Assembly: GCA_003194525.1 (NCBI GenBank) | Contig: NBIV01000043.1 | Span: 353,818-417,817, forward strand | DNA from: Gracilariopsis chorda | Taxonomy: Eukaryota > Rhodophyta > Florideophyceae > Gracilariales > Gracilariaceae | Direction: 5' to 3' | Length of the DNA: 64,000 bases | In this document: in pieces, positions 1-64,000 of the stretch | How positions within the stretch are numbered: the first letter of the stretch is position 1 | Layout of the letters: each line of letters opens with the position of its first letter | Position numbers and translations under genes: made by a program | The notes under the pieces: model-generated | The model's database searches: none | What the model was told of the DNA's origin: nothing | Seen by the model: only the letters and a program-made list of their open reading frames with translations

Positions 1-791
1 CACGTGTTCGAGTGCCTGCTGGCCTTGGGACATCATGGTACACCACTTGGAAGCAAAGTTTCTTTTAACGATGGGCTGTTTTTGGCACCTGCTTCGCAAA
101 AGCGCATATGCGCCTGTGCCAAAACCCAACGTGAAACTGGCATATGATTGGCTACTGCAAATGCTCATATGCAGTATAGTGGTTACAAGTGGTGTGGAGT
201 GTATGGACGATGGGCACGGCTTGGGACACTTGGCACAAGGTAACTGGATGATGCATGTCACATAGAATGTTTCTGCCTGTGATGTACAGGTGCATGACAC
301 TACTGGTGACATGTGCCAATAGTGTACGGCACGTGCCAGGCACGCAATCATATTATGGTAATGGACTTAGGGCAATGTAGCATATGCAGTGTCATGCGAA
401 TTTGTGCTTTGTCATGGTTGTGATGATGCAAGTAAGTGATTATACGGTGATATGGCATGCTGGCACAATGCTGGCATGACAGTTTCACTTACTGTGCTTC
501 GTTGGCATGTGCTGGAATATTGTTATCCATGGTTGCAGTAAGCTGTTACGCACTTGCCCAACCCTAATTATGTTATGTTTCAATGTTATTGGTAGTATTG
601 GGTGTCCGCACTTAGTGGTATAGGGTTTTCTTGTAGTCGTAGTGGAACAAAGATCTGCTATATAAGTTGCAAATGCTGCAGCTCCAAGTAAACCATCCGC
701 CAAGCCTGGCAACCTTCACTTTTACTTTTCTTGTTTCTTTGTTTCTTTCTTTTCCTTCCCTACCGTAGCCCAACTTACATTTAAATTTACA
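1..791 (+). repeat. 5' LTR of A1-I (lacks first 12 bp)
   Basis: Matches the 803-bp right LTR at 12689-13491 and ends in ACA directly before the primer-binding site. Visible promoter parts are the 12-bp palindrome GCGCATATGCGC at 102-113, GATTGG (inverted CCAAT box) in the following 50 bases, a block at 591-637 that is also found in A2, A3 and B LTRs, and a TATA box TATATAAG at 659-666. The T/C-rich tail before 791 is probably the U5 end. The short ORFs across it recur only because the LTR recurs. Confidence 0.93.
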
Positions 792-805
792 GGTTATGGG
801 CCCAG
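792..805 (+). other. Primer-binding site (initiator tRNA-Met half)
   Basis: GGTTATGGGCCCAG starts immediately after the LTR. It is complementary to the anticodon stem-loop (CUGGGCCCAUAACC) of eukaryotic initiator tRNA-Met, not to a tRNA 3' end. Drosophila copia has the same site and primes with a 5' half-tRNA. Confidence 0.9.
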
Positions 806-1584
806 AGCGTCAATTCTTCGCAGACGTCGCGGTCTATTGATTTCATTTCTTTTGCGTTCAACGAAGCTGTCCTAGCGAGAAGTTTTGCGTATCTTGTCGA
901 AGTACAGGTGTTGTGGTGACAGTAGGCAAAGCGTTCAGAGACCCCTTCTCTGGTAAGCCGACCTGCGCCTGATTCGATCCCTGCTCCTGTGCTTTAGCGG
1001 ACGAGGAAGACCGCGCTATTTTCCTGCAAGTGACCAGTGGGGGAGTATAGGTGAAAACTTATGGCGAGAGTTATTAAACTTCCCTGGGAAATCACGTAAG
1101 GATTGTAAAGCCCCTCGTTCTGAAGTGCGCAGAACAGGGTAGGTCAGAAGAATTTCGTACCTCACCTGGAGAGAGTTACCAGGGTCCCGGGGTTCAACCG
1201 TTAGGGTAGCGGAGATAGTGTCTCCTGTCAGTGCGCCTGCTTTAACGAAGTTACTTTCTTTTCCGAGTGTGCTTCAGAGCCACTTGTGAGTATACTCCAG
1301 GTGTAGAGGACCCGACCTCCACCTGTGATTCGCGTACCAGACGCGTCTGGACGAGCGTTGAGACTTGGTTACACGGTCTCCGCTGGCGCCCTCGCTGTTG
1401 AGTGTCGAGTATTCTCCACTCCAGTACCTCAATTTTGTGTGACATCAGCTTCAAGTCCATAGCTGTGCTCAGATCAAGCATCCCCAACTGCTTCTGATCT
1501 ATCATTTAAGCATCGAGTCCCTCACTCTGGTTCATTTTCATATCATTTTCGTCGAATTTTGGTGGCTGAACTCCTTCTGGAACA
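806..1584 (+). other. Untranslated leader of A1-I
   Basis: No long sense ORF. It holds a hairpin GGAGATAGTGTCTCC at 1211-1225 inside a block conserved in family B as well, and a perfect 14-bp palindrome CCAGACGCGTCTGG at 1337-1350. By position these are candidates for RNA packaging or dimerisation signals; that role is inferred. Confidence 0.75.
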
Positions 1585-3948
1585 ATGTCTGACTCCGAAG
1601 TTGAGTCTGAAACCACCTCTGGTGTGAAGATCCCACGCTTCCATGGTAAGCGCGGAGAAGATTACACCCTCTGGCGACACCGGTTACGAGCCGCATGTCG
1701 TATTAAAGGTGTCTGGAATGTCGTTTTGGCGAGTTCGGAGGAGTCGTCTACCGCTACAATGACGCAGGCGTTGGGTTCTAGTGCAACCCAGACTCCCTCC
1801 CGTGTACTTGCAAAACGTGAAAAGGCGTGTGCAATCATCATTTGTGCACTTGGAGATGCCCCACTTCGTGTTGTTATGGACGTCGATGATGACCCCGGCC
1901 GGATGCTTCAGCTTCTGGATGCACGATATGCCTCAAATAGGACTGTATCTCGTAACGCCGTACAGACCCAGCTGTTCAGAATGTCTTATAACGGCCAGAA
2001 CATGTCCGAGTATGTGGACCAGTTTGCATCTCTTTTCTCCAAATTGGATCGCATGGGAAAGAATGCTGCTATTCCTGAGTCTCATAAGGCCCCTATGTTG
2101 CTCGCATCTATTGACCCCAACTGCTCCTTGGAGTAACTTGCCGCAGCACTTAGGACCAAGGAGATCTCCGAACTGACCTGGGACTATGTGGCAACCACCC
2201 TAATTGATGAATACAATGCTCGTCAAATGGGATCTGGCAGTGCAGGGAGAGGTCGCAATCGCAAGAAGAACAAGAACAAAGGTAGTTCCCGAATGGGTGG
2301 ACACAGCAAACTAGCCAATTGGTCTGAAATTGATGGTAATGCGTCAGATTCCACCGCCGTGAATGACTCAAATGGCCGTGCATATGCTGCGGGAAGGAAA
2401 AACGGATACCACTGCACATTCTGTGAGCGTGATGGACACACCCAAGACCGGTGTCACATGAATCCAGACAACCCTGACAACCATTTGCCACAAGCAATCT
2501 TGGATCAACTGAGGCTGAACCCAGTTGCAAAGCCCAGGCGTTCTGGCAAATCGCCACAGAAGGCATCCAAGGTTGAGATTGTCGGTGTTGCAAGTGAGAA
2601 GTCATCAGTGGTACCTCCCACTAAGAGTTCCATCGACACCTATGCAGACAGCGGTGCCACCGCTCATTTCTTCTGTTCTGTATCTGCGTTCGTTCAGACA
2701 CATTGATGGACATACCACACAAGACAATTGAACTTGCAGACAACACCACGGTCACTGCCAAGCAACAGGGAGAGGTTATAATCCCCTTCTCGGATGTGAA
2801 CATCAGGTTGTCTGAAGTGTTGCTCGTTCCCAATCTTGGGTATAACTTGGTGTCTGTGGGTCGACTTGCTGATAAGGGCATCCAATCATTGTTTTGTGAT
2901 AAGGAAATAAGCCTACAACATACAGATGGGTTTGAAATTGGACGAGGGCCTCGTCATTATCGCTCCCGTTTATACACCCTTCCCAACCCTGAAGACCATA
3001 CCGACATTCCCAGGATGCTTACTGCGACGAACAACCACATAAGTTCACTCTGGCATCGCCGACTGGCACATATGAATGAACATGATCTACGAAAAGTTCA
3101 TGAACATGTTGACAGGGTGCCAAAGATCCAACGACTGGAGGAGGTATGTCGACCATGCCGCCTTGGCAAAGCTCATAAACTGCCATTTCAGGGACAGTTT
3201 GAACGAGCCAAGCAGGTTGGGGACGTGGTGCACTCCGACATAATTGGTCCATTGGTGCCATCATTCCCGGACCGATTCCGGTATGCATCCGGATTTGTCG
3301 ACGATCACTCACGATATGCGGTAATTGGGTTCATGATACACAGATCCGAGATCGTGGAAGTGTTCTTAGGGGTGAAACAGAAGCTCAAACAGCTTGGAGG
3401 AGGGCATGTGCTCATTCGTAAACTGCACTCTGACAATGCAGAGGAGTACATCGCCTTGCAAGAGAATCCCGACAATGATCTCGAGGAGGTATCTTTTTCT
3501 CCACCGAATACCCCAGAACAAAATGGCATTGCAGAGCGCATCAATCGCACCATGGTGGAAGCTGCCCGAGCTTTGCTAATTCAAGCCAGTCTCCCAGAGT
3601 GTTTGTGGTCGTACGCCTTAAAACAGGTTATTTACATATGTAATAGGGTACCACACTCAACAACTGGCGTGACTCCATATGTCTTAGTGACTAAAAATAG
3701 GCTTTCTTGAAGCATGTCAAAGTGTTTGGATGTGCTGCTTACGTATTAAAAATGAACCTGGACACCAAGTTTGAGTCTCGTGCACTTGAGGGAGTGTACT
3801 TGCAGACTCTTGAGCATGGTGTTTACGAGGTCCTAGTGTTAGGTGAAGACGATATTCCTCGAATAGTAAGGTCGCGTCATGTCACCTTTGATGAATCTAG
3901 GTTCCCTGGTGCACCGTATCTAAGCAATTACATGGATCATGAGAGTGC
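1585..3948 (+). pseudogene. A1-I gag-protease-integrase, broken 5' part
   Basis: Start chosen at the ATG of MSDSEVES, shared by family A copies. In order: gag, a CCHC knuckle (CTFC-ERDG-H-TQDR-C) near 2420-2450, the aspartic protease motif DSGATAH near 2650, the pre-integrase zinc domain (LWHRRLAH) near 3050, and the integrase core with the first Asp in VHSD and the second Asp (GAC, 3432-3434) kept. Breaks: TAA at 2134-2136 (codon 184, also present in A1-II and A1-III), a one-base deletion near 2694 just after the protease motif, and another near 3705 in the integrase C-terminal part. The frame is then cut at 3948 by B-I. Codons resume at 10769. Confidence 0.92.
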
Positions 3949-4727
3949 TGTTGAAAGTTGAAAGCAAGTTGAGGGGATGGAAGGGAAGTTCGCCAGCTCT
4001 GGCTTGGATTTACTTGGAGGTCCTTCAGGCACATCTTATATACCACTCTAAACTCGAATTGCGCGGGAACACCAACTACAAGTAAAACCTAAACCACTAA
4101 GCAGGGACACTCAATACTACCAATCATCATCTAACATGACATAGCCAGCTCAGCACAACCTCATTACATCAACGCACACCAACGCACCAACGTTCCGTAA
4201 TAGTTACGTGCATACACATGACCATGACAAGGCACAAATTCACGACTCCAACACACGCCAGCACATGCCAACACATCACGGTAAGTCAACACGTCACGGT
4301 AAGTCGGCACGTAACCTGTGGTGTTAGTGCCATGTCATCAAGTGCCAATGCACACAACACCCACGTCATCAATATACCCGTGCATGTGTAAACCTGTTGA
4401 CAGTGCATGCGCACCTTACCATTGTACCAACCACTGCTGTACCACTTGTACCAGGTGTCAACCACTTCACCAGTATCCCCTGCACACAACGTACACTGTG
4501 ACCACTGTAGTAGCTGGACACGTGGGTGTGTCCAACCGATCCAGTTATGCCATACCACTTGTACGCACCACGTTGCATATGTACATTTGCAGTAGCCAAT
4601 CAGAAGCCAGTTTCACGTTGGGTTCGCGCACACGCGCATATGCGCTTTTGCAGAGGTACCCTCCAAAACAGCCCATGCTCCCCGGAACATTTGGTTTTTA
4701 GTGACAGCACAGGTACTACTGCCAACA
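3949..4727 (-). repeat. 3' LTR of B-I
   Basis: 779 bp, bounded by target duplication AGTGC on the left and the C-rich complement of the polypurine tract on the right. On the sense strand it contains the GCGCATATGCGC palindrome, GATTGG and TATATAAG promoter elements seen in other LTRs here. Confidence 0.95.
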
Positions 4728-4740
4728 CCCCCCCTCTGTC
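4728..4740 (-). other. Polypurine tract of B-I
   Basis: On the sense strand GACAGAGGGGGGG abuts the 3' LTR. This is the usual plus-strand primer position in LTR elements. The same tract is at 44253-44262 (B-II) and 56474-56484 (B-III). Confidence 0.85.
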
Positions 4741-4747
4741 ACTGACT

Positions 4748-7700
4748 TCAAAGGTCAAAGGGGAGCAAGCCACAGTCACCGCGGAACCTTGCCAGCTTAA
4801 CTCGACCGAGCGCTTTCGTCAGCATATCGGCAACCATGTATTCCGTGGAACAGTACTGCAACTGGACGGCTTTGTCGCGTAGAGCCTCTCTGGTGAAGTG
4901 AAAGCGAATATCAATGTGCTTAGTACGCTTGTTCACAACTCCATTTCGAGCAAGGTCGATGCAACCTTGGTTGTCCACGTACACAGTTGTGGGCTCAACC
5001 ATTTGCGTCACTGACTAATCCACGTGCAGTCCACTTGCGTTGCCAATGCCACTCCACAGTCGTCTCAGCCAGATCGCCTCCCTCGTCCCACTGCACAGAC
5101 TCACATACTCAGCCTCAGCGCTGGACAATGCAACTACTTCCTGTTGGCGCGAGCTCCAAGACACAGGAGCACCGCACATCATGAACACATACCCACTGGT
5201 GGACTTGCGGTTGGATGTATCACCTGCCCAGTCAGAGTCTACGTATCCATACAGCTGAGTATCAGTGGTGTGGCCATAAGTAAGTCCGAAGGAGCGAGTG
5301 CCATTGAGGTAACGCAGAACACGCTTGACCGCTTTCCAATGAGTCTCTCCAGGGTTCTCGACATACTTGGCTAGCTCGGACACTGCAAACGAGATGTCCG
5401 GTCGAGTGCCAACAGAGAGATACATCAGACAACCGATCACCTGGCGATACGGGATGTTCGTCAGAGGCTCCTCTGCCTTAGTGAGGTCAACACCGGAGTC
5501 CATGGGAGTGTCCATTGGTTTGCACTGCAACATGCCAAAACGTTCTAAGACCTTACGCGTGTATGCAGACTGTGTCAGGTACAGCAGTCTTTTGGATCGA
5601 TCACGATGGATCTCGAACCCAAGTACCATGCGCGCTTCACTGAGATCCTTCATCTGAAAACGTTTTGACAGTTCACGCTTTACGCGATTCATTGTCTCCA
5701 TACTTGGACTCGCAATGAGCAAGTCGTCCACATAAAGAGCAATGATCACAAGCGCTCCCAGTACCTCTCCGGTGTAGACGCACTCGTCTGCAACGTTTGG
5801 CTTCAGACCCATCCAACCCACGAGGAACAAGTACATCTTTGCAAACCACTGCCTTGATGCCTGTCGTAGCCCATAGATGGCTTTCTTGAGAAGGCATACC
5901 AAGTCCTCGTTCCCAGGTTTGATGAATCCGTCTGGCTGCTCCATGTAAACAGTCTCTTCCAGGTCGCCATTCAAGAATGCAGTCTTCACATCCATCTGGT
6001 GCAGATGATAGTCCTGCACTGCTACAATGGACAGAATCATTCTAATGGATGTGAATTTGACCACTGGTGCATACGTCTCGGAGAAGTCTACACCTTCGAT
6101 CTGCAGAAACCCTCGAGCCACCACACGAGCCTTGTACCTCACCGTCGGTTCATCGTTGTCGCCAGCCTCATATTTTTGCACAAATACCCACTTGGATGAT
6201 ATCACGTTGCTGTCAGCTGGCCTTGGCACTAACTCCCATGTTTCATGCTCCATCAGAGACTCGTACTCACTGTTCATGGCCTTGGTCCACGCTTTTGAAT
6301 CAGGACGTGATACCGCATCCGAGTATGAGGATGGGATGTCATCACTGGCAGTGAGTAGGGCAGTTCCGTGCCACCACGAGGTAGGCGCTCTACGCTCACG
6401 AGTGGATCTCCGAAGTGGTGGTGGATCTGGTACGTCTGGCTCAACTTCTGTCTCAGCTGTGGGCTCATCGTGGCCACTGCCTGAAGCTTCTTCTGGTGGA
6501 GTATATGGTGCAGCGGGTTCAACTTGGGCAGCATCGGTGGGTGTAGTAGAGGTGGAGGTGATGTTTGATTTCGGCTTGTCCGAGATGTCGATCTCAGCAT
6601 AGTCGTCATCATTAACGTGGTCAGTACCTTGATCTGAACCACTACATTCGTCAAACCTCACATCCCTCGACACAACCACCTTCTTCTTTTGCGCATCTTA
6701 CAGTTTGTAACCGTTCGATCCAGATGTGTACCCAATAAAGATCGCCTCCACGGCACGTTGCTCCAGCTTCTTCAGCTTGTGGTCCACCACTTTGTACCAG
6801 CACCGGCTACCGAACACACGCAGATTGCTCAAGTCAGGTTCATATCCACTCCACATCTCGAGTGGTGTCACGTCACTCGGAAGGGCCTTGCAGGTGACTC
6901 GATTGCGCACATACACTGCAACGTTCAATGCTTCAGCCCAGAAGCTCTTTGGCAGTTTCTTGTGATGCAGCATCGATCTCACCAAGTCCATTAGTGTTCG
7001 TTTGAACCGTTCGGCCAGACCATTCTGATGTGGATTGTAAGGCACCGTTCGCTGATCTTCAATACCGTGACGTTCAAGCTCTTGTGAAAACTTCTTTGAC
7101 ACATATTCACCAGCATTGTCTGTGCGTAATGCATGTAGCACAGACTCACGTGCAGTGATGGTTTTCACATGTCGGTCACTCTGATTTTGAACCATCTTGA
7201 GCCACTTCACGAACACGTGGAACACCTCATCCTTGGTCTTGAGCATGTACAAGAAGCAAAAAACGGGAGTGATCATCGATGAATGTGACGAAGTAGCGTG
7301 AACCTCCCAAGGAACCTACTTGGATTGGACCACAAATGTCCGAATGCACTAGGTCCAATGCGTGCGAAGCCTGTTCCCCCCCTTGCTTGGGAGTTGGAGC
7401 ACGTGTAGATTTTCCCACTACACAAGAGTCACACACATCCATCCATTGATTCAAGTCCACATTCAGCCCTGACACAACAACGTTACGAGCCATGTGTTTG
7501 ATACCATCCACATTCACATGAGCCATTCGAGCATGCCATAGTGACAGGTCAGTCACAAGTGCGTTGTCCATGTCTTCTGGTACTTCAATCGCGGTACATA
7601 GGTAGTACAGTCCTTTGATGCGACGGCCCTGGGCGATCATGGTGTTGCCTTTGTATACACGTACTTGGTTTTGTCAAACACCACTCGCGCACCAAGGTCA

Positions 7701-8773
7701 CACATCGCAGATACTGACAGCAGATGATACCTTAAATTCGGTACATGCACTACTTCACCCAACCGGTACTTGCTCTTACGCCCTTCAACAGTGAGATCGA
7801 GGTGGACACTGCCATGACCAAGAGACTCCAGCTTCGAGTCATTACCGATGCTCACACCGGCAGACTCTCTTTTGCTATAACTGTCAAACATGGACTCGTC
7901 ATACGTCATATGGGCGGTGGCACCAGAGTCAATAATCCAGTCACTGATACTTTCTTCCACAGAACCTGTCGCAATGAGACGAACAAAGTCAGAGTCACTG
8001 TCACATCCTCGTTTCTCGTTTCCGAGATCGGTCTGCACAGCTGGGTTTGCGGCAGCACTCTGCTCTTTGCTAGCTTCGTCACGTTGTCTCTTGAAACAGT
8101 TTCTCTGGATATGCCCCTTCTTACCACAGTAGTAGCACACCATGGACGTCTTTCGTGACTGCGCACCGACCAAAGCCGTGTCACTTCCGGACTCCTCCTT
8201 GGCACAATCGTTCATTCGCTGTTCCTCTTGCAGCAAACGACTCTTCACAAACTCTAAATCGAGTTTGCGATCACTAATCGTGGTGTCAATAGCGACAATG
8301 AGGTGTTCGAAGCGGTCTGGTAGCCCACATAGGATTGCCATAGCGATGTCTTCTTCCTCAAACACTACGTCCATGCTCTTAAGATCCGATGCAAGATGAC
8401 GAACACGATTGATGAAGTGTAATATTTTCTCATCATCTCGCATCTTGGCTGTGTAGAAGGCACGTCTTGCATTGATTCGGTTGAGCAGCGTTTTACGCTG
8501 GAACACATCGCAAATGGCTTTCCACATTTCCGCAGCATTCTCGGTATCCCTCACATGGTCCAAATGCTCATCACTAATGCTGAGACCAATAACAGCCCTG
8601 GCCTTGGCGTCTTTCTTCTTCCATGCTGACAACTCGTCATCTTCCGTAGGCCTGGTTGATTCAAGATGGTCATCGAGGTCCTTGAGTGCCAGCAGCACCT
8701 CAACCTTTTGCTTCCATACATGGAAGTTATCCTCGCCCAACTTTTCAATCTTGATGCCACCGAATGAATCCAT
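4748..8773 (-). pseudogene. B-I gag-pol polyprotein, broken
   Basis: Reads from ATG 8773-8771 to the end at 4748, about 1341 codons. Order: gag (UBN2-like), CCHC knuckle CYYC-GKKG-H-IQRN-C, protease DSGATAH, pre-integrase zinc domain (LWHARMAH...CDSC), integrase D,D(35)E (VHSD, RTDN, AERF), RT with YVDD, RNase H with DSDWAGD. Breaks: a one-base deletion near 7665 after the protease, a one-base insertion in an A run at 7258-7263 in the integrase, TAA at 6698-6700 and TAG at 5015-5017 in RNase H. Catalytic residues are otherwise kept, so the decay looks random and recent. Confidence 0.93.
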
Positions 8774-9975
8774 GCTTGGTAGATGTCAACAAACACCACA
8801 GGTGCGATGAAAGACCTACGGCACTTAAGTAGTACAAAAATGGCAACAACGACAACAATAACAACAAAAACAACGACAACAACAATAACAAAACTTCAAA
8901 TTCGGGCGCACTGACGAAAGATACTACCTCCACTACACTAGGGTGTCGGACCCCTGGCCCCCGGATATGCTCCGGGTACAAGACGTCTTCTTCTGTCTTC
9001 CCTCTCCTACGTCTAAGGAGAAGATGCGTCGCTCTTTACGAGGCTTCCAGAGGATGGTTAATGACCCAAGATATGCCTTCACCAAGTATAACCCTCTCTG
9101 GCCTCTTGCAAGAACTTGCGCGACCTTGAAACTGAAGCTACTATGGCAACCAAAGTACGCTGCTAACGCGCAACCACTTAAGGTCACACGCGGCCTGATC
9201 CTAAGAAGGAGGTCAGCCTACGCCACGTCGCCTCCCCGCACAAACGCCCAAGGGTCAGATGCACGGATCAAAAGGTTATGGAATACCTTCGCAACAGCCC
9301 AAGAATCCCGACACGCAGTCAGGATCAAAACAAATAACTCAATCACCCGCACCAGCGCAGTACGCCACGGCACCCCGTCCACAGATGCACCCGCTGAACT
9401 CACCAGGTCTTAACGACCGTCACCGTTATCTGTCCAAATGGACCGGTGGGAAGCCGCTCGACAGTACATCCGCTTTGGTTCAAGGCGCCAGGCTCACGTC
9501 CCCGGATACCTGGAATCACCCAAAGTAACCCGGATCAACCGCTCGTCGCACTGGAAACCAGATGATGACCAAGAAACACGAAATACAAACAACTGCTGAG
9601 CACACGATCACGGAGCCCAGACTTCGAAACTAGACCGACTAGACCCCACGGATACGACCCGACAAACGACTCGGGGATCCCAAAACACAAGATAGAGGGA
9701 GTGTCACACACAAAGTAGATAGCGATCGACAACACGGGCAACAACGGAGGCCCAACTCAACAACGATAGGAAGTAAACGTCGAACCACTACCACCACAAC
9801 GCCCTCAGGGAGGAACGCAAACCAAAGGAGAATGATCAACACCGACCAACAATGAGATCAAGACACCCGACGCAACGACGAAAGAGGCAACAACGGCGAA
9901 ACGGATGAACGGCGGTGAGGGAGAGCGGCGACAGACGAGCGATACGGAAAGGGATAGCGGCAGCGGTCAGCGGGG
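8774..9975 (-). other. Untranslated leader of B-I
   Basis: About 1.2 kb, longer than the family A leaders (about 0.78 kb). Next to gag is an AAC/GTT-rich run (8837-8891). The hairpin block shared with family A is at about 8911-8945 but degraded. An antisense open frame of 108 codons (9205-9528 on the + strand) is conserved in B-II and B-III; see separate entry. Confidence 0.75.
9205..9528 (+). other. Antisense open frame in the family B leader
   Basis: Open from a stop at 9202-9204 to the stop ending at 9528; first ATG at 9259. The product is rich in Pro, Gln and Ser in its first half and ends in a less biased stretch (…WTGGKPLDST…). The same frame is present in B-II (39454-39726, - strand) and B-III (61004-61276, + strand), with a 3-base indel that keeps frame. 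It could be a captured host fragment, an antisense gene, or chance. No family recognised. Confidence 0.3.
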
Positions 9976-9989
9976 CTGGGCCCATAACT
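9976..9989 (-). other. Primer-binding site of B-I
   Basis: Complement reads AGTTATGGGCCCAG, one base different (G to A) from the GGTTATGGGCCCAG site found in other copies; directly adjacent to the 5' LTR. Confidence 0.85.
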
Positions 9990-10768
9990 TGTTGAAAGTT
10001 GAAAGCAAGTTGAGGGGATGGAAGGGAAGTTTGCCAGCTCTGGCTTGGATTTACTTGGAGGTCCTTCAGGCACATCTTATATACCACTCTAAACTCGAAT
10101 TGCGCGGGAACACCAACTACAAGTAAAACCTAAACCACTAAGCAGGGACACTCAATACTACCAATCATCATCTAACATGACATAGCCAGCTCAGCACAAC
10201 CTCATTACATCAAAGCACACCAACGCACCAACGTTCCGTAATAGTTACGTGCATACACATGACCATGACAATGCACAAATTCACGACTCCAACACACGCC
10301 AGCACATGCCAACACATCACGGTAAGTCAACACGTCACGGTAAGTCGGCACGTAACCTGTGGTGTTAGTGCCATGTCATCAAGTGCCAATGCACACAACA
10401 CCCACGTCATCAATATACCCGTGCATGTGTAAACCTGTTGACAGTGCATGCGCACCTTACCATTGTACCAACCACTGCTGTACCACTTGTACCAGGTGTC
10501 AACCACTTCACCAGTATCCCCTGCACACAACGTACACTGTGACCACTGTAGTAGCTGGACACGTGGGTGGGTCCAACCGATCCAGTTATGGCATACCACT
10601 TGTACGCACCACGTTCCATATGTACATTTGCAGTAGCCAATCAGAAGCCAGTTTCACGTTGGGTTCGCGCACACGCGCATATGCGCTTTTGCAGAGGTAC
10701 ATTCCAAAATAGCCCATGCTCCCCGGAACATTTGGCTTTCAGTGACAGCACAGGTACTACTGCCAACA
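9990..10768 (-). repeat. 5' LTR of B-I
   Basis: 779 bp, same length and ends as 3949-4727; followed by the second AGTGC at 10769-10773. Confidence 0.95.
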
Positions 10769-12694
10769 AGTGCATCAGATGCCACTTATAGTTCCGAGGA
10801 CGACGTAAGCTCCTCCATTTCTGATGAGTTTTGTTTTGACAATGTTGAGAACGTCATTGCAGACTCAGAAAATGCCAGCACAGAACATGTTGAGGCACCT
10901 GTGGACGTGACTGCTAACATTGCACCACCAAATATTGTTACTGATGACCACAATTCTGGCAGTGAAGAGGGGGCAGATAGTGATGCAGAAAACATTGAAC
11001 AAGTAAATGTGGACTCTGAGTCACAGTCACGCTATCCTCGTCGCACTAGGCGTGCACCACAACGGTGGTGGCATATGGCGGGCACGGCCAAATCTCGGCC
11101 TGAGGTTACCACGAGTGATGAACCCACGCTCAAGGAAGCACTTTCTGCCAGCCCAATCGAAAGAGAGCAATGGCTAAACGCTATTGACGAGGAATTAGCA
11201 TCCTTAGAAGACAAACCAACATGGATTGTGGATGACTCACCAAAATCCCAACCATTACCCACGCATGTCATTTTGAAGGTAAAACGTGATGCTGACGACT
11301 CTGTTGACCGATTCCGAGCTCGAATTGTGGCTGGGGGTAACCACCAGACATATGGTCAGGACTACTTAGAGACGTATGCACCAGTTGTTTCTTTCAATTT
11401 GGTTCGCATGTTCATGTACCGGATGTTGTGCCTGCATATGTTTGTTGCTCAGGTTGACATTAAAACGGCATTTCTCAATGGTGACCTCAAGGAAGACGTG
11501 TGGGTAATGTCACCGCGTGGCATTCCGGGTCTCAAGTGTCAATGTTACAAACTGCTCAAGGCTATATACGGGCTAAAGCAGGCGCATCTGGCATGGCATA
11601 CAAGGTTCAGTACAGACATTTAAGGCATAGGTTTTGAAGAATTACCCAGTGCACCATGTGTTTTCAGGAGAAAATTGACCGGGAACACTTATGCCTACAT
11701 CCTGGTATATGTAGATGACCTGCTGATCTTCACGCCAAACGCTGAACAACGGTCCTGCATATTGGAGGAGCTCAAGTTGTTGTATGACTTACGAGTTGAG
11801 ACTCGTGTCAGAATGTATCTTGGTGTCGAATTCACTTGGAACATAGACTCCCATGGCCAACTGCTGGGTGTAAAGCTTGCACAACCGTTGTACGTCAATG
11901 GCATGCTACGCCGGTTTGGACTTGAGTTTAGCAAGCCTGCACGTAGCCCAATGGTGGAATCATTCTTTTCCTCGCTTGATGTGGAGGAGGACAAGTCACC
12001 TTATGAAGTCCAGTTGTATCAGCAGATGATTGGGTCTCTGCTGTACCTGGCATTACGGACTTGTTTGGACATATTGGCACCGGTACTTATCTTGGGACGC
12101 TTTCAGAAAGCCCCTACTCGCTATTGCCATCGTGCCGTGAAGCGCGTGTTGAGGTATTTACGTGGCACCACTTATCATGGGCTTGTGTATCACCCTGGGG
12201 ACCTGCTTCTAAACGGCTATGTTGACTCTGATTATGCCGGTGACATTACTGATCGGAAGTCCTTATCTGGCTTTATTGTAAAACTTGGGTCATGCGCATG
12301 CTTCTACGGCGCCCGTAAGCAGGCGTCAGTGGCATTGTCTACAGGCGAGTCCGAATACTATGCATTGGTAATGGCATGTCAGGAGCTGTTGTGGTTATCT
12401 CGGGTACTCAAAAAATGTGGAATACCCACCAATACTGGTACTCCACTACGCTCTGACAACCAATGTGCCATAGATTGGGCCGTTGGTGAACGGTGTCCAT
12501 CCGGTCGTGCCAAGAAAATAGACGTCAAGATACACTTCATCCGAGATTTGGTTAAACGTGCAATCATTAAGGTGGAATATGTGGCAAGTGAGGACAATGA
12601 TGCAGATATACTCACTAAGCCACTTAGTCCTGCGATGACACAAGTGATCATGGATAGGGTTGGTCTCAGCCAGGAACTCGAGGAGGAGTGTTGA
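10769..12694 (+). pseudogene. A1-I RT-RNase H, 3' part
   Basis: Continues the A1-I frame after B-I: an acidic Ser/Asp/Glu-rich linker, a basic RRTRRAP motif, RT (VDIKTAFLNG, YVDDLLIF) and RNase H (DSDYAGD, STGESEY, RSDNQ). One nonsense codon, TAA at 11621-11623, lies in the RT before YVDD; the frame then stays open to the stop at 12694. The last two codons, TGT TGA, are the first six bases of the 3' LTR. Confidence 0.93.
12680..12688 (+). other. Polypurine tract of A1-I, inside the coding frame
   Basis: GAGGAGGAG directly before the LTR TGTTGA also encodes the Glu residues of the polyprotein C-terminus (ELEEEC). The tract is therefore both plus-strand primer and coding sequence. It is the same in A1 and A2 copies; A3-I has a slightly altered GACGAGGAG. 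Confidence 0.8.
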
Positions 12695-13491
12695 CGTTGA
12701 CCCGTGTTCGAGTGCCTGGTGGCCTTGAGACATCATGGTACACCACTTGGAAACATAGTTTCATTTAACGATGGGCTGTTTTTGGCACCTGCTTCGCAAA
12801 AGCGCATATGCGCCTGTGCCAAAACGCAACGTGAAACTGGCATATGATTGGCTACTGCAAATGCTCATATGCATTATAGTGGTTACAAGTGGTGTGGAGT
12901 GTATGGACGATGGGCACGGCTTGGGACACTTGGCACAAGGTAACTGGATGATGCATGTCACATAGAATGTTTCTGCCTGTGATGTACAGGTGCATGACAC
13001 TGCTGGTGACATGTGCCAATAGTGCACGGCACGTGCCAGGCACGCAATCATATTATGGTAATGGACTTAGGGCAATGTAGCATATGCAATGTCATGCGAA
13101 TTTGTGCTTTGTCATGGTTGTGATGATGCAAGTAAGTGATTATACGGTGATATGGCATGCTGGCGCAATGCTGGCATGACTGTTTCACTTACTGTGCTTC
13201 GTTGGCATGTGCTGGAATATTGTTATGCATGGTTGCGGTAAGCTGTTACGCACTTGCCCAACCCTAATTATGTTATGTTTCAATGTTATTGGTAGTATTG
13301 GGTGTCCGCGCTTAGTGGTATAGGGTTTTCTTGTAGTCGTAGTGGAACAAAGATCTGCTATATAAGTTGCAAATGCTGCAGCTCCAAGTAAACCATCCGC
13401 CAAGCGTGGCAACCTTCACTTTTACTTTTCTTGTTTCTTTGTTTCTTTCTTTTCCTTCCCTACCGTAGCCCAACTTACATTTAAATTTACA
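12689..13491 (+). repeat. 3' LTR of A1-I
   Basis: 803 bp, TGTTGACG...TTTACA. It shares private variants with the LTR at 46123-46925 (for example CCCGTGTTCGAG near the start and AAAACGCAACG in U3) and both are followed by the same A2 integrase sequence, so the two junctions descend from one insertion. Confidence 0.94.
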
Positions 13492-15187
13492 GGAATCGAT
13501 CTGGGAACGATGGCACTAACGGACCCATAATGTCTGAGTGCACAATGTCTCCAATGTTGTCGGCTCTTTCAAACTTGCCCAGAAATGGCAGTTTATGTGC
13601 CTTGCCAAGCCGACACGATCGATATACCTCCTCCATGCACTTGAGTTTTGGGACTCCGTCGACATGTTCATGAACCTTTTGTAGGTCATGCTCATTCATA
13701 TGTGCCAGTCTGCGATGCCACAATGTACTTGTGCCGTCGTCTGTTGCAGAAAGCATCTTGGATGTATGCCCATGGTCAATCGGGTTAGGTAGCGTGTGTA
13801 AACGGGAACGATTATGACGAGTCCCACGTCCAATGTCAAACCCGTTCTCATGTTGTACGCTTACCTCCTTACCACAGAATCGTGACTGGATACCCTTGTC
13901 AGCTAAGTGACCTACAGATACTAGGTTATATCCAAGATTCAGAACTGGCAGCACTTTCGACAACCTGAGGATCACATCCGAGAAGGGTAGTATGACATCT
14001 CCTTGTTGCGCGGCAATAACCGTGGTGTTGTCAGCTAGCTCAATTGCCTTCTCTGGTAGGTCAATCAGTGTGTCTGGAACGAACGCAGATACAGAACAGA
14101 ATAAATGCGACGTAGCACCACTGTCCGCATAAGTGTCGATGTGACTAATAGCTGGCGGTACCACTGAAGATTTCTCACTAGCAACACCAGCAATCTCAAC
14201 TTTGGACGCTCTACTGGATGACTTCCCAGAACGCTTTGGCTTCTCAACTGCGTTCACCCTCAGCTGGTCCAAGATTGCTTGTGGCAGATGGTTGTCAGGG
14301 TTGTCTGGATTCATGTGACATCGGTCTTGAGTATGTCCATCACGGTCGCAGATGGTGCAGTGGTACCCGTTTCTGCTTCCAGCAGCATACGCACGACCAG
14401 TGGGGTCGTTAACAGTGGTCGAATCTGACTCGTTACCATCATTTTCATTACCAATCGATGATCTGCTGTGTCCACTTATACGGGCACCACCCTTGTTCCT
14501 GTTCTTTTTGCGATTACGACCTCTACCAGAACTACCTGAACCCATTTGACGAGCATTATATTCATCAATCAGGGTTGTCGCCACATAGTCCCATGTCAGT
14601 TCAGAGATCTCCTTGGTCCTAAGTGCCGCTGCAGTTGACTCCAAGGAACAGTTGGGGTCAATAGAGACCAGAAGCATAGGTGCCTTGTGAGACTCAGGTA
14701 TAGCGGCATCCTTGCCCATGCGGTCCAGCTGCGAGAACAGAGAGGCAAACTGATCCACATACTCGGACATGTTTTGGCCTTTGTATGACATTCTGAACAG
14801 CTGAGTCTGTACAGCTATACGAGACACAGTCCTGTTTGAGGCATATCGCCCATCAAGTAGTCGAAGCATGTGACCAGGGTCACCATCCACATCCATAACT
14901 ACACGCAGTGGGGAATCACCAAGTGCACAAATGATGATTGCACATGCCTTTTCGCGTTTTGCAAGTATACGGGAAGGGGTCTGGGTCGCACTAGAACCAG
15001 ACGCTTGTGTCATTGTGGCACTAGATGACTCCTCCGAACTCGACATAACGACATTCCAGACACCTTTAATTCGACACGCGGCACGTAGACGGTGTCGCCA
15101 TAGGGTGTAATCTTCACCTCGCTTACCATGGAAGCGTGGGATCTTCACACCAGAGGTGGTTTTGGACTCAACTTCGGAGTCAGACAT
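13492..15187 (-). pseudogene. A2-I gag-protease-integrase, truncated but open
   Basis: One uninterrupted frame of 565 codons from ATG 15187-15185. Gag carries private residues (SKTTS near the start, DGDPGHMLRLLDGRY) shared only with A2-Ib. CCHC knuckle (CTIC-DRDG-H-TQDR-C), protease DSGATSH, pre-integrase zinc domain and the first integrase Asp (VHSD) are present. The frame is cut after PDRF by the A1-I LTR, so the second Asp and Glu of the integrase are missing here. Confidence 0.92.
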
Positions 15188-15962
15188 TGTTCCGGAAGGA
15201 GATCAACCACCAAAAATGAAACCAAATGAAATGAAAATAAAGCAGAGTGAGGGACTCGATGCTTAGAAAGTTGACCAGAAGCTAATATGAATGCCTGATC
15301 GCGATACAGCTATTGACTTGCAGCTGATGTCACCCTATGAGGGGGAAACTGGAGCGGAGTATCTCAACACTCAACAGCGAGGGCGCCAGCGGAGACTGTG
15401 TAACCAAGTCTCAACGCTCGTCCAGACGCGTCTGGTACGCGACTCACAGGCGGAGGTGGGGTCCTCAACGCCCGGAGTATACTCACGAGTAGCTCTGAAG
15501 CGAACTCGGAAATGAAAATAACTTCGTAAAGGCGGGCGCACTGACGGGAGATACTACCTCCGCTACCCTAAGGGTGAACCCCTGGACCCTGGTAACTCTC
15601 TCCAGGTGAGGTACGAAATTCTTCTTGACCTACCCTGTTCTGCGCACTTCAGAACGAGGGGCTTTACAATCCCTACGTGTCGTCCAAGGGAGTTTAGTAG
15701 CTGTCGCCATAAGCGTTCACCAGTTAACCCCTGCTAGACACTTGCAGGAAAATAGCGCAGTCTTCCTTGTGCGCTGAAGCAATGGAGCCGGGATCGCAAC
15801 AGGCGCAGGTCGGCTTACCAGAGAAGGTGTCTCTGAACGCCTTTCCTACTTTCACCACAGCACCAAATACTTCCACAAGACTCGCAAAAATGATCTGCGC
15901 AAGCAGATGAATCCAACGAAAAGTAAGTCAAAAGAGCGCGAGGTCTGCAAAATATTGACGCT
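15188..15962 (-). other. Untranslated leader of A2-I
   Basis: Contains the conserved hairpin (GGAGATACTACCTCC as read on +) at 15547-15561 and the palindrome CCAGACGCGTCTGG at 15422-15435. No long sense ORF. Confidence 0.75.
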
Positions 15963-15976
15963 CTGGGCCCATAACC
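15963..15976 (-). other. Primer-binding site of A2-I
   Basis: CTGGGCCCATAACC on +, i.e. GGTTATGGGCCCAG in the element, next to the LTR. Confidence 0.9.
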
Positions 15977-16788
15977 TGATGATAATAACGTTAGTTGGGG
16001 CTACGGCGGATCTGTAGAACATGAAAAGAAACAAAAGATTGAGTGAATGTTGCCAAGCTTCGGGCGAGTTTACTTGGTAGTGCAACTTCAGCGTGTTGAA
16101 TAGCACCTCTACGTCGCACTACAACTACAAGAGAACCCTATACCACTAAGTGGGGACCCCCAATACTACCAATCATAAACAGATATAACACAATAAGGGT
16201 TGCACACACTGATTACAGCTATGTACAACCATGCATAACAACATAACAACACATTACCACAGTGCAGACCAAGTGAACCAATCAGCCAACAACGCACAAT
16301 AAGTGAGCTGCACATGCCAACAATGTGCCAGCATGTTGCAGCACTGTATAAACACTTCCTCGCATCATCATGACAATGACAAAGCACAAATACACATACC
16401 ACTGCATCCATGTACATACCCTAGCTGTGTAGCGTGCATGGCACGTGCTTGCTTGCACAACCGCACACATTAAACACTTCCATATACCTGTAAACCACAT
16501 GTAGCCACACATATTCTTCAGTACCATGCCCATCCACGTTATGCCAAGTAGCCAGTTCCGTGCCCAGGACCCATAGAATGCATAACACTTGTATCCAATA
16601 CGTTGCATATGAGTATTTGCAGTAGCCCATCATATGCCCGTTTCACGTTGGGTTTGAGAACACACGCATATGCGCTTTTGTAGAGCAGGTCCCAATAACA
16701 GCCCTCCGTTATATGAAACTTTGTTTCCAAGTGTTGCACCATGATGTCCCAGGACTACCAGGCACTCGAGTATGTGCTAACATCAACA
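15977..16788 (-). repeat. A2 LTR shared by A2-I (5') and A2-II (3')
   Basis: 812 bp. Left side: primer site and leader of A2-I. Right side: the CTCCTCCTCGAG complement of the purine tract and the polyprotein end of A2-II. No target duplication separates the two elements, as expected for a tandem formed by LTR-LTR crossover. The sense TATATAA box lies about 90 bp from the left end. Confidence 0.9.
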
Positions 16789-17080
16789 CTCCTCCTCGAG
16801 TTCCTGGGTCAGACCAACTCTATCCATGATCAATTGCGTCATAGCAGGACTAAGTGGCTTAGTGAGTATGTCAGAATCATTGTCCTCACTTGCCACATAT
16901 TCCACGCTTATCAGCTTGCTTTTGACCAAGTACCGGATAAAGTGTATATTCACGTCAATGTGTTTGGCACGTTCGGAGGGGCAACGCTCACCAGTGGCCC
17001 ACTCAATAGCACATTGGTTGTCTGAGCGTAGTGGAGTACTGTCATTAACCGGTATCCCAGATTCCTCAAGTACTCGAGAT
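16783..17080 (-). pseudogene. A2-II RNase H C-terminal part
   Basis: About 98 codons ending in TQELEEEC and a stop inside the LTR. Contains the RSDNQCAIEW and SEDND blocks of copia RNase H. About ten residues differ from the intact A2-III. Interrupted at 17080 by A1-II. Confidence 0.9.
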
Positions 17081-17883
17081 TGCAAATTTAAATGTAAGTT
17101 GGGCTACGGTAGGGAAGGAAAAGAAAGAAACAAAGAAACAAGAAAAGTAAAAGTGAAGGTTGCCACGCTTGGCGGATGGTTTACTTGGAGCTGCAGCATT
17201 TGCAACTTATATAGCAGATCTTTGTTCCACTACGACTACAAGAAAACCCTATACCACTAAGTGCGGACACCCAATACTACCAATAACATTGAAACATAAC
17301 ATAATTAGGGTTGGGCAAGTGCGTAACAGCTTACCGCAACCATGCATAACAATATTCCAGCACATGCCAACGAAGCACAGTAAGTGAAACAGTCATGCCA
17401 GCATTGCGCCAGCATGCCATATCACCGTATAATCACTTACTTGCATCATCACAACCATGACAAAGCACAAATTCGCATGACACTGCATATGCTACATTGC
17501 CTTAAGTCCATTACCATAATATGATTGCGTGCCTGGCACGTGCCGTGCACTATTGGCACATGTCACCAGTAGTGTCATGCACCTGTACATCACAGGCAGA
17601 AACATTCTATGTGACATGCATCATCCAGTTACCTTGTGCCAAGTGTCCCAAGCCGTGCCCATCGTCCATACACTCCACACCACTTGTAACCACTATACTG
17701 CATATGAGCATTTGCAGTAGCCAATCATATGCCAGTTTCACGTTGGGTTTTGGCACAGGCGCATATGCGCTTTTGCGAAGCAGGTGCCAAAAACCGCCCA
17801 TCGTTAAATGAAACTTTGTTTCCAAGTGGTGTACCATGATGTCCCAAGGCCACCAGGCACTCGAACACGTGTCAACGTCAATA
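17081..17883 (-). repeat. 3' LTR of A1-II
   Basis: 803 bp. The sense-strand first bases read TATTGACG, i.e. the terminal TG is mutated to TA. Followed on the right by the purine-tract complement CTCCTCCTC. Confidence 0.93.
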
Positions 17884-17993
17884 CTCCTCCTCGAGTTCCT
17901 GGCTGAGACCAACCCTATCCATGATCACTTCTGTCATCGCAGGACTAAGTGGCTTAGTGAGTATATCTGCATCATTGTCCTCACTTGCCACAT
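17878..17993 (-). pseudogene. A1-II polyprotein C-terminus
   Basis: Last 38 or so codons of RNase H (…SEDNDADILT to ELEEEC), separated from the rest by the 518-bp insert. Confidence 0.85.
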
Positions 17994-18511
17994 CTCTACA
18001 CTATAATGATTTACTTATGTATGAGGGGGTAGTTGTTGATCGAAGGGAGGCGTTTTGAAAAAAAACATGCCCCTATGCCCCCTTCAGCGCAGGTAAAAAA
18101 GCCTTTTCGCGCAACGCCTCCCTTCCATTCAAAAAATTCAGCAGCAGCAGCAGCAAAGCTCAACGCCCATTGGCTGCTGCTGCATGTTGACTGCTGCTGC
18201 TGCTCACTGGCTGCCACTACAGTACTGCCAGCCACAGCGCTGCACAGTGGCTGGCACTGCAGTCATTTTGGCACTGCCAGCCAATTGCAATCCACAGTAC
18301 TCTACTTACACCACTGCAGTGCCAGCCACTCCCCAACGCGCTGGCCGTCATTTGCAACTCTAGTCCATAGTCACTCTCGGCGCCGCGGCCCTCATTGGTT
18401 TGCAGGCCGTTTGCGAGCGACAGCGAGCAGAAACGGCCTGCAGATCCCCCGAAGTCACCCATACTCAGCGGCGCGCAGCGCCGCCCGCGGCCGAAGGCCG
18501 CTTCCACTTGT
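17994..18511. mobile_element. 518-bp hairpin-rich insert of unknown type
   Basis: Interrupts a codon run that is continuous in A1-I (host CACAT|ATTCC). No clear target duplication (at most one T) and no terminal inverted repeats were found. It is unlike the surrounding copia DNA: a poly-purine/A-run start, (GCA)n and (CTG)n tracts and a GC-rich end. Inverted repeats: AAGGGAGGCGTT 18043-18054 with 18113-18124; (GCA)n 18141-18154 with (GCT)n 18173-18182; TGCCAGCCAC 18226-18235 with 18247-18256; TGCAGGCCGTTT 18401-18412 with 18431-18442; GCGGCC 18487-18492 with 18496-18501. Could be a foldback or MITE-like element, or filler copied from the host genome. Confidence 0.6.
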
Positions 18512-21500
18512 ATTCCACCTTAATGATTGCACGTTTAACCAAATCTCGGATGAAGTGTATCTTGACGTCTATGTGCTTGGCACGACCGGATGGACACCGT
18601 TCACCAACGGCCCAATCTATGGCACATTAGTTGTCAGAGCGTAGTGGAGTACCAGTATTGGTGGGTATTCCACATTCTTTGAGTACCCGAGATAACCACA
18701 ACAGCTCCTGACATGCCATTACCAATGCATAGTATTCGGACTCGCCTGTAGACACTGCCACTGACGCCTGCTTACGGGCGCCGTAGAAGCATGCGCATGA
18801 CCCAAGTTTGACAATAAAGCCAGATAAGGACTTCCGATCAGTGATGTCACCGGCATAATCAGAGTCAACATAGCCGTTTAGAAGCAGGTCCTCAGGGTGA
18901 TACACAAGCCCATGATAAGTGGTGCCACGTAAATACCTCAACACGCGCTTCACGGGACGATGGCAATAGCGAGTAGGGGCTTTCTGAAAGCGTCCCAAGA
19001 TAAGTACCGGTGCCAATATGTCCAAACGAGTCCGTAATGCCAGGTACAGCAGAGACCCGATCATCTGCTGATACAACTGGACTTCATAAGGTGACTTGTC
19101 CTCCTCCACATCAAGCGAGGAAAAGAATGATTCCACCATTGGGCTACGTGCAGGCTTGCTAAACTCAAGTCCAAACCGGCGTAGCATGCCATTGACGTAC
19201 AACGGTTGTGCAAGCTCTACACCCAGCAGTTGGCCATGGGAGTCTATGTTCCAAGTGAATTCGACACCAAGATACATTCTGACACGAGTCTCAACTCGTA
19301 CGTCATACAACAACTTGAGCTCCTCCAATATGCAGGACCGCTGTTCAGCGTTTGGCGTGAAGATCAGCAGGTCATCTACATATACCAGGATGTAGGCATA
19401 AGTGTTCCCGGTCAATTTTCTCCTGAAAACACATGGTGCACTGGGTAATTCTTCAAAACCTATGCCTTTAATGTCTGTACTGAACCTTGTATGCCATGCC
19501 AGATGAGCCTGCTTTAGCCCGTATATAGCCTTGAGCAGTTTGTAACATTGACACTTGAGACCCGGAATGCCACGCGGTGACATTACCCACACGTCTTCCT
19601 TGAGGTTACCATTGAGAAATGCCGTCTTAATGTCAACCTGAGCAACAAACATATGCAGGCACAACATCAGGTACATGAACATGCGAACCAAATTGAAAGA
19701 AACAACTGGTGCATACGTCTCTAAGTAGTCCTGACCATATGTCTGGTGGTTACCCCCAGCCACAATTCGAGCTCGGAATCGGTCAACAGAGTCGTCAGCA
19801 TCACGTCTTACCTTCAAAATGACATGCGTGGGTAATGGTTGGGATTTTGGTGAGTCATCCACAATCCATGTTGGTTTGTCTTCTAAGGATGCTAATTCCT
19901 CGTCAATAGCGTTTAGCCATTGCTCTCTTTCGATTGGGCTGGCAGAAAGTGCTTCCTTGAGCGTGGGTTCATCACTCGTGGTAACCTCAGGCTGAGATTT
20001 GGCCGTGCCCGCCATATGCCACCACCGTTGTGGTGCACGCCTAGTGCGACGAGGATAGCGTGACTGTGACTCAGAGTCCACATTTACTTGTTCAATGTTT
20101 TCTGCATCACTATCTGCCCCCTCTTCACTGCCAGAATTGTGGTCATCAGTAACAATATTTGGTGGTGCAATGTTAGCAGTCACGTCCACAGGTGCCTCAA
20201 TATGTTCTGTGCTGGCGTTTTCTGAGTCTTCAATGACGTCCTCAACATTGTCAAAACAAAACTCATCAGAACTGGCGGAGCTTACGTCGTCCTCGGAACT
20301 ATAAGTGGCATCTGATGCACTATCATCATCCATGTAATTGCTTAGATACGGTGCACCAGGGAACCTAGATTCATCAAAGGTGACATGACGCGACCTTACT
20401 ATTCGAGGAATATCGTCTTCACCTAACACTAGGACCTCGTAAACACCATGGTCAAGAGTCTGCAAGTACACTCCCTCAAGTGCACGAGACTCGAACTTGG
20501 TGTCCAGGTTCATTTTTAATACGTAAGCAGGACATCCAAACACTTTGACATGCTTCAAAGAAGGCCTATTTTCAGTCACTAAGACATATGGAGTCACGCC
20601 AGTTGTTGAGTGTGATACCCTATTACGTATGTAAATAACCTGTTTTAAGGCGTACGACCACAAACACTCTGGGAGACTGGCTTGAATTAGCAAAGCTCGG
20701 GCAGCTTCCACCATGGTGCGATTGATGCGCTCTGCAATGCCATTGTGTTCTGGGGTATACGATGGAGAAAAGGATACCTCCTCGAGATCATTGTCGGGAT
20801 TCTTTTGCAAGGCGATGTACTCCTCTGCATTTTCAGAGTGCAGTTTACGAATGAGCACATGCTCTCCTCCAAGCTGTTTGAGCTTCTGTTTCACCCCTAA
20901 GAACACTTCCACGATCTCGGATCTGTGTCTCATGAACCCAATTACCGCATATCGTGAGTGATCGTCGACAAATCCGGATGCATACCGGAATCGGTCCGGG
21001 AATGATGGCACCAATGGACCAATTATGTCGGAGTGCACCACGTCCCCAACCTGCTTGGCTCGTTCAAACTGTCCCTGAAATGGCAGTTTATGAGCTTTGC
21101 CAAGGTGGCATGGTCGACATACCTCCTCCAGTCGTTGGATCTTTGGCACCCCGTCAACATGTTCATGAACTTTACGTAGATCATGTTCATTCATATGTGC
21201 CAGTCGGCGATGCCAGAGTTAACTTATGTGGTTGTTCGTCGCAGTAAGCATCCTGGGAATGTCGGTATGGTCTTCAGGGTTGGGAAGGGTGTATAAACGG
21301 GAGCGATAATGACGAGGCCCTCGTCCAATTTCAAACCCATCTGTATGTTGTAGGCTTATTTCCTTATCACAAAACAATGATTGGATGCCCTTATCAGCAA
21401 GTCGACCCACAGACACCAAGTTATACCCAAGATTGGGAACGAGCAACACTTCAGACAACCTGATGTTCACATCCGAGAAGGGAATTATAACCTCTCCCTG

Positions 21501-22682
21501 TTGCTTGGCAGTGACCGTGGTGTTGTCTGCAAGTTCAATTGTCTTGTGTGGTATGTCCATCAATGTGTCTGGAACGAACGCAGATACAGAACAGAAGAAA
21601 TGAGCGGTGGCACCGCTGTCTGCATAGGTGTCGATGGAACTCTTAGTGGGAGGTACCTCTGATGACTTCTCACTTGCAACACCGACAATCTCAACCTTGG
21701 ATGCCTTCTGTGGCGATTTGCCAGAACGCCTGGGCTTTGCAACTGGGTTCAGCCTCAGTTGATCCAAGATTGCTTGTGGCAAATGGTTGTCAGGGTTGTC
21801 TGGATTCATGTGACACCGGTCTTGGGTGTGTCCATCACGCTCACAGAATGTGCAGTGGTATCCGTTTTTCCTTCCCGCAGCATATGCACGGCCATTTGAG
21901 TCATTCACGGCGGTGGAATCTGACGCATTACCATCAATTTCAGACCAATTGGCTAGTTTGCTGTGTCCACCCATTCGGGAACTACCTTTGTTCTTGTTCT
22001 TCTTGCGATTGCGACCTCTCCCTGCACTGCCAGATCCCATTTGACGAGCATTGTATTCATCAATTAGGGTGGTTGCCACATAGTCCCAGGTCAGTTCGGA
22101 GATCTCCTTGGTCCTAAGTGCTGCGGCAAGTTACTCCAAGGAGCAGTTGGGGTCAATAGATGCGAGCAACATAGGGGCCTTATGAGACTCAGGAATAGCA
22201 GCATCCTTTCCCATGCGATCCAATTGGGAGAAAAGAGATGCAAACTGGTCCACATACTCGGACATGTTCTGGCCGTTATAAGACATTCTGAACAGCTGTG
22301 TCTGTATGGCGATACGAGATACAGTCCTATTTGAGGCATATCGTGCATCCAGAAGCTGAAGCATCCGACCGGGGTCATCATCGACGTCCATAACAACACG
22401 AAGTGGGGCATCTCCAAGTGCACAAATGATGATTGCACACGCCTTTTCACGTTTTGCAAGTACACGGGAGGGAGTCTGGGTTGCACTAGAACCCGACGCC
22501 TGCGTCATTGTAGCGGTAGACGACTCCTCCGAACTCGCCAAAACGACATTCCAGACACCTTTAATACGACATGCGGCTCGTAACCGGTGTCGCCAGAGGG
22601 TGTAATCTTCTCCGCGCTTACCATGGAAGCGTGGGATCTTCACACCAGAGGTGGTTTCAGACTCAACTTCGGAGTCAGACAT
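18512..22682 (-). pseudogene. A1-II gag-pol polyprotein, main part
   Basis: Starts at ATG 22682-22680; about 1390 codons in one frame with three TAA stops: 22131-22133 (codon 184, shared with A1-I and A1-III), 21219-21221 just before LWHRRLAH, and 18627-18629 in RNase H. Domains are complete: CCHC knuckle, protease DSGATAH, zinc domain, integrase, acidic linker, RT with YVDDLLIF, RNase H. The second integrase Asp is Glu (LHSEN, codon 20832-20834), the same change as in A1-III. In several places it resembles the left half of A1-III more than A1-I (e.g. CRPCHLGKAH). Confidence 0.93.
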
Positions 22683-23466
22683 TGTTCCAGAAGGAGTTCA
22701 GTCACCAAAATTCGACGAAAATGATATGAAAATGAGGCAGTGTGAGGGACTCGATGCTTACACGATAGATCAGAAGCAGTTGGAGATGCTTGATCTGAGC
22801 ACAGCTATGGACTTGAAGCTGATGTCACACAAAATTGAGGTACTGGAGTGGAGAATACTCGACACTCAACAGCGAGGGCGCCAGCGGAGACTGTGTACCC
22901 AAGTCTCAACGCTCGTCCAGACGCGTCTGGTACGCGAATCACAAGTGGAGGTTGGGTCCTCTACACCTGGAATATACTCACAAGTGGCTCTGAAGCACAC
23001 TCGGAAAAGAAAGTAACTTCGTTAAAGCAGGCGCACTGACAGGAGATACTATCTCCGCTACCCTAAGGGTTGAACCCCTGGAACCTGGTAACTCTCTCCA
23101 GGTGAGGTACGAAATTCTTCTGACCTACCCTGTTCTGTGCACTTCAGAACGAGGGGCTTTACAATCCTTACGTGATTTCCCAGGGAAGGTTAATAACTCT
23201 CGCCATAAGTTTTCACCTATACTCCCCCACTGGTCACTTGCAGGAAAATAGCGCGGTCTTCCTCGTCCGCTAAAGCACAGGAGCAGGGATCGGATCAGGC
23301 GCAGGTCGGCTTACCAGAGAAGGGGTCTCTGAACGCTTTGCCTAATTTCACCACAACACCTGTACTTCGACAAGATACGCAAAACTTCTCGCTAGGACAG
23401 CTCCGTTGAACGCAAAAGAAAAGAAATGAAATCAATAGAGCGCGACGTCTGCGAAGAATCGACGAT
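22683..23466 (-). other. Untranslated leader of A1-II
   Basis: Conserved hairpin at 23042-23056 and palindrome CCAGACGCGTCTGG at 22917-22930; no long sense ORF. Confidence 0.75.
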
Positions 23467-23480
23467 CTGGGCCCATAACC
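23467..23480 (-). other. Primer-binding site of A1-II
   Basis: CTGGGCCCATAACC on +, adjacent to the 5' LTR; half-tRNA-Met type. Confidence 0.9.
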
Positions 23481-24283
23481 TGTAATTCTAAATGTAAGTT
23501 GGGCTACGGTAGGGAAGGAAAAGAAAGAAACAAAGAAACAAGAAAAGTAAAAGTGAAGGTTGCCACGCTTGGCGGATGGTTTACTTGGAGCTGCAGCATT
23601 TGCAACTTATATAGCAGATCTTTGTTCCACTACGACTACAAGAAAACCCTATACCACTAAGTGCGGACACCCAATACTACCAATAACATTGAAACATAAC
23701 ATAATTAGGGTTGGGAAAGTGCGTAACAGCTTACCGCAACCATGCATAACAATATTCCAGCACATGCCAACGAAGCACAGTAAGTGAAACTGTCATGCCA
23801 GCATTGTTCCAGCATGCCATATCACCGTATAATCACTTACTTGCATCATCACAACCATGACAAAGCACAAATTCGCATGACACTGCATATGCTACATTGC
23901 CCTAAGTCCATTACCATAATATGATTGCGTGCCTGGCACGTGCCGTGCACTATTGGCACATGTCACCAGTAGTGTCATGCACCTGTACATCACAGGCAGA
24001 AACATTCTATGTGACATGCATCATCCAGTTACCTTGTGCCAAGTGTCCCAAGCCGTGCCCATCGTCCATACACTCCACACCACTTGTAACCACTATAATG
24101 CATATGAGCATTTGCAGTAGCCAATCATATGCCAGTTTCACGTTGGGTTTTGGCACAGGCGCATATGCGCTTTTGCGAAGCAGGTGCCAAAACCCGCCCA
24201 TCGTTAAATGAAACTTTGTTTCCAAGTGGTGTACCATGATGTCCCAAGGCCACCAGGCACTCGAACACGTGTCAACGTCAACA
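23481..24283 (-). repeat. 5' LTR of A1-II
   Basis: 803 bp; its left end TGTAATTCTAAATG is also found at the left end of the solo LTR at 35259, which links those two copies. Confidence 0.94.
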
Positions 24284-27200
24284 GAGATATCCATATTAGC
24301 TCTTGACTTGCCATCACTAATGCGTAATAGTCGGACTGGCCTGTAGACAATGCCACTGACGCCTGCTTACGGGCACCGTAGAAACAAACACATGACCAAA
24401 GTTTGATCATAAAGCCAGACAAAGACTTGCGATCCGTGGTGTCGCCTGCGTAGTCAGAGTCCACATAACCATTCAGCAGCAGGTTCCCAGGGAGATAAAC
24501 AAGTCCATGGTGAGTAGTGCCACGTAAATACCTGAACACGCGCTTCACCGCTGGGTGACAATACCGAGTTGGTGCTTTCTGAAAGCTTGGTATGATAAGT
24601 ACAGGTGCCAATATGTCCAAACGTGTGCGTAATGCCAAGTACAGCAGAGACCCGATCATCTGCCGATACAACTGGGCTTCAAATGGGGACTTGTCCTCCT
24701 CTGCATCAAGCGAGGAAAAGAAGGATTACACCATTGGGCTTCGTGCAGGCTTGCTACATTCCACTCCAAACCGACGTAACATTCTACTGACATACAACCG
24801 CTGTGCTAGTTTCACACCTAACAGTTGGCCATTGGAGTCCATGTTCCAGCTTAATTCAACACCAAGATACATTCTGACACCAGTCTCAACTTGTAGGTCA
24901 TACAGTGACTTGACCTCCTCCATTATGTGGGAACATTGTTCAGCAGTTGGCGTAAGTATAAGAAGGTCATCTACGTATACCAGGATGTATGCGTAAGTGT
25001 TGCCGGCTAGTTTGCGCCTGAAAACACATGGTGCACTGGGTAATTCTTCAAAACCTATGCCTTTAATGTCTGTGCTGAACTTCGTATGCCATGCCAGATG
25101 AGCCTGCCTAAGCCCATATATCGCCTTTAGCAGTTTGTAGCATTGTGACTTGAGACCAAGAATGCCACGCGGGGACATTACCCACACATCTTCTTTGAGT
25201 TCACCATTAAGGAACGCTGTCTTTATGTCAACCTGTGTAACGAACATCTGCATACACAACATCAGGTACAGGAACAAGCGAACCAAATTGAACGAGACAA
25301 CTGGTGCATACGTCTCTAAGTAGTCCTGACCATATGTCTGGCGGTTGCCCCCAGCCACTATTCGAGCTCTAAATCGGTCAACGGAGTCATCTGCGTCACG
25401 TTTCACCTTCAGTATGACATGCGTTGGTAGTGGCTCAGACTTTGGTGAGTCATCAGGAACCCATATAGCCTTTTCTTCTAAAGATGCCAACTCTTCATCA
25501 ATGGCATTTAGCCATTGCTCTCTTTCAGTTGGGGTTGCAGACAATGCTTCCTTTAGTGTGGGATCATCACTCGTGGTCACTTCAACCTCAGATTTGGCCA
25601 TGCCAGCCATATGCCACCAGCGTTGTGGTGCACGCCTTGTGCGACGAGGATACCGTGACTGTGACTCGGAGTCAACATTTTCATGTTATATGTCACCTCC
25701 ATCGTCATTTGACTGCTCTTCATCACTAGAACTGTCCTCGGCAGCATCAAAGTTCACTGTTGCAGGGTCAACCATAATGTCTGTTGGTGCCTCAGGGTGG
25801 TCTGTGGTACCATTCTCTGAGTTTGACATGACGTTCTCAACATCATCAACAGAGAATTCATCCGAACTGATGCTATCCATATCGTTCTCAGAATGATAAG
25901 TACTATCTGATGTGCTTTCGTCATCCATATAGTTGCTGAGATATGGTGCACCAGGGAACCTAGATTCATCAAAAGTGACATGACGGGACCTTACTATTCG
26001 AGGAATTTCGTCGTCATCAGTAACTAGGACCTCATAAACACCATGCTCAAGAGTCTGCAAGTACACTCCCTCAAGTGCACGAGACTCAAACTTGGTGCCG
26101 GGGTTCAGTTTTAATACATATGCAGCACATCCAAATACTCTGACATACTTCAAAGAAGGCCTAGTTCCAGTCACTAGCACATACGGTGTCACGCCAGTCG
26201 TGGAGTGCGGCACTCTATTGCGAACAGAAATAACATGTTTTAGTGCATACGACCACAAACATTCTGGAAGATTTGCTTGAATGAGCAAAGCTCGGGCAGC
26301 TTCCACCATACTGCGATTGATGCGCTCGGCAATAGCATTATGTTCTGGGGTATACGGTGGAGAAAACGATACCTCCTGGAGACCATTTTCGGGATTCTGC
26401 TGCAAGGCAATGTACTCTTCTGCATTTTTAGAGTGCAGTTTTCGAATAAGCACATGTTCTCCTACAAGCTGTTTGAGCTTCTGCCCTACACCCAAGAACA
26501 CTTGTGCAATCTCAGACCTATGCATCATGAACCCAAGTACTGCATATCGCGAGTGATCATCCACAAATGCAGATGCATACTGGAATCGATCTGGGAACGA
26601 TGGCACTAACGGACCCATAATGTCTGAGTGCGCAATGTCTCCAACATTGTCGGCTCTTTCAAGCTTGCCCAGAAATGGCAGTTTATGTGCTTTGCCAAGC
26701 CTACACGATCGATATACCTCCTCCATGCACTTGAGTTTTGGGACTCCGTCGACATGTTCATGAACCTTTTGTAGGTCATGCTCATTCATATGTGCCAGTC
26801 TGCGATGCCACAATGTACTTGTGCTATCGTCTGTTGCAGAAAGCATCTTGGATGTATGCCCATGGTCAATCGGGTTAGGTAGCGTGTGTAAACGGGAACG
26901 ATTATGACGAGTCCCACGTCCAATGTCAAACCCGTCCTCATGTTGTACGCTTACCTCCTTACCACAGAATCGTGACTGGATACCCTTGTCAGCTAAGCGA
27001 CCTACGGATACTAGGTTATATCCAAGATTCGGAACTAGCAGCACTTTCGACAACCTGAAGTTCACATCCGAGAAGGGTAGTATGACATCTCCTTGTTGCG
27101 CGGCAATAACCGTGGTGTTGTCAGCTAGCTCAATTGCCTTCTCTGGTAGGTCAATCAGTGTGTCTGGAACGAACGCAGATACAGAACAGAATAAATGCGA

Positions 27201-28183
27201 CGTAGCACCATTTTCCGCATAAGTATCGATGTGAGTAATAGCTGGCGGTACCACTGAAGACTTCTCACTAGCAACACCAGCAATCTCAACTTTGGACGCT
27301 CTACTGGATGACTTCCCAGAACGCTTTGGCTTCTCAACTGCGTTCACCCTCAGCTGGTCCAAGATTGCTTGTGGCAGATGGTTGTCAGGGTTGTCTGGAT
27401 TCATGTGACATCGGTCTTTGGTATGTCCATCACGGTCGCAGAAGGTGCAGTGGTACCAGTTTCTGCTTCCAGCATCATACGCACGACCAGTGGGGTCGTT
27501 AACAGTGGTCGAATCTGACGCGTTACCATCATTTTCATTACCAATCGATGATCTGCTGTGTCCACTTATACGGGCACCGCCCTTGTTCCTGTTCTTTTTG
27601 CGATTACCAACTCTACCAGAACTACCTGAACCCATTTGACGAGCATTATATTCATCAATCAGGGTTGTCGCCACATAGTCCCATGTCAGTTCGGAGATCT
27701 CCTTGGTCCTAAGTGCTGGTGCAGTTGACTTCAAAGAGCAGTTGGGGTCAATAGAGGCCAGAAGCATAGGTGCTTTGTGAGACTCAGGTATAGCGGCATC
27801 CTTGCCCATGCGGTCCAGCTGCAAGAACAGAGAGGCAAACTGATCCCCATACTTGGACATGTTTTGGCCTTTGTATGACATTCTGAACAGCTGAGTCTGC
27901 ACAGCTATACGAGACACAGTCCTGTTTGAGGCATATCGCGCATCAAGTAGTTCAAGCATGTTACCAGGGTCATCATCCACATCCATAACTACACGCAGTG
28001 GGGCAACACCAAGCGCACAAATGATGATTGCACATGCCTTTTCGCGTTTTGCAAGTATACGGGAAGGGGTCTGGGTCGCACTAGAACCAGACGCTTGTGT
28101 CATTGTGGCACTAGATGACTCCTCCGAACTCGAGACAACAACATTCCAGACACATTTAATTCGACAGGCGGCACGTAGACGGT
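24284..28183 (-). pseudogene. A2-II gag-pol polyprotein, main part
   Basis: A single frame from the middle of gag (LRAACRIK) through RNase H, with TAA at 25686-25688 in the acidic linker and TAA at 24726-24728 after the RT. Key residues are lost: the protease motif DSG reads ENG (27210-27215) and the second integrase Asp reads Lys (LHSKN, 26427-26429). The CCHC knuckle and YVDD remain. RT residues such as LGVELSWNMDS and SLDAEED are shared with the fragment at 63502-64000 rather than with A2-III. The first 30 or so gag codons are cut off by A3-I. Confidence 0.92.
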
Positions 28184-28975
28184 TGTTATTGCAAAGAGAG
28201 GTTAGACCTGACCAAGATAAGAAAGAAAGAAAACGAAACAATACAAAGATGAAGGTTGCCAGGCTTGGGTCGGGTTTACTTGGAGGTGCCTCAAGCACAA
28301 TACTTATAGCACTTTGAGACACCACCTACAACTATCACTAAAACCTAAACGACTAAGCACAGACACCCGATACTACCAATCATCATCTAACATAACACAA
28401 TCATGCATGTAGAAACTCACGGCATCATGTGGCAAACATGCACAACAATGTGCCAGGGCACACTAATCAGGCACAATATGTGCCAGCGCATGCCAACAAA
28501 GCACAACAAGTCACGTGCATGCACATTACCATGACGCAGCACAAGTTCACAGGCCACATTACCATGACGCAGTACAAATTCACTTGCCAACACATCCAGA
28601 AGCATACTCTATCATAAGCTCATGTCGAGCACGTGCAATCGCACATATGCACACGTCAGCAACAATGACCAGCACCTGTAAACTGCACCCGTCACAAGCA
28701 CTCCTTTGCACAGCACACAATTACACTGTGCCAAGTGTGCCGTCACGTTCCATTGATCCAGAGACTCCCTACCACTTGTTAACCTTGTAATGCATAAGAG
28801 CATTTGCAGTAGCCAATCGTATACCCGTTTCACGTTGGGTTTGAGCACAGGAACATATTCTCTTTTGCAAACCACGTGCTCAAAAGTGCCCATCGTCATA
28901 TGCAGGTTTGTTTCCAAGTAGTTGACCATGAGGTCAGAGCACTACCAGGCACTCGACCATGTCCTAACATCAACA
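28184..28975 (-). repeat. 3' LTR of A3-I
   Basis: 792 bp, ends TGTT...CAACA on +. It is clearly related to A1 and A2 LTRs only in blocks: GATTGGCTACTGCAAATG (sense), the block before the TATA region, and the CCAAGTAAAC segment near the U5 end. The GCGCATATGCGC palindrome is degraded. The purine-tract complement CTCCTCGTC follows. Confidence 0.85.
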
Positions 28976-29010
28976 CTCCTCGTCGAGTTCATGGTTAGCA
29001 GCGATTTGCT

Positions 29011-31299
29011 TCATGTCAACGCGTACAAATGTAGAACAAAATGCGTTTGCCGGGTATCTCCACTCGGAAATAACGTCAAGTACAGCAGAGATCTAATGAT
29101 CTGCTGGTATGTGGGAACGTGGATAGGGGCCGTTTCCTCCTCCATAACTACACAAGTGAAAGAGTCCGTTCTCAAGACAAACGTATCATTTCCGTATAGC
29201 ATCGCGCGATCCTTCATAGTAAAAAATTCATAGTCCTTAGTAAATAAAAGGTCATAGACATGATGCTCCAGAGTCTGCAAGTACACTCCCTCAAGTGCAC
29301 GAGACTCGAACTTGGTGCCCGGGCTTATATGTATACCTTTCGCAACACATTCATACACCGTAGAATATTCGAACAAGTGCTTAATACCAGTAACCAAAAG
29401 GTACAGAGCTAAGTCCATAGCAGAAATTGGGACTGCAATGCGGTCCCTTATAACATCCGCTAGTGTAGTAGGAAAGAATGACGCTGCCAACCAGCGTGGT
29501 ACCACTGAGAATTCAAATGGCTTCCCCACTGCTGCAGTCATCAGTTGTGCATTCAAATTATGTCGTACAATGTAGGGTAGTGAGAACGACGTTTCTCGCC
29601 TCTTATACTTTGAATGCTTTGACAGATCAGTGAAATCTTCTGTGTCGTCAACGTGCAAACTTACCACATTCACACGCACTCCTCTGAGCTGCTGGAACTT
29701 TTGTTCGCATGTATTGCCAGTTGGACGCGTTTGACGCACCCCTTCCGGATGCACAAACTCTTTGATGCCACAAGCATTCTCATGAACCTGTTGTAAATGG
29801 CCGTGGCTCATACCAGATGTTCGGGGTTGCGCACTCCTAGTGGCAATGTGACATTCTCGCGCTGCGGGCCAACACTGTTGCCCATGTTCCATTGGACTTG
29901 GAAACATATCCAGCCGAGAACTCTTGTCTCGCAAAACACATCCAATGTCCAAACCATCTCTATATGTGACGATAAGTACACCTGCACGAAATAGAGACTG
30001 AATGCCTTTGTCGGCCATACGACCCACAGACACCAGGTTGTCTCCAAGATCCGGAACAAACAGTACATCTTTCAACCGTAGGTTAGCCCCTGGAAAGGGT
30101 ATGATGACATCCCCTCGCTGTGTGGCAGTGACTTTGGTGTTGTCTGCGAGCTCAACCGTTCGTAGATTAACATCAACCAATGTGTGTGGTACAAACGCTG
30201 ACAGAGAACCGAACAAATGTGAGGTGGCACCGCTGTCTGCATACACCTTCGTACCATCATGTGCAGATGTAGGCGTGGTCAACATCTCACCAACCAGGCC
30301 GGCTATCTCCACCTTTGACGATTTTCGAGACGCTTTTCCGGCGGATTTGGACTTCTCTTCACATTTAGAATTGAGTTGGTCCAAGATAATTTTTGGCAGA
30401 TGGTTGTCCGGGTTGTCGGGATTCATGTGACATCTATCATGGGTGTGCCCGTCGCGGTCACAGAACGTGCAATGATAACCATTCTTGAAAGAGGAAGCGT
30501 AATCGTGCCCAACAAACTCGCTATTACAGTAGTCATCTGCAAGGATATTCACATTTTGAACATCAGTTGGCGACCTACGCGAGACATGAGCAGGACAGTC
30601 GACATTGATCTTGTTCCGTTTGTGATCACAATTGCGCTTGGAACTTCTAGATCCCATCTGACGTGCATTGTACTCGTCGATCATCGTGGTAGCGACATAG
30701 TCCCAGGTGAGCTCCGACATGTTCTTCGTACGAAGAGCTGCAGCAGTGGACTCCAGTGAGCAGTTAGGGTCGATAGATGCTAATAGCATGGGAGCCTTAT
30801 GCGATTCAGGAATGGCCGCATCCTTCCCCATTCTATCCAGTTACGAGAACAATGTGGCAAATTGATCAACATACTCCGACGTATTCTGCCCATTGTACGA
30901 CATTTGGAACATCTGGGTCTGCACAGCGATGCGGGAGACTGTCCGGTTTGAGGCATAACGCGCATCCAACAGTCGAAGCATGCGTCCAGGGTCATCATCG
31001 ACATCCATCACAACGCGCAGTGGGGCATCTCCAAGTGCACAGATGATGATTGCACATGCCTTTTCACGATTTGCAATGAGTCGGGGACTGCTTTGAGCAA
31101 ACCCTGAGCCTGATTCCTGAGTCATAGTGGCACTAGTTGACTGGTCCATACTCGACACCACGACGTTCCAGGCACCTTCGATGCGACATGCAGCACGAAG
31201 TCGGTGTCGCCACAGGGTGTAGTCTTCACCACGCTTACCATGAAAGTGTGGGATCTTAACACCAGGTTTGGTTTCAGACTCAACTTCGGAGTCAGACAT
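29011..31299 (-). pseudogene. A3-I gag-protease ORF with dead integrase region
   Basis: 762 codons from ATG 31299-31297, with one stop, TAA at 30841-30843 (codon 153, Gln in relatives). The CCHC knuckle (C277, C280, H285, C290) and protease D355-S356-G357 lie at the same residue numbers as in intact A2-III, so gag and protease are collinear and kept. From about residue 480 the integrase is barely recognisable: no LWHRRLAH, no VHSD, LHSDN reads LHVDD, and the AER Glu is absent. A block at 656-690 (PGTKFESRALEGVYLQTLEH) is nearly identical to relatives. RT is absent; only a short YQQIIRSLLYLTL remnant precedes the end. Despite this, the frame stays open for about 600 codons after the stop. Confidence 0.85.
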
Positions 31300-31785
31300 A
31301 CTTCCAGAACGCGCTGAAACACCAGAAAAACACAACAAGTGAAGCAGAGTGAGGGACTCGATGCTTCCAAATCGATCACCAGGAAAGTAAAATGGTTGAT
31401 CGCAGACTCAGCCAATAACCACTAGCTGATTACAGATAATGAAAAAGAAACACTGGAGTGGAAATTGACAGCACTCAACAGTGACGGTGTGAGCGGAGAC
31501 GGTATATCAAGCCTCGACGCTCGGCAAAGCACGTCTTGAACGATAGTCACAGGCGGAGTTCGGGTACTCTACACCCGGATTTAACACACGAGTAGCTCAA
31601 AGGCAAACTCGGAAAAGAAAACAAAATGGTAAAGGCGGGCGCACTGACAGGAGATACTATCTCCGCTACCCTAAGGGTGGGACCCCTGGTCCCTGGTTAA
31701 TCTCTCCAGGTGAGGTGCGGTTTCTTCGACCTGCCCTACTCTGCGCACTTCAGAAGCAGGGTGCTCATTCCATACGAGACGTCCC
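31300..31785 (-). other. Leader of A3-I, gag-proximal part
   Basis: Carries the conserved hairpin (GGAGATACTATCTCC on +) at 31650-31664. The 14-bp palindrome of A1/A2 leaders is degraded here. TSD base run GTCCC ends at 31785, followed by the solo B LTR. Confidence 0.7.
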
Positions 31786-32564
31786 TGTTGACAGTAGTAC
31801 CTGTGCTGTCACTGAAAACCAAATGTTCCGGGGAGCATGGGCTGTTTTGGAGGGTACCTCTGCAAAAGCGCATATGCGCGTGTGCGCGAACCCAACGTGA
31901 AACTGGCTTCTGATTGGCTACTGCAAATGTACATATGCAACGTGGTGCGTACAAGTGGTATGCCATAACTGGATCGGTTGGACACACCCACGTGTCCAGC
32001 TACTACAGTGGTCACAGTGTACGTTGTGTGCAGGGGATACTGGTGAAGTGGTTGACACCTGGTACAAGTGGTACAGCAGTGGTTGGTACAATGGTAAGGT
32101 GCGCATGCACTGTCAACAGGTTTACACATGCACGGGTATATTGATGACGTGGGTGTTGTGTGCATTGCCACTTGATGACATGGCACTAACACCACAGCTT
32201 ACGTGCCGACTTACCGTGACGTGTTGACTTAGCGTGATGTGTTGGCATGTGCTGGCGTGTGTTGGAGTCGTGAATTTGTGCCTTGTCATGGTCATGTGTA
32301 TGCACGTAACTATTACGGAACGTTGGTGCGTTGGTGTGCTTTGATGTAATGAGGTTGTGCTGAGCTGGCTATGTCATGTTAGATGATGATTGGTAGTATT
32401 GAGTGTCCCTGCTTAGTGGTTTAGGTTTTACTTGTAGTTGGTGTTCCCGCGCAATTCGAGTTTAGAGTGGTATATAAGATGTGCCTGAAGGACCTCCAAG
32501 TAAATACAAGCTAGAGCTGGCGAACTTCCCTTCCATCCCCTCAACTTCCTTACAACATTCAACA
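31786..32564 (+). repeat. Solo family B LTR
   Basis: 779 bp, TGTTGACAG...TTCAACA, with target duplication GTCCC (31781-31785 and 32565-32569). No internal sequence, so it is the product of LTR-LTR recombination. Inserted in the A3-I leader. Confidence 0.94.
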
Positions 32565-32569
32565 GTCCC

Positions 32570-32601
32570 AGGGAGGTTAGTAACAAACGCGATATGTGTT
32601 C
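32570..32601 (-). other. Leader of A3-I, distal remnant
   Basis: 32 bases continuing the A3-I leader after the solo LTR; ends TGTTC, the left flank of A1-III. Confidence 0.65.
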
Positions 32602-33403
32602 TGTTGACGTTGACACGTGTTTGAGTGCCTGGTGGCCTTGGGACATCATGGTACACCACTTGGAAACAAAGTTTCATTTAACGATGGGCTGTTTTTGGCA
32701 CCTGCTTCGCAAAAGCGCATATGCGCCTGTGCCAAAACCCAACGTGAAACTGGCATATGATTGGCTACTGCAAATGCTCATATGCAGTATAGTGGTTACA
32801 AGTGGTGTGGAGTGTATGGACGATGGGCACGGCTTGGGACACTTGGCACAAGGTAACTGGATGATGCATGTCACATAGAATGTTTCTGCCTGTGATGTAC
32901 AGGTGCATGACAATACTGGTGACATGTGCCAATAGTGCACGGCACGTGCCAGGCACGCAATCATATTATGGTAATGGACTTAGGGCAATGTAGCATATGC
33001 AGTGTCATGCGAATTTGTGCTTTGTCATGGTTATGATGATGCAAGTAAGTGATTATACGGTGATATGGCATGCTGGCACAATGCTGGCATGATGTTTCAC
33101 TTACTGTGCTTCGTTGGCATGTGCTGGAATATTGTTATGCATGGTTGCGGTAAGCTGTTACGCACTTGCCCAACCCTAATTATGTTATGTTTCAATGTTA
33201 TTGGTAGTATTGGGTGTCCGCACTTAGTTGTATAGGGTTTTCTTGTAGTCGTCGTGTAACAAAGATCTGCTAGATAAGTTGCAAATGCTGCAGCTCCAAG
33301 TAAACCATCCGCCAAGCCTGGCAACCTTCACTTTTACTTTTCTTGTTTCTTTGTTTCTTTCTTTTCCTTCCCTACCGTAGCCCAACTTACATTTAAATTT
33401 ACA
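32602..33403 (+). repeat. 5' LTR of A1-III
   Basis: 802 bp (one base deleted in U3 near 33090). Lacks the private variants of the 3' LTR of the same element. Confidence 0.93.
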
Positions 33404-33417
33404 GGTTATGGGCCCAG
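33404..33417 (+). other. Primer-binding site of A1-III
   Basis: GGTTATGGGCCCAG directly after the LTR. Confidence 0.9.
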
Positions 33418-34201
33418 AGCGTCGATTCTTCGCAGACGTCGCGCTCTATTGATTTCATTTCTTTTCTTTTGCGTTCAACGGAGCTGTCCTAGCGAGAAGT
33501 TTTGCGTATCTTGTCGAAGTACAGGTGTTGTGGTGAAATTAGGCAAAGCGTTCAGAGACCCCTTCTCTGGTAAGCCGACCTGCGCCTGATCCGATCCCTG
33601 CTCCTGTGCTTTAGCGGACGAGGAAGACCGCGCTATTTTCCTGCAAGTGACCAGTGGGGGAGTATAGGTGAAAACTTATCGCAACAGTTATTAACCTTCC
33701 CTGGGAAATCACGTAAGGATTGTAAAGCCCCTCGTTCTGAAGTGCACAGAACAGGGTATGTCAGAAGAATTTCGTACCTCACCTGGAGAGAGTTACCAGG
33801 GTCCAGGGGTTCAACCCTTAGGGTAGCGGAGATAGTGTCTCCTGTCAGTGCGCCTGCTTTAACGAAGTTACTTTCTTTTCCGAGTGTGCTTCAGAGCCAC
33901 TTGTGAGTATACTCCAGGTGTAGAGGACCCGACCTCCACCTGTGATTCGCGTACCAGACGCGTCTGGACGAGCGTTGAGACTTGGTTACAGGGTCTCCGC
34001 TGGCGCCCTCGCTGTTGAGTGTCGAGTATTCCCCACTCCAGTACCTCAATTTTGTGTGACATCAGCTTCAAGTCCATAGCTGTGCTCAGATCAAGCATCC
34101 CCAACTGCTTCTGATCTATCGTTTAAGCATCGAGTCCCTCACACTGCCTCATTTTCATATCATTTTCGTCGAATTTTGGTGACTGAACTCCTTCTGGAAC
34201 A
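33418..34201 (+). other. Untranslated leader of A1-III
   Basis: Hairpin GGAGATAGTGTCTCC at 33828-33842, palindrome CCAGACGCGTCTGG at 33954-33967; no long sense ORF. Confidence 0.75.
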
Positions 34202-35258
34202 ATGTCTGACTCCGAAGTTGAGTCTGAAACCACCTCTGGTGTGAAGATCCCACGCTTCCATGGTAAGCGCGGAGAAGATTACACCCTCTGGCGACACCGG
34301 TTACGAGCCGCATGTCGTATTAAAGGTGTCTGGAATGTCGTTTTGGCGAGTTCGGAGTAGTCGTCTACCGCTACAATGACGCAGGCGTCGGGTTCTAGTG
34401 CAACCCAGACTCCCTCCCGTGTACTTGCAAAACGTGAAAAGGCGTGTGCAATCATCATTTGTGCACTTGGAGATGCCCCACTTCGTGTTGTTATGGACGT
34501 CGATGATGACCCCGGTCGGATGCTTCAGCTTCTGGATGCACGATATGCCTCAAATAGGACTGTATCTCGTATCGCCGTACAGACCCAGCTGTTCAGAATG
34601 TCTTATAACGGCCAGAACATGTCCGAGTATGTGGACCAGTTTGCATCTCTTTTCTCCCAATTGGATCGCATGGGAAAGGATGCTGCTATTCCTGAGTCTC
34701 ATAAGGCCCCTATGTTGCTCGCATCTATTGACCCCAACTGCTCCTTGGAGTAACTTGCCGCAGCACTTAGGACCAAGGAGATCTCCGAACTGACCTGGGA
34801 CTATGTGGCAACCACCCTAATTGATGAATACAATGCTCGTCAAATGGGATCTGGCAGTGCATGGAGAGGTCGCAATCGCAAGAAGAACAAGAAAAAGGTA
34901 GTTCCCGAATGGGTGGACACAGCAAACTAGCCAATCGGTCTGAAATTGATGGTAATGCGTCAGATTCCACCGCCGTGAATGACTCAAATGACCGTGCATA
35001 TGCTGCGGGAAGCAAAAACGGATACCACTGCACATTCTGTGAGCGTGATGGACAATCCCAAGACCGGTGTCACATGAATCCAGACAACCCTGACAACCAT
35101 TTGCCACAAGCAATCTTGGATCAACTGAGGCTGAACCCAGTTGCAAAGCCCAGGCGTTCTGGTAAATCGCCACAGAAGGCATCCAAGGTTGAGATTGTCG
35201 GTGTTGCAAGTGAGAAGTCATCAGAGGTACCTCCCACTAAGAGTTCCATCGACACCTA
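34202..35258 (+). pseudogene. A1-III gag, broken
   Basis: Starts at the family ATG (MSDSEVES). Breaks: TAG at 34358-34360, the shared TAA at 34751-34753 (codon 184), and a one-base deletion in the Lys/Asn-rich run near 34890. The CCHC knuckle has lost its His (CTFC-ERDG-Q-SQDR-C). Interrupted in the protease region by a solo LTR; flanking ACCTA is at 35254-35258. Confidence 0.92.
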
Positions 35259-36061
35259 TGTTATTCTAAATGTAAGTTGGGCTACGGTAGGGAAGGAAAA
35301 GAAAGAAACAAAGAAACAAGAAAAGTAAAAGTGAAGGTTGCCAGGCTTGGCGGATGGTTTACTTGGAGCTGCAGCATTTGCAACTTATATAGCAGATCTT
35401 TGTTCCACTACGACTACAAGAAAACCCTATACCACTAAGTGCGGACACCCAATACTACCAATAACATTGAAACATAACATAATTAGGGTTGGGCAAGTGC
35501 GTAACAGCTTACCGCAACCATGCATAACAATATTCCAGCACATGCCAACGAAGCACAGTAAGTGAAACAGTCATGCCAGCATTGCGCCAGCATGCCATAT
35601 CACCGTATAATCACTTACTTGCATCATCACAACCATGACAAAGCACAAATTCGCATGACACTGCATATGCTACATTGCCTTAAGTCCATTACCATAATAT
35701 GATTGCGTGCCTGGCACGTGCCGTGCACTATTGGCACATGTCACCAGTAGTGTCATGCACCTGTACATCACAGGCAGAAACATTCTATGTGACATGCATC
35801 ATCCAGTTACCTTGTGCCAAGTGTCCCAAGCCGTGCCCATCGTCCATACACTCCACACCACTTGTAACCACTATAATGCATATGAGCATTTGCAGTAGCC
35901 AATCATATGCCAGTTTCACGTTGGGTTTTGGCACAGGCGCATATGCGCTTTTGCGAAGCAGGTACCAAAAACAGCCCATCGTTAAATCAAACTTTGTTTC
36001 CAAGTGGTGTACCATGATGTCCCAAGACCACCAGGCACTCGAACACGTGTCAACGTCAACA
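35259..36061 (-). repeat. Solo A1 LTR inside A1-III
   Basis: 803 bp antisense to its host, with target duplication ACCTA (35254-35258, 36062-36066). No internal region: LTR-LTR recombination product. It interrupts the protease just before DSG. Confidence 0.94.
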
Positions 36062-38213
36062 ACCTATGCAGACAGCGGTGCCACCGCTCATTTCTTCTGT
36101 TCTGTATCTGCGTTCGTTCCAGACACATTGATGGACATACCACACAAGACAATTGAACTTGCAGACAACACCACGGTCACTGCCAAGCAACAGGGAGAGG
36201 TTATAATTCCCTTCTCGGATGTGAACATCAGGTTGTCTGAAGTGTTGCTCGTTCCCAATCTTGGGTATAACTTGGTGTCTGTGGGTCAACTTGCTGATAA
36301 GGGCATCCAATCATTGTTTTCTGATAAGGAAATAAGCCTACAACATAGAGATGGATTTGAAATTGGACGAGGGCCTCGTCATTATCGCTCCCGTTTATAC
36401 ACCCTTCCCAACCCTGAAGACCATACCGACATTCCCAGGATGCTTACTGCGACGAAAAGCCACATAAGTTCACTCTGGCATCGCCGACTGGCACATATGA
36501 ATGAACATGATCTACGAAAAGTTCATGAACATGTTGACGGGGTGCCAAAGATCCAACGACTGGAAGAGGTATGTCGACCATGCCACCTTGGCAAAGCTCA
36601 TAAACTGCCATTTCAGGGACAGTTTGAACGAGCCAAGCAGGTTGGGGACGTGGTGCACTCCGACATAATTGGTCCATTGGTGCCATCATTCCCGGACCGA
36701 TTCCGGTATGCATCCGGATTTGTCGACGATCACTCACGATATGCGGTAATTGGGTTCATGATACACAGATCCGAGATCGTGGAAGTGTTCTTAGGGGTGA
36801 AACAGAAGCTCAAACAGCTTGGAGGAGAGCATGTGCTCATTCGTAAACTGCACTCTGAAAATGCAGAGGAGTACATCGCCTTGCAAAAGAATCCCGACAA
36901 TGATCTCGAGGAGGTATCCTTTTCTCCACCGTATACCCCAGAACACAATGGCATTGCAGAGCGCATCAATCGCACCATGGTGGAAGCTGCCCGAGCTTTG
37001 CTAATTCAAGCCAGTCTCCCAGAGTGTTTGTGGTCGTACGCCTTAAAACAGGTTATTTACATACGTAATAGGGTATCACACTCAACAACTGGCGTGACTC
37101 CATATGTCTTAGTGACTGAAAATAGGCCTTCTTTGAAGCATGTCAAAGTGTTTGGATGTGCTGCTTACGTATTAAAAATGAACCTGGACACCAAGTTCGA
37201 GTCTCGTGCACTTGAGGGAGTGTACTTGCAGACTCTTGAGCATGGTGTTTACGAGGTCCTAGTGTTAGGTGAAGACGATATTCCTCGAATAGTAAGGTCG
37301 CGTCATGTCACCTTTGATGAATCTAGGTTCCCTGGTGCACCGTATCTAAGCAATTACATGGATGATGATAGTGCATCAGATGCCACTTATAGTTCCGAGG
37401 ACGACGTAAGCTCCGCCAGTTCTGATGAGTTTTGTTTTGACAATGTTGAGGACGTCATTGAAGACTCAGAAAATGCCAGCACAGAACATATTGAGGCACC
37501 TGTGGACGTGACTGCTAACATTGCACCACCAAATATTGTTACTGATGACCACAATTCTGGCAGTGAAGAGGGGGCAGATAGTGATGCAGAAAACATTGAA
37601 CAAGTAAATGTGGACTCTGAGTCACAGTCACGCTATCCTCGTCGCACTAGGCGTGCACCACAACGGTGGTGGCATATGGCGGGCACGGCCAAATCTCAGC
37701 CTGAGGTTACCACGAGTGATGAACCCACGCTCAAGGAAGCACTTTCTGCCAGCCCAATCGAAAGAGAGCAATGGCTAAACGCTATTGACGAGGAATTAGC
37801 ATCCTTAGAAGACAAAGCAACATGGATTGTGGATGACTCACCAAAATCCCAACCATTACCCACGCATGTCATTTTGAAGGTAAAACGTGATGCTGACGAC
37901 TCTGTTGACCGATTCCGAGCTCGAATTGTGGCTGGGGGTAACCACCAGACATATGGTCAGGACTACTTAGAGACGTATGCACCAGTTGTTTCTTTCAATT
38001 TGGTTCGCATGTTCATGTACCTGATGTTGTACCTGCATATGTTTGTTGCTCAGGTTGACATTAAAACGGCATTTCTCAATGGTGACCTCAAGGAAGACGT
38101 GTGGGTAATGTCACCGCGTGGCATTCCGGGTCTCCAGTGTCAATGTTACAAACTGCTCAAGGCTATATACGGGCTAAAGCAGGCTCATCTGGCATGGCAT
38201 ACAAGGTTCAGTA
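36062..38213 (+). pseudogene. A1-III protease-integrase-RT, middle part
   Basis: Open throughout. Protease DSGATAH, zinc domain LWHRRLAH, first integrase Asp VHSD, second Asp changed to Glu (LHSEN, 36857-36859) as in A1-II, Glu in IAERIN kept, acidic linker, and RT up to HTRFS. Cut by B-II at 38213; flanking CAGTA 38209-38213. Confidence 0.92.
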
Positions 38214-38992
38214 TGTTGGCAGTAGTACCTGTGCTGTCACGGAAAACCAAATGTTCCGGGGAGCATGGGCTGTTTTGGAGGGTACCTCTGCAAAAGCGCA
38301 TATGCGCGTGTGTGCGAACCCAACGTGAAACTGGCTTCTGATTGGCTACTGCAAATGTACATATGGAACGTGGTGCGTACAAGTGGTATGGCATAACTGG
38401 ATCGGTTGGACACACCCACGTGTCCAGCTACTACAGTGGTCACAGTGTACGTTGTGTGCAGGGGATACTGGTGAAGTGGTTGACACCTGGTACAAGTGGT
38501 ACAGCAGTGGTTGGTACAATGGTAAGGTGCGCATGCACTGTCAACAGGTTTACACATGCACGGGTATATTGATGACGTGGGTGTTGTGTGCATTGCCACT
38601 TGATGACATGGCACTAACACCACAGCTTACGTGCCGACTTACCGTGACGTGTTGACTTACCGTGATGTGTTGGCATGTGCTGGCGTGTGTTGGAGTCGTG
38701 AATTTGTGCCTTGTCATGGTCATGTGTATGCACGTAACTATTACGGAACGTTGGTGCGTTGGTGTGCGTTGATGTAATGAGGTTGTGCTGAGCTGGCTAT
38801 GTCATGTTAGATGATGATTGGTAGTATTGAGTGTCCCTGCTTAGTGGTTCAGGTTTTACTTGTAGTTGGTGTTCCCGCGCAATTCGAGTTTAGAGTGGTA
38901 TATAAGATGTGCCAGAAGGACCTCCAAGTAAACCCAAGCCAGAGCTGGCGAACTTCCCTTCCATCCCCTCAACTTCCTTACAACTTTCAACA
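38214..38992 (+). repeat. 5' LTR of B-II
   Basis: 779 bp, TGTTGG...TTCAACA. Palindrome GCGCATATGCGC 38296-38307, block shared with family A LTRs 38820-38866, TATA box TATATAAG 38899-38906. In the 3' copy the TATA box reads TATGTAAG. Confidence 0.95.
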
Positions 38993-39006
38993 GGTTATGG
39001 GCCCAG
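38993..39006 (+). other. Primer-binding site of B-II
   Basis: GGTTATGGGCCCAG next to the LTR; same half-tRNA-Met site as family A. Confidence 0.9.
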
Positions 39007-40216
39007 CCCCGCTGACCGCTGCCGCTATCCCTTTCCGTATCGCTCGTCTGTCGCCGCTCTCCCTCACCGCCGTTCATCCGTTTCGCCGTTGTTGCCTCTT
39101 TCGTCGTTGTATCGGGTGTCTTGATCCCATTGTTGGTCGGTGTTGGTCATTCTCTTTTGGTTTGCGTTCCTCCCTGAGGGCGTTGTGGTGGTAGTGGTTC
39201 GACGTTTACTTCCTATCGTTGTTGAGTTGGGCCTCCGTTGTTGCCCGTGTTGTCGATCGCTATCTACTTTGTGTGTGACACTCCCTCTATCTTGTGTTTT
39301 GGGATCCCCGAGTCGTTTGTCGGGTCGTATCCGTGAGGTCGAGTCGGTCTAGTTTCGAAGTCTGGGCTCCGTGATCGTGTGCTCAGCAGTTGTTTGTATT
39401 TCGTGTTTCTTGGTCATCATCTGGTTTCCAGTGCGACGAGCGGTTGATCCGGGTTACTTTGGGTGATTCCAGGTATCCGGGGACGTGAGCCTGGCGGCTT
39501 GAACCAAAGCGGGTGTACTGTCGAGCGGCTTCCCACCGGTCCATTTGGACAGATAACGGTGACGGTCGTTAAGACCTGGTAAGTTCAGCGGGTGCATCTG
39601 TGGACGGGGTGCCGTGGCGTACTGCGCTGGTGCGGGTGATTGAATTATTTGTTTTGATCCTGACTGCGTGTCAGGATTCTTGGGCTGTTGCGAAGGTATT
39701 CCATAACGAGCTTTTGATCCGTGCATCTGACCCTTGGGCGTTTGTGCGGGGAGGCGACGTGGCGTAGGCTGACCTCCTTCTTAGGATCAGGCCGCGTGTG
39801 ACCTTAAGTGGTTGCGCGTTAGCAGCGTACTTTGGTTGCCATAGTAGCTTCAGTTTCGAGGTCGCGCAAGTTCTTGCAAGAGGCCAGAGAGGGTTATACT
39901 TGGTGAAGGCATATCTTGGGTCATTAACCATCCTCTGGAAGCCTCGTGGAGAGCGACGCATCTTCTCCTTAGACGTAGGAGAGGGCAGACGGAAGAAGAC
40001 GTCTTGTACCCGGAGCATCTCCGGGGGCCAGGGGTCCGACACCCTAGGGTAGCGGAGGTAGTATCTCCCGTCAGTGCGCCCGAATTTGAATTTTTGTTGT
40101 TATTGTTGTCGTTGTTTTTTGTTGTTATTGTTGTCGTTGTTGCCATTTTTGTACTACTTAAGTGCCGCAGGTCTTTCTTTCATCGCACCTGTGCTGTTTG
40201 TTGACATCTACCAAGC
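39007..40216 (+). other. Untranslated leader of B-II
   Basis: 1.2 kb. Strong hairpin CCCGGAG-CAT-CTCCGGG at 40009-40025, then the block shared with family A including GGAGGTAGTATCTCC at 40054-40068, then a GTT-rich run (about 40095-40143) up to the gag region. An antisense open frame covers 39454-39726. Confidence 0.75.
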
Positions 40217-43200
40217 ATGGATTCATTCGGTGGCATCAAGATTGAAAAGTTGGGCGAGGATAACTTCCATGTATGGAAGCAAAAGGTTGAGTTGCTGCTT
40301 GCACTCAAGGACCTCGATGACCATCTTGAATCAACCAGGCCTACGTAAGATGACGAGTTGTCAGCATGGAAGAAGAAAAATGCCAAGGCCAGGGCTGTTA
40401 TTGGTCTCAGCATTAGTGATGAGCATTTGGACCATGTGAGGGATACCGAGAATGCTGCGGAAATGTGGAAAGCCATTTGCGATGTGTTCCAGCGTAAAAC
40501 GCTGCTCAACCGAATCAATGCAAGACGTGCCTTCTACACAGCCAAGATGCGAGATCATGAGAAAATGTTACACTTCATCAATCGTGTTCGTCATCTTGCA
40601 TCGGATCTGGAGAGCATGGACGTAGTGGTTGAGGAAGAAGACATCGCTATGGCAATCCTATGTGGGCTACCAGACCGCTTCGAACACCTCATTGTCGCTA
40701 TTGACACCACGATTGGTGATCGCAAACTCGATTTAGAGTTTGTGAAGAGTCGTTTGCTGCAAGAGGAACAGCGAATGAACGATCGTGCCAAGGAGGAGTC
40801 CGGAAGTGACACGGCTTTGGTCGGTGCGCAGTCACGAAAGAAGTCCATGGTGTGCTACTACTGTGGTAAGAAGGGGCATATCCAGAGAAACTGTTTCAAG
40901 AGACAACGTGACGAAGCTAGCAAAGAGCAGAGTGCTGCCGCAAACCCAGCTGTGCAGACCGATCTCGGCAACGAGAAACGAGGATGTGACAGTGACTCTG
41001 ACTTTGTTTGTCTCATTGCGACAGGTTCTGTCGAAGAAAGTATCAGTGACTGGATTATTGACTCTGGTGCCACCGCCCATATGACGTATGACGAGTCCAT
41101 GTTTGACAGTTATAGCAAAAGAGAGTCTGCCGGTGTGAGCATCGGTAATGACTCGAAGCTGGAGTCTCTTGGTCATGGCAGTGTCCACCTCGATCTCGCT
41201 GTTGAAGGGCGTAAGAGCAAGTGCCGGTTGGGTGAAGTAGTGCACGTACCGAATTTAAGGTATCATCTGCTGTCAGTATCTGCGATGTGTGACCTTGGTG
41301 CGCGAGTGGTGTTTGACAAAACCAAAGTATGCGTATACAAAGGCAACACCATAATCGCCCAGGGCCGTCGCATCAAAGGACTGTACTACCTATGTACCGC
41401 GATTGAAGTACCAGAAGACATGGACAACGCACTTGTGACTGACCTGTCACTATGGCATGCTCGAATGGCTCATGTGAATGTGGATGGTATCAAACATATG
41501 GCTCGTAACGGTGTTGTGTCAGGGCTGAATGTGGACTTGAATCAATCGATGGATGTGTGTGACTCTTGTGTAGTGGGAAAATCTACACGGGCTCCAACTC
41601 CCAAGCAAGGGGGGGAACGGGCTTCGCACCCATTGGACCTAGTGCATTCGGACATTTGTGGTCCAATCCAAGTAGGTTCCTTGGGAGGTTCACGCTACTT
41701 CGTCACATTCATCGATGATCACTCCCGTTTTTGCTTCTTGTACATGCTGAAGACCAAGGATGAGGTGTTCCACGTGTTCGTGAAGTGGCTCAAGATGGTT
41801 CAAAATCAGAGTGACCGACATGTGAAAACCATCACCGCACGTGAGTCTGTGCTACATGCGTTACGCACAGACAATGCTGGTGAATATGTGTCAAAGAAGT
41901 TTTCACAAGAGCTTGAACGTCACGGTATTGAACCTCAGCGAACGGTGCCTTACAATCCACATCAGAATGGTCTGGCCGAACGGTTCAACCGAACACTCAT
42001 GGACTTGGTGAGATCGATGCTGCATCACAAGAAACTGCCAAAGAGCTTCTGGGCTGAAGCATTGAACGTTGCAGTGTATGTGCGCAATCGAGTCACCTGC
42101 AAGGCCCTTCCGAGTGACGTGACACCACTCGAGATGTGGAGTGGATATGAACCAGACTTGAGCAATCTGCGTGTGTTCGGTAGCCGGTGCTGGTACAAAG
42201 TGGTGGACCACAAGCTGAAGAAGCTGGAGCAACGTGCCGTGGAGGCGATCTTTATTGGGTACACATCTGGATCGAACGGTTATAAACTGTGGGATGCGCA
42301 AAAGAAGAAGGTGGTTGTGTCGAGGGATGTGAGGTTTGACGAATGTAGTGGTTCAGATCAAGGTACTGACCACGTTAATGATGACGACTATGCTGAGATC
42401 GACGTCTCGGACAAGCCGAAATCAAACATCACCTCCACCTCTACTACACCCACCAATGCTGCCCAAGGTGAACCCGCTGCACCAGATACTCCACCAGAAG
42501 AAGCTTCAGGCAGTAGCCACGATGAGCCCACAGCTGAGACAGAAGTTGAGCCAGACGTACCAGATCCACCACCACTTCGGAGATCCACTCGTGAGCGTAG
42601 AGCGCCTACCTCGTGGTGGCGCGGAACTGCCCTACTCACTGCCAGTGATGACATCCCATCCTCATACTCGGATGCGGTGTCACGTCCTGATTCAAAAGCG
42701 TGGACCAAGGCCATGAGCAGTGAGTACGAGTCTCTGATGGAGCATGACACATGGGAGTTAGTGCCAAGGCCAGCTGACAGCAACGTGATATCATCCAAGT
42801 GGATTTTTGTGCAAAAATATGAGGCTGGCGACAACGATGAACCGACAGTAAGGTACAAGGCTCGTGTGGTGGCTCGAGGGTTTCTGCAGATCGAAGGTGT
42901 AGACTTCTCCGAGACGTATGCAGCAGTGGTCAAATTCACATCCATTAGAATGATTCTGTCCATTGTAGCAGTGCAGGACTATCATCTGCACCAGATGGAT
43001 GTGAAGACTGCATTCTTGAATGGCGACCTGGAAGAGACTGTGTACATGGAGCAGCCAGACGGATTCATCAAACCTGGGAACGAGGACTTGGTATGCCTTC
43101 TCAAGAAAGCCATCTATGGGCTACGACAGGCATCAAGGCAGTGGTTTGCAAAGATGTACTTGTTCCTCGTGGGTTGGATGGGTCTGAAGCCAAACGTTGC

Positions 43201-44242
43201 AGACGAGTGCGTCTACACCGGAGAGGTACTGGGAGCGCTTGTGATCATTGCTCTTTATGTGGACGACTTGCTCATTGCGAGTCCAAGTATGGAGACAATG
43301 AATCGCGTAAAGCGTGAACTGTCAAAACGTTTTCAGATGAAGGATCTCAGTGAAGCGCGCATGGTACTTGGGTTCGAGATCCATCGTGATCGATCCAAAA
43401 GACTGCTGTACCTGACACAGTCTGCATACACGCGTAAGGTCTTAGAACGCTTTGGCATGTTGCAGTGCAAACCAATGGACACTCCCATGGACTCCGGTGT
43501 TGACCTCACTAAGGTAGAGGAGCCTCTGACGAACATCCCGTATCGCCAGGTGATCGGTTGTCTGATGTATCTCTCTGTTGGCACTCGACCGGACATCTCG
43601 TTTGCAGTGTCCGAGCTAGCCAAGTATGTCGAGAACCCTGGAGAGACTCATTGGAAAGCGGTCAAGCGTGTTCTGCGTTACGTCAATGGCACTCGCTCCT
43701 TCGGACTTACTTATGGCACCACGACTGATACTCAGCTGTATGGATACGTAGACTCTGACTGGGCAGGTGATACATCCAACCGCAAGTCCACCAGTGGGTA
43801 TGTGTTCATGATGTGCGGTGCTCCTGTGTCTTGGAGCTCGCGCCAACAGGAAGTAGTTGCATTGTCCAGCGCTGAGGCTGAGTATGTGAGTCTGTGCAGT
43901 GGGACGAAGGAGGCGATCTGGCTGAGACGACTGTGGAGTGGCATTGGCAACGCAAGTGGACTACACGTGGATGAGTCAGTGACGCTAATGGTTGAGCCCA
44001 CAACTGTGTACGTGGACAACCAAGGTTGCATCGACCTTGCTAGAAATGGAGTTGTGAACAAGCGTACTAAGCACATTGATATTCGCTTTCACTTCACCAG
44101 AGAGGCTCTACGCGACAAAGCCTTCCAGTTGCAGTACTGTTCCACGGAAGACATGGTTGCAGATATGCTGACGAAAGCGCTCGGTCGAGTTAAGCTGGCA
44201 AGGTTCCGCGGTGACTGTGGCTTGCTCCCCTTAGACCTTTGA
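40217..44242 (+). pseudogene. B-II gag-pol polyprotein, one nonsense codon
   Basis: 1341 codons from ATG 40217, closed only by TAA at 40346-40348 (codon 44; GAA or GAC in the other copies). Beyond it the frame is open to 44242; the first in-frame ATG would leave out the gag N-terminus. Residues: CCHC C213, C216, H221, C226; protease D282-S-G; zinc domain from about 414; integrase D479, D552, E588 (35 residues between the last two); RT Asp 928 and YVDD 1014-1017; RNase H Asp 1179. One odd RT residue: YAAVVKF instead of YAPVVKF. All known catalytic residues are present. Confidence 0.93.
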
Positions 44243-44252
44243 AGTCAGTGAC

Positions 44253-44262
44253 AGAGGGGGGG
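44253..44262 (+). other. Polypurine tract of B-II
   Basis: AGAGGGGGGG immediately before the 3' LTR and after the stop codon. Confidence 0.88.
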
Positions 44263-45041
44263 TGTTGGCAGTAGTACCTGTGCTGTCACTGAAAACCAAA
44301 TGTTCCGGGGAGCATGGGCTGTTTTGGAGGGTACCTCTGCAAAAGCGCATATGCGCGTGTGCGCGAACCCAACGTGAAACTGGCTTCTGATTGGCTACTG
44401 CAAATGTACATATGGAACGTGGTGCGTACAAGTGGTATGGCATAACTGGATCGGTTGGACACACCCACGTGTCCAGCTACTACAGTGGTCACAGTGTACG
44501 TTGTGTGCAGGGGATACTGGTGAAGTGGTTGACACCTGGTACAAGTGGTACAACAGTGGTTGGTACAATGGTAAGGTGCGCATGCACTGTCAACAGGTTT
44601 ACACATGCACGGGTATATTGATGACGTGGGTGTTGTGTGCATTGCCACTTGATGACATGGCACTAACACCACAGCTTACGTGCCGACTTACCGTGACGTG
44701 TTGACTTACCGTGATGTGTTGGCATGTGCTGGCGTGTGTTGGAGTCGTGAATTTGTGCCTTGTCATGGTCATGTGTATGCACGTAACTATTACGGAACGT
44801 TGGTGCGTTGGTGTGCGTTGATGTAATGAGGTTGTGCCGAGCTGGCTATGTCATGTTAGATGATGATTGGTAGTATTGAGTGTCCCTGCTTAGTGGTTCA
44901 GGTTTTACTTGTAGTTGGTGTTCCCGCGCAATTCGAGTTTAGAGTGGTATGTAAGATGTGCCTGAAGGACCTCCAAGTAAACCCAAGCCAGAGCTGGCGA
45001 ACTTCCCTTCCATCCCCTCAACTTCCTTACAACTTTCAACA
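44263..45041 (+). repeat. 3' LTR of B-II
   Basis: 779 bp, followed by CAGTA and A1-III RT sequence. Confidence 0.95.
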
Positions 45042-46128
45042 CAGTACAGACATTAAAGGCATAGGTTTTGAAGAATTACCCAGTGCACCATGTGTTTTCA
45101 GGAGAAAATTGACCGGGAACACTTATGCCTACATCCTGGTATATGTAGATGACCTGCTGATCTTCACGCCAAACGCTGAACAGCGGTCCTGCATATTGGA
45201 GGAGCTCAAGTTGTTGTATGACTTACGAGTTGAGACTCGTGTCAGAATGTATCTTGGTGTCGAATTCACTTGGAACATAGACTCCCATGGCCAACTGCTG
45301 GGTGTAAAGCTTGCACAACCGTTGTACGTCAATGGCACGCTACGCCGGTTTGGACTTGAGTTTAGCAAGCCTGCACGTAGCCCAATGGTGGAATCATTCT
45401 TTTCCTCGCTTGATGTAGAGGAGGACAAGTCACCTTATGAAGTCCAGTTGTATCAGCAGATGATCGGGTCTCTGCTGTACCTGGCATTACGGACTTGTTT
45501 GGACATATTGGCACCGGTACTTATCTTGGGACGCTTTCAGAAAGCCCCTACTCGCTATTGCCATCGTGCCGTGAAGCGCGTGTTGAGGTATTTACGTGGC
45601 ACCACTTATCATGGGCTTGTGTATCACCCTGGGGACCTGCTTCTAAACGGCTATGTTGACTCTGATTATGCCGGTGACATTACTGATCGGAAGTCCTTAT
45701 CTGGCTTTATTGTAAAACTTGGGTCATGCGCATGCTTCTACGGCGCCCGTAAGCAGGCGTCAGTGGCATTGTCTACAGGCGAGTCCGAATACTATGCATT
45801 GGTAATGGCATGTCAGGAGCTGTTGTGGTTATCTCGGGTACTCAAAGAATGTGGAATACCCACCAATACTGGTACTCCACTACGCTCTGACAACCAATGT
45901 GCCATAGATTGGGCCGTTGGTGAACGGTGTCCATCCGGTCGTGCCAAGAAAATAGACGTCAAGATACACTTCATCCGAGATTTGGTTAAACGTGCAATCA
46001 TTAAGGTGGAATATGTGGCAAGTGAGGACAATGATGCAGATATACTCACTAAGCCACTTAGTCCTGCGATGACACAAGTGATCATGGATAGGGTTGGTCT
46101 CAGCCAGGAACTCGAGGAGGAGTGTTGA
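45042..46128 (+). pseudogene. A1-III RT-RNase H, 3' part
   Basis: Continues the A1-III frame (duplication CAGTA then CAGACATTAAAGG). YVDDLLIF, DSDYAGD, STGESEY and RSDNQ present, ending ELEEEC. No stop in this part. It shares LRTCLDIL and HPGDLLL with A1-I, where A1-II has Arg and Glu, which marks it as A1-I-derived. Confidence 0.92.
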
Positions 46129-46925
46129 CGTTGACCCGTGTTCGAGTTCCTGGTGGCCTTGAGACATCATGGTACACCACTTGGAAACATAGTTTCATTT
46201 AACGATGGGCTGTTTTTGGCACCTGCTTCGCAAAAGCGCATATGCGCCTGTGCCAAAACGCAACGTGAAACTGGCATATGATTGGCTACTGCAAATGCTC
46301 ATATGCATTATAGTGGTTACAAGTGGTGTGGAGTGTATGGACGATGGGCACGGCTTGGGACACTTGGCACAAGGTAACTGGATGATGCATGTCACATAGA
46401 ATGTTTCTGCCTGTGATGTACAGGTGCATGACACTACTGGTGACATGTGCCAATAGTGCACGGCACGTGCCAGGCACGCAATCATATTATGGTAATGGAC
46501 TTAGGGCAATGTACCATATGCAATGTCATGCGAATTTGTGCTTTGTCATGGTTGTGATGATGCAAGTAAGTGATTATACGGTGATATGGCATGCTGGCGC
46601 AATGCTGGCATGACTGTTTCACTTACTGTGCTTCGTTGGCATGTGCTGGAATATTGTTATGCATGGTTGCGGTAAGCTGTTACGCACTTGCCCAACCCTA
46701 ATTATGTTATGTTTCAATGTTATTGGTAGTATTGGGTGTCCGCACTTAGTGGTATAGGGTTTTCTTGTAGTCGTAGTGGAACAAAGATCTTCTATATAAG
46801 TTGCAAATGCTGCAGCACAAAGTAAACCATCCGCCAAGCGTGGCAACCTTCACTTTTACTTTTCTTGTTTCTTTGTTTCTTTCTTTTCCTTCCCTACCGT
46901 AGCCCAACTTACATTTAAATTTACA
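46123..46925 (+). repeat. 3' LTR of A1-III
   Basis: 803 bp with the private variants of 12689-13491; followed by GGAATCGATCTGGGAACG of A2 integrase exactly as at 13492. Confidence 0.94.
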
Positions 46926-47599
46926 GGAATCGATCTGGGAACGATGGCCCTAAGGGACCCATAATGTGTGAGTGCACAATGTCTCCAACGTTGTCGGCTC
47001 TTTCAAACTTGCCCAGAAGTGGCAGTTTATGTGCCTTGCCAAGCCGACACGATCGACATACCTCCTCCATGCACTTGAGTTTTGGGACTCCGTCGACATG
47101 TTCATGAACCTTTTGTAGGTCATGCTCATTCATATGTGCCAGTCTGCGATGCCACAATGTACTTGTGCTGTCGTCTGTTGCAGAAAGCATCTTGGATGTA
47201 TGCCCATGGTCGATCGGGTTAGGTAGCGTGTACAAACGGGAACGATTATGACGAGTCCCACGTCCAATGTCAAACCCGTCCTTATGTTGTACGCTTACCT
47301 CCTTACCACAGAATCTTGACTGGATACCCTTGTCAGCTAAGCGACCTACAGATACTAGGTTGTATCCAAGATTCGGAACTAGCAGCACTTTCGACAACCT
47401 GAGGATCACAGCCGAGAAGGGTAGTATGACATCTCCTTGTTGCGCGGCAATAACCGTGGTGTTGTCAGCTAGCTCAATTGCCTTCTCTGGTAGGTCGATC
47501 AGTGTGTCTGGAACGAACGCAGATACAGAACAGAATAAATGCGACGTAGCACCACTGTCCGCATAAGTGTCGATGTGACTAATAGCTGGCGGTACCACT
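46926..47599 (-). pseudogene. A2-Ib protease-integrase fragment
   Basis: Second copy of A2-I from the protease (VPPAISHIDTYADSG) to PDRF. The first integrase Asp is His (VHSHIMGP, 46966-46968). Its right end CCACT (47595-47599) is one half of an insertion duplication; the other half, in inverted orientation (AGTGG), is at 49787-49791. Confidence 0.9.
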
Positions 47600-47974
47600 T
47601 GTTGATGTTAGCACGTAGTCGAGTGCCGGGTAGTACTGGGACATCATGGTGCAACACTTGAAAACAAAGTTTCATATAACGGAGGGCTGTTTTTGGGACC
47701 TGCTTTACAAAAGCGCATATGCGTGTGTTCTCAAACCCAACGTGAAACGGGCATATGATTGGCTACTGCAAACACTCATATGCAACGTATTGGTTACAAG
47801 TGTTATGCATTCTATGGGCTCTTGGCACGGAACTGGCCACTTGGCATAAGGTGAATGGGTATGGTACTGAAGAATATGTGTGGCTACATGTGGTTTACAG
47901 GTATATGGAAGTGTGTCATGTGTGCGGTTGTGCAAGCAGGCACGTGCCATGCACGCAACACACACAGCAACACA
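47600..47974 (+). repeat. A2 LTR, internally deleted (375 bp)
   Basis: Begins TGTTGATGTTAGCACG and is identical by eye to the U3 start of the A2-III LTR, but after about 365 bases it jumps to a short ACAGCAACACA end next to the primer site. The TATA and R/U5 part is missing, so it should not act as a promoter for the gag that follows. Confidence 0.88.
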
Positions 47975-48764
47975 GGTTATGGGCCCAGAGCGTCGATTCT
48001 TTGCAGACGTCGCGCTTTACTAATTCTTTTATTTGCGTTCTACGAAGCTGTTCTTGCGAGAAGTTTTGCGTATCTTGTGGAGGTACAGTTGTTGTGGTGA
48101 AAGTAGGCAAAGCGTTCAGAGACCCCTTCTCTGGTAAGCCGACCAGCGCCTGTTCCGATCCCTGCATCTGTGCTTCAGCGCACAAGGAAGACCGCGCTAT
48201 TTTCCTGCAAGTGTCTAGCAGGGGTTAACTGGTGAACGCTTATCGCGACAGCTACTAACCTCCCTGGGACGACACGTAGGGATTGTAAAGCCCCTCGTTC
48301 TGAAGTGCGCAGAACAGGGTAGGTCAAGAAGAATTTCGTACCTCACTTGGAGAGAGTTACCAGGGTCCAGGGGTTCACCCTTAGGGTAGCGGAGGTAGTA
48401 TCTCCCGTCAGTGCGCCCGCCTTTACGAAGTTATTTTCATTTCCGAGTTCGCTTCAGAGCTACTCGTGAGTATACTCCGGGCGTTGAGGACCCCACCTCC
48501 GCCTGTGAGTCGCGTACCAGACGCGTCTGGACGAGCGTTGAGACTTGGTTACACAGTCTCCGCTGGCGCCCTCGCTGTTGAGTGTTGAGATACTCCGCTC
48601 CAGTTTCCCCCTCATAGGGTGACATCAGCTGCAAGTCAATAGCTGTATCGCGATCAGGCATTCATATTAGCTTCTGGTCAATTTCCTAAGCATCGAGTCC
48701 CTCACTCTGCTTTATTTTCATTTCATTTGGTTTCATTTTTGGTGGTTGATCTCCTTCCGGAACA
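47975..48764 (+). other. Primer-binding site and leader of A2-Ib (inverted part)
   Basis: Primer site 47975-47988; hairpin GGAGGTAGTATCTCC 48391-48405; palindrome CCAGACGCGTCTGG 48517-48530. Matches the A2-I leader but in opposite orientation to the A2-Ib integrase. Confidence 0.82.
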
Positions 48765-49791
48765 ATGTCTGACTCCGAAGTTGAGTCCAAAACCACCTCT
48801 GGTGTGAAGATCCCACGCTTCCATGGTAAGCGAGGTGAAGATTACACCCTATGGCGACACCGTCTACGTGCCGCGTGTCGAATTAAAGGTGTCTGGAATG
48901 TCGTTATGTCGAGTTCGGAGGAGTCATCTAGTGCCACAATGACACAAGCGTCTGGTTCTAGTGCGACCCAGACCCCTTCCCGTATACTTGCAAAACGCGA
49001 AAAGGCATGTGCAATCATCATTTGTGCACTTGGTGATTCCCCACTGCGTGTAGTTATGGATGTGGATGGTGACCCTGGTCACATGCTTCGACTACTTGAT
49101 GGGCGATATGCCTCAAACAGGACTGTGTCTCGTATAGCTGTACAGACTCAGCTGTTCAGAATGTCATACAAAGGCCAAAACATGTCCGAGTATGTGGATC
49201 AGTTTGCCTCTCTGTTCTCGCAGCTGGACCGCATGGGCAAGGATGCCGCTATACCTGAGTCTCACAAGGCACCTATGCTTCTGGTCTCTATTGACCCCAA
49301 CTGTTCCTTGGAGTCAACTGCAGCGGCACTTAGGACCAAGGAGATCTCTGAACTGACATGGGACTATGTGGCGACAACCCTGATTGATGAATATAATGCT
49401 CGTCAAATGGGTTCAGGTAGTTCTGGTAGAGGTCGTAATCGCAAAAAGAACAGGAACAAGGGTGGTGCCCGTATAAGTGGACACAGCAGATCATCGATTG
49501 GTAATGAAAATGATGGTAACGCGTCAGATTCGACCGCTGTTAACGACCCCACTGGTCGTGCGTATGCTGCTGGAAGCAGAAACGGGTACCACTGCACCAT
49601 CTGCGACCGTGATGGACATACTCAAGACCGATGTCACATGAATCCAGACAACCCTGACAACCATCTGCCACAAGCAATCTTGGACCAGCTGAGGGTGAAC
49701 GCAGTTGAGAAGCCAAAGCGTTCTGGGAAGTCATCCAGTAGAGCGTCCAAAGTTGAGATTGCTGGTGTTGCTAGTGAGAAGTCTTCAGTGG
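48765..49791 (+). pseudogene. A2-Ib gag (inverted part)
   Basis: Open from ATG to the break after SEKSSVV. Carries the private gag residues of A2-I (SKTTS, DGDPGHMLRLLDGRY, LLVSIDP), CCHC knuckle intact. In A2-I the same codons run straight into VPPAISH; here they meet an antisense A2 LTR, and the continuation is at 47599 on the other strand. Confidence 0.92.
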
Positions 49792-50602
49792 TGATGATGG
49801 TAATGTTAGTTGGGCTACGGCGGATCTGTAGAACAAAGAAAGAAGAAAAAGAAGCAGTGAAGGTTGCCAGTCTTGGGGCGAGTTTATTTGGTAGTGCAAC
49901 TTCAGCGTGTTATATAGCACCTCTACGTCACACTACAACTACAAGAAAACCCTATACCACTAAGTGGGGACACCCAATACTACCAATCATAAACAAACAT
50001 AACACAATAAGGGTTGCACACACTGATTACAGCCAAGTACAACCATGCATAACAACATAACAACACATTACAACAATGCAGACCAAGTGAACCAAGTAGC
50101 CAGCAACGCACAATAAGTGAACCGGACACGCCAACAATGTGCCAGCATGTTGCAGCACTGTATAAACACTTACTCGCATCATCATGACAATGACAAAGCA
50201 CAAATACACATGCCACCGCATCCATGTACATACGCTAGGTGTGTTGCGTGCATGGCACGTGCCTGCTTGCACAACCGCACACATGACACACTTCCATATA
50301 CCTGTAAACCACATGTAGCCACACATATTCTTCAGTACCATACCCATTCACCTTATGCCAAGTGGCCAGTTCCGTGCCAAGAGCCCATAGAATGCATAAC
50401 ACTTGTAACCAATACGTTGCATATGAGTGTTTGCAGTAGCCAATCATATGCCCGTTTCACGTTGGGTTTGAGAACACACGCATATGCGCTTTTGTAAAGC
50501 AGGTCCCAAAAACAGCCCTCCGTTATATGAAACTTTGTTTTCAAGTGTTGCACCATGATGTCCCAGTACTACCCGGCACTCGACTACGTGCTAACATCAA
50601 CA
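49792..50602 (-). repeat. 3' LTR of A2-III
   Basis: 811 bp; sense-strand palindrome copy with one mismatch at 50478-50489, GATTGG box next to it, TATATAA box near the left end. Followed by the purine-tract complement 50603-50611. Confidence 0.93.
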
Positions 50603-53600
50603 CTCCTCCTCGAGTTCCTGGGTCAGACCAACCCTATCCATGATCAACTGTGCCATAGCAGGACTAAGTGGTTTAGTGAGTATGTCAGCATCATTGTCCT
50701 CACTTGCCACATATTCCACAGTTATCACCTTGCTTTTGACCAAGTCTCGGATAAAGTGTATCTTCACGTCAATGTGTTTGGCACGTCCGGAGGGGCAACG
50801 CTCACCAATGGCCCATTCAATCGCACACTGGTTGTCTGAGCGTAGTGGAGTACTCTCATTAACCGGTATTCCACATTCCTCAAGTACTCGAGATATCCAC
50901 ATTAGCTCTTGACTTGCCATCACTAATGCGTAATACTCGGACTCGCCTGTAGACAATGCCACTGACGCCTGCTTACGGGCACCGTAGAAACAAGCACATG
51001 ACCCAAGTTTGATCATAAAGCCAGACAAAGACTTGCGATCAGTGGTGTCACAAGCGTAATCAGAGTCTACATAACCATTGAGCAGCAGGTTACCAGGTTG
51101 ATAAACAAGTCCATGGTGAGTAGTGCCACGTAAATACCTTAGCACGCGCTTCACCGCTCGATGACAATACCGAGTTGGTGCTTTCTGAAAGCGCGCTAGG
51201 ATAAGTACGGGTGCCAATATGTCCAAACGTGTCCGTAATGCCAGGTACAGCAGAGACCCGATCATCTGCTGATACAACTGGACTTCAAATGGGGACTTGT
51301 CCTCCTCCACATCAAGCGAGGAAAAGAAAGATTCTACCATTGGGCTTCGTGCAGGCTTGCTACATTCCAGTCCAAACCGACGTAACATGCCCCTGACATA
51401 CAGCGGCTGTGCTAGTTTTACACCTAACAGTTGGCCATTGGAGTCCATGTTCCAGGTTAATTCAACACCAAGATACATTCTGATACGAGTCTCAACACGT
51501 AGGTCATACAGAGACTTGAGCTCCTCCACTATGTGGGAACGTTGTTCAGCAGTTGGCGTAAATATGAGAAGGTCATCTACGTATACCAAGATGTATGCGT
51601 ATGTGTTACCGGCTAATTTGCGCCTGAAGACACATGGTGCACTGGGTAATTCTTCAAAACCTATGCCTTTAATGTCTGTGCTGAACTTCGTATGCCATGC
51701 CAGATGAGCCTGCTTAAGCCCATATATAGCCTTTAGCAGTTTATAGCATCGTGACTTGAGACCAGGAATGCCACGCGGTGACATCACCCAAACGTCTTCC
51801 TTGAGGTCACCGTTCAGGAATGCGGTTTTAATATCCACCTGTGCAACAAACATCTGCATGCACAACATCAGGTACAGGAACATGCGAACCAAGTTGAACG
51901 AAACGACTGGTGCGTACCTCTCTAAGTAGTCCTGACCATATGTCTGGTGGTTGCCTCCAGCCACTATTCGAGCTCGAAATCGGTCAACGGAGTTGTCTGC
52001 GTCACGTTTCACCTTCAGAATGACATGCGTTGGTAGAGGCGCGGACTTTGGTGAGTCATCCGCAACCCATGTAGCCTTGTCTTCCAAGGATGTGAACTCC
52101 TCATCGATAGCATGTAGCCATTGCTCTCTTTCAGTTGGGGGTGCGGAGAGTGCTTCCTTGAGTGTGGGATCATCACTCGTGGTAACCTTAACCTCCGATT
52201 TGGCCGCGCCAGCCATATGCCACCAGCGTTGTGGTGCACGCCTAGTGCGACGAGGATAGCGTGACTGTGACTCAGAGTCGAGATTTGCTTGTTCAATGTT
52301 CTCTGCATCACTCTCTGACCCCTCTTCGTTGCCGGAATTGTGGTCATCAGTAACAATATCTGGTGGTGCAGAGTTAGCAGTCACGTTTACAGGTGCCCCA
52401 GAATGGTCTATGCTGCCATTTTCCGATTCTGAAATGACGTCCGCAACATCGTCAACATAAAATTCTTCAGAGCTGGTGGAGCCTACATCATCCTCAGAAC
52501 TATAAGTCGCATCTGATGCACTCTCGTCATCCATATAATTGCTTAGATACGGTACACCAGGGAACCTAGATTCATCAAAGGTGACATGACGCGACCTTAC
52601 TATTCGAGGAATATCGTCGTCACCCGATACTAGGACCTCGTAAACACCATGCTCAAGAGTCTGTAAGTACACTCCCTCAAGTGCACGAGACTCGAACTTG
52701 GTGCCCGGGTTCATTTTTAATACATATGCGGCACATCCAAATACTTTGATATACTTCAAAGAAGGCCTATTGTCAGTGACCAACACATACGGGGTCACGC
52801 CAGTGGTGGAATGGGGCACTCTATTGCGAATATAAATCACATGTTTCAGTGCATATGGCCACAAACAGTCTGGTAAACTTGCTTGAATCAGCAAAGCTCG
52901 GGCAGCTTCCCCCATAGTGCGATTGATGCGCTCCGCAATAGCATTGTGTTGTGGGGTATACGGAGGAGAAAACGATACCTCCTGAAGACCATTGTCGGGA
53001 TTGTGTTGCAAAGCAATATACTCTTCTGCGTTGTCAGAGTGCAGTTTTCGAATAAGCACATGCTCTCCTCCAAGCTGTTTGAGCTTCTGCTTTACTCCCA
53101 AAAACACTTCGCTGATCTCAGTTCTGTGCACCATGAACCCAAGCACTGCATATCGTGAGTGATCATCGACAAATCCGGATGCATACCGGAATCGGTCAGG
53201 GAATGATGGCACCAACGGACCGATAATGTCCGAGTGCACCACGTCCCCAACCTGCTTGGCTCGTTCAAACTTGCCCTGAAATGGCAGTTTATGCGCCTTG
53301 GCAAGGCGGCATGGTCGACATACCTCCTCCATGCCCTTGATGTTTGGTACACCGTCGACGTGAGCATGAACTCTTTGAAGGTCATGTTCATTCATATGTG
53401 CCAGTCGGCGGTGCCACAATGAACTAGTGCGCTCGTCGGTAGCAGCAAGCACCGTGGATGTGTCCGTATGGTCGATTGGGTTTGGCAGGGTGTATAAACG
53501 GGAGCGATGATGACGAGTCCCATGCCCGACCTCAAACCCATCTTCGTGTTGTAGGCGTACTTCCTTATCACAAAACAGTGAGTGGATACCTTTGTCAGCC

Positions 53601-54883
53601 AACCGCCCTACAGAAACTAGGTTATATCCAAGATTCGGAACGAGCAGCACATTAGACAACCTAAGATTGACATCCACAAACGGTAATACCACATCTCCTT
53701 GTTGCGTGGCAGTGACCGTGGTGTTGTCAGCTAGTTCAATTGTCCTATGTGGTATGTCGAACATTGTGGTTGGGACGAACGCCGACACCGAACAAAAGAA
53801 ATGAGACGTAGCGCCACTGTCTGCATATGTGTCAATGCACTCATTAACCGGTGGTACCACTGATGACTTTTCACCTGCGACTCCAGCAATCTCAACCTTG
53901 GATGCTTTCCGCGATGACTTGGCGGAACGTTTAGGCTTTTCGACTGCATTTAGCCTTAGCTGATCCAAGATAGCTTGTGGTAAATGGTTGTCAGGATTGT
54001 CCGGATTCATGTGACAACGGTCCTGGGTGTGTCCATCGCGGTCACAAAAGGTGCAGTGGTACCCATTTTTGTTTCCAGCAGCATATGCACGACCAGTGGG
54101 GTCGTTCACAGTGGTTGAATCTGATGCGTTACCATCATTCTCAATACCATTTGATAATTTGCTGTGCCCGCTAATACGGGAACCACCCCTGTTCTTGTTC
54201 TTCTTGCGATTGCGCCCTCTACCAGAACTGCTTGACCCCATTTGACGAGCATTATATTCATCAATTAGGGTTGTTGCTACATAGTCCCAGGTCAGTTCCG
54301 AGATCTCCTTGGTCCTCAGTGCTGCTGCAGTTGATTCCAATGAGCAGTTGGGGTCAATAGATGCCAGAAGCATAGGTGCCTTGTGAGACTCTGGTATGGC
54401 GGCATCTTTGCCCATGCGGTCCAGCTGCGAGAACAGAGAGGCAAACTGGTCCACGAATTCGGACATGTTTTGGCCATTATACGACATTCTGAACAGCTGA
54501 GTCTGCACGGCTATACGAGACACTGTCCTGTTTGAGGCATATCGCGCATCAAGTAGTTGAAGCATGCGACCGGGGTCATCATCCACATCCATAACTACAC
54601 GCAACGGGGCATCACCAAGTGCACAAATGATGATTGCACATGCCTTTTCGCGCTTTGCGAGTGTACGGGAGGGTGTCTGGGTAGCACTAGAACCAGACGC
54701 TTGTGTCATTATTCCACTAGATGACTCCTCCGAACTTGACATAACGACATTCCAGACACCTTTAATACGACATGCAGCACGTAGACGGTGTCTCCATAGG
54801 GTGTAATCTTCTCCCCGCTTACCGTGGAAGCGCGGGATCTTCACACCAGAAGTGGTTTCTGACTCAACTTCGGAGTCTGACAT
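50597..54883 (-). CDS. Intact Ty1/copia gag-pol polyprotein (A2-III)
   Basis: 1428 codons without a stop or frameshift, from ATG 54883-54881 to a stop that lies in the 3' LTR. It would make the capsid protein and enzymes of a copia particle from one precursor. Residues: gag 1 to about 330; CCHC C277, C280, H285, C290; protease D355-S356-G357; pre-integrase zinc domain H491/H496/H500 and C522/C525; integrase D552, D617, E651; acidic linker about 785-870 followed by basic RRTRRAP; RT D1017 and YVDD 1101-1104; RNase H D1273, E1314, D1350. The one suspicious residue is Cys1278 (YACD; YAGD in A1 copies, codon 51050-51052). No frameshift or stop separates gag from pol, so the gag excess must arise in another way. 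Confidence 0.95.
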   Translation of the reverse strand: MSDSEVESETTSGVKIPRFHGKRGEDYTLWRHRLRAACRIKGVWNVVMSSSEESSSGIMTQASGSSATQTPSRTLAKREKACAIIICALGDAPLRVVMDVDDDPGRMLQLLDARYASNRTVSRIAVQTQLFRMSYNGQNMSEFVDQFASLFSQLDRMGKDAAIPESHKAPMLLASIDPNCSLESTAAALRTKEISELTWDYVATTLIDEYNARQMGSSSSGRGRNRKKNKNRGGSRISGHSKLSNGIENDGNASDSTTVNDPTGRAYAAGNKNGYHCTFCDRDGHTQDRCHMNPDNPDNHLPQAILDQLRLNAVEKPKRSAKSSRKASKVEIAGVAGEKSSVVPPVNECIDTYADSGATSHFFCSVSAFVPTTMFDIPHRTIELADNTTVTATQQGDVVLPFVDVNLRLSNVLLVPNLGYNLVSVGRLADKGIHSLFCDKEVRLQHEDGFEVGHGTRHHRSRLYTLPNPIDHTDTSTVLAATDERTSSLWHRRLAHMNEHDLQRVHAHVDGVPNIKGMEEVCRPCRLAKAHKLPFQGKFERAKQVGDVVHSDIIGPLVPSFPDRFRYASGFVDDHSRYAVLGFMVHRTEISEVFLGVKQKLKQLGGEHVLIRKLHSDNAEEYIALQHNPDNGLQEVSFSPPYTPQHNAIAERINRTMGEAARALLIQASLPDCLWPYALKHVIYIRNRVPHSTTGVTPYVLVTDNRPSLKYIKVFGCAAYVLKMNPGTKFESRALEGVYLQTLEHGVYEVLVSGDDDIPRIVRSRHVTFDESRFPGVPYLSNYMDDESASDATYSSEDDVGSTSSEEFYVDDVADVISESENGSIDHSGAPVNVTANSAPPDIVTDDHNSGNEEGSESDAENIEQANLDSESQSRYPRRTRRAPQRWWHMAGAAKSEVKVTTSDDPTLKEALSAPPTEREQWLHAIDEEFTSLEDKATWVADDSPKSAPLPTHVILKVKRDADNSVDRFRARIVAGGNHQTYGQDYLERYAPVVSFNLVRMFLYLMLCMQMFVAQVDIKTAFLNGDLKEDVWVMSPRGIPGLKSRCYKLLKAIYGLKQAHLAWHTKFSTDIKGIGFEELPSAPCVFRRKLAGNTYAYILVYVDDLLIFTPTAEQRSHIVEELKSLYDLRVETRIRMYLGVELTWNMDSNGQLLGVKLAQPLYVRGMLRRFGLECSKPARSPMVESFFSSLDVEEDKSPFEVQLYQQMIGSLLYLALRTRLDILAPVLILARFQKAPTRYCHRAVKRVLRYLRGTTHHGLVYQPGNLLLNGYVDSDYACDTTDRKSLSGFMIKLGSCACFYGARKQASVALSTGESEYYALVMASQELMWISRVLEECGIPVNESTPLRSDNQCAIEWAIGERCPSGRAKHIDVKIHFIRDLVKSKVITVEYVASEDNDADILTKPLSPAMAQLIMDRVGLTQELEEEC

Positions 54884-55667
54884 GGGTCCAGAACGAGTTC
54901 AGTAACCGAAATTAGAACAAACAAGGTACGAAAATGAAGCAGAGTGAGGGACTCGATGCTTAGAATCGCTATCAGAATAGACGAGAGGGCTGTTTTGGCG
55001 GTACAGCTTTGGACTGATAGCGGATGTCACACTATGTGGGTGATGCTGGAGTGGATTATACTCAACACTTAACAGCGAGGGCGCCAGCGGAGACCGTGTA
55101 ACCAAGTCTCAACGCTCGTCCAGACGCGTCTGGTACGCGAATCACAGGCGGAGTTCGGGTTCTCGACGCCTGGAGTATACTCACGAGCAGCTCTGAAGCA
55201 CACTCGGAAAGGAAACTAACTTCGTAAAAGCGGGCGCACTGACGGGAGATACTATCTCCGCTACCCTAAGGGTTGAACCCCTGGACCCTGGTAACTCTCT
55301 CCAGGTGAGGTACGAAATTCTTCGTGACCTACCCTGTTCTGCGCACATCAGAACGAGGGGCTTTATAATCCCTACGTGTCGTCCCAGGGAGGTTAGTAGC
55401 TGTCGCGATAAGCGTTCACCAGTTAACCCCTGCTAGACACTTGCAGGAAAATAGCGCGGTCTTCCTTGTGCGCTGAAGCACAGATGCAGGGATCGGAACA
55501 GGCGCAGGTCGGCTTACCAGAGAAGGGGTCTCTGAACGCTTTGCCTACTTTCACCACAACAACTGTACCTCCACAAGATACGCAAAAATTCTCGCAAGAA
55601 CAGCTTCGTAGAACGCAAATAAAAGAATTAGTAAAGCGCGACGTCTGCAAAGAATCGACGCTCTGGG
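54884..55667 (-). other. Untranslated leader of A2-III
   Basis: Hairpin (GGAGATACTATCTCC on +) 55245-55259, palindrome CCAGACGCGTCTGG 55120-55133. Ends in CTCTGGG, the first part of the primer site, where B-III entered. Confidence 0.78.
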
Positions 55668-56473
55668 TGTTGAAAGTTGAAAGAAAGTTGAGGGGATGGA
55701 AGGGAAGTTCGCCAGCTCTAGCTTGGATTTACTTGGAGGTCCTTCAGGCACATCTTATATACCACTCTAAACTCGAATTGCGCGGGAACACCAACTACAA
55801 GTAAAACCTAAACCACTAAGCAGGGACACTCAATACTACCAATCATCATCTAACATGACATAGCCAGCTCAGCACAACCTCATTACACCAACGCACACCA
55901 ACGCACCAATGTTCTGTAATAGTTACGTGCATACACATGACCATGACAAGGCACAAATTCACGACTCCAACACACGCCAGCACATGCCAACACATCACGG
56001 TAAGTCAACACGTCAGGGTAAGTCGGCACGTAACCTGTGGCGTTAGTGCCATGTCATCATGTGGCAATGCACACAACACCCACGTCATCAATATACCCGT
56101 GCATGTGTAAACCTGTTGACAGTGCATGCGCACCTTACCATTGTACCATCCACTGCTGTACCACTTGTACCAGGTGTCAACCACGTACCACTTGTACCAG
56201 GTGTCAACCACTTCATCAGTATCCCCTGCACACAACGTACACTGTGACCACTGTAGTAGCTGGACACGTGGGTGTGTCCAACCGATCCAGTTATGCCATA
56301 CCACTTGTACGCACCACGTTGCATATGTACATTTGCAGTAGCCAATCAGAAGCCAGTTTCACGTTGGGTTCGCGCACACGCGCATATGCGCTTTTGCAGA
56401 GGTACCCTCTAAAACAGCCCATGCTCCCCGGAACATTTGGTTTTCAGTGACAGCACAGGTACTACTGCCAACA
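55668..56473 (-). repeat. 3' LTR of B-III
   Basis: 806 bp. The ACCACTTGTACCAGGTGTCA segment occurs twice in a row around 56160-56210, which explains the extra length over 779 bp. Purine-tract complement at 56474-56484. Confidence 0.94.
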
Positions 56474-56493
56474 CCCCCCCTCTGTCACTGACT

Positions 56494-59400
56494 TCAAAGG
56501 TCTAAGGGGAGCAAGCCACAGTCACCGCGGAACCTTGCCAGCTTAACTCGACCGAGCGCTTTCGTCAGCATATCGGCAACCATGTCTTCCGTGGAGCAGT
56601 ACTGCAACTGGACGGCTTTGTCGCGTAGAGCCTCTCTGGTGAAGTGAAAGCGAATATCAATGTGCTTAGTACGCTTGTTCACAACTCCATTTCGAGCAAG
56701 GTCGATGCAACCTTGGTTGTCCACGTACACAGTTGTGGGCTCAACCATTAGCGTCACTGACTCATCCACGTGTAGTCCACTTGCGTTGCCAATGCCACTC
56801 CACAGTCGTCTCAGCCAGATCGCTTCCTTCGTCCACTGCACAGACTCACATACTCAGCCTCAGCGCTAGACAATGCAACTACTTCCTGTTGGCGCGAGCT
56901 CCAAGACACAGGAGCACCGCACATCATGAACACATACCCACTGGTGGACTTGCGGTTGGATGTATCACCTGCCCAGTCAGAGTCTACGTATCCATACAGC
57001 TGAGTATCAGTCGTGGTGCCATAAGTAAGTCCGAAGGAGCGAGTGCCATTGAGGTAACGCAGAACACGCTTGACCGCTTTCCAATGAGTCTCTCCAGGTT
57101 TCTCGACATACTTGGCTAGCTTGGACACTGCAAACGAGATGTCCGGTCGAGTGCCAACAGAGAGATACATCAGACAACCGATCACCTGGCGATACGGGAG
57201 GTTCGTCAGAGGCTCTTCTACCTTAGTGAGGTCAGCACCGGAGTCCATGGGAGTGTCCATTGGTTTGCACTGCAACATGCCAAAACGTTCTAAGACCTTA
57301 CGCGTGTATGCAGACTGTGTCAGGTACAGCTGTCTTTTGGATCGATCACGATGGATCTCGAACCCAAGTACCATGCGCGCTTCACTGAGATCCTTCATCT
57401 GAAAACGTTTTGACAGTTCACGCTTTACGCGATTCATTGTCTCCATATTTGGACTCGCAATGAGCAAGTCGTCCACATAAAGAGCAATGATCACAAGCGC
57501 TCCCAGTACCTCTCCGGTGTAGACGCACTCGTCTGCGACGTTTGGCTTCAGACCCATCCAACCAACGAGGAACAAGTACATCTTTGCAAACCACTGCCTT
57601 GATGCCTGTCGTAGCCCATAGATGGCTTTCTTGAGAAGGCATACCAAGTCCTCGTTCCCAGGTTTGATGAATCCGTCCGGCTGCTCCATGTACACAGTCT
57701 CTTCCAGGTCGCCATTCAAGAATGCAGTCTTCACATCCATCTGGTGCAGATGATAGTCCTGCACTGCTACAATGGACAGAATCATTCTAATGGATGTGAA
57801 TTTGACCACTGGTGCATACGTCTCGGAGAAGTCTACACCTTCGATCTGCAGAAACCCTCGAGCCACCACACGAGCCTTGTACCTCACTGTCGGTTCATCG
57901 TTGTCGCCAGCCTCATATTTTTGCACAAATACCCACTTGGATGATATCACGTTGCTGTCAGCTGGCCTTGGCACTAACTCCCATGTGTCATGCTCCATCA
58001 GAGACTCGTACTCACTGTTCATGGCCTTGGTCCACGCTTTTGAATCAGGACGTGACACCGCATCGGAGTATGAGGATGGGACGTCATCACTGGCAGTGAG
58101 TAGGGCAGTGCCGCGCCACCACGAGGTAGGCGCTCTACGCTCACGAGTGGATCTCCGAAGTGGTGGTGGATCTGGTACATCTGGCTCAACTTCTGTCTCA
58201 GCTGTGGGCTCATCGTGGCCACTGCCTGAAGCTTCTTCTGGTGGAGTATCTGGTGCAGCGGGTTCAACTTGGGCAGCATCGGTGGGTTTAGTAGAGGTGG
58301 AGGTGATGTTTGATTTCGGCTTGTCCGAGATGTCGATCTCAGCATAGTCGTCATCATCAACGTGGTCAGTACCTTGATCTGAACCACTACATTCGTCAAA
58401 CCTCACATCTCTCGACACAACCACCTTCTTCTTTTGCGCATCCCACAGTTTTATAACCGTTCGATCCAGATGTGTACCCAATAAAGATCGCCTCCACGGC
58501 ACGTTGCTCCAGCTTCTTCAGCTTGTGGTCCACCACTTTGTACCAGCACCGGCTACCGAACACACGCAGATTGCTCAAGTCAGGTTCATATCCACTCCAC
58601 ATCTCGAGTGGTGTCACGTCACTCGGAAGGGCCTTGCAGGTGACTCGATTGCGCACATACACTGCAACGTTCAATGCTTCAGCCCAGAAGCTCTTTGGCA
58701 GTTTCTTGTGATGCAGCATCGATCTCACCAAGTCCATGAGTGTTCGGTTGAACCGTTCGGCCAGACCATTCTGATGTGGATTGTAAGGCACCGTTCGCTG
58801 ATGTTCAATACCGTGACGTTCAAGCTCTTGTGAAAACTTCTTTGACACATATTCACCAGCATTGTCTGTGCGTAACGCATGTAGCACAGACTCACGAGCG
58901 GTGATGGTTTTCACATGTCGGTCACTCTGATTTTGAACCATCTTCAGCCACTTCACGAACACGTGGAACACCTCATCCTTGGTCTTCAGCATGTACAAGA
59001 AGCAAAAACGGGAGTGATCATCGATGAATGTGACGAAGTAGCGTGAACCTCCCAAGGAACCTACTTGGATTGGACCACAAATGTCCGAATGCACTAGGTC
59101 CAATGGGTGCAAAGCCCGTTCCCCCCCTTGCTTGGGAGTTGGAGCACGTGTAGATTTTCCCACTACACAAGAGTCACACACATCCATCGATTGATTCAAG
59201 TCCACATTCAGCCCTGACGCAACACCGTTACGAGCCATATGTTTGATACCATCCACATTCACATGAGCCATTCGAGCATGCCATAGTGACAGGTCAGTCA
59301 CAAGTGCGTTGTCCATGTCTTCTGGTACTTCAATCGCGGTACATAGGTAGTACAGTCCTTTGATGCGACGGCCCTGGGCGATCATGGTGTTGCCTTTGTA

Positions 59401-60519
59401 TACACATACTTTGGTTTTGTCAAACACCACTCGCGCACCCAGGTCACACATCGCAGATACTGACAGCAGATGATACCTTAAATTCGGTACGTGCACTACT
59501 TCACCCAACCGGCACTTGCTCTTACGCCCTTCAACAGCGAGATCGAGGTGGACACTGCCATGACCAAGAGACTCCAGCTTCGAGTCATTGCCGATACTCA
59601 CACCGGCAGACTCTCTTTTGCTATAACTGTCAAACATGGACTCGTCATACGTCATATGGGCGGTGGCACCAGAGTCAATGATCCAGTCACTGATACTTTC
59701 TTCCACAGAACCTGTCGCAATGAGACAAACAAAGTCAGAGTCACTGTCACATCCTCGTTTCTCGTTGCCGAGATTGGTCTGCACAGCTGTGTTTGCGGCA
59801 GCACTCTGCTCTTTGCTAGCTTCGTCACGTTGTCTCTTGAAACAGTTTCTCTGGATATGCCCCTTCTTACCACAGTAGTAGCACACCATGGACTTCTTTC
59901 GTGACTGCGCACCGACCAAAGCCGTGTCACTTCCGGACTCCTCCTTGGCACGATCGTTCATTCGCTGTTCCTCTTGCAGCAAACGACTCTTCACAAACTC
60001 TAAATCGAGTTTACGATCACTAATCGTGGTGTCAATAGCGACAATGAGGTGTTCGAAGCGGTCTGGTAGCCCACATAGGATTGCCATAGCGATGTCTTCC
60101 TCCTCAACCACTACGTCCATGCTCTTCAGATCCGATGCAAGATGACGAACACGATTGATGAAGTGTAACATTTTCTCATCATCTCGCATCTTGGCTGTGT
60201 AGAAGACACGTCTTGCATTGATTCGGTTGAGCAGCGTTTTACGCTGGAAAACATCGCAAATGGCTTTCCACATTTCCGCAGCATTCTCGGTATCCCTCAC
60301 ATGGTCCAAATGCTCATCACTGATGCTGAGACCAATAACAGCCCTGGCCTTGGAGTCTTTCTTCTTCCATGCTGACAACTCGTCATCGTCCGTAGGCCTG
60401 GTTGATTCAAGATGGTCATCGAGGTCCTTGAGTGCAAGCAGCAACTCAACCTTTTGCTTCCATACATGGAAGTTATCATCGCCCAACTTTTCAATCTTGA
60501 TGCCACCGAATGAATCCAT
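56494..60519 (-). pseudogene. B-III gag-pol polyprotein, two frameshifts
   Basis: From ATG 60519-60517. CCHC, protease DSGATAH, zinc domain and integrase D479/D552/E588 are in the first open part (to 58396). A one-base insertion in a T run (58449-58452) shifts the frame at the integrase end. A second open part holds RT (YVDDLLIA) and RNase H (DSDWAGD). A one-base deletion near 56832 shifts the last 100 or so codons. No nonsense substitution seen, so decay is slight. Confidence 0.93.
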
Positions 60520-61722
60520 GCTTGGTAGATGTCAACAAACAGCACAGGTGCGATGAAAGACCTACGGCACTTAAGAAGTACAAAAATGGCAACAACGACA
60601 ACAATAACAACAAAAACAACGACAACAACAACAACAAAACTTCAAATTCGGGCGCACTGACGGGAGAAACTACCTCCGCTACCCTAGGGTGTCGGACCCC
60701 TGGCCCCGGAGATGCTCCGGGTACAAGACGTCTTCTTCTGTCTTCCCTCTCCTACGTCTAAGGAGAAGATGCGTCGCTCTCTACGAGGCTTCCAGAGGAT
60801 GGTTAATGACCCAAGATATGCCTTCACCAAGTATAACCCTCTCTGGCCTCTTGCAAGAACTTGCGCGACCTCGCAACTGAAGCTACTATGGCAACCAAAG
60901 TACGCTGCTAACGCGCAACCACTTAAGGTCACACGCGGCCTGATCCTAAGAAGGAGGTCAGCCTACGCCACGTCGCCTCCCCGCACAAACGCCCAAGGGT
61001 CAGATGCACGGATCAAAAGCTCGTTATGGAATACCTTCGCAACAGCCCAAGAATCCCGACACGCAGTCAGGATCAAAACAAATAATTCAATCACCCGCAC
61101 CAGCGCAGTACGCCACGGCACCCCGTCCACAGATGCACCCGCTGAACTTACCAGGTCTTAACGACCGTCACCGTTATCTGTCCAAATGGACCGGTGGGAA
61201 GCCGCTCGACAGTACACCCGCTTTGGTTCAAGCCGCCAGGCTCATGTCCCCGGATACCTGGAATCACCCAAAGTAACCCGGATCAACCGCTCGTCGCACT
61301 GGACACCAGATGATGATTAACAAACACGAAAAACAAACAACTGCTGAGCACACGATCACGGAGCCCAGACTTCGAAACTAGACCGACTCGACCTCACGGA
61401 TACGACCCGACAAACGACTCGGAGATCCTAAAACACAAGATAGAGGGAGTGTCACACACAAGTAGATAGCGATCGACAACACGGGCAACAACGGAGGCCC
61501 AACTCCACAACGATAGGAAGTAAACGTCGAACCACTACCACCACAACGCCCTCAGGGAGGAACGCAAACCCAAGGAGAATGACCAACACCGACCAACAAT
61601 GGGATCAAGACACCCGACGCAACGACGAAAGAGGCAACAACAGCGAAACGGATGAACGGCGGTGAGGGAGAGCGGCGACAGACGAACGATACGGAAAGGG
61701 ATAGCGGCAGTGGTCAGCGGGG
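60520..61722 (-). other. Untranslated leader of B-III
   Basis: AAC-rich run about 60590-60638, conserved hairpin block (GGAGAAACTACCTCC on +, stem weakened) at 60663-60677, antisense open frame with ATG at 61004 to 61276. Confidence 0.75.
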
Positions 61723-61736
61723 CTGGGCCCATAACC
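61723..61736 (-). other. Primer-binding site of B-III
   Basis: CTGGGCCCATAACC on +, adjacent to the 5' LTR. Confidence 0.9.
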
Positions 61737-62544
61737 TGTTGAAAGTTGAAAGAAAGTTGAGGGGATGGAAGGGAAGTTCGCCAGCTCTAGCTTGGATTTA
61801 CTTGGAGGTCCTTCAGGCACATCTTATATACCACTTTAAACTCGAATTGCGCGGGAACACCAACTACAAGTAAAACCTAAACCACTAAGCAGGGACACTC
61901 AATACTACCAATCATCATCTAACATGACATAGCCAGCTCAGCACAACCTCATTACACCAACGCACACCAACGCACCAATGTTCTGTAATAGTTACGTGCA
62001 TACACATGACCATGACAAGGCACAAATTCACGACTCCAACACACGCCAGCACATGCCAACACATCACGGTAAGTCAACACGTCACGGTAAAGTCGGCACG
62101 TAACCTGTGGCGTTAGTGCCATGTCATCATGTGGCAATGCACACAACACCCACGTCATCAATATACCCGTGCATGTGTAAACCTGTTGACAGTGCATGCG
62201 CACCTTACCATTGTACCAACCACTGCTGTACCACTTGTACCAGGTGTCAACCACGTACCACTTGTACCAGGTGTCAACCACTTCATCAGTATCCCCTGCA
62301 CACAACGTACACTGTGACCACTGTAGTAGCTGGACACGTGGGTGTGTCCAACCGATCCAGTTTATGCCATACCACTTGTACGCACCACGTTGCATATGTA
62401 CATTTGCAGTAGCCAATCAGAAGCCAGTTTCACGTTGGGTTCGCGCACACGCGCATATGCGCTTTTGCAGAGGTACCCTCTAAAACAGCCCATGCTCCCC
62501 GGAACATTTGGTTTTCAGTGACAGCACAGGTACTACTGCCAACA
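61737..62544 (-). repeat. 5' LTR of B-III
   Basis: 808 bp, with the same roughly 27-bp tandem duplication as the 3' LTR plus two single-base insertions. Confidence 0.94.
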
Positions 62545-62558
62545 CTGGGCCCATAACC
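62545..62558 (-). other. Primer-binding site of A2-III, separated from its leader
   Basis: CTGGG (target duplication) plus CCCATAACC. The 14-base site is rebuilt by the duplication next to the LTR, but the leader and gag are now 6.9 kb away beyond B-III. Confidence 0.88.
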
Positions 62559-63368
62559 TGATGATAGTAATGTTAGTTGGGCTACGGCGGATCTGTAGAA
62601 CAAAGAAAAAGAAAAAAGAAGCAGTGAAGGTTGCCAGTCTTGGGGCGAGTTTACTTGGTAGTGCAACTTCAGCGTGTTATATAGCACCTCTACGTCACAC
62701 TACAACTACAAGAAAACCCTATACCACTAAGTGGGGACACCCAATACTACCAATCATAAACAAACATAACACAATAAGGGTTGCACACACTGATTACAGC
62801 CAAGTACAACCATGCATAACAACATAACAACACATTACAACAATGCAGACCAAGTGAACCAAGTAGCCAGCAACGCACAATAAGTGAACCGGACACGCCA
62901 ACAATGTGCCAGCATGTTGCAGCACTGTATAAACACTTACTCGCATCATCATGACAATGACAAAGCACAAATACACATGCCACCGCATCCATGTACATAC
63001 GCTAGTGTGTTGCGTGCATGGCACGTGCCTGCTTGCACAACCGCACACATGACACACTTCCATATACTGTAAACCACATGTAGCCACACATATTCTTCAG
63101 TACCATACCCATTCACCTTATGCCAAGTGGCCAGTTCCGTGCCAAGAGCCCATAGAATGCATAACACTTGTAACCAATACGTTGCATATGAGTGTTTGCA
63201 GTAGCCAATCATATGCCCGTTTCACGTTGGGTTTGAGAACACACGCATATGCGCTTTTTGTAAAGCAGGTCCCAAAAACAGCCCTCCGTTATATGAAACT
63301 TTGTTTCAAGTGTTGCACCATGATGTCCCAGTACTACCCGGCACTCGACTACGTGCTAAACATCAACA
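62559..63368 (-). repeat. 5' LTR of A2-III
   Basis: 810 bp, closely matching 49792-50602 with small indels (for example near 63003 and 63255). Confidence 0.92.
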
Positions 63369-63501
63369 GAGAACACACGCATATGCGCTTTTGTAGAGCA
63401 GGTACCAAAAACAGCCCTCCGTTATATGAAACTTTGGTTTCAAGTGTTGCACCATGATGTCTTAGGACTACCAGGCGCTCCACTATGTGCTAACATCAAC
63501 A
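63369..63501 (-). repeat. A2 LTR stub (133 bp)
   Basis: The U3 start of another A2 LTR, ending CTAACATCAACA. Its variants (AGGACTACCAGG, TATGTGCTAAC) match the A2-I/A2-II LTR at 15977-16788 rather than A2-III, so it is probably what is left of the A2-Ib 5' LTR. Confidence 0.8.
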
Positions 63502-64000
63502 AGTACGACGTAAATACCTTAGCACGCGCTTCACCGCTCGATGACAATACCGAGTTGGTGCTTTCTGAAAGTGTGCTAGGATAAGTACAGGTGCCAATAT
63601 GTCCAAACGTGTCCGTAATGCCAGGTACAGCAGAGACCCGATCATCTGCTGATACAACTGGACTTCAAATGGGGACTTGTTCTCCTCCGCATCAAGCGAG
63701 GAAAAGAAGGATTCCACCATTAGGCTTCCTGTAGGCTTGCTACATTCCAGTCCAAACCGGCGTAACATTCCACTGACATACAACGGCTGTGCTAGTTTCA
63801 CACCTAACAGTTGGCCATTGGAGTCCATGTTCCAGCTTAATTCAACACCAAGATACATTCTGACACGAGTCTCAACACGTAGGTCATACAGTGACTTGAG
63901 CTCCTCCACTATGTGGGAACGTTGTTCAGCAGTTGGCGTAAAGATGAGAAGGTCATCTACGTATACCAGGATGTATGCGTAAGTGTTGCCGGCTAGTTTG
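63502..64000 (-). pseudogene. A2-IIb RT fragment
   Basis: RT with YVDDLLIF (codons near 63950) and the segment up to KRVLRYLR; runs off the window. Residues LGVELSWNMDS and SLDAEE are shared with A2-II (24500-25000) against A2-III, so this is probably the second copy of A2-II. Its RNase H and 3' end are deleted: the fragment joins the LTR stub directly. Confidence 0.85.

What the first reader, a model, noticed from the sequence alone, without database searches (positions are those of the whole stretch)
28976..31299. A3-I: long open frame kept across a catalytically dead integrase, no RT
The 762-codon ORF keeps gag, CCHC knuckle and protease DSG at the same residue numbers as the intact A2-III, but the integrase has lost its zinc motif and its D, D and E, and the RT is deleted. 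About 600 codons after the single stop are nevertheless open. Neutral decay at this level of amino-acid change should have left several stops. One block (residues 656-690) stays nearly identical. This looks like a gag-providing, parasitic lineage whose frame was maintained, or an ORF given a new role. Gag-only copia derivatives that depend on partners are known in plants; this particular form is not one I recognise.
Basis: partly seen in the sequence, partly recalled or inferred. Interest (0 to 1): 0.75.

Follow-up and report, generated by a model that had tools for sequence, protein, structure and literature searches.

The report
Gag-keeping copia element, dead integrase
A small family of jumping genes has lost its own copying and insertion enzymes, kept its particle-forming gene under selection, and still carries its useless integrase as an unbroken reading frame, probably by hitching rides on a complete relative; such riders are known in plants, and the unbroken dead stretch is the unusual part.

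Summary
The ORF is real. It lies on the MINUS strand (31299 to 29014), with a stop at codon 153 and an end at codon 763. It belongs to a rare non-autonomous Ty1/copia family. Searches of the 91.3-Mb assembly found two insertion loci: A3-I (plus a 99.7% copy on contig C502, probably its other haplotype) and A3-II, about 33 kb away. A3-II is a full element: two LTRs, a 5-bp target duplication, a primer site shared with A2, and a 776-codon frame without the codon-153 stop. No A3 copy with integrase or RT was found.

On the stem branch, gag stayed under purifying selection (omega 0.09, as background). Integrase-derived codons evolved near neutrality (0.76; 1 not rejected, background 0.17 rejected). 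Roughly 5 stops and 4-7 frameshifts are expected in 169 such codons; none is seen. The frame, not its content, was preserved. This is a gag-keeping, probably trans-mobilised lineage, like plant TR-GAG elements or RLG_Quinta, not decay of one element.

Corrections: the second catalytic Asp aligns as kept; the 'identical' block is conserved at synonymous sites too. Between the two copies omega is 0.70, not distinguishable from 1. Why the frame stays open is inferred.

The parts
28184..28975 (-). 3' LTR of A3-I (TGTTGATGTT...TAACA), 792 bp
   Evidence: 5 LTRs of this family among 44 places, one (C502) 791 bp, the others 757-759 bp as cut
28976..28995 (-). polypurine tract and end of ancestral coding frame next to the LTR, shared with A2 (CTCGA[G/C]GAGGAG|TGTTGATGTTAG)
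29011..29013 (-). stop ending the A3-I frame (codon 763), reached after a frameshift near codon 750; A3-II runs on to the ancestral A2 stop
29014..31299 (-). A3-I reading frame, 762 codons, one internal stop
30841..30843 (-). internal stop, codon 153 (also in the C502 copy, absent from A3-II)
30625..31299 (-). gag, residues 1-225; stem omega 0.088
30430..30471 (-). CCHC zinc knuckle, residue 277 on (first Cys lost in A3-II)
30217..30237 (-). protease motif DSGATSH, residue 355 on; Pol_BBD domain match around it; 34 of 36 A2-invariant residues kept in A3-II
29230..29949 (-). integrase-derived tail, residues 451-690: zinc motif, first Asp and Glu lost, about 66 codons deleted in frame, near-neutral amino-acid evolution, no stop
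29080..29109 (-). RT/RNase H remnant, residue 731 on
31300..31785 (-). A3-I 5' leader, alignable to A2 leaders
31786..32564 (.). solo LTR of the other copia family (B) inserted in the A3-I leader; target duplication GTCCC at 31781-31785 and 32565-32569
32570..32601 (-). remaining A3-I leader, matched by eye to the A3-II leader, cut by an A2-type LTR from about 32602; A3-I 5' LTR not found in the window

Best explanation
A3 is a rare non-autonomous Ty1/copia family that split off the A2 kind as a deletion derivative. SHOWN: it lost RT/RNase H and integrase motifs, kept LTRs, polypurine tract, primer site and leader, and kept gag (and, less clearly, protease) under purifying selection on its stem branch. 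Two separate insertions lack the enzymes, and one of them, A3-II, has two LTRs and a 5-bp target duplication. SHOWN as an excess over neutral expectation: the integrase-derived tail stayed open and in frame to the ancestral polyprotein stop next to the 3' LTR while its amino acids drifted almost freely. INFERRED: A3 RNA is packaged, reverse-transcribed and integrated by enzymes of intact A2 copies (18 A2-like places with 1433-codon frames), while A3 contributes Gag, perhaps with protease, to shared particles. INFERRED, weaker: the tail is kept open because ribosomes must reach the natural stop beside the 3' LTR. A stop or frameshift would leave a long untranslated 3' part (RNA decay) or change the C-terminus of the Gag-protease precursor; the tail's content does not matter.
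For: Second copy: full element C43:348939-353430, LTRs at both ends, target duplication ACTAG on both sides, frame of 776 codons ending at the stop homologous to A2's. Its flank lies at a different A2 position from the left flank of A3-I (window 28183), so the two are separate insertions. The primer site of A3-II is identical over 18 nt to that of four A2-type copies in the window; 14 nt of it are complementary to the anticodon arm of a genomic tRNA-Met gene (by eye). Gag stem omega 0.088, p=2e-9 against 1, equal to background; protease/BBD 0.36, p=0.034 against 1; IN core 0.76, p=0.3 against 1 and 3e-6 against background. Simple control: at like dS (1.58 and 1.53), IN-core dN is 0.53 for A3-II vs L065 but 0.13 for L065 vs A2-III; in gag dN is 0.12 and 0.09. 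A2-invariant residues kept by A3-II: 34 of 36 in protease/BBD, 5 of 15 around the zinc motif, 30 of 60 in IN core, 16 of 26 in the SH3 part. Expected stops 4.35-6.0 in 169 codons for stem lengths 1.0-1.5, none seen. In 11 decayed A2-type copies I counted 17 frameshifts and 22 stops against 652 substitutions, giving 4.0-6.6 frameshifts expected at stem lengths 0.9-1.5, none seen; joint P about 2e-4 to 5e-6 if independent. Possible helper: 18 of 137 scored places have a 1433-codon frame; one of them, A2-III, was scanned and matches gag, integrase and RT models.
Against: Only two insertion loci were found, so selection is read from one stem branch. Synonymous sites are near saturation (dS often above 1) and the IN core aligns at low amino-acid identity. 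Between A3-I and A3-II omega is 0.70 overall, gag-protease 0.61, not significantly below 1, so selection on gag is not shown for the recent past; tip omega in the gag model is 0.68. Neither copy has an unblemished gag: A3-I has a stop, A3-II has lost the first Cys of the zinc knuckle; the C502 copy has three more one-base length differences, real or assembly errors. No transcript or protein data. A mosaic origin (gag from an unseen autonomous relative, tail older) is not excluded. The LTR body is only about 67% like A2's, so co-expression is unproven.
Confidence: 0.7

Rival explanations
1. Simple decay: A3 is a defective A2-like element, and the long open frame is luck in a young pseudogene.
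For: A3-I/A3-II omega 0.70, not distinguishable from 1; a stop and a frameshift in A3-I; knuckle Cys lost in A3-II and three one-base length differences in the C502 copy.
Against: Gag stem omega 0.088 over a stem of about 1.3 neutral substitutions per codon; about 10 frame-breaking events expected in the tail and none seen; two separate insertions, one with a target duplication; since the split of A3-I and A3-II 2 breaks were seen against 7.1 expected (P=0.027; the three length differences of the C502 copy are not in this count).
Confidence: 0.12
2. The integrase-derived tail has a new protein function, for instance as a Gag extension, and was remodelled by adaptive change.
For: Frame preserved; with the stem length set to 1.5 the tail omega is 1.17, which mixed adaptation and constraint could give; tip omega 0.69 in IN core, 0.61 in IN+SH3 (not significant).
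Against: No significant excess over neutrality; no Pfam or PDB match; half of the A2-invariant IN-core residues lost; the best-conserved block is conserved at silent sites too.
Confidence: 0.12
3. Mosaic: gag came recently by template switching from an autonomous element, the tail from an older non-autonomous line, so gag's conservation reflects an autonomous past.
For: Fitted stem length is longer in IN core (2.28) than in gag (1.27) or protease (1.06); recombination between such partners is proposed for RLG_Quinta (PMC11302176, passages read).
Against: A common stem length near 1.5 is within 2 log-likelihood units for all three regions in a conditional profile; A3 groups with the L065 kind in both gag and protease-IN trees; no donor with A3-like gag above 81% among the 40 scored places.
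Confidence: 0.15

Closest known systems
TR-GAG elements (terminal-repeat retrotransposons with GAG domain; e.g. AT5TE33540 of ATCOPIA63; PMC8704663, passages read; also PMC9784723, passages)
   Same: Two LTRs, single ORF with Gag, no RT or IN, an intact relative as presumed helper; transposition of one shown in a ddm1 Arabidopsis mutant
   Different: A3 keeps protease and a long, dead, in-frame integrase tail; its host is not identified; mobility of A3 is shown only from LTRs and a target duplication
RLG_Quinta, partner of RLG_Cereba in wheat (PMC11302176, passages read)
   Same: Non-autonomous element with Gag plus a downstream domain of unknown function; primer site and LTR ends shared with an autonomous partner
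   Different: Quinta is of another superfamily (RLG, gypsy), 935 full-length copies in one assembly, centromere-specific; its extra domain is of unknown origin, while A3's tail is traceable to integrase
Gag-only Athila families (PMC2410132, passages read)
   Same: Whole families without pol whose gag frames are under purifying selection
   Different: Athila type, many copies; no dead-integrase frame reported in the passages read
BARE2 (PMC3735527, passages read)
   Same: Copia element depending on a partner in trans
   Different: Mirror image: BARE2 cannot make Gag and is packaged in BARE1 particles; A3 keeps gag and lacks enzymes

Membership tests
Ty1/copia LTR retrotransposon | copia-type gag, and protease region upstream of integrase-derived region | tested here: met
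   Retrotran_gag_2 E=2.7e-10 and Pol_BBD E=6e-15 in A3-II pieces; order gag-PR-IN-RT remnant
Ty1/copia LTR retrotransposon | two LTRs, primer site, polypurine tract, target duplication | tested here: met
   A3-II. A3-I: 3' LTR only; 5' LTR not found in window
TR-GAG-like non-autonomous element | single ORF with Gag, no functional IN or RT | tested here: met
   IN motifs lost, RT reduced to a remnant; A3 keeps protease as well
TR-GAG-like non-autonomous element | mobilised in trans by an autonomous relative | not testable with these tools
   Consistent: shared primer site and polypurine tract/LTR start, A2-like 1433-codon frames
TR-GAG-like non-autonomous element | gag under purifying selection after loss of pol (as reported for Athila) | tested here: met
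   Stem omega 0.088 while IN core 0.76 on the same branch; not significant between the two copies
Autonomous A2 family member | intact integrase and RT | tested here: not met
Domesticated host gene | single-copy, no LTRs, conserved content | tested here: not met
   LTR-flanked, in a nest of mobile elements, tail near neutral

The most novel reading that the evidence does not exclude
A mobile element in which selection acts on the openness and phase of a reading frame but not on the protein it spells: the integrase carcass serves as a translatable spacer that lets ribosomes reach the natural stop beside the 3' LTR, keeping the packaged RNA from decay or keeping a Gag-protease precursor of permitted end and length.
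Probability: 0.35. Interest if true: 0.6.

Novelty: new variant of a known kind. Interest (0 to 1): 0.45.

Why it matters
It shows, within one element and on one branch, gag held by selection while the integrase beside it drifts, which separates 'partner that keeps its own gag' from 'decaying copy' by sequence alone. The open but content-free tail makes a testable case for what a dependent element's RNA needs (translation to the natural stop) apart from what its proteins need. It also suggests how a domain of unknown function behind gag, as in RLG_Quinta, could arise from drifted pol sequence.

Tried and rejected
Central polypurine tract as the reason for the conserved block: its likeness to the 3' tract scored 20.5, reached by 8 of 60 shuffles, and two other places in the A2-III internal region scored 21.0 and 20.0; dropped. 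Block as protein-level constraint: SH3 omega on the stem 1.01 and silent sites conserved too; against this, the block is not a peak in the A2-III vs A2-I comparison and the contrast is not significant for A3-II vs L047, so a nucleotide-level constraint is also unproven. C502 as an independent third copy: rejected, because C502:1-20000 is collinear with the window (99.3% and 98.0%), with one extra solo LTR. Solo A3 LTR as an independent insertion: rejected, same flanks and same target duplication as A3-II, hence probably a duplicate of that locus. tRNA patterns of 23 and 20 nt found nothing; a 17-nt one found four places, two of which were fetched and read as tRNA-Met. Host identity: not determined; the 18S search gave no answer and a paper search by assembly size found one unrelated paper.

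Rows dropped from the decay control: of 20 copies aligned, 11 were used (figures entered by hand). L012, L027, L029, L042, L048, L055 were left out as under 3% from the nearest intact copy (their one-base indels may be assembly errors; L012 has 5 stops and 6 such indels); L020 as 14.5% away (190 substitutions, one in-frame 6-base indel, 1 stop, no frameshift); L047 and L065 as reference rows. Indels of 159-240 bases are end artefacts of the short L065 reference and were not counted; the totals printed there (36 frame-breaking, 10 in-frame) include them. The stop rate per substitution is somewhat overstated, since stops were counted over up to 440 codons and overlapping pieces but substitutions over about 360; the stop expectation I rely on is the model. 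In the gag model w14k and w2k were dropped as near-duplicates; in the profile run w21620 was dropped. The stop expectations entered for stem lengths 0.9 and 1.27 are interpolated.

Full report
OBSERVATION. The stated interval was checked on both strands. The + strand of 28976-31299 has many stops. The minus strand carries one frame from Met at 31299 to a stop at codon 763 (29013-29011), interrupted once at codon 153 (30843-30841). Gag, a CCHC box and a protease DSG motif are present. The zinc motif of integrase, the first catalytic Asp and the Glu are gone, about 66 codons are deleted in frame, and RT is reduced to a remnant. The second Asp aligns as retained, contrary to the finding.

COPIES. 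The window is part of contig C43 of a 91.3-Mb assembly of 1081 contigs. A DNA search with the 989 bases at the 3' end of the A3-I internal region gave 40 scored places: 3 covered the whole query at 94-100%, the other 37 only 91-181 bases. A protein search with most of the same part gave 137 scored places, 3 of them A3-like (86-100%) and 134 at 35-42%. The LTR search gave 44 places, 5 of them A3-like (92-100%), the rest 83% or less. The gag search gave 40 places, 3 at 95-100%, the next at 81%. The tool states that such counts are lower bounds. The best outside gag match (L065, contig C61) has an open frame with the integrase zinc motif and both Asp motifs before it breaks off, so it is an A2-like relative and not an A3 with pol.

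The C502 copy is 99.7% like A3-I over the frame, shares the codon-153 stop, has three one-base length differences, and lies in collinear sequence; it is most simply the other haplotype. A3-II, at C43:348939-353430, is a full element with an LTR at each end, target duplication ACTAG, and a frame of 776 codons that ends at the stop homologous to the end of the A2 polyprotein. The solo LTR at C43:344332-345090 has the same flanks and duplication, so it is probably a duplicate of the same insertion. A3-II LTRs differ by 2.8%; A3-I and A3-II LTRs by 4.4-4.5%. That leaves two insertion loci.

CIS SIGNALS. The primer site of A3-II is identical over 18 nt to that of four A2-type copies in the window. 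Fourteen of these nt are complementary to the anticodon arm of a tRNA-Met gene of this genome (comparison by eye). Priming from the middle of initiator tRNA-Met is how I recall Drosophila copia to work (recalled, not looked up). The polypurine tract and LTR start are near-identical to A2's. The LTR body is about 67% like A2's.

SELECTION. I wrote a codon model with branch-specific omega and fitted it to pieces. On the stem leading to A3-I and A3-II: gag, 225 codons, omega 0.088 (background 0.099; p=2e-9 against 1); protease/BBD, 100 codons, 0.36 (p=0.034 against 1, p=0.14 against background); IN core, 125 codons, 0.76 (p=0.3 against 1, p=3e-6 against background 0.165); SH3 part, 44 codons, 1.01. 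Fitted stem lengths are 1.27 (gag), 1.06 (protease) and 2.28 (IN core) neutral substitutions per codon; a conditional profile tolerates about 1.5 in all three, while IN core by itself does not tolerate 1.0. A simpler control agrees: for like dS, IN-core dN is 0.53 (A3-II vs L065) against 0.13 (L065 vs A2-III), while gag dN is 0.12 against 0.09. Between the two A3 copies the signal is weak: omega 0.70 overall (p=0.09), 0.61 for gag-protease (p=0.15), 0.64 for the IN-like part (p=0.25), 1.63 for residues 691-749 (p=0.53).

FRAME. Under neutral evolution 4.35-6.0 stops are expected in the 169 aligned integrase-derived codons for stem lengths 1.0-1.5; none is seen (P 0.0025-0.013). Eleven decayed A2-type copies more than 3% from the nearest intact one gave 17 frameshifts and 22 stops against 652 substitutions; at stem lengths 0.9-1.5 this predicts 4.0-6.6 frameshifts, none seen. 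Joint probability of neither is about 2e-4 to 5e-6 if events are independent. Since A3-I and A3-II split, one stop and one frameshift were seen against 7.1 expected (P=0.027); the three one-base differences of the C502 copy are not counted there. So openness and phase were kept while content drifted. The tail of A3-II matches no Pfam family and no PDB sequence, whereas the A2-III polyprotein matches gag_pre-integrs and SH3_retrovirus above their cut-offs and rve at E=1.3e-5 but below its cut-off.

THE CONSERVED BLOCK. Residues about 656-690 are conserved in A3, but so are their silent sites, in A3 and among several A2 kinds (A2-III vs L036: 16 of 23 identical codons in the block, 102 of 249 elsewhere, p=0.014; A2-III vs L047 p=0.028; A3-II vs A2-III: 18 of 22 against 53 of 124, p=0.0009; A3-II vs L047 14 of 19 against 83 of 137, p=0.32). 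The block was chosen after the fact and is not a peak in A2-III vs A2-I. Gene conversion or a nucleotide-level signal are open.

MECHANISM. Best reading: a gag-keeping dependent element moved by A2 enzymes; 18 of 137 scored places have 1433-codon frames. Shown: loss of enzymes, retention of cis signals, past selection on gag, at least one insertion as a complete LTR element, frame preservation beyond neutral expectation. Inferred: A2 as the helper, Gag contribution in trans, and the reason for the open tail (translation to the natural stop).

KNOWN RELATIVES. TR-GAG elements in plants (PMC8704663, passages; PMC9784723, passages), RLG_Quinta with RLG_Cereba (PMC11302176, passages), gag-only Athila families (PMC2410132, passages) and BARE2 (PMC3735527, passages) make the general kind known. 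In searches (listings seen, only the passages named above read) I saw no report of a copia dependent element with a drifted but open integrase frame; that is not proof of absence. Verdict: new variant of a known kind.

Noticed in passing
window 792-2644 (+), 21623-23260 (-), 33403-35260 (+): Three A2-type copies, about 98% alike, share one TAA stop at the same gag codon (about residue 184). An exact 29-base search found 4 places in the genome: these three and one on C502 that corresponds to the second. A stop-bearing A2 line seems to have been copied locally.
   Followed up: partly
window 3949-10768, 38214-45041, 55668-62544: Three copies (97-98% alike) of a 6.8-kb element of another copia family (B; frames up to 1297 codons) sit inside A2-type elements; its solo LTR lies in the A3-I leader.
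   Followed up: partly
window 35259-36061: A2-type solo LTR inserted inside another A2-type element, at about the start of its protease region.
   Followed up: no
C502:11299-12101 (locus L064, 1299-2101): A2-type solo LTR present on C502 where the window, otherwise collinear, lacks it: a likely insertion polymorphism between haplotypes.
   Followed up: no
C43:344332-382792 (L061, L062, window): The four A3-like LTRs found outside C502 (of 44 places) lie within about 39 kb of contig C43.
   Followed up: partly
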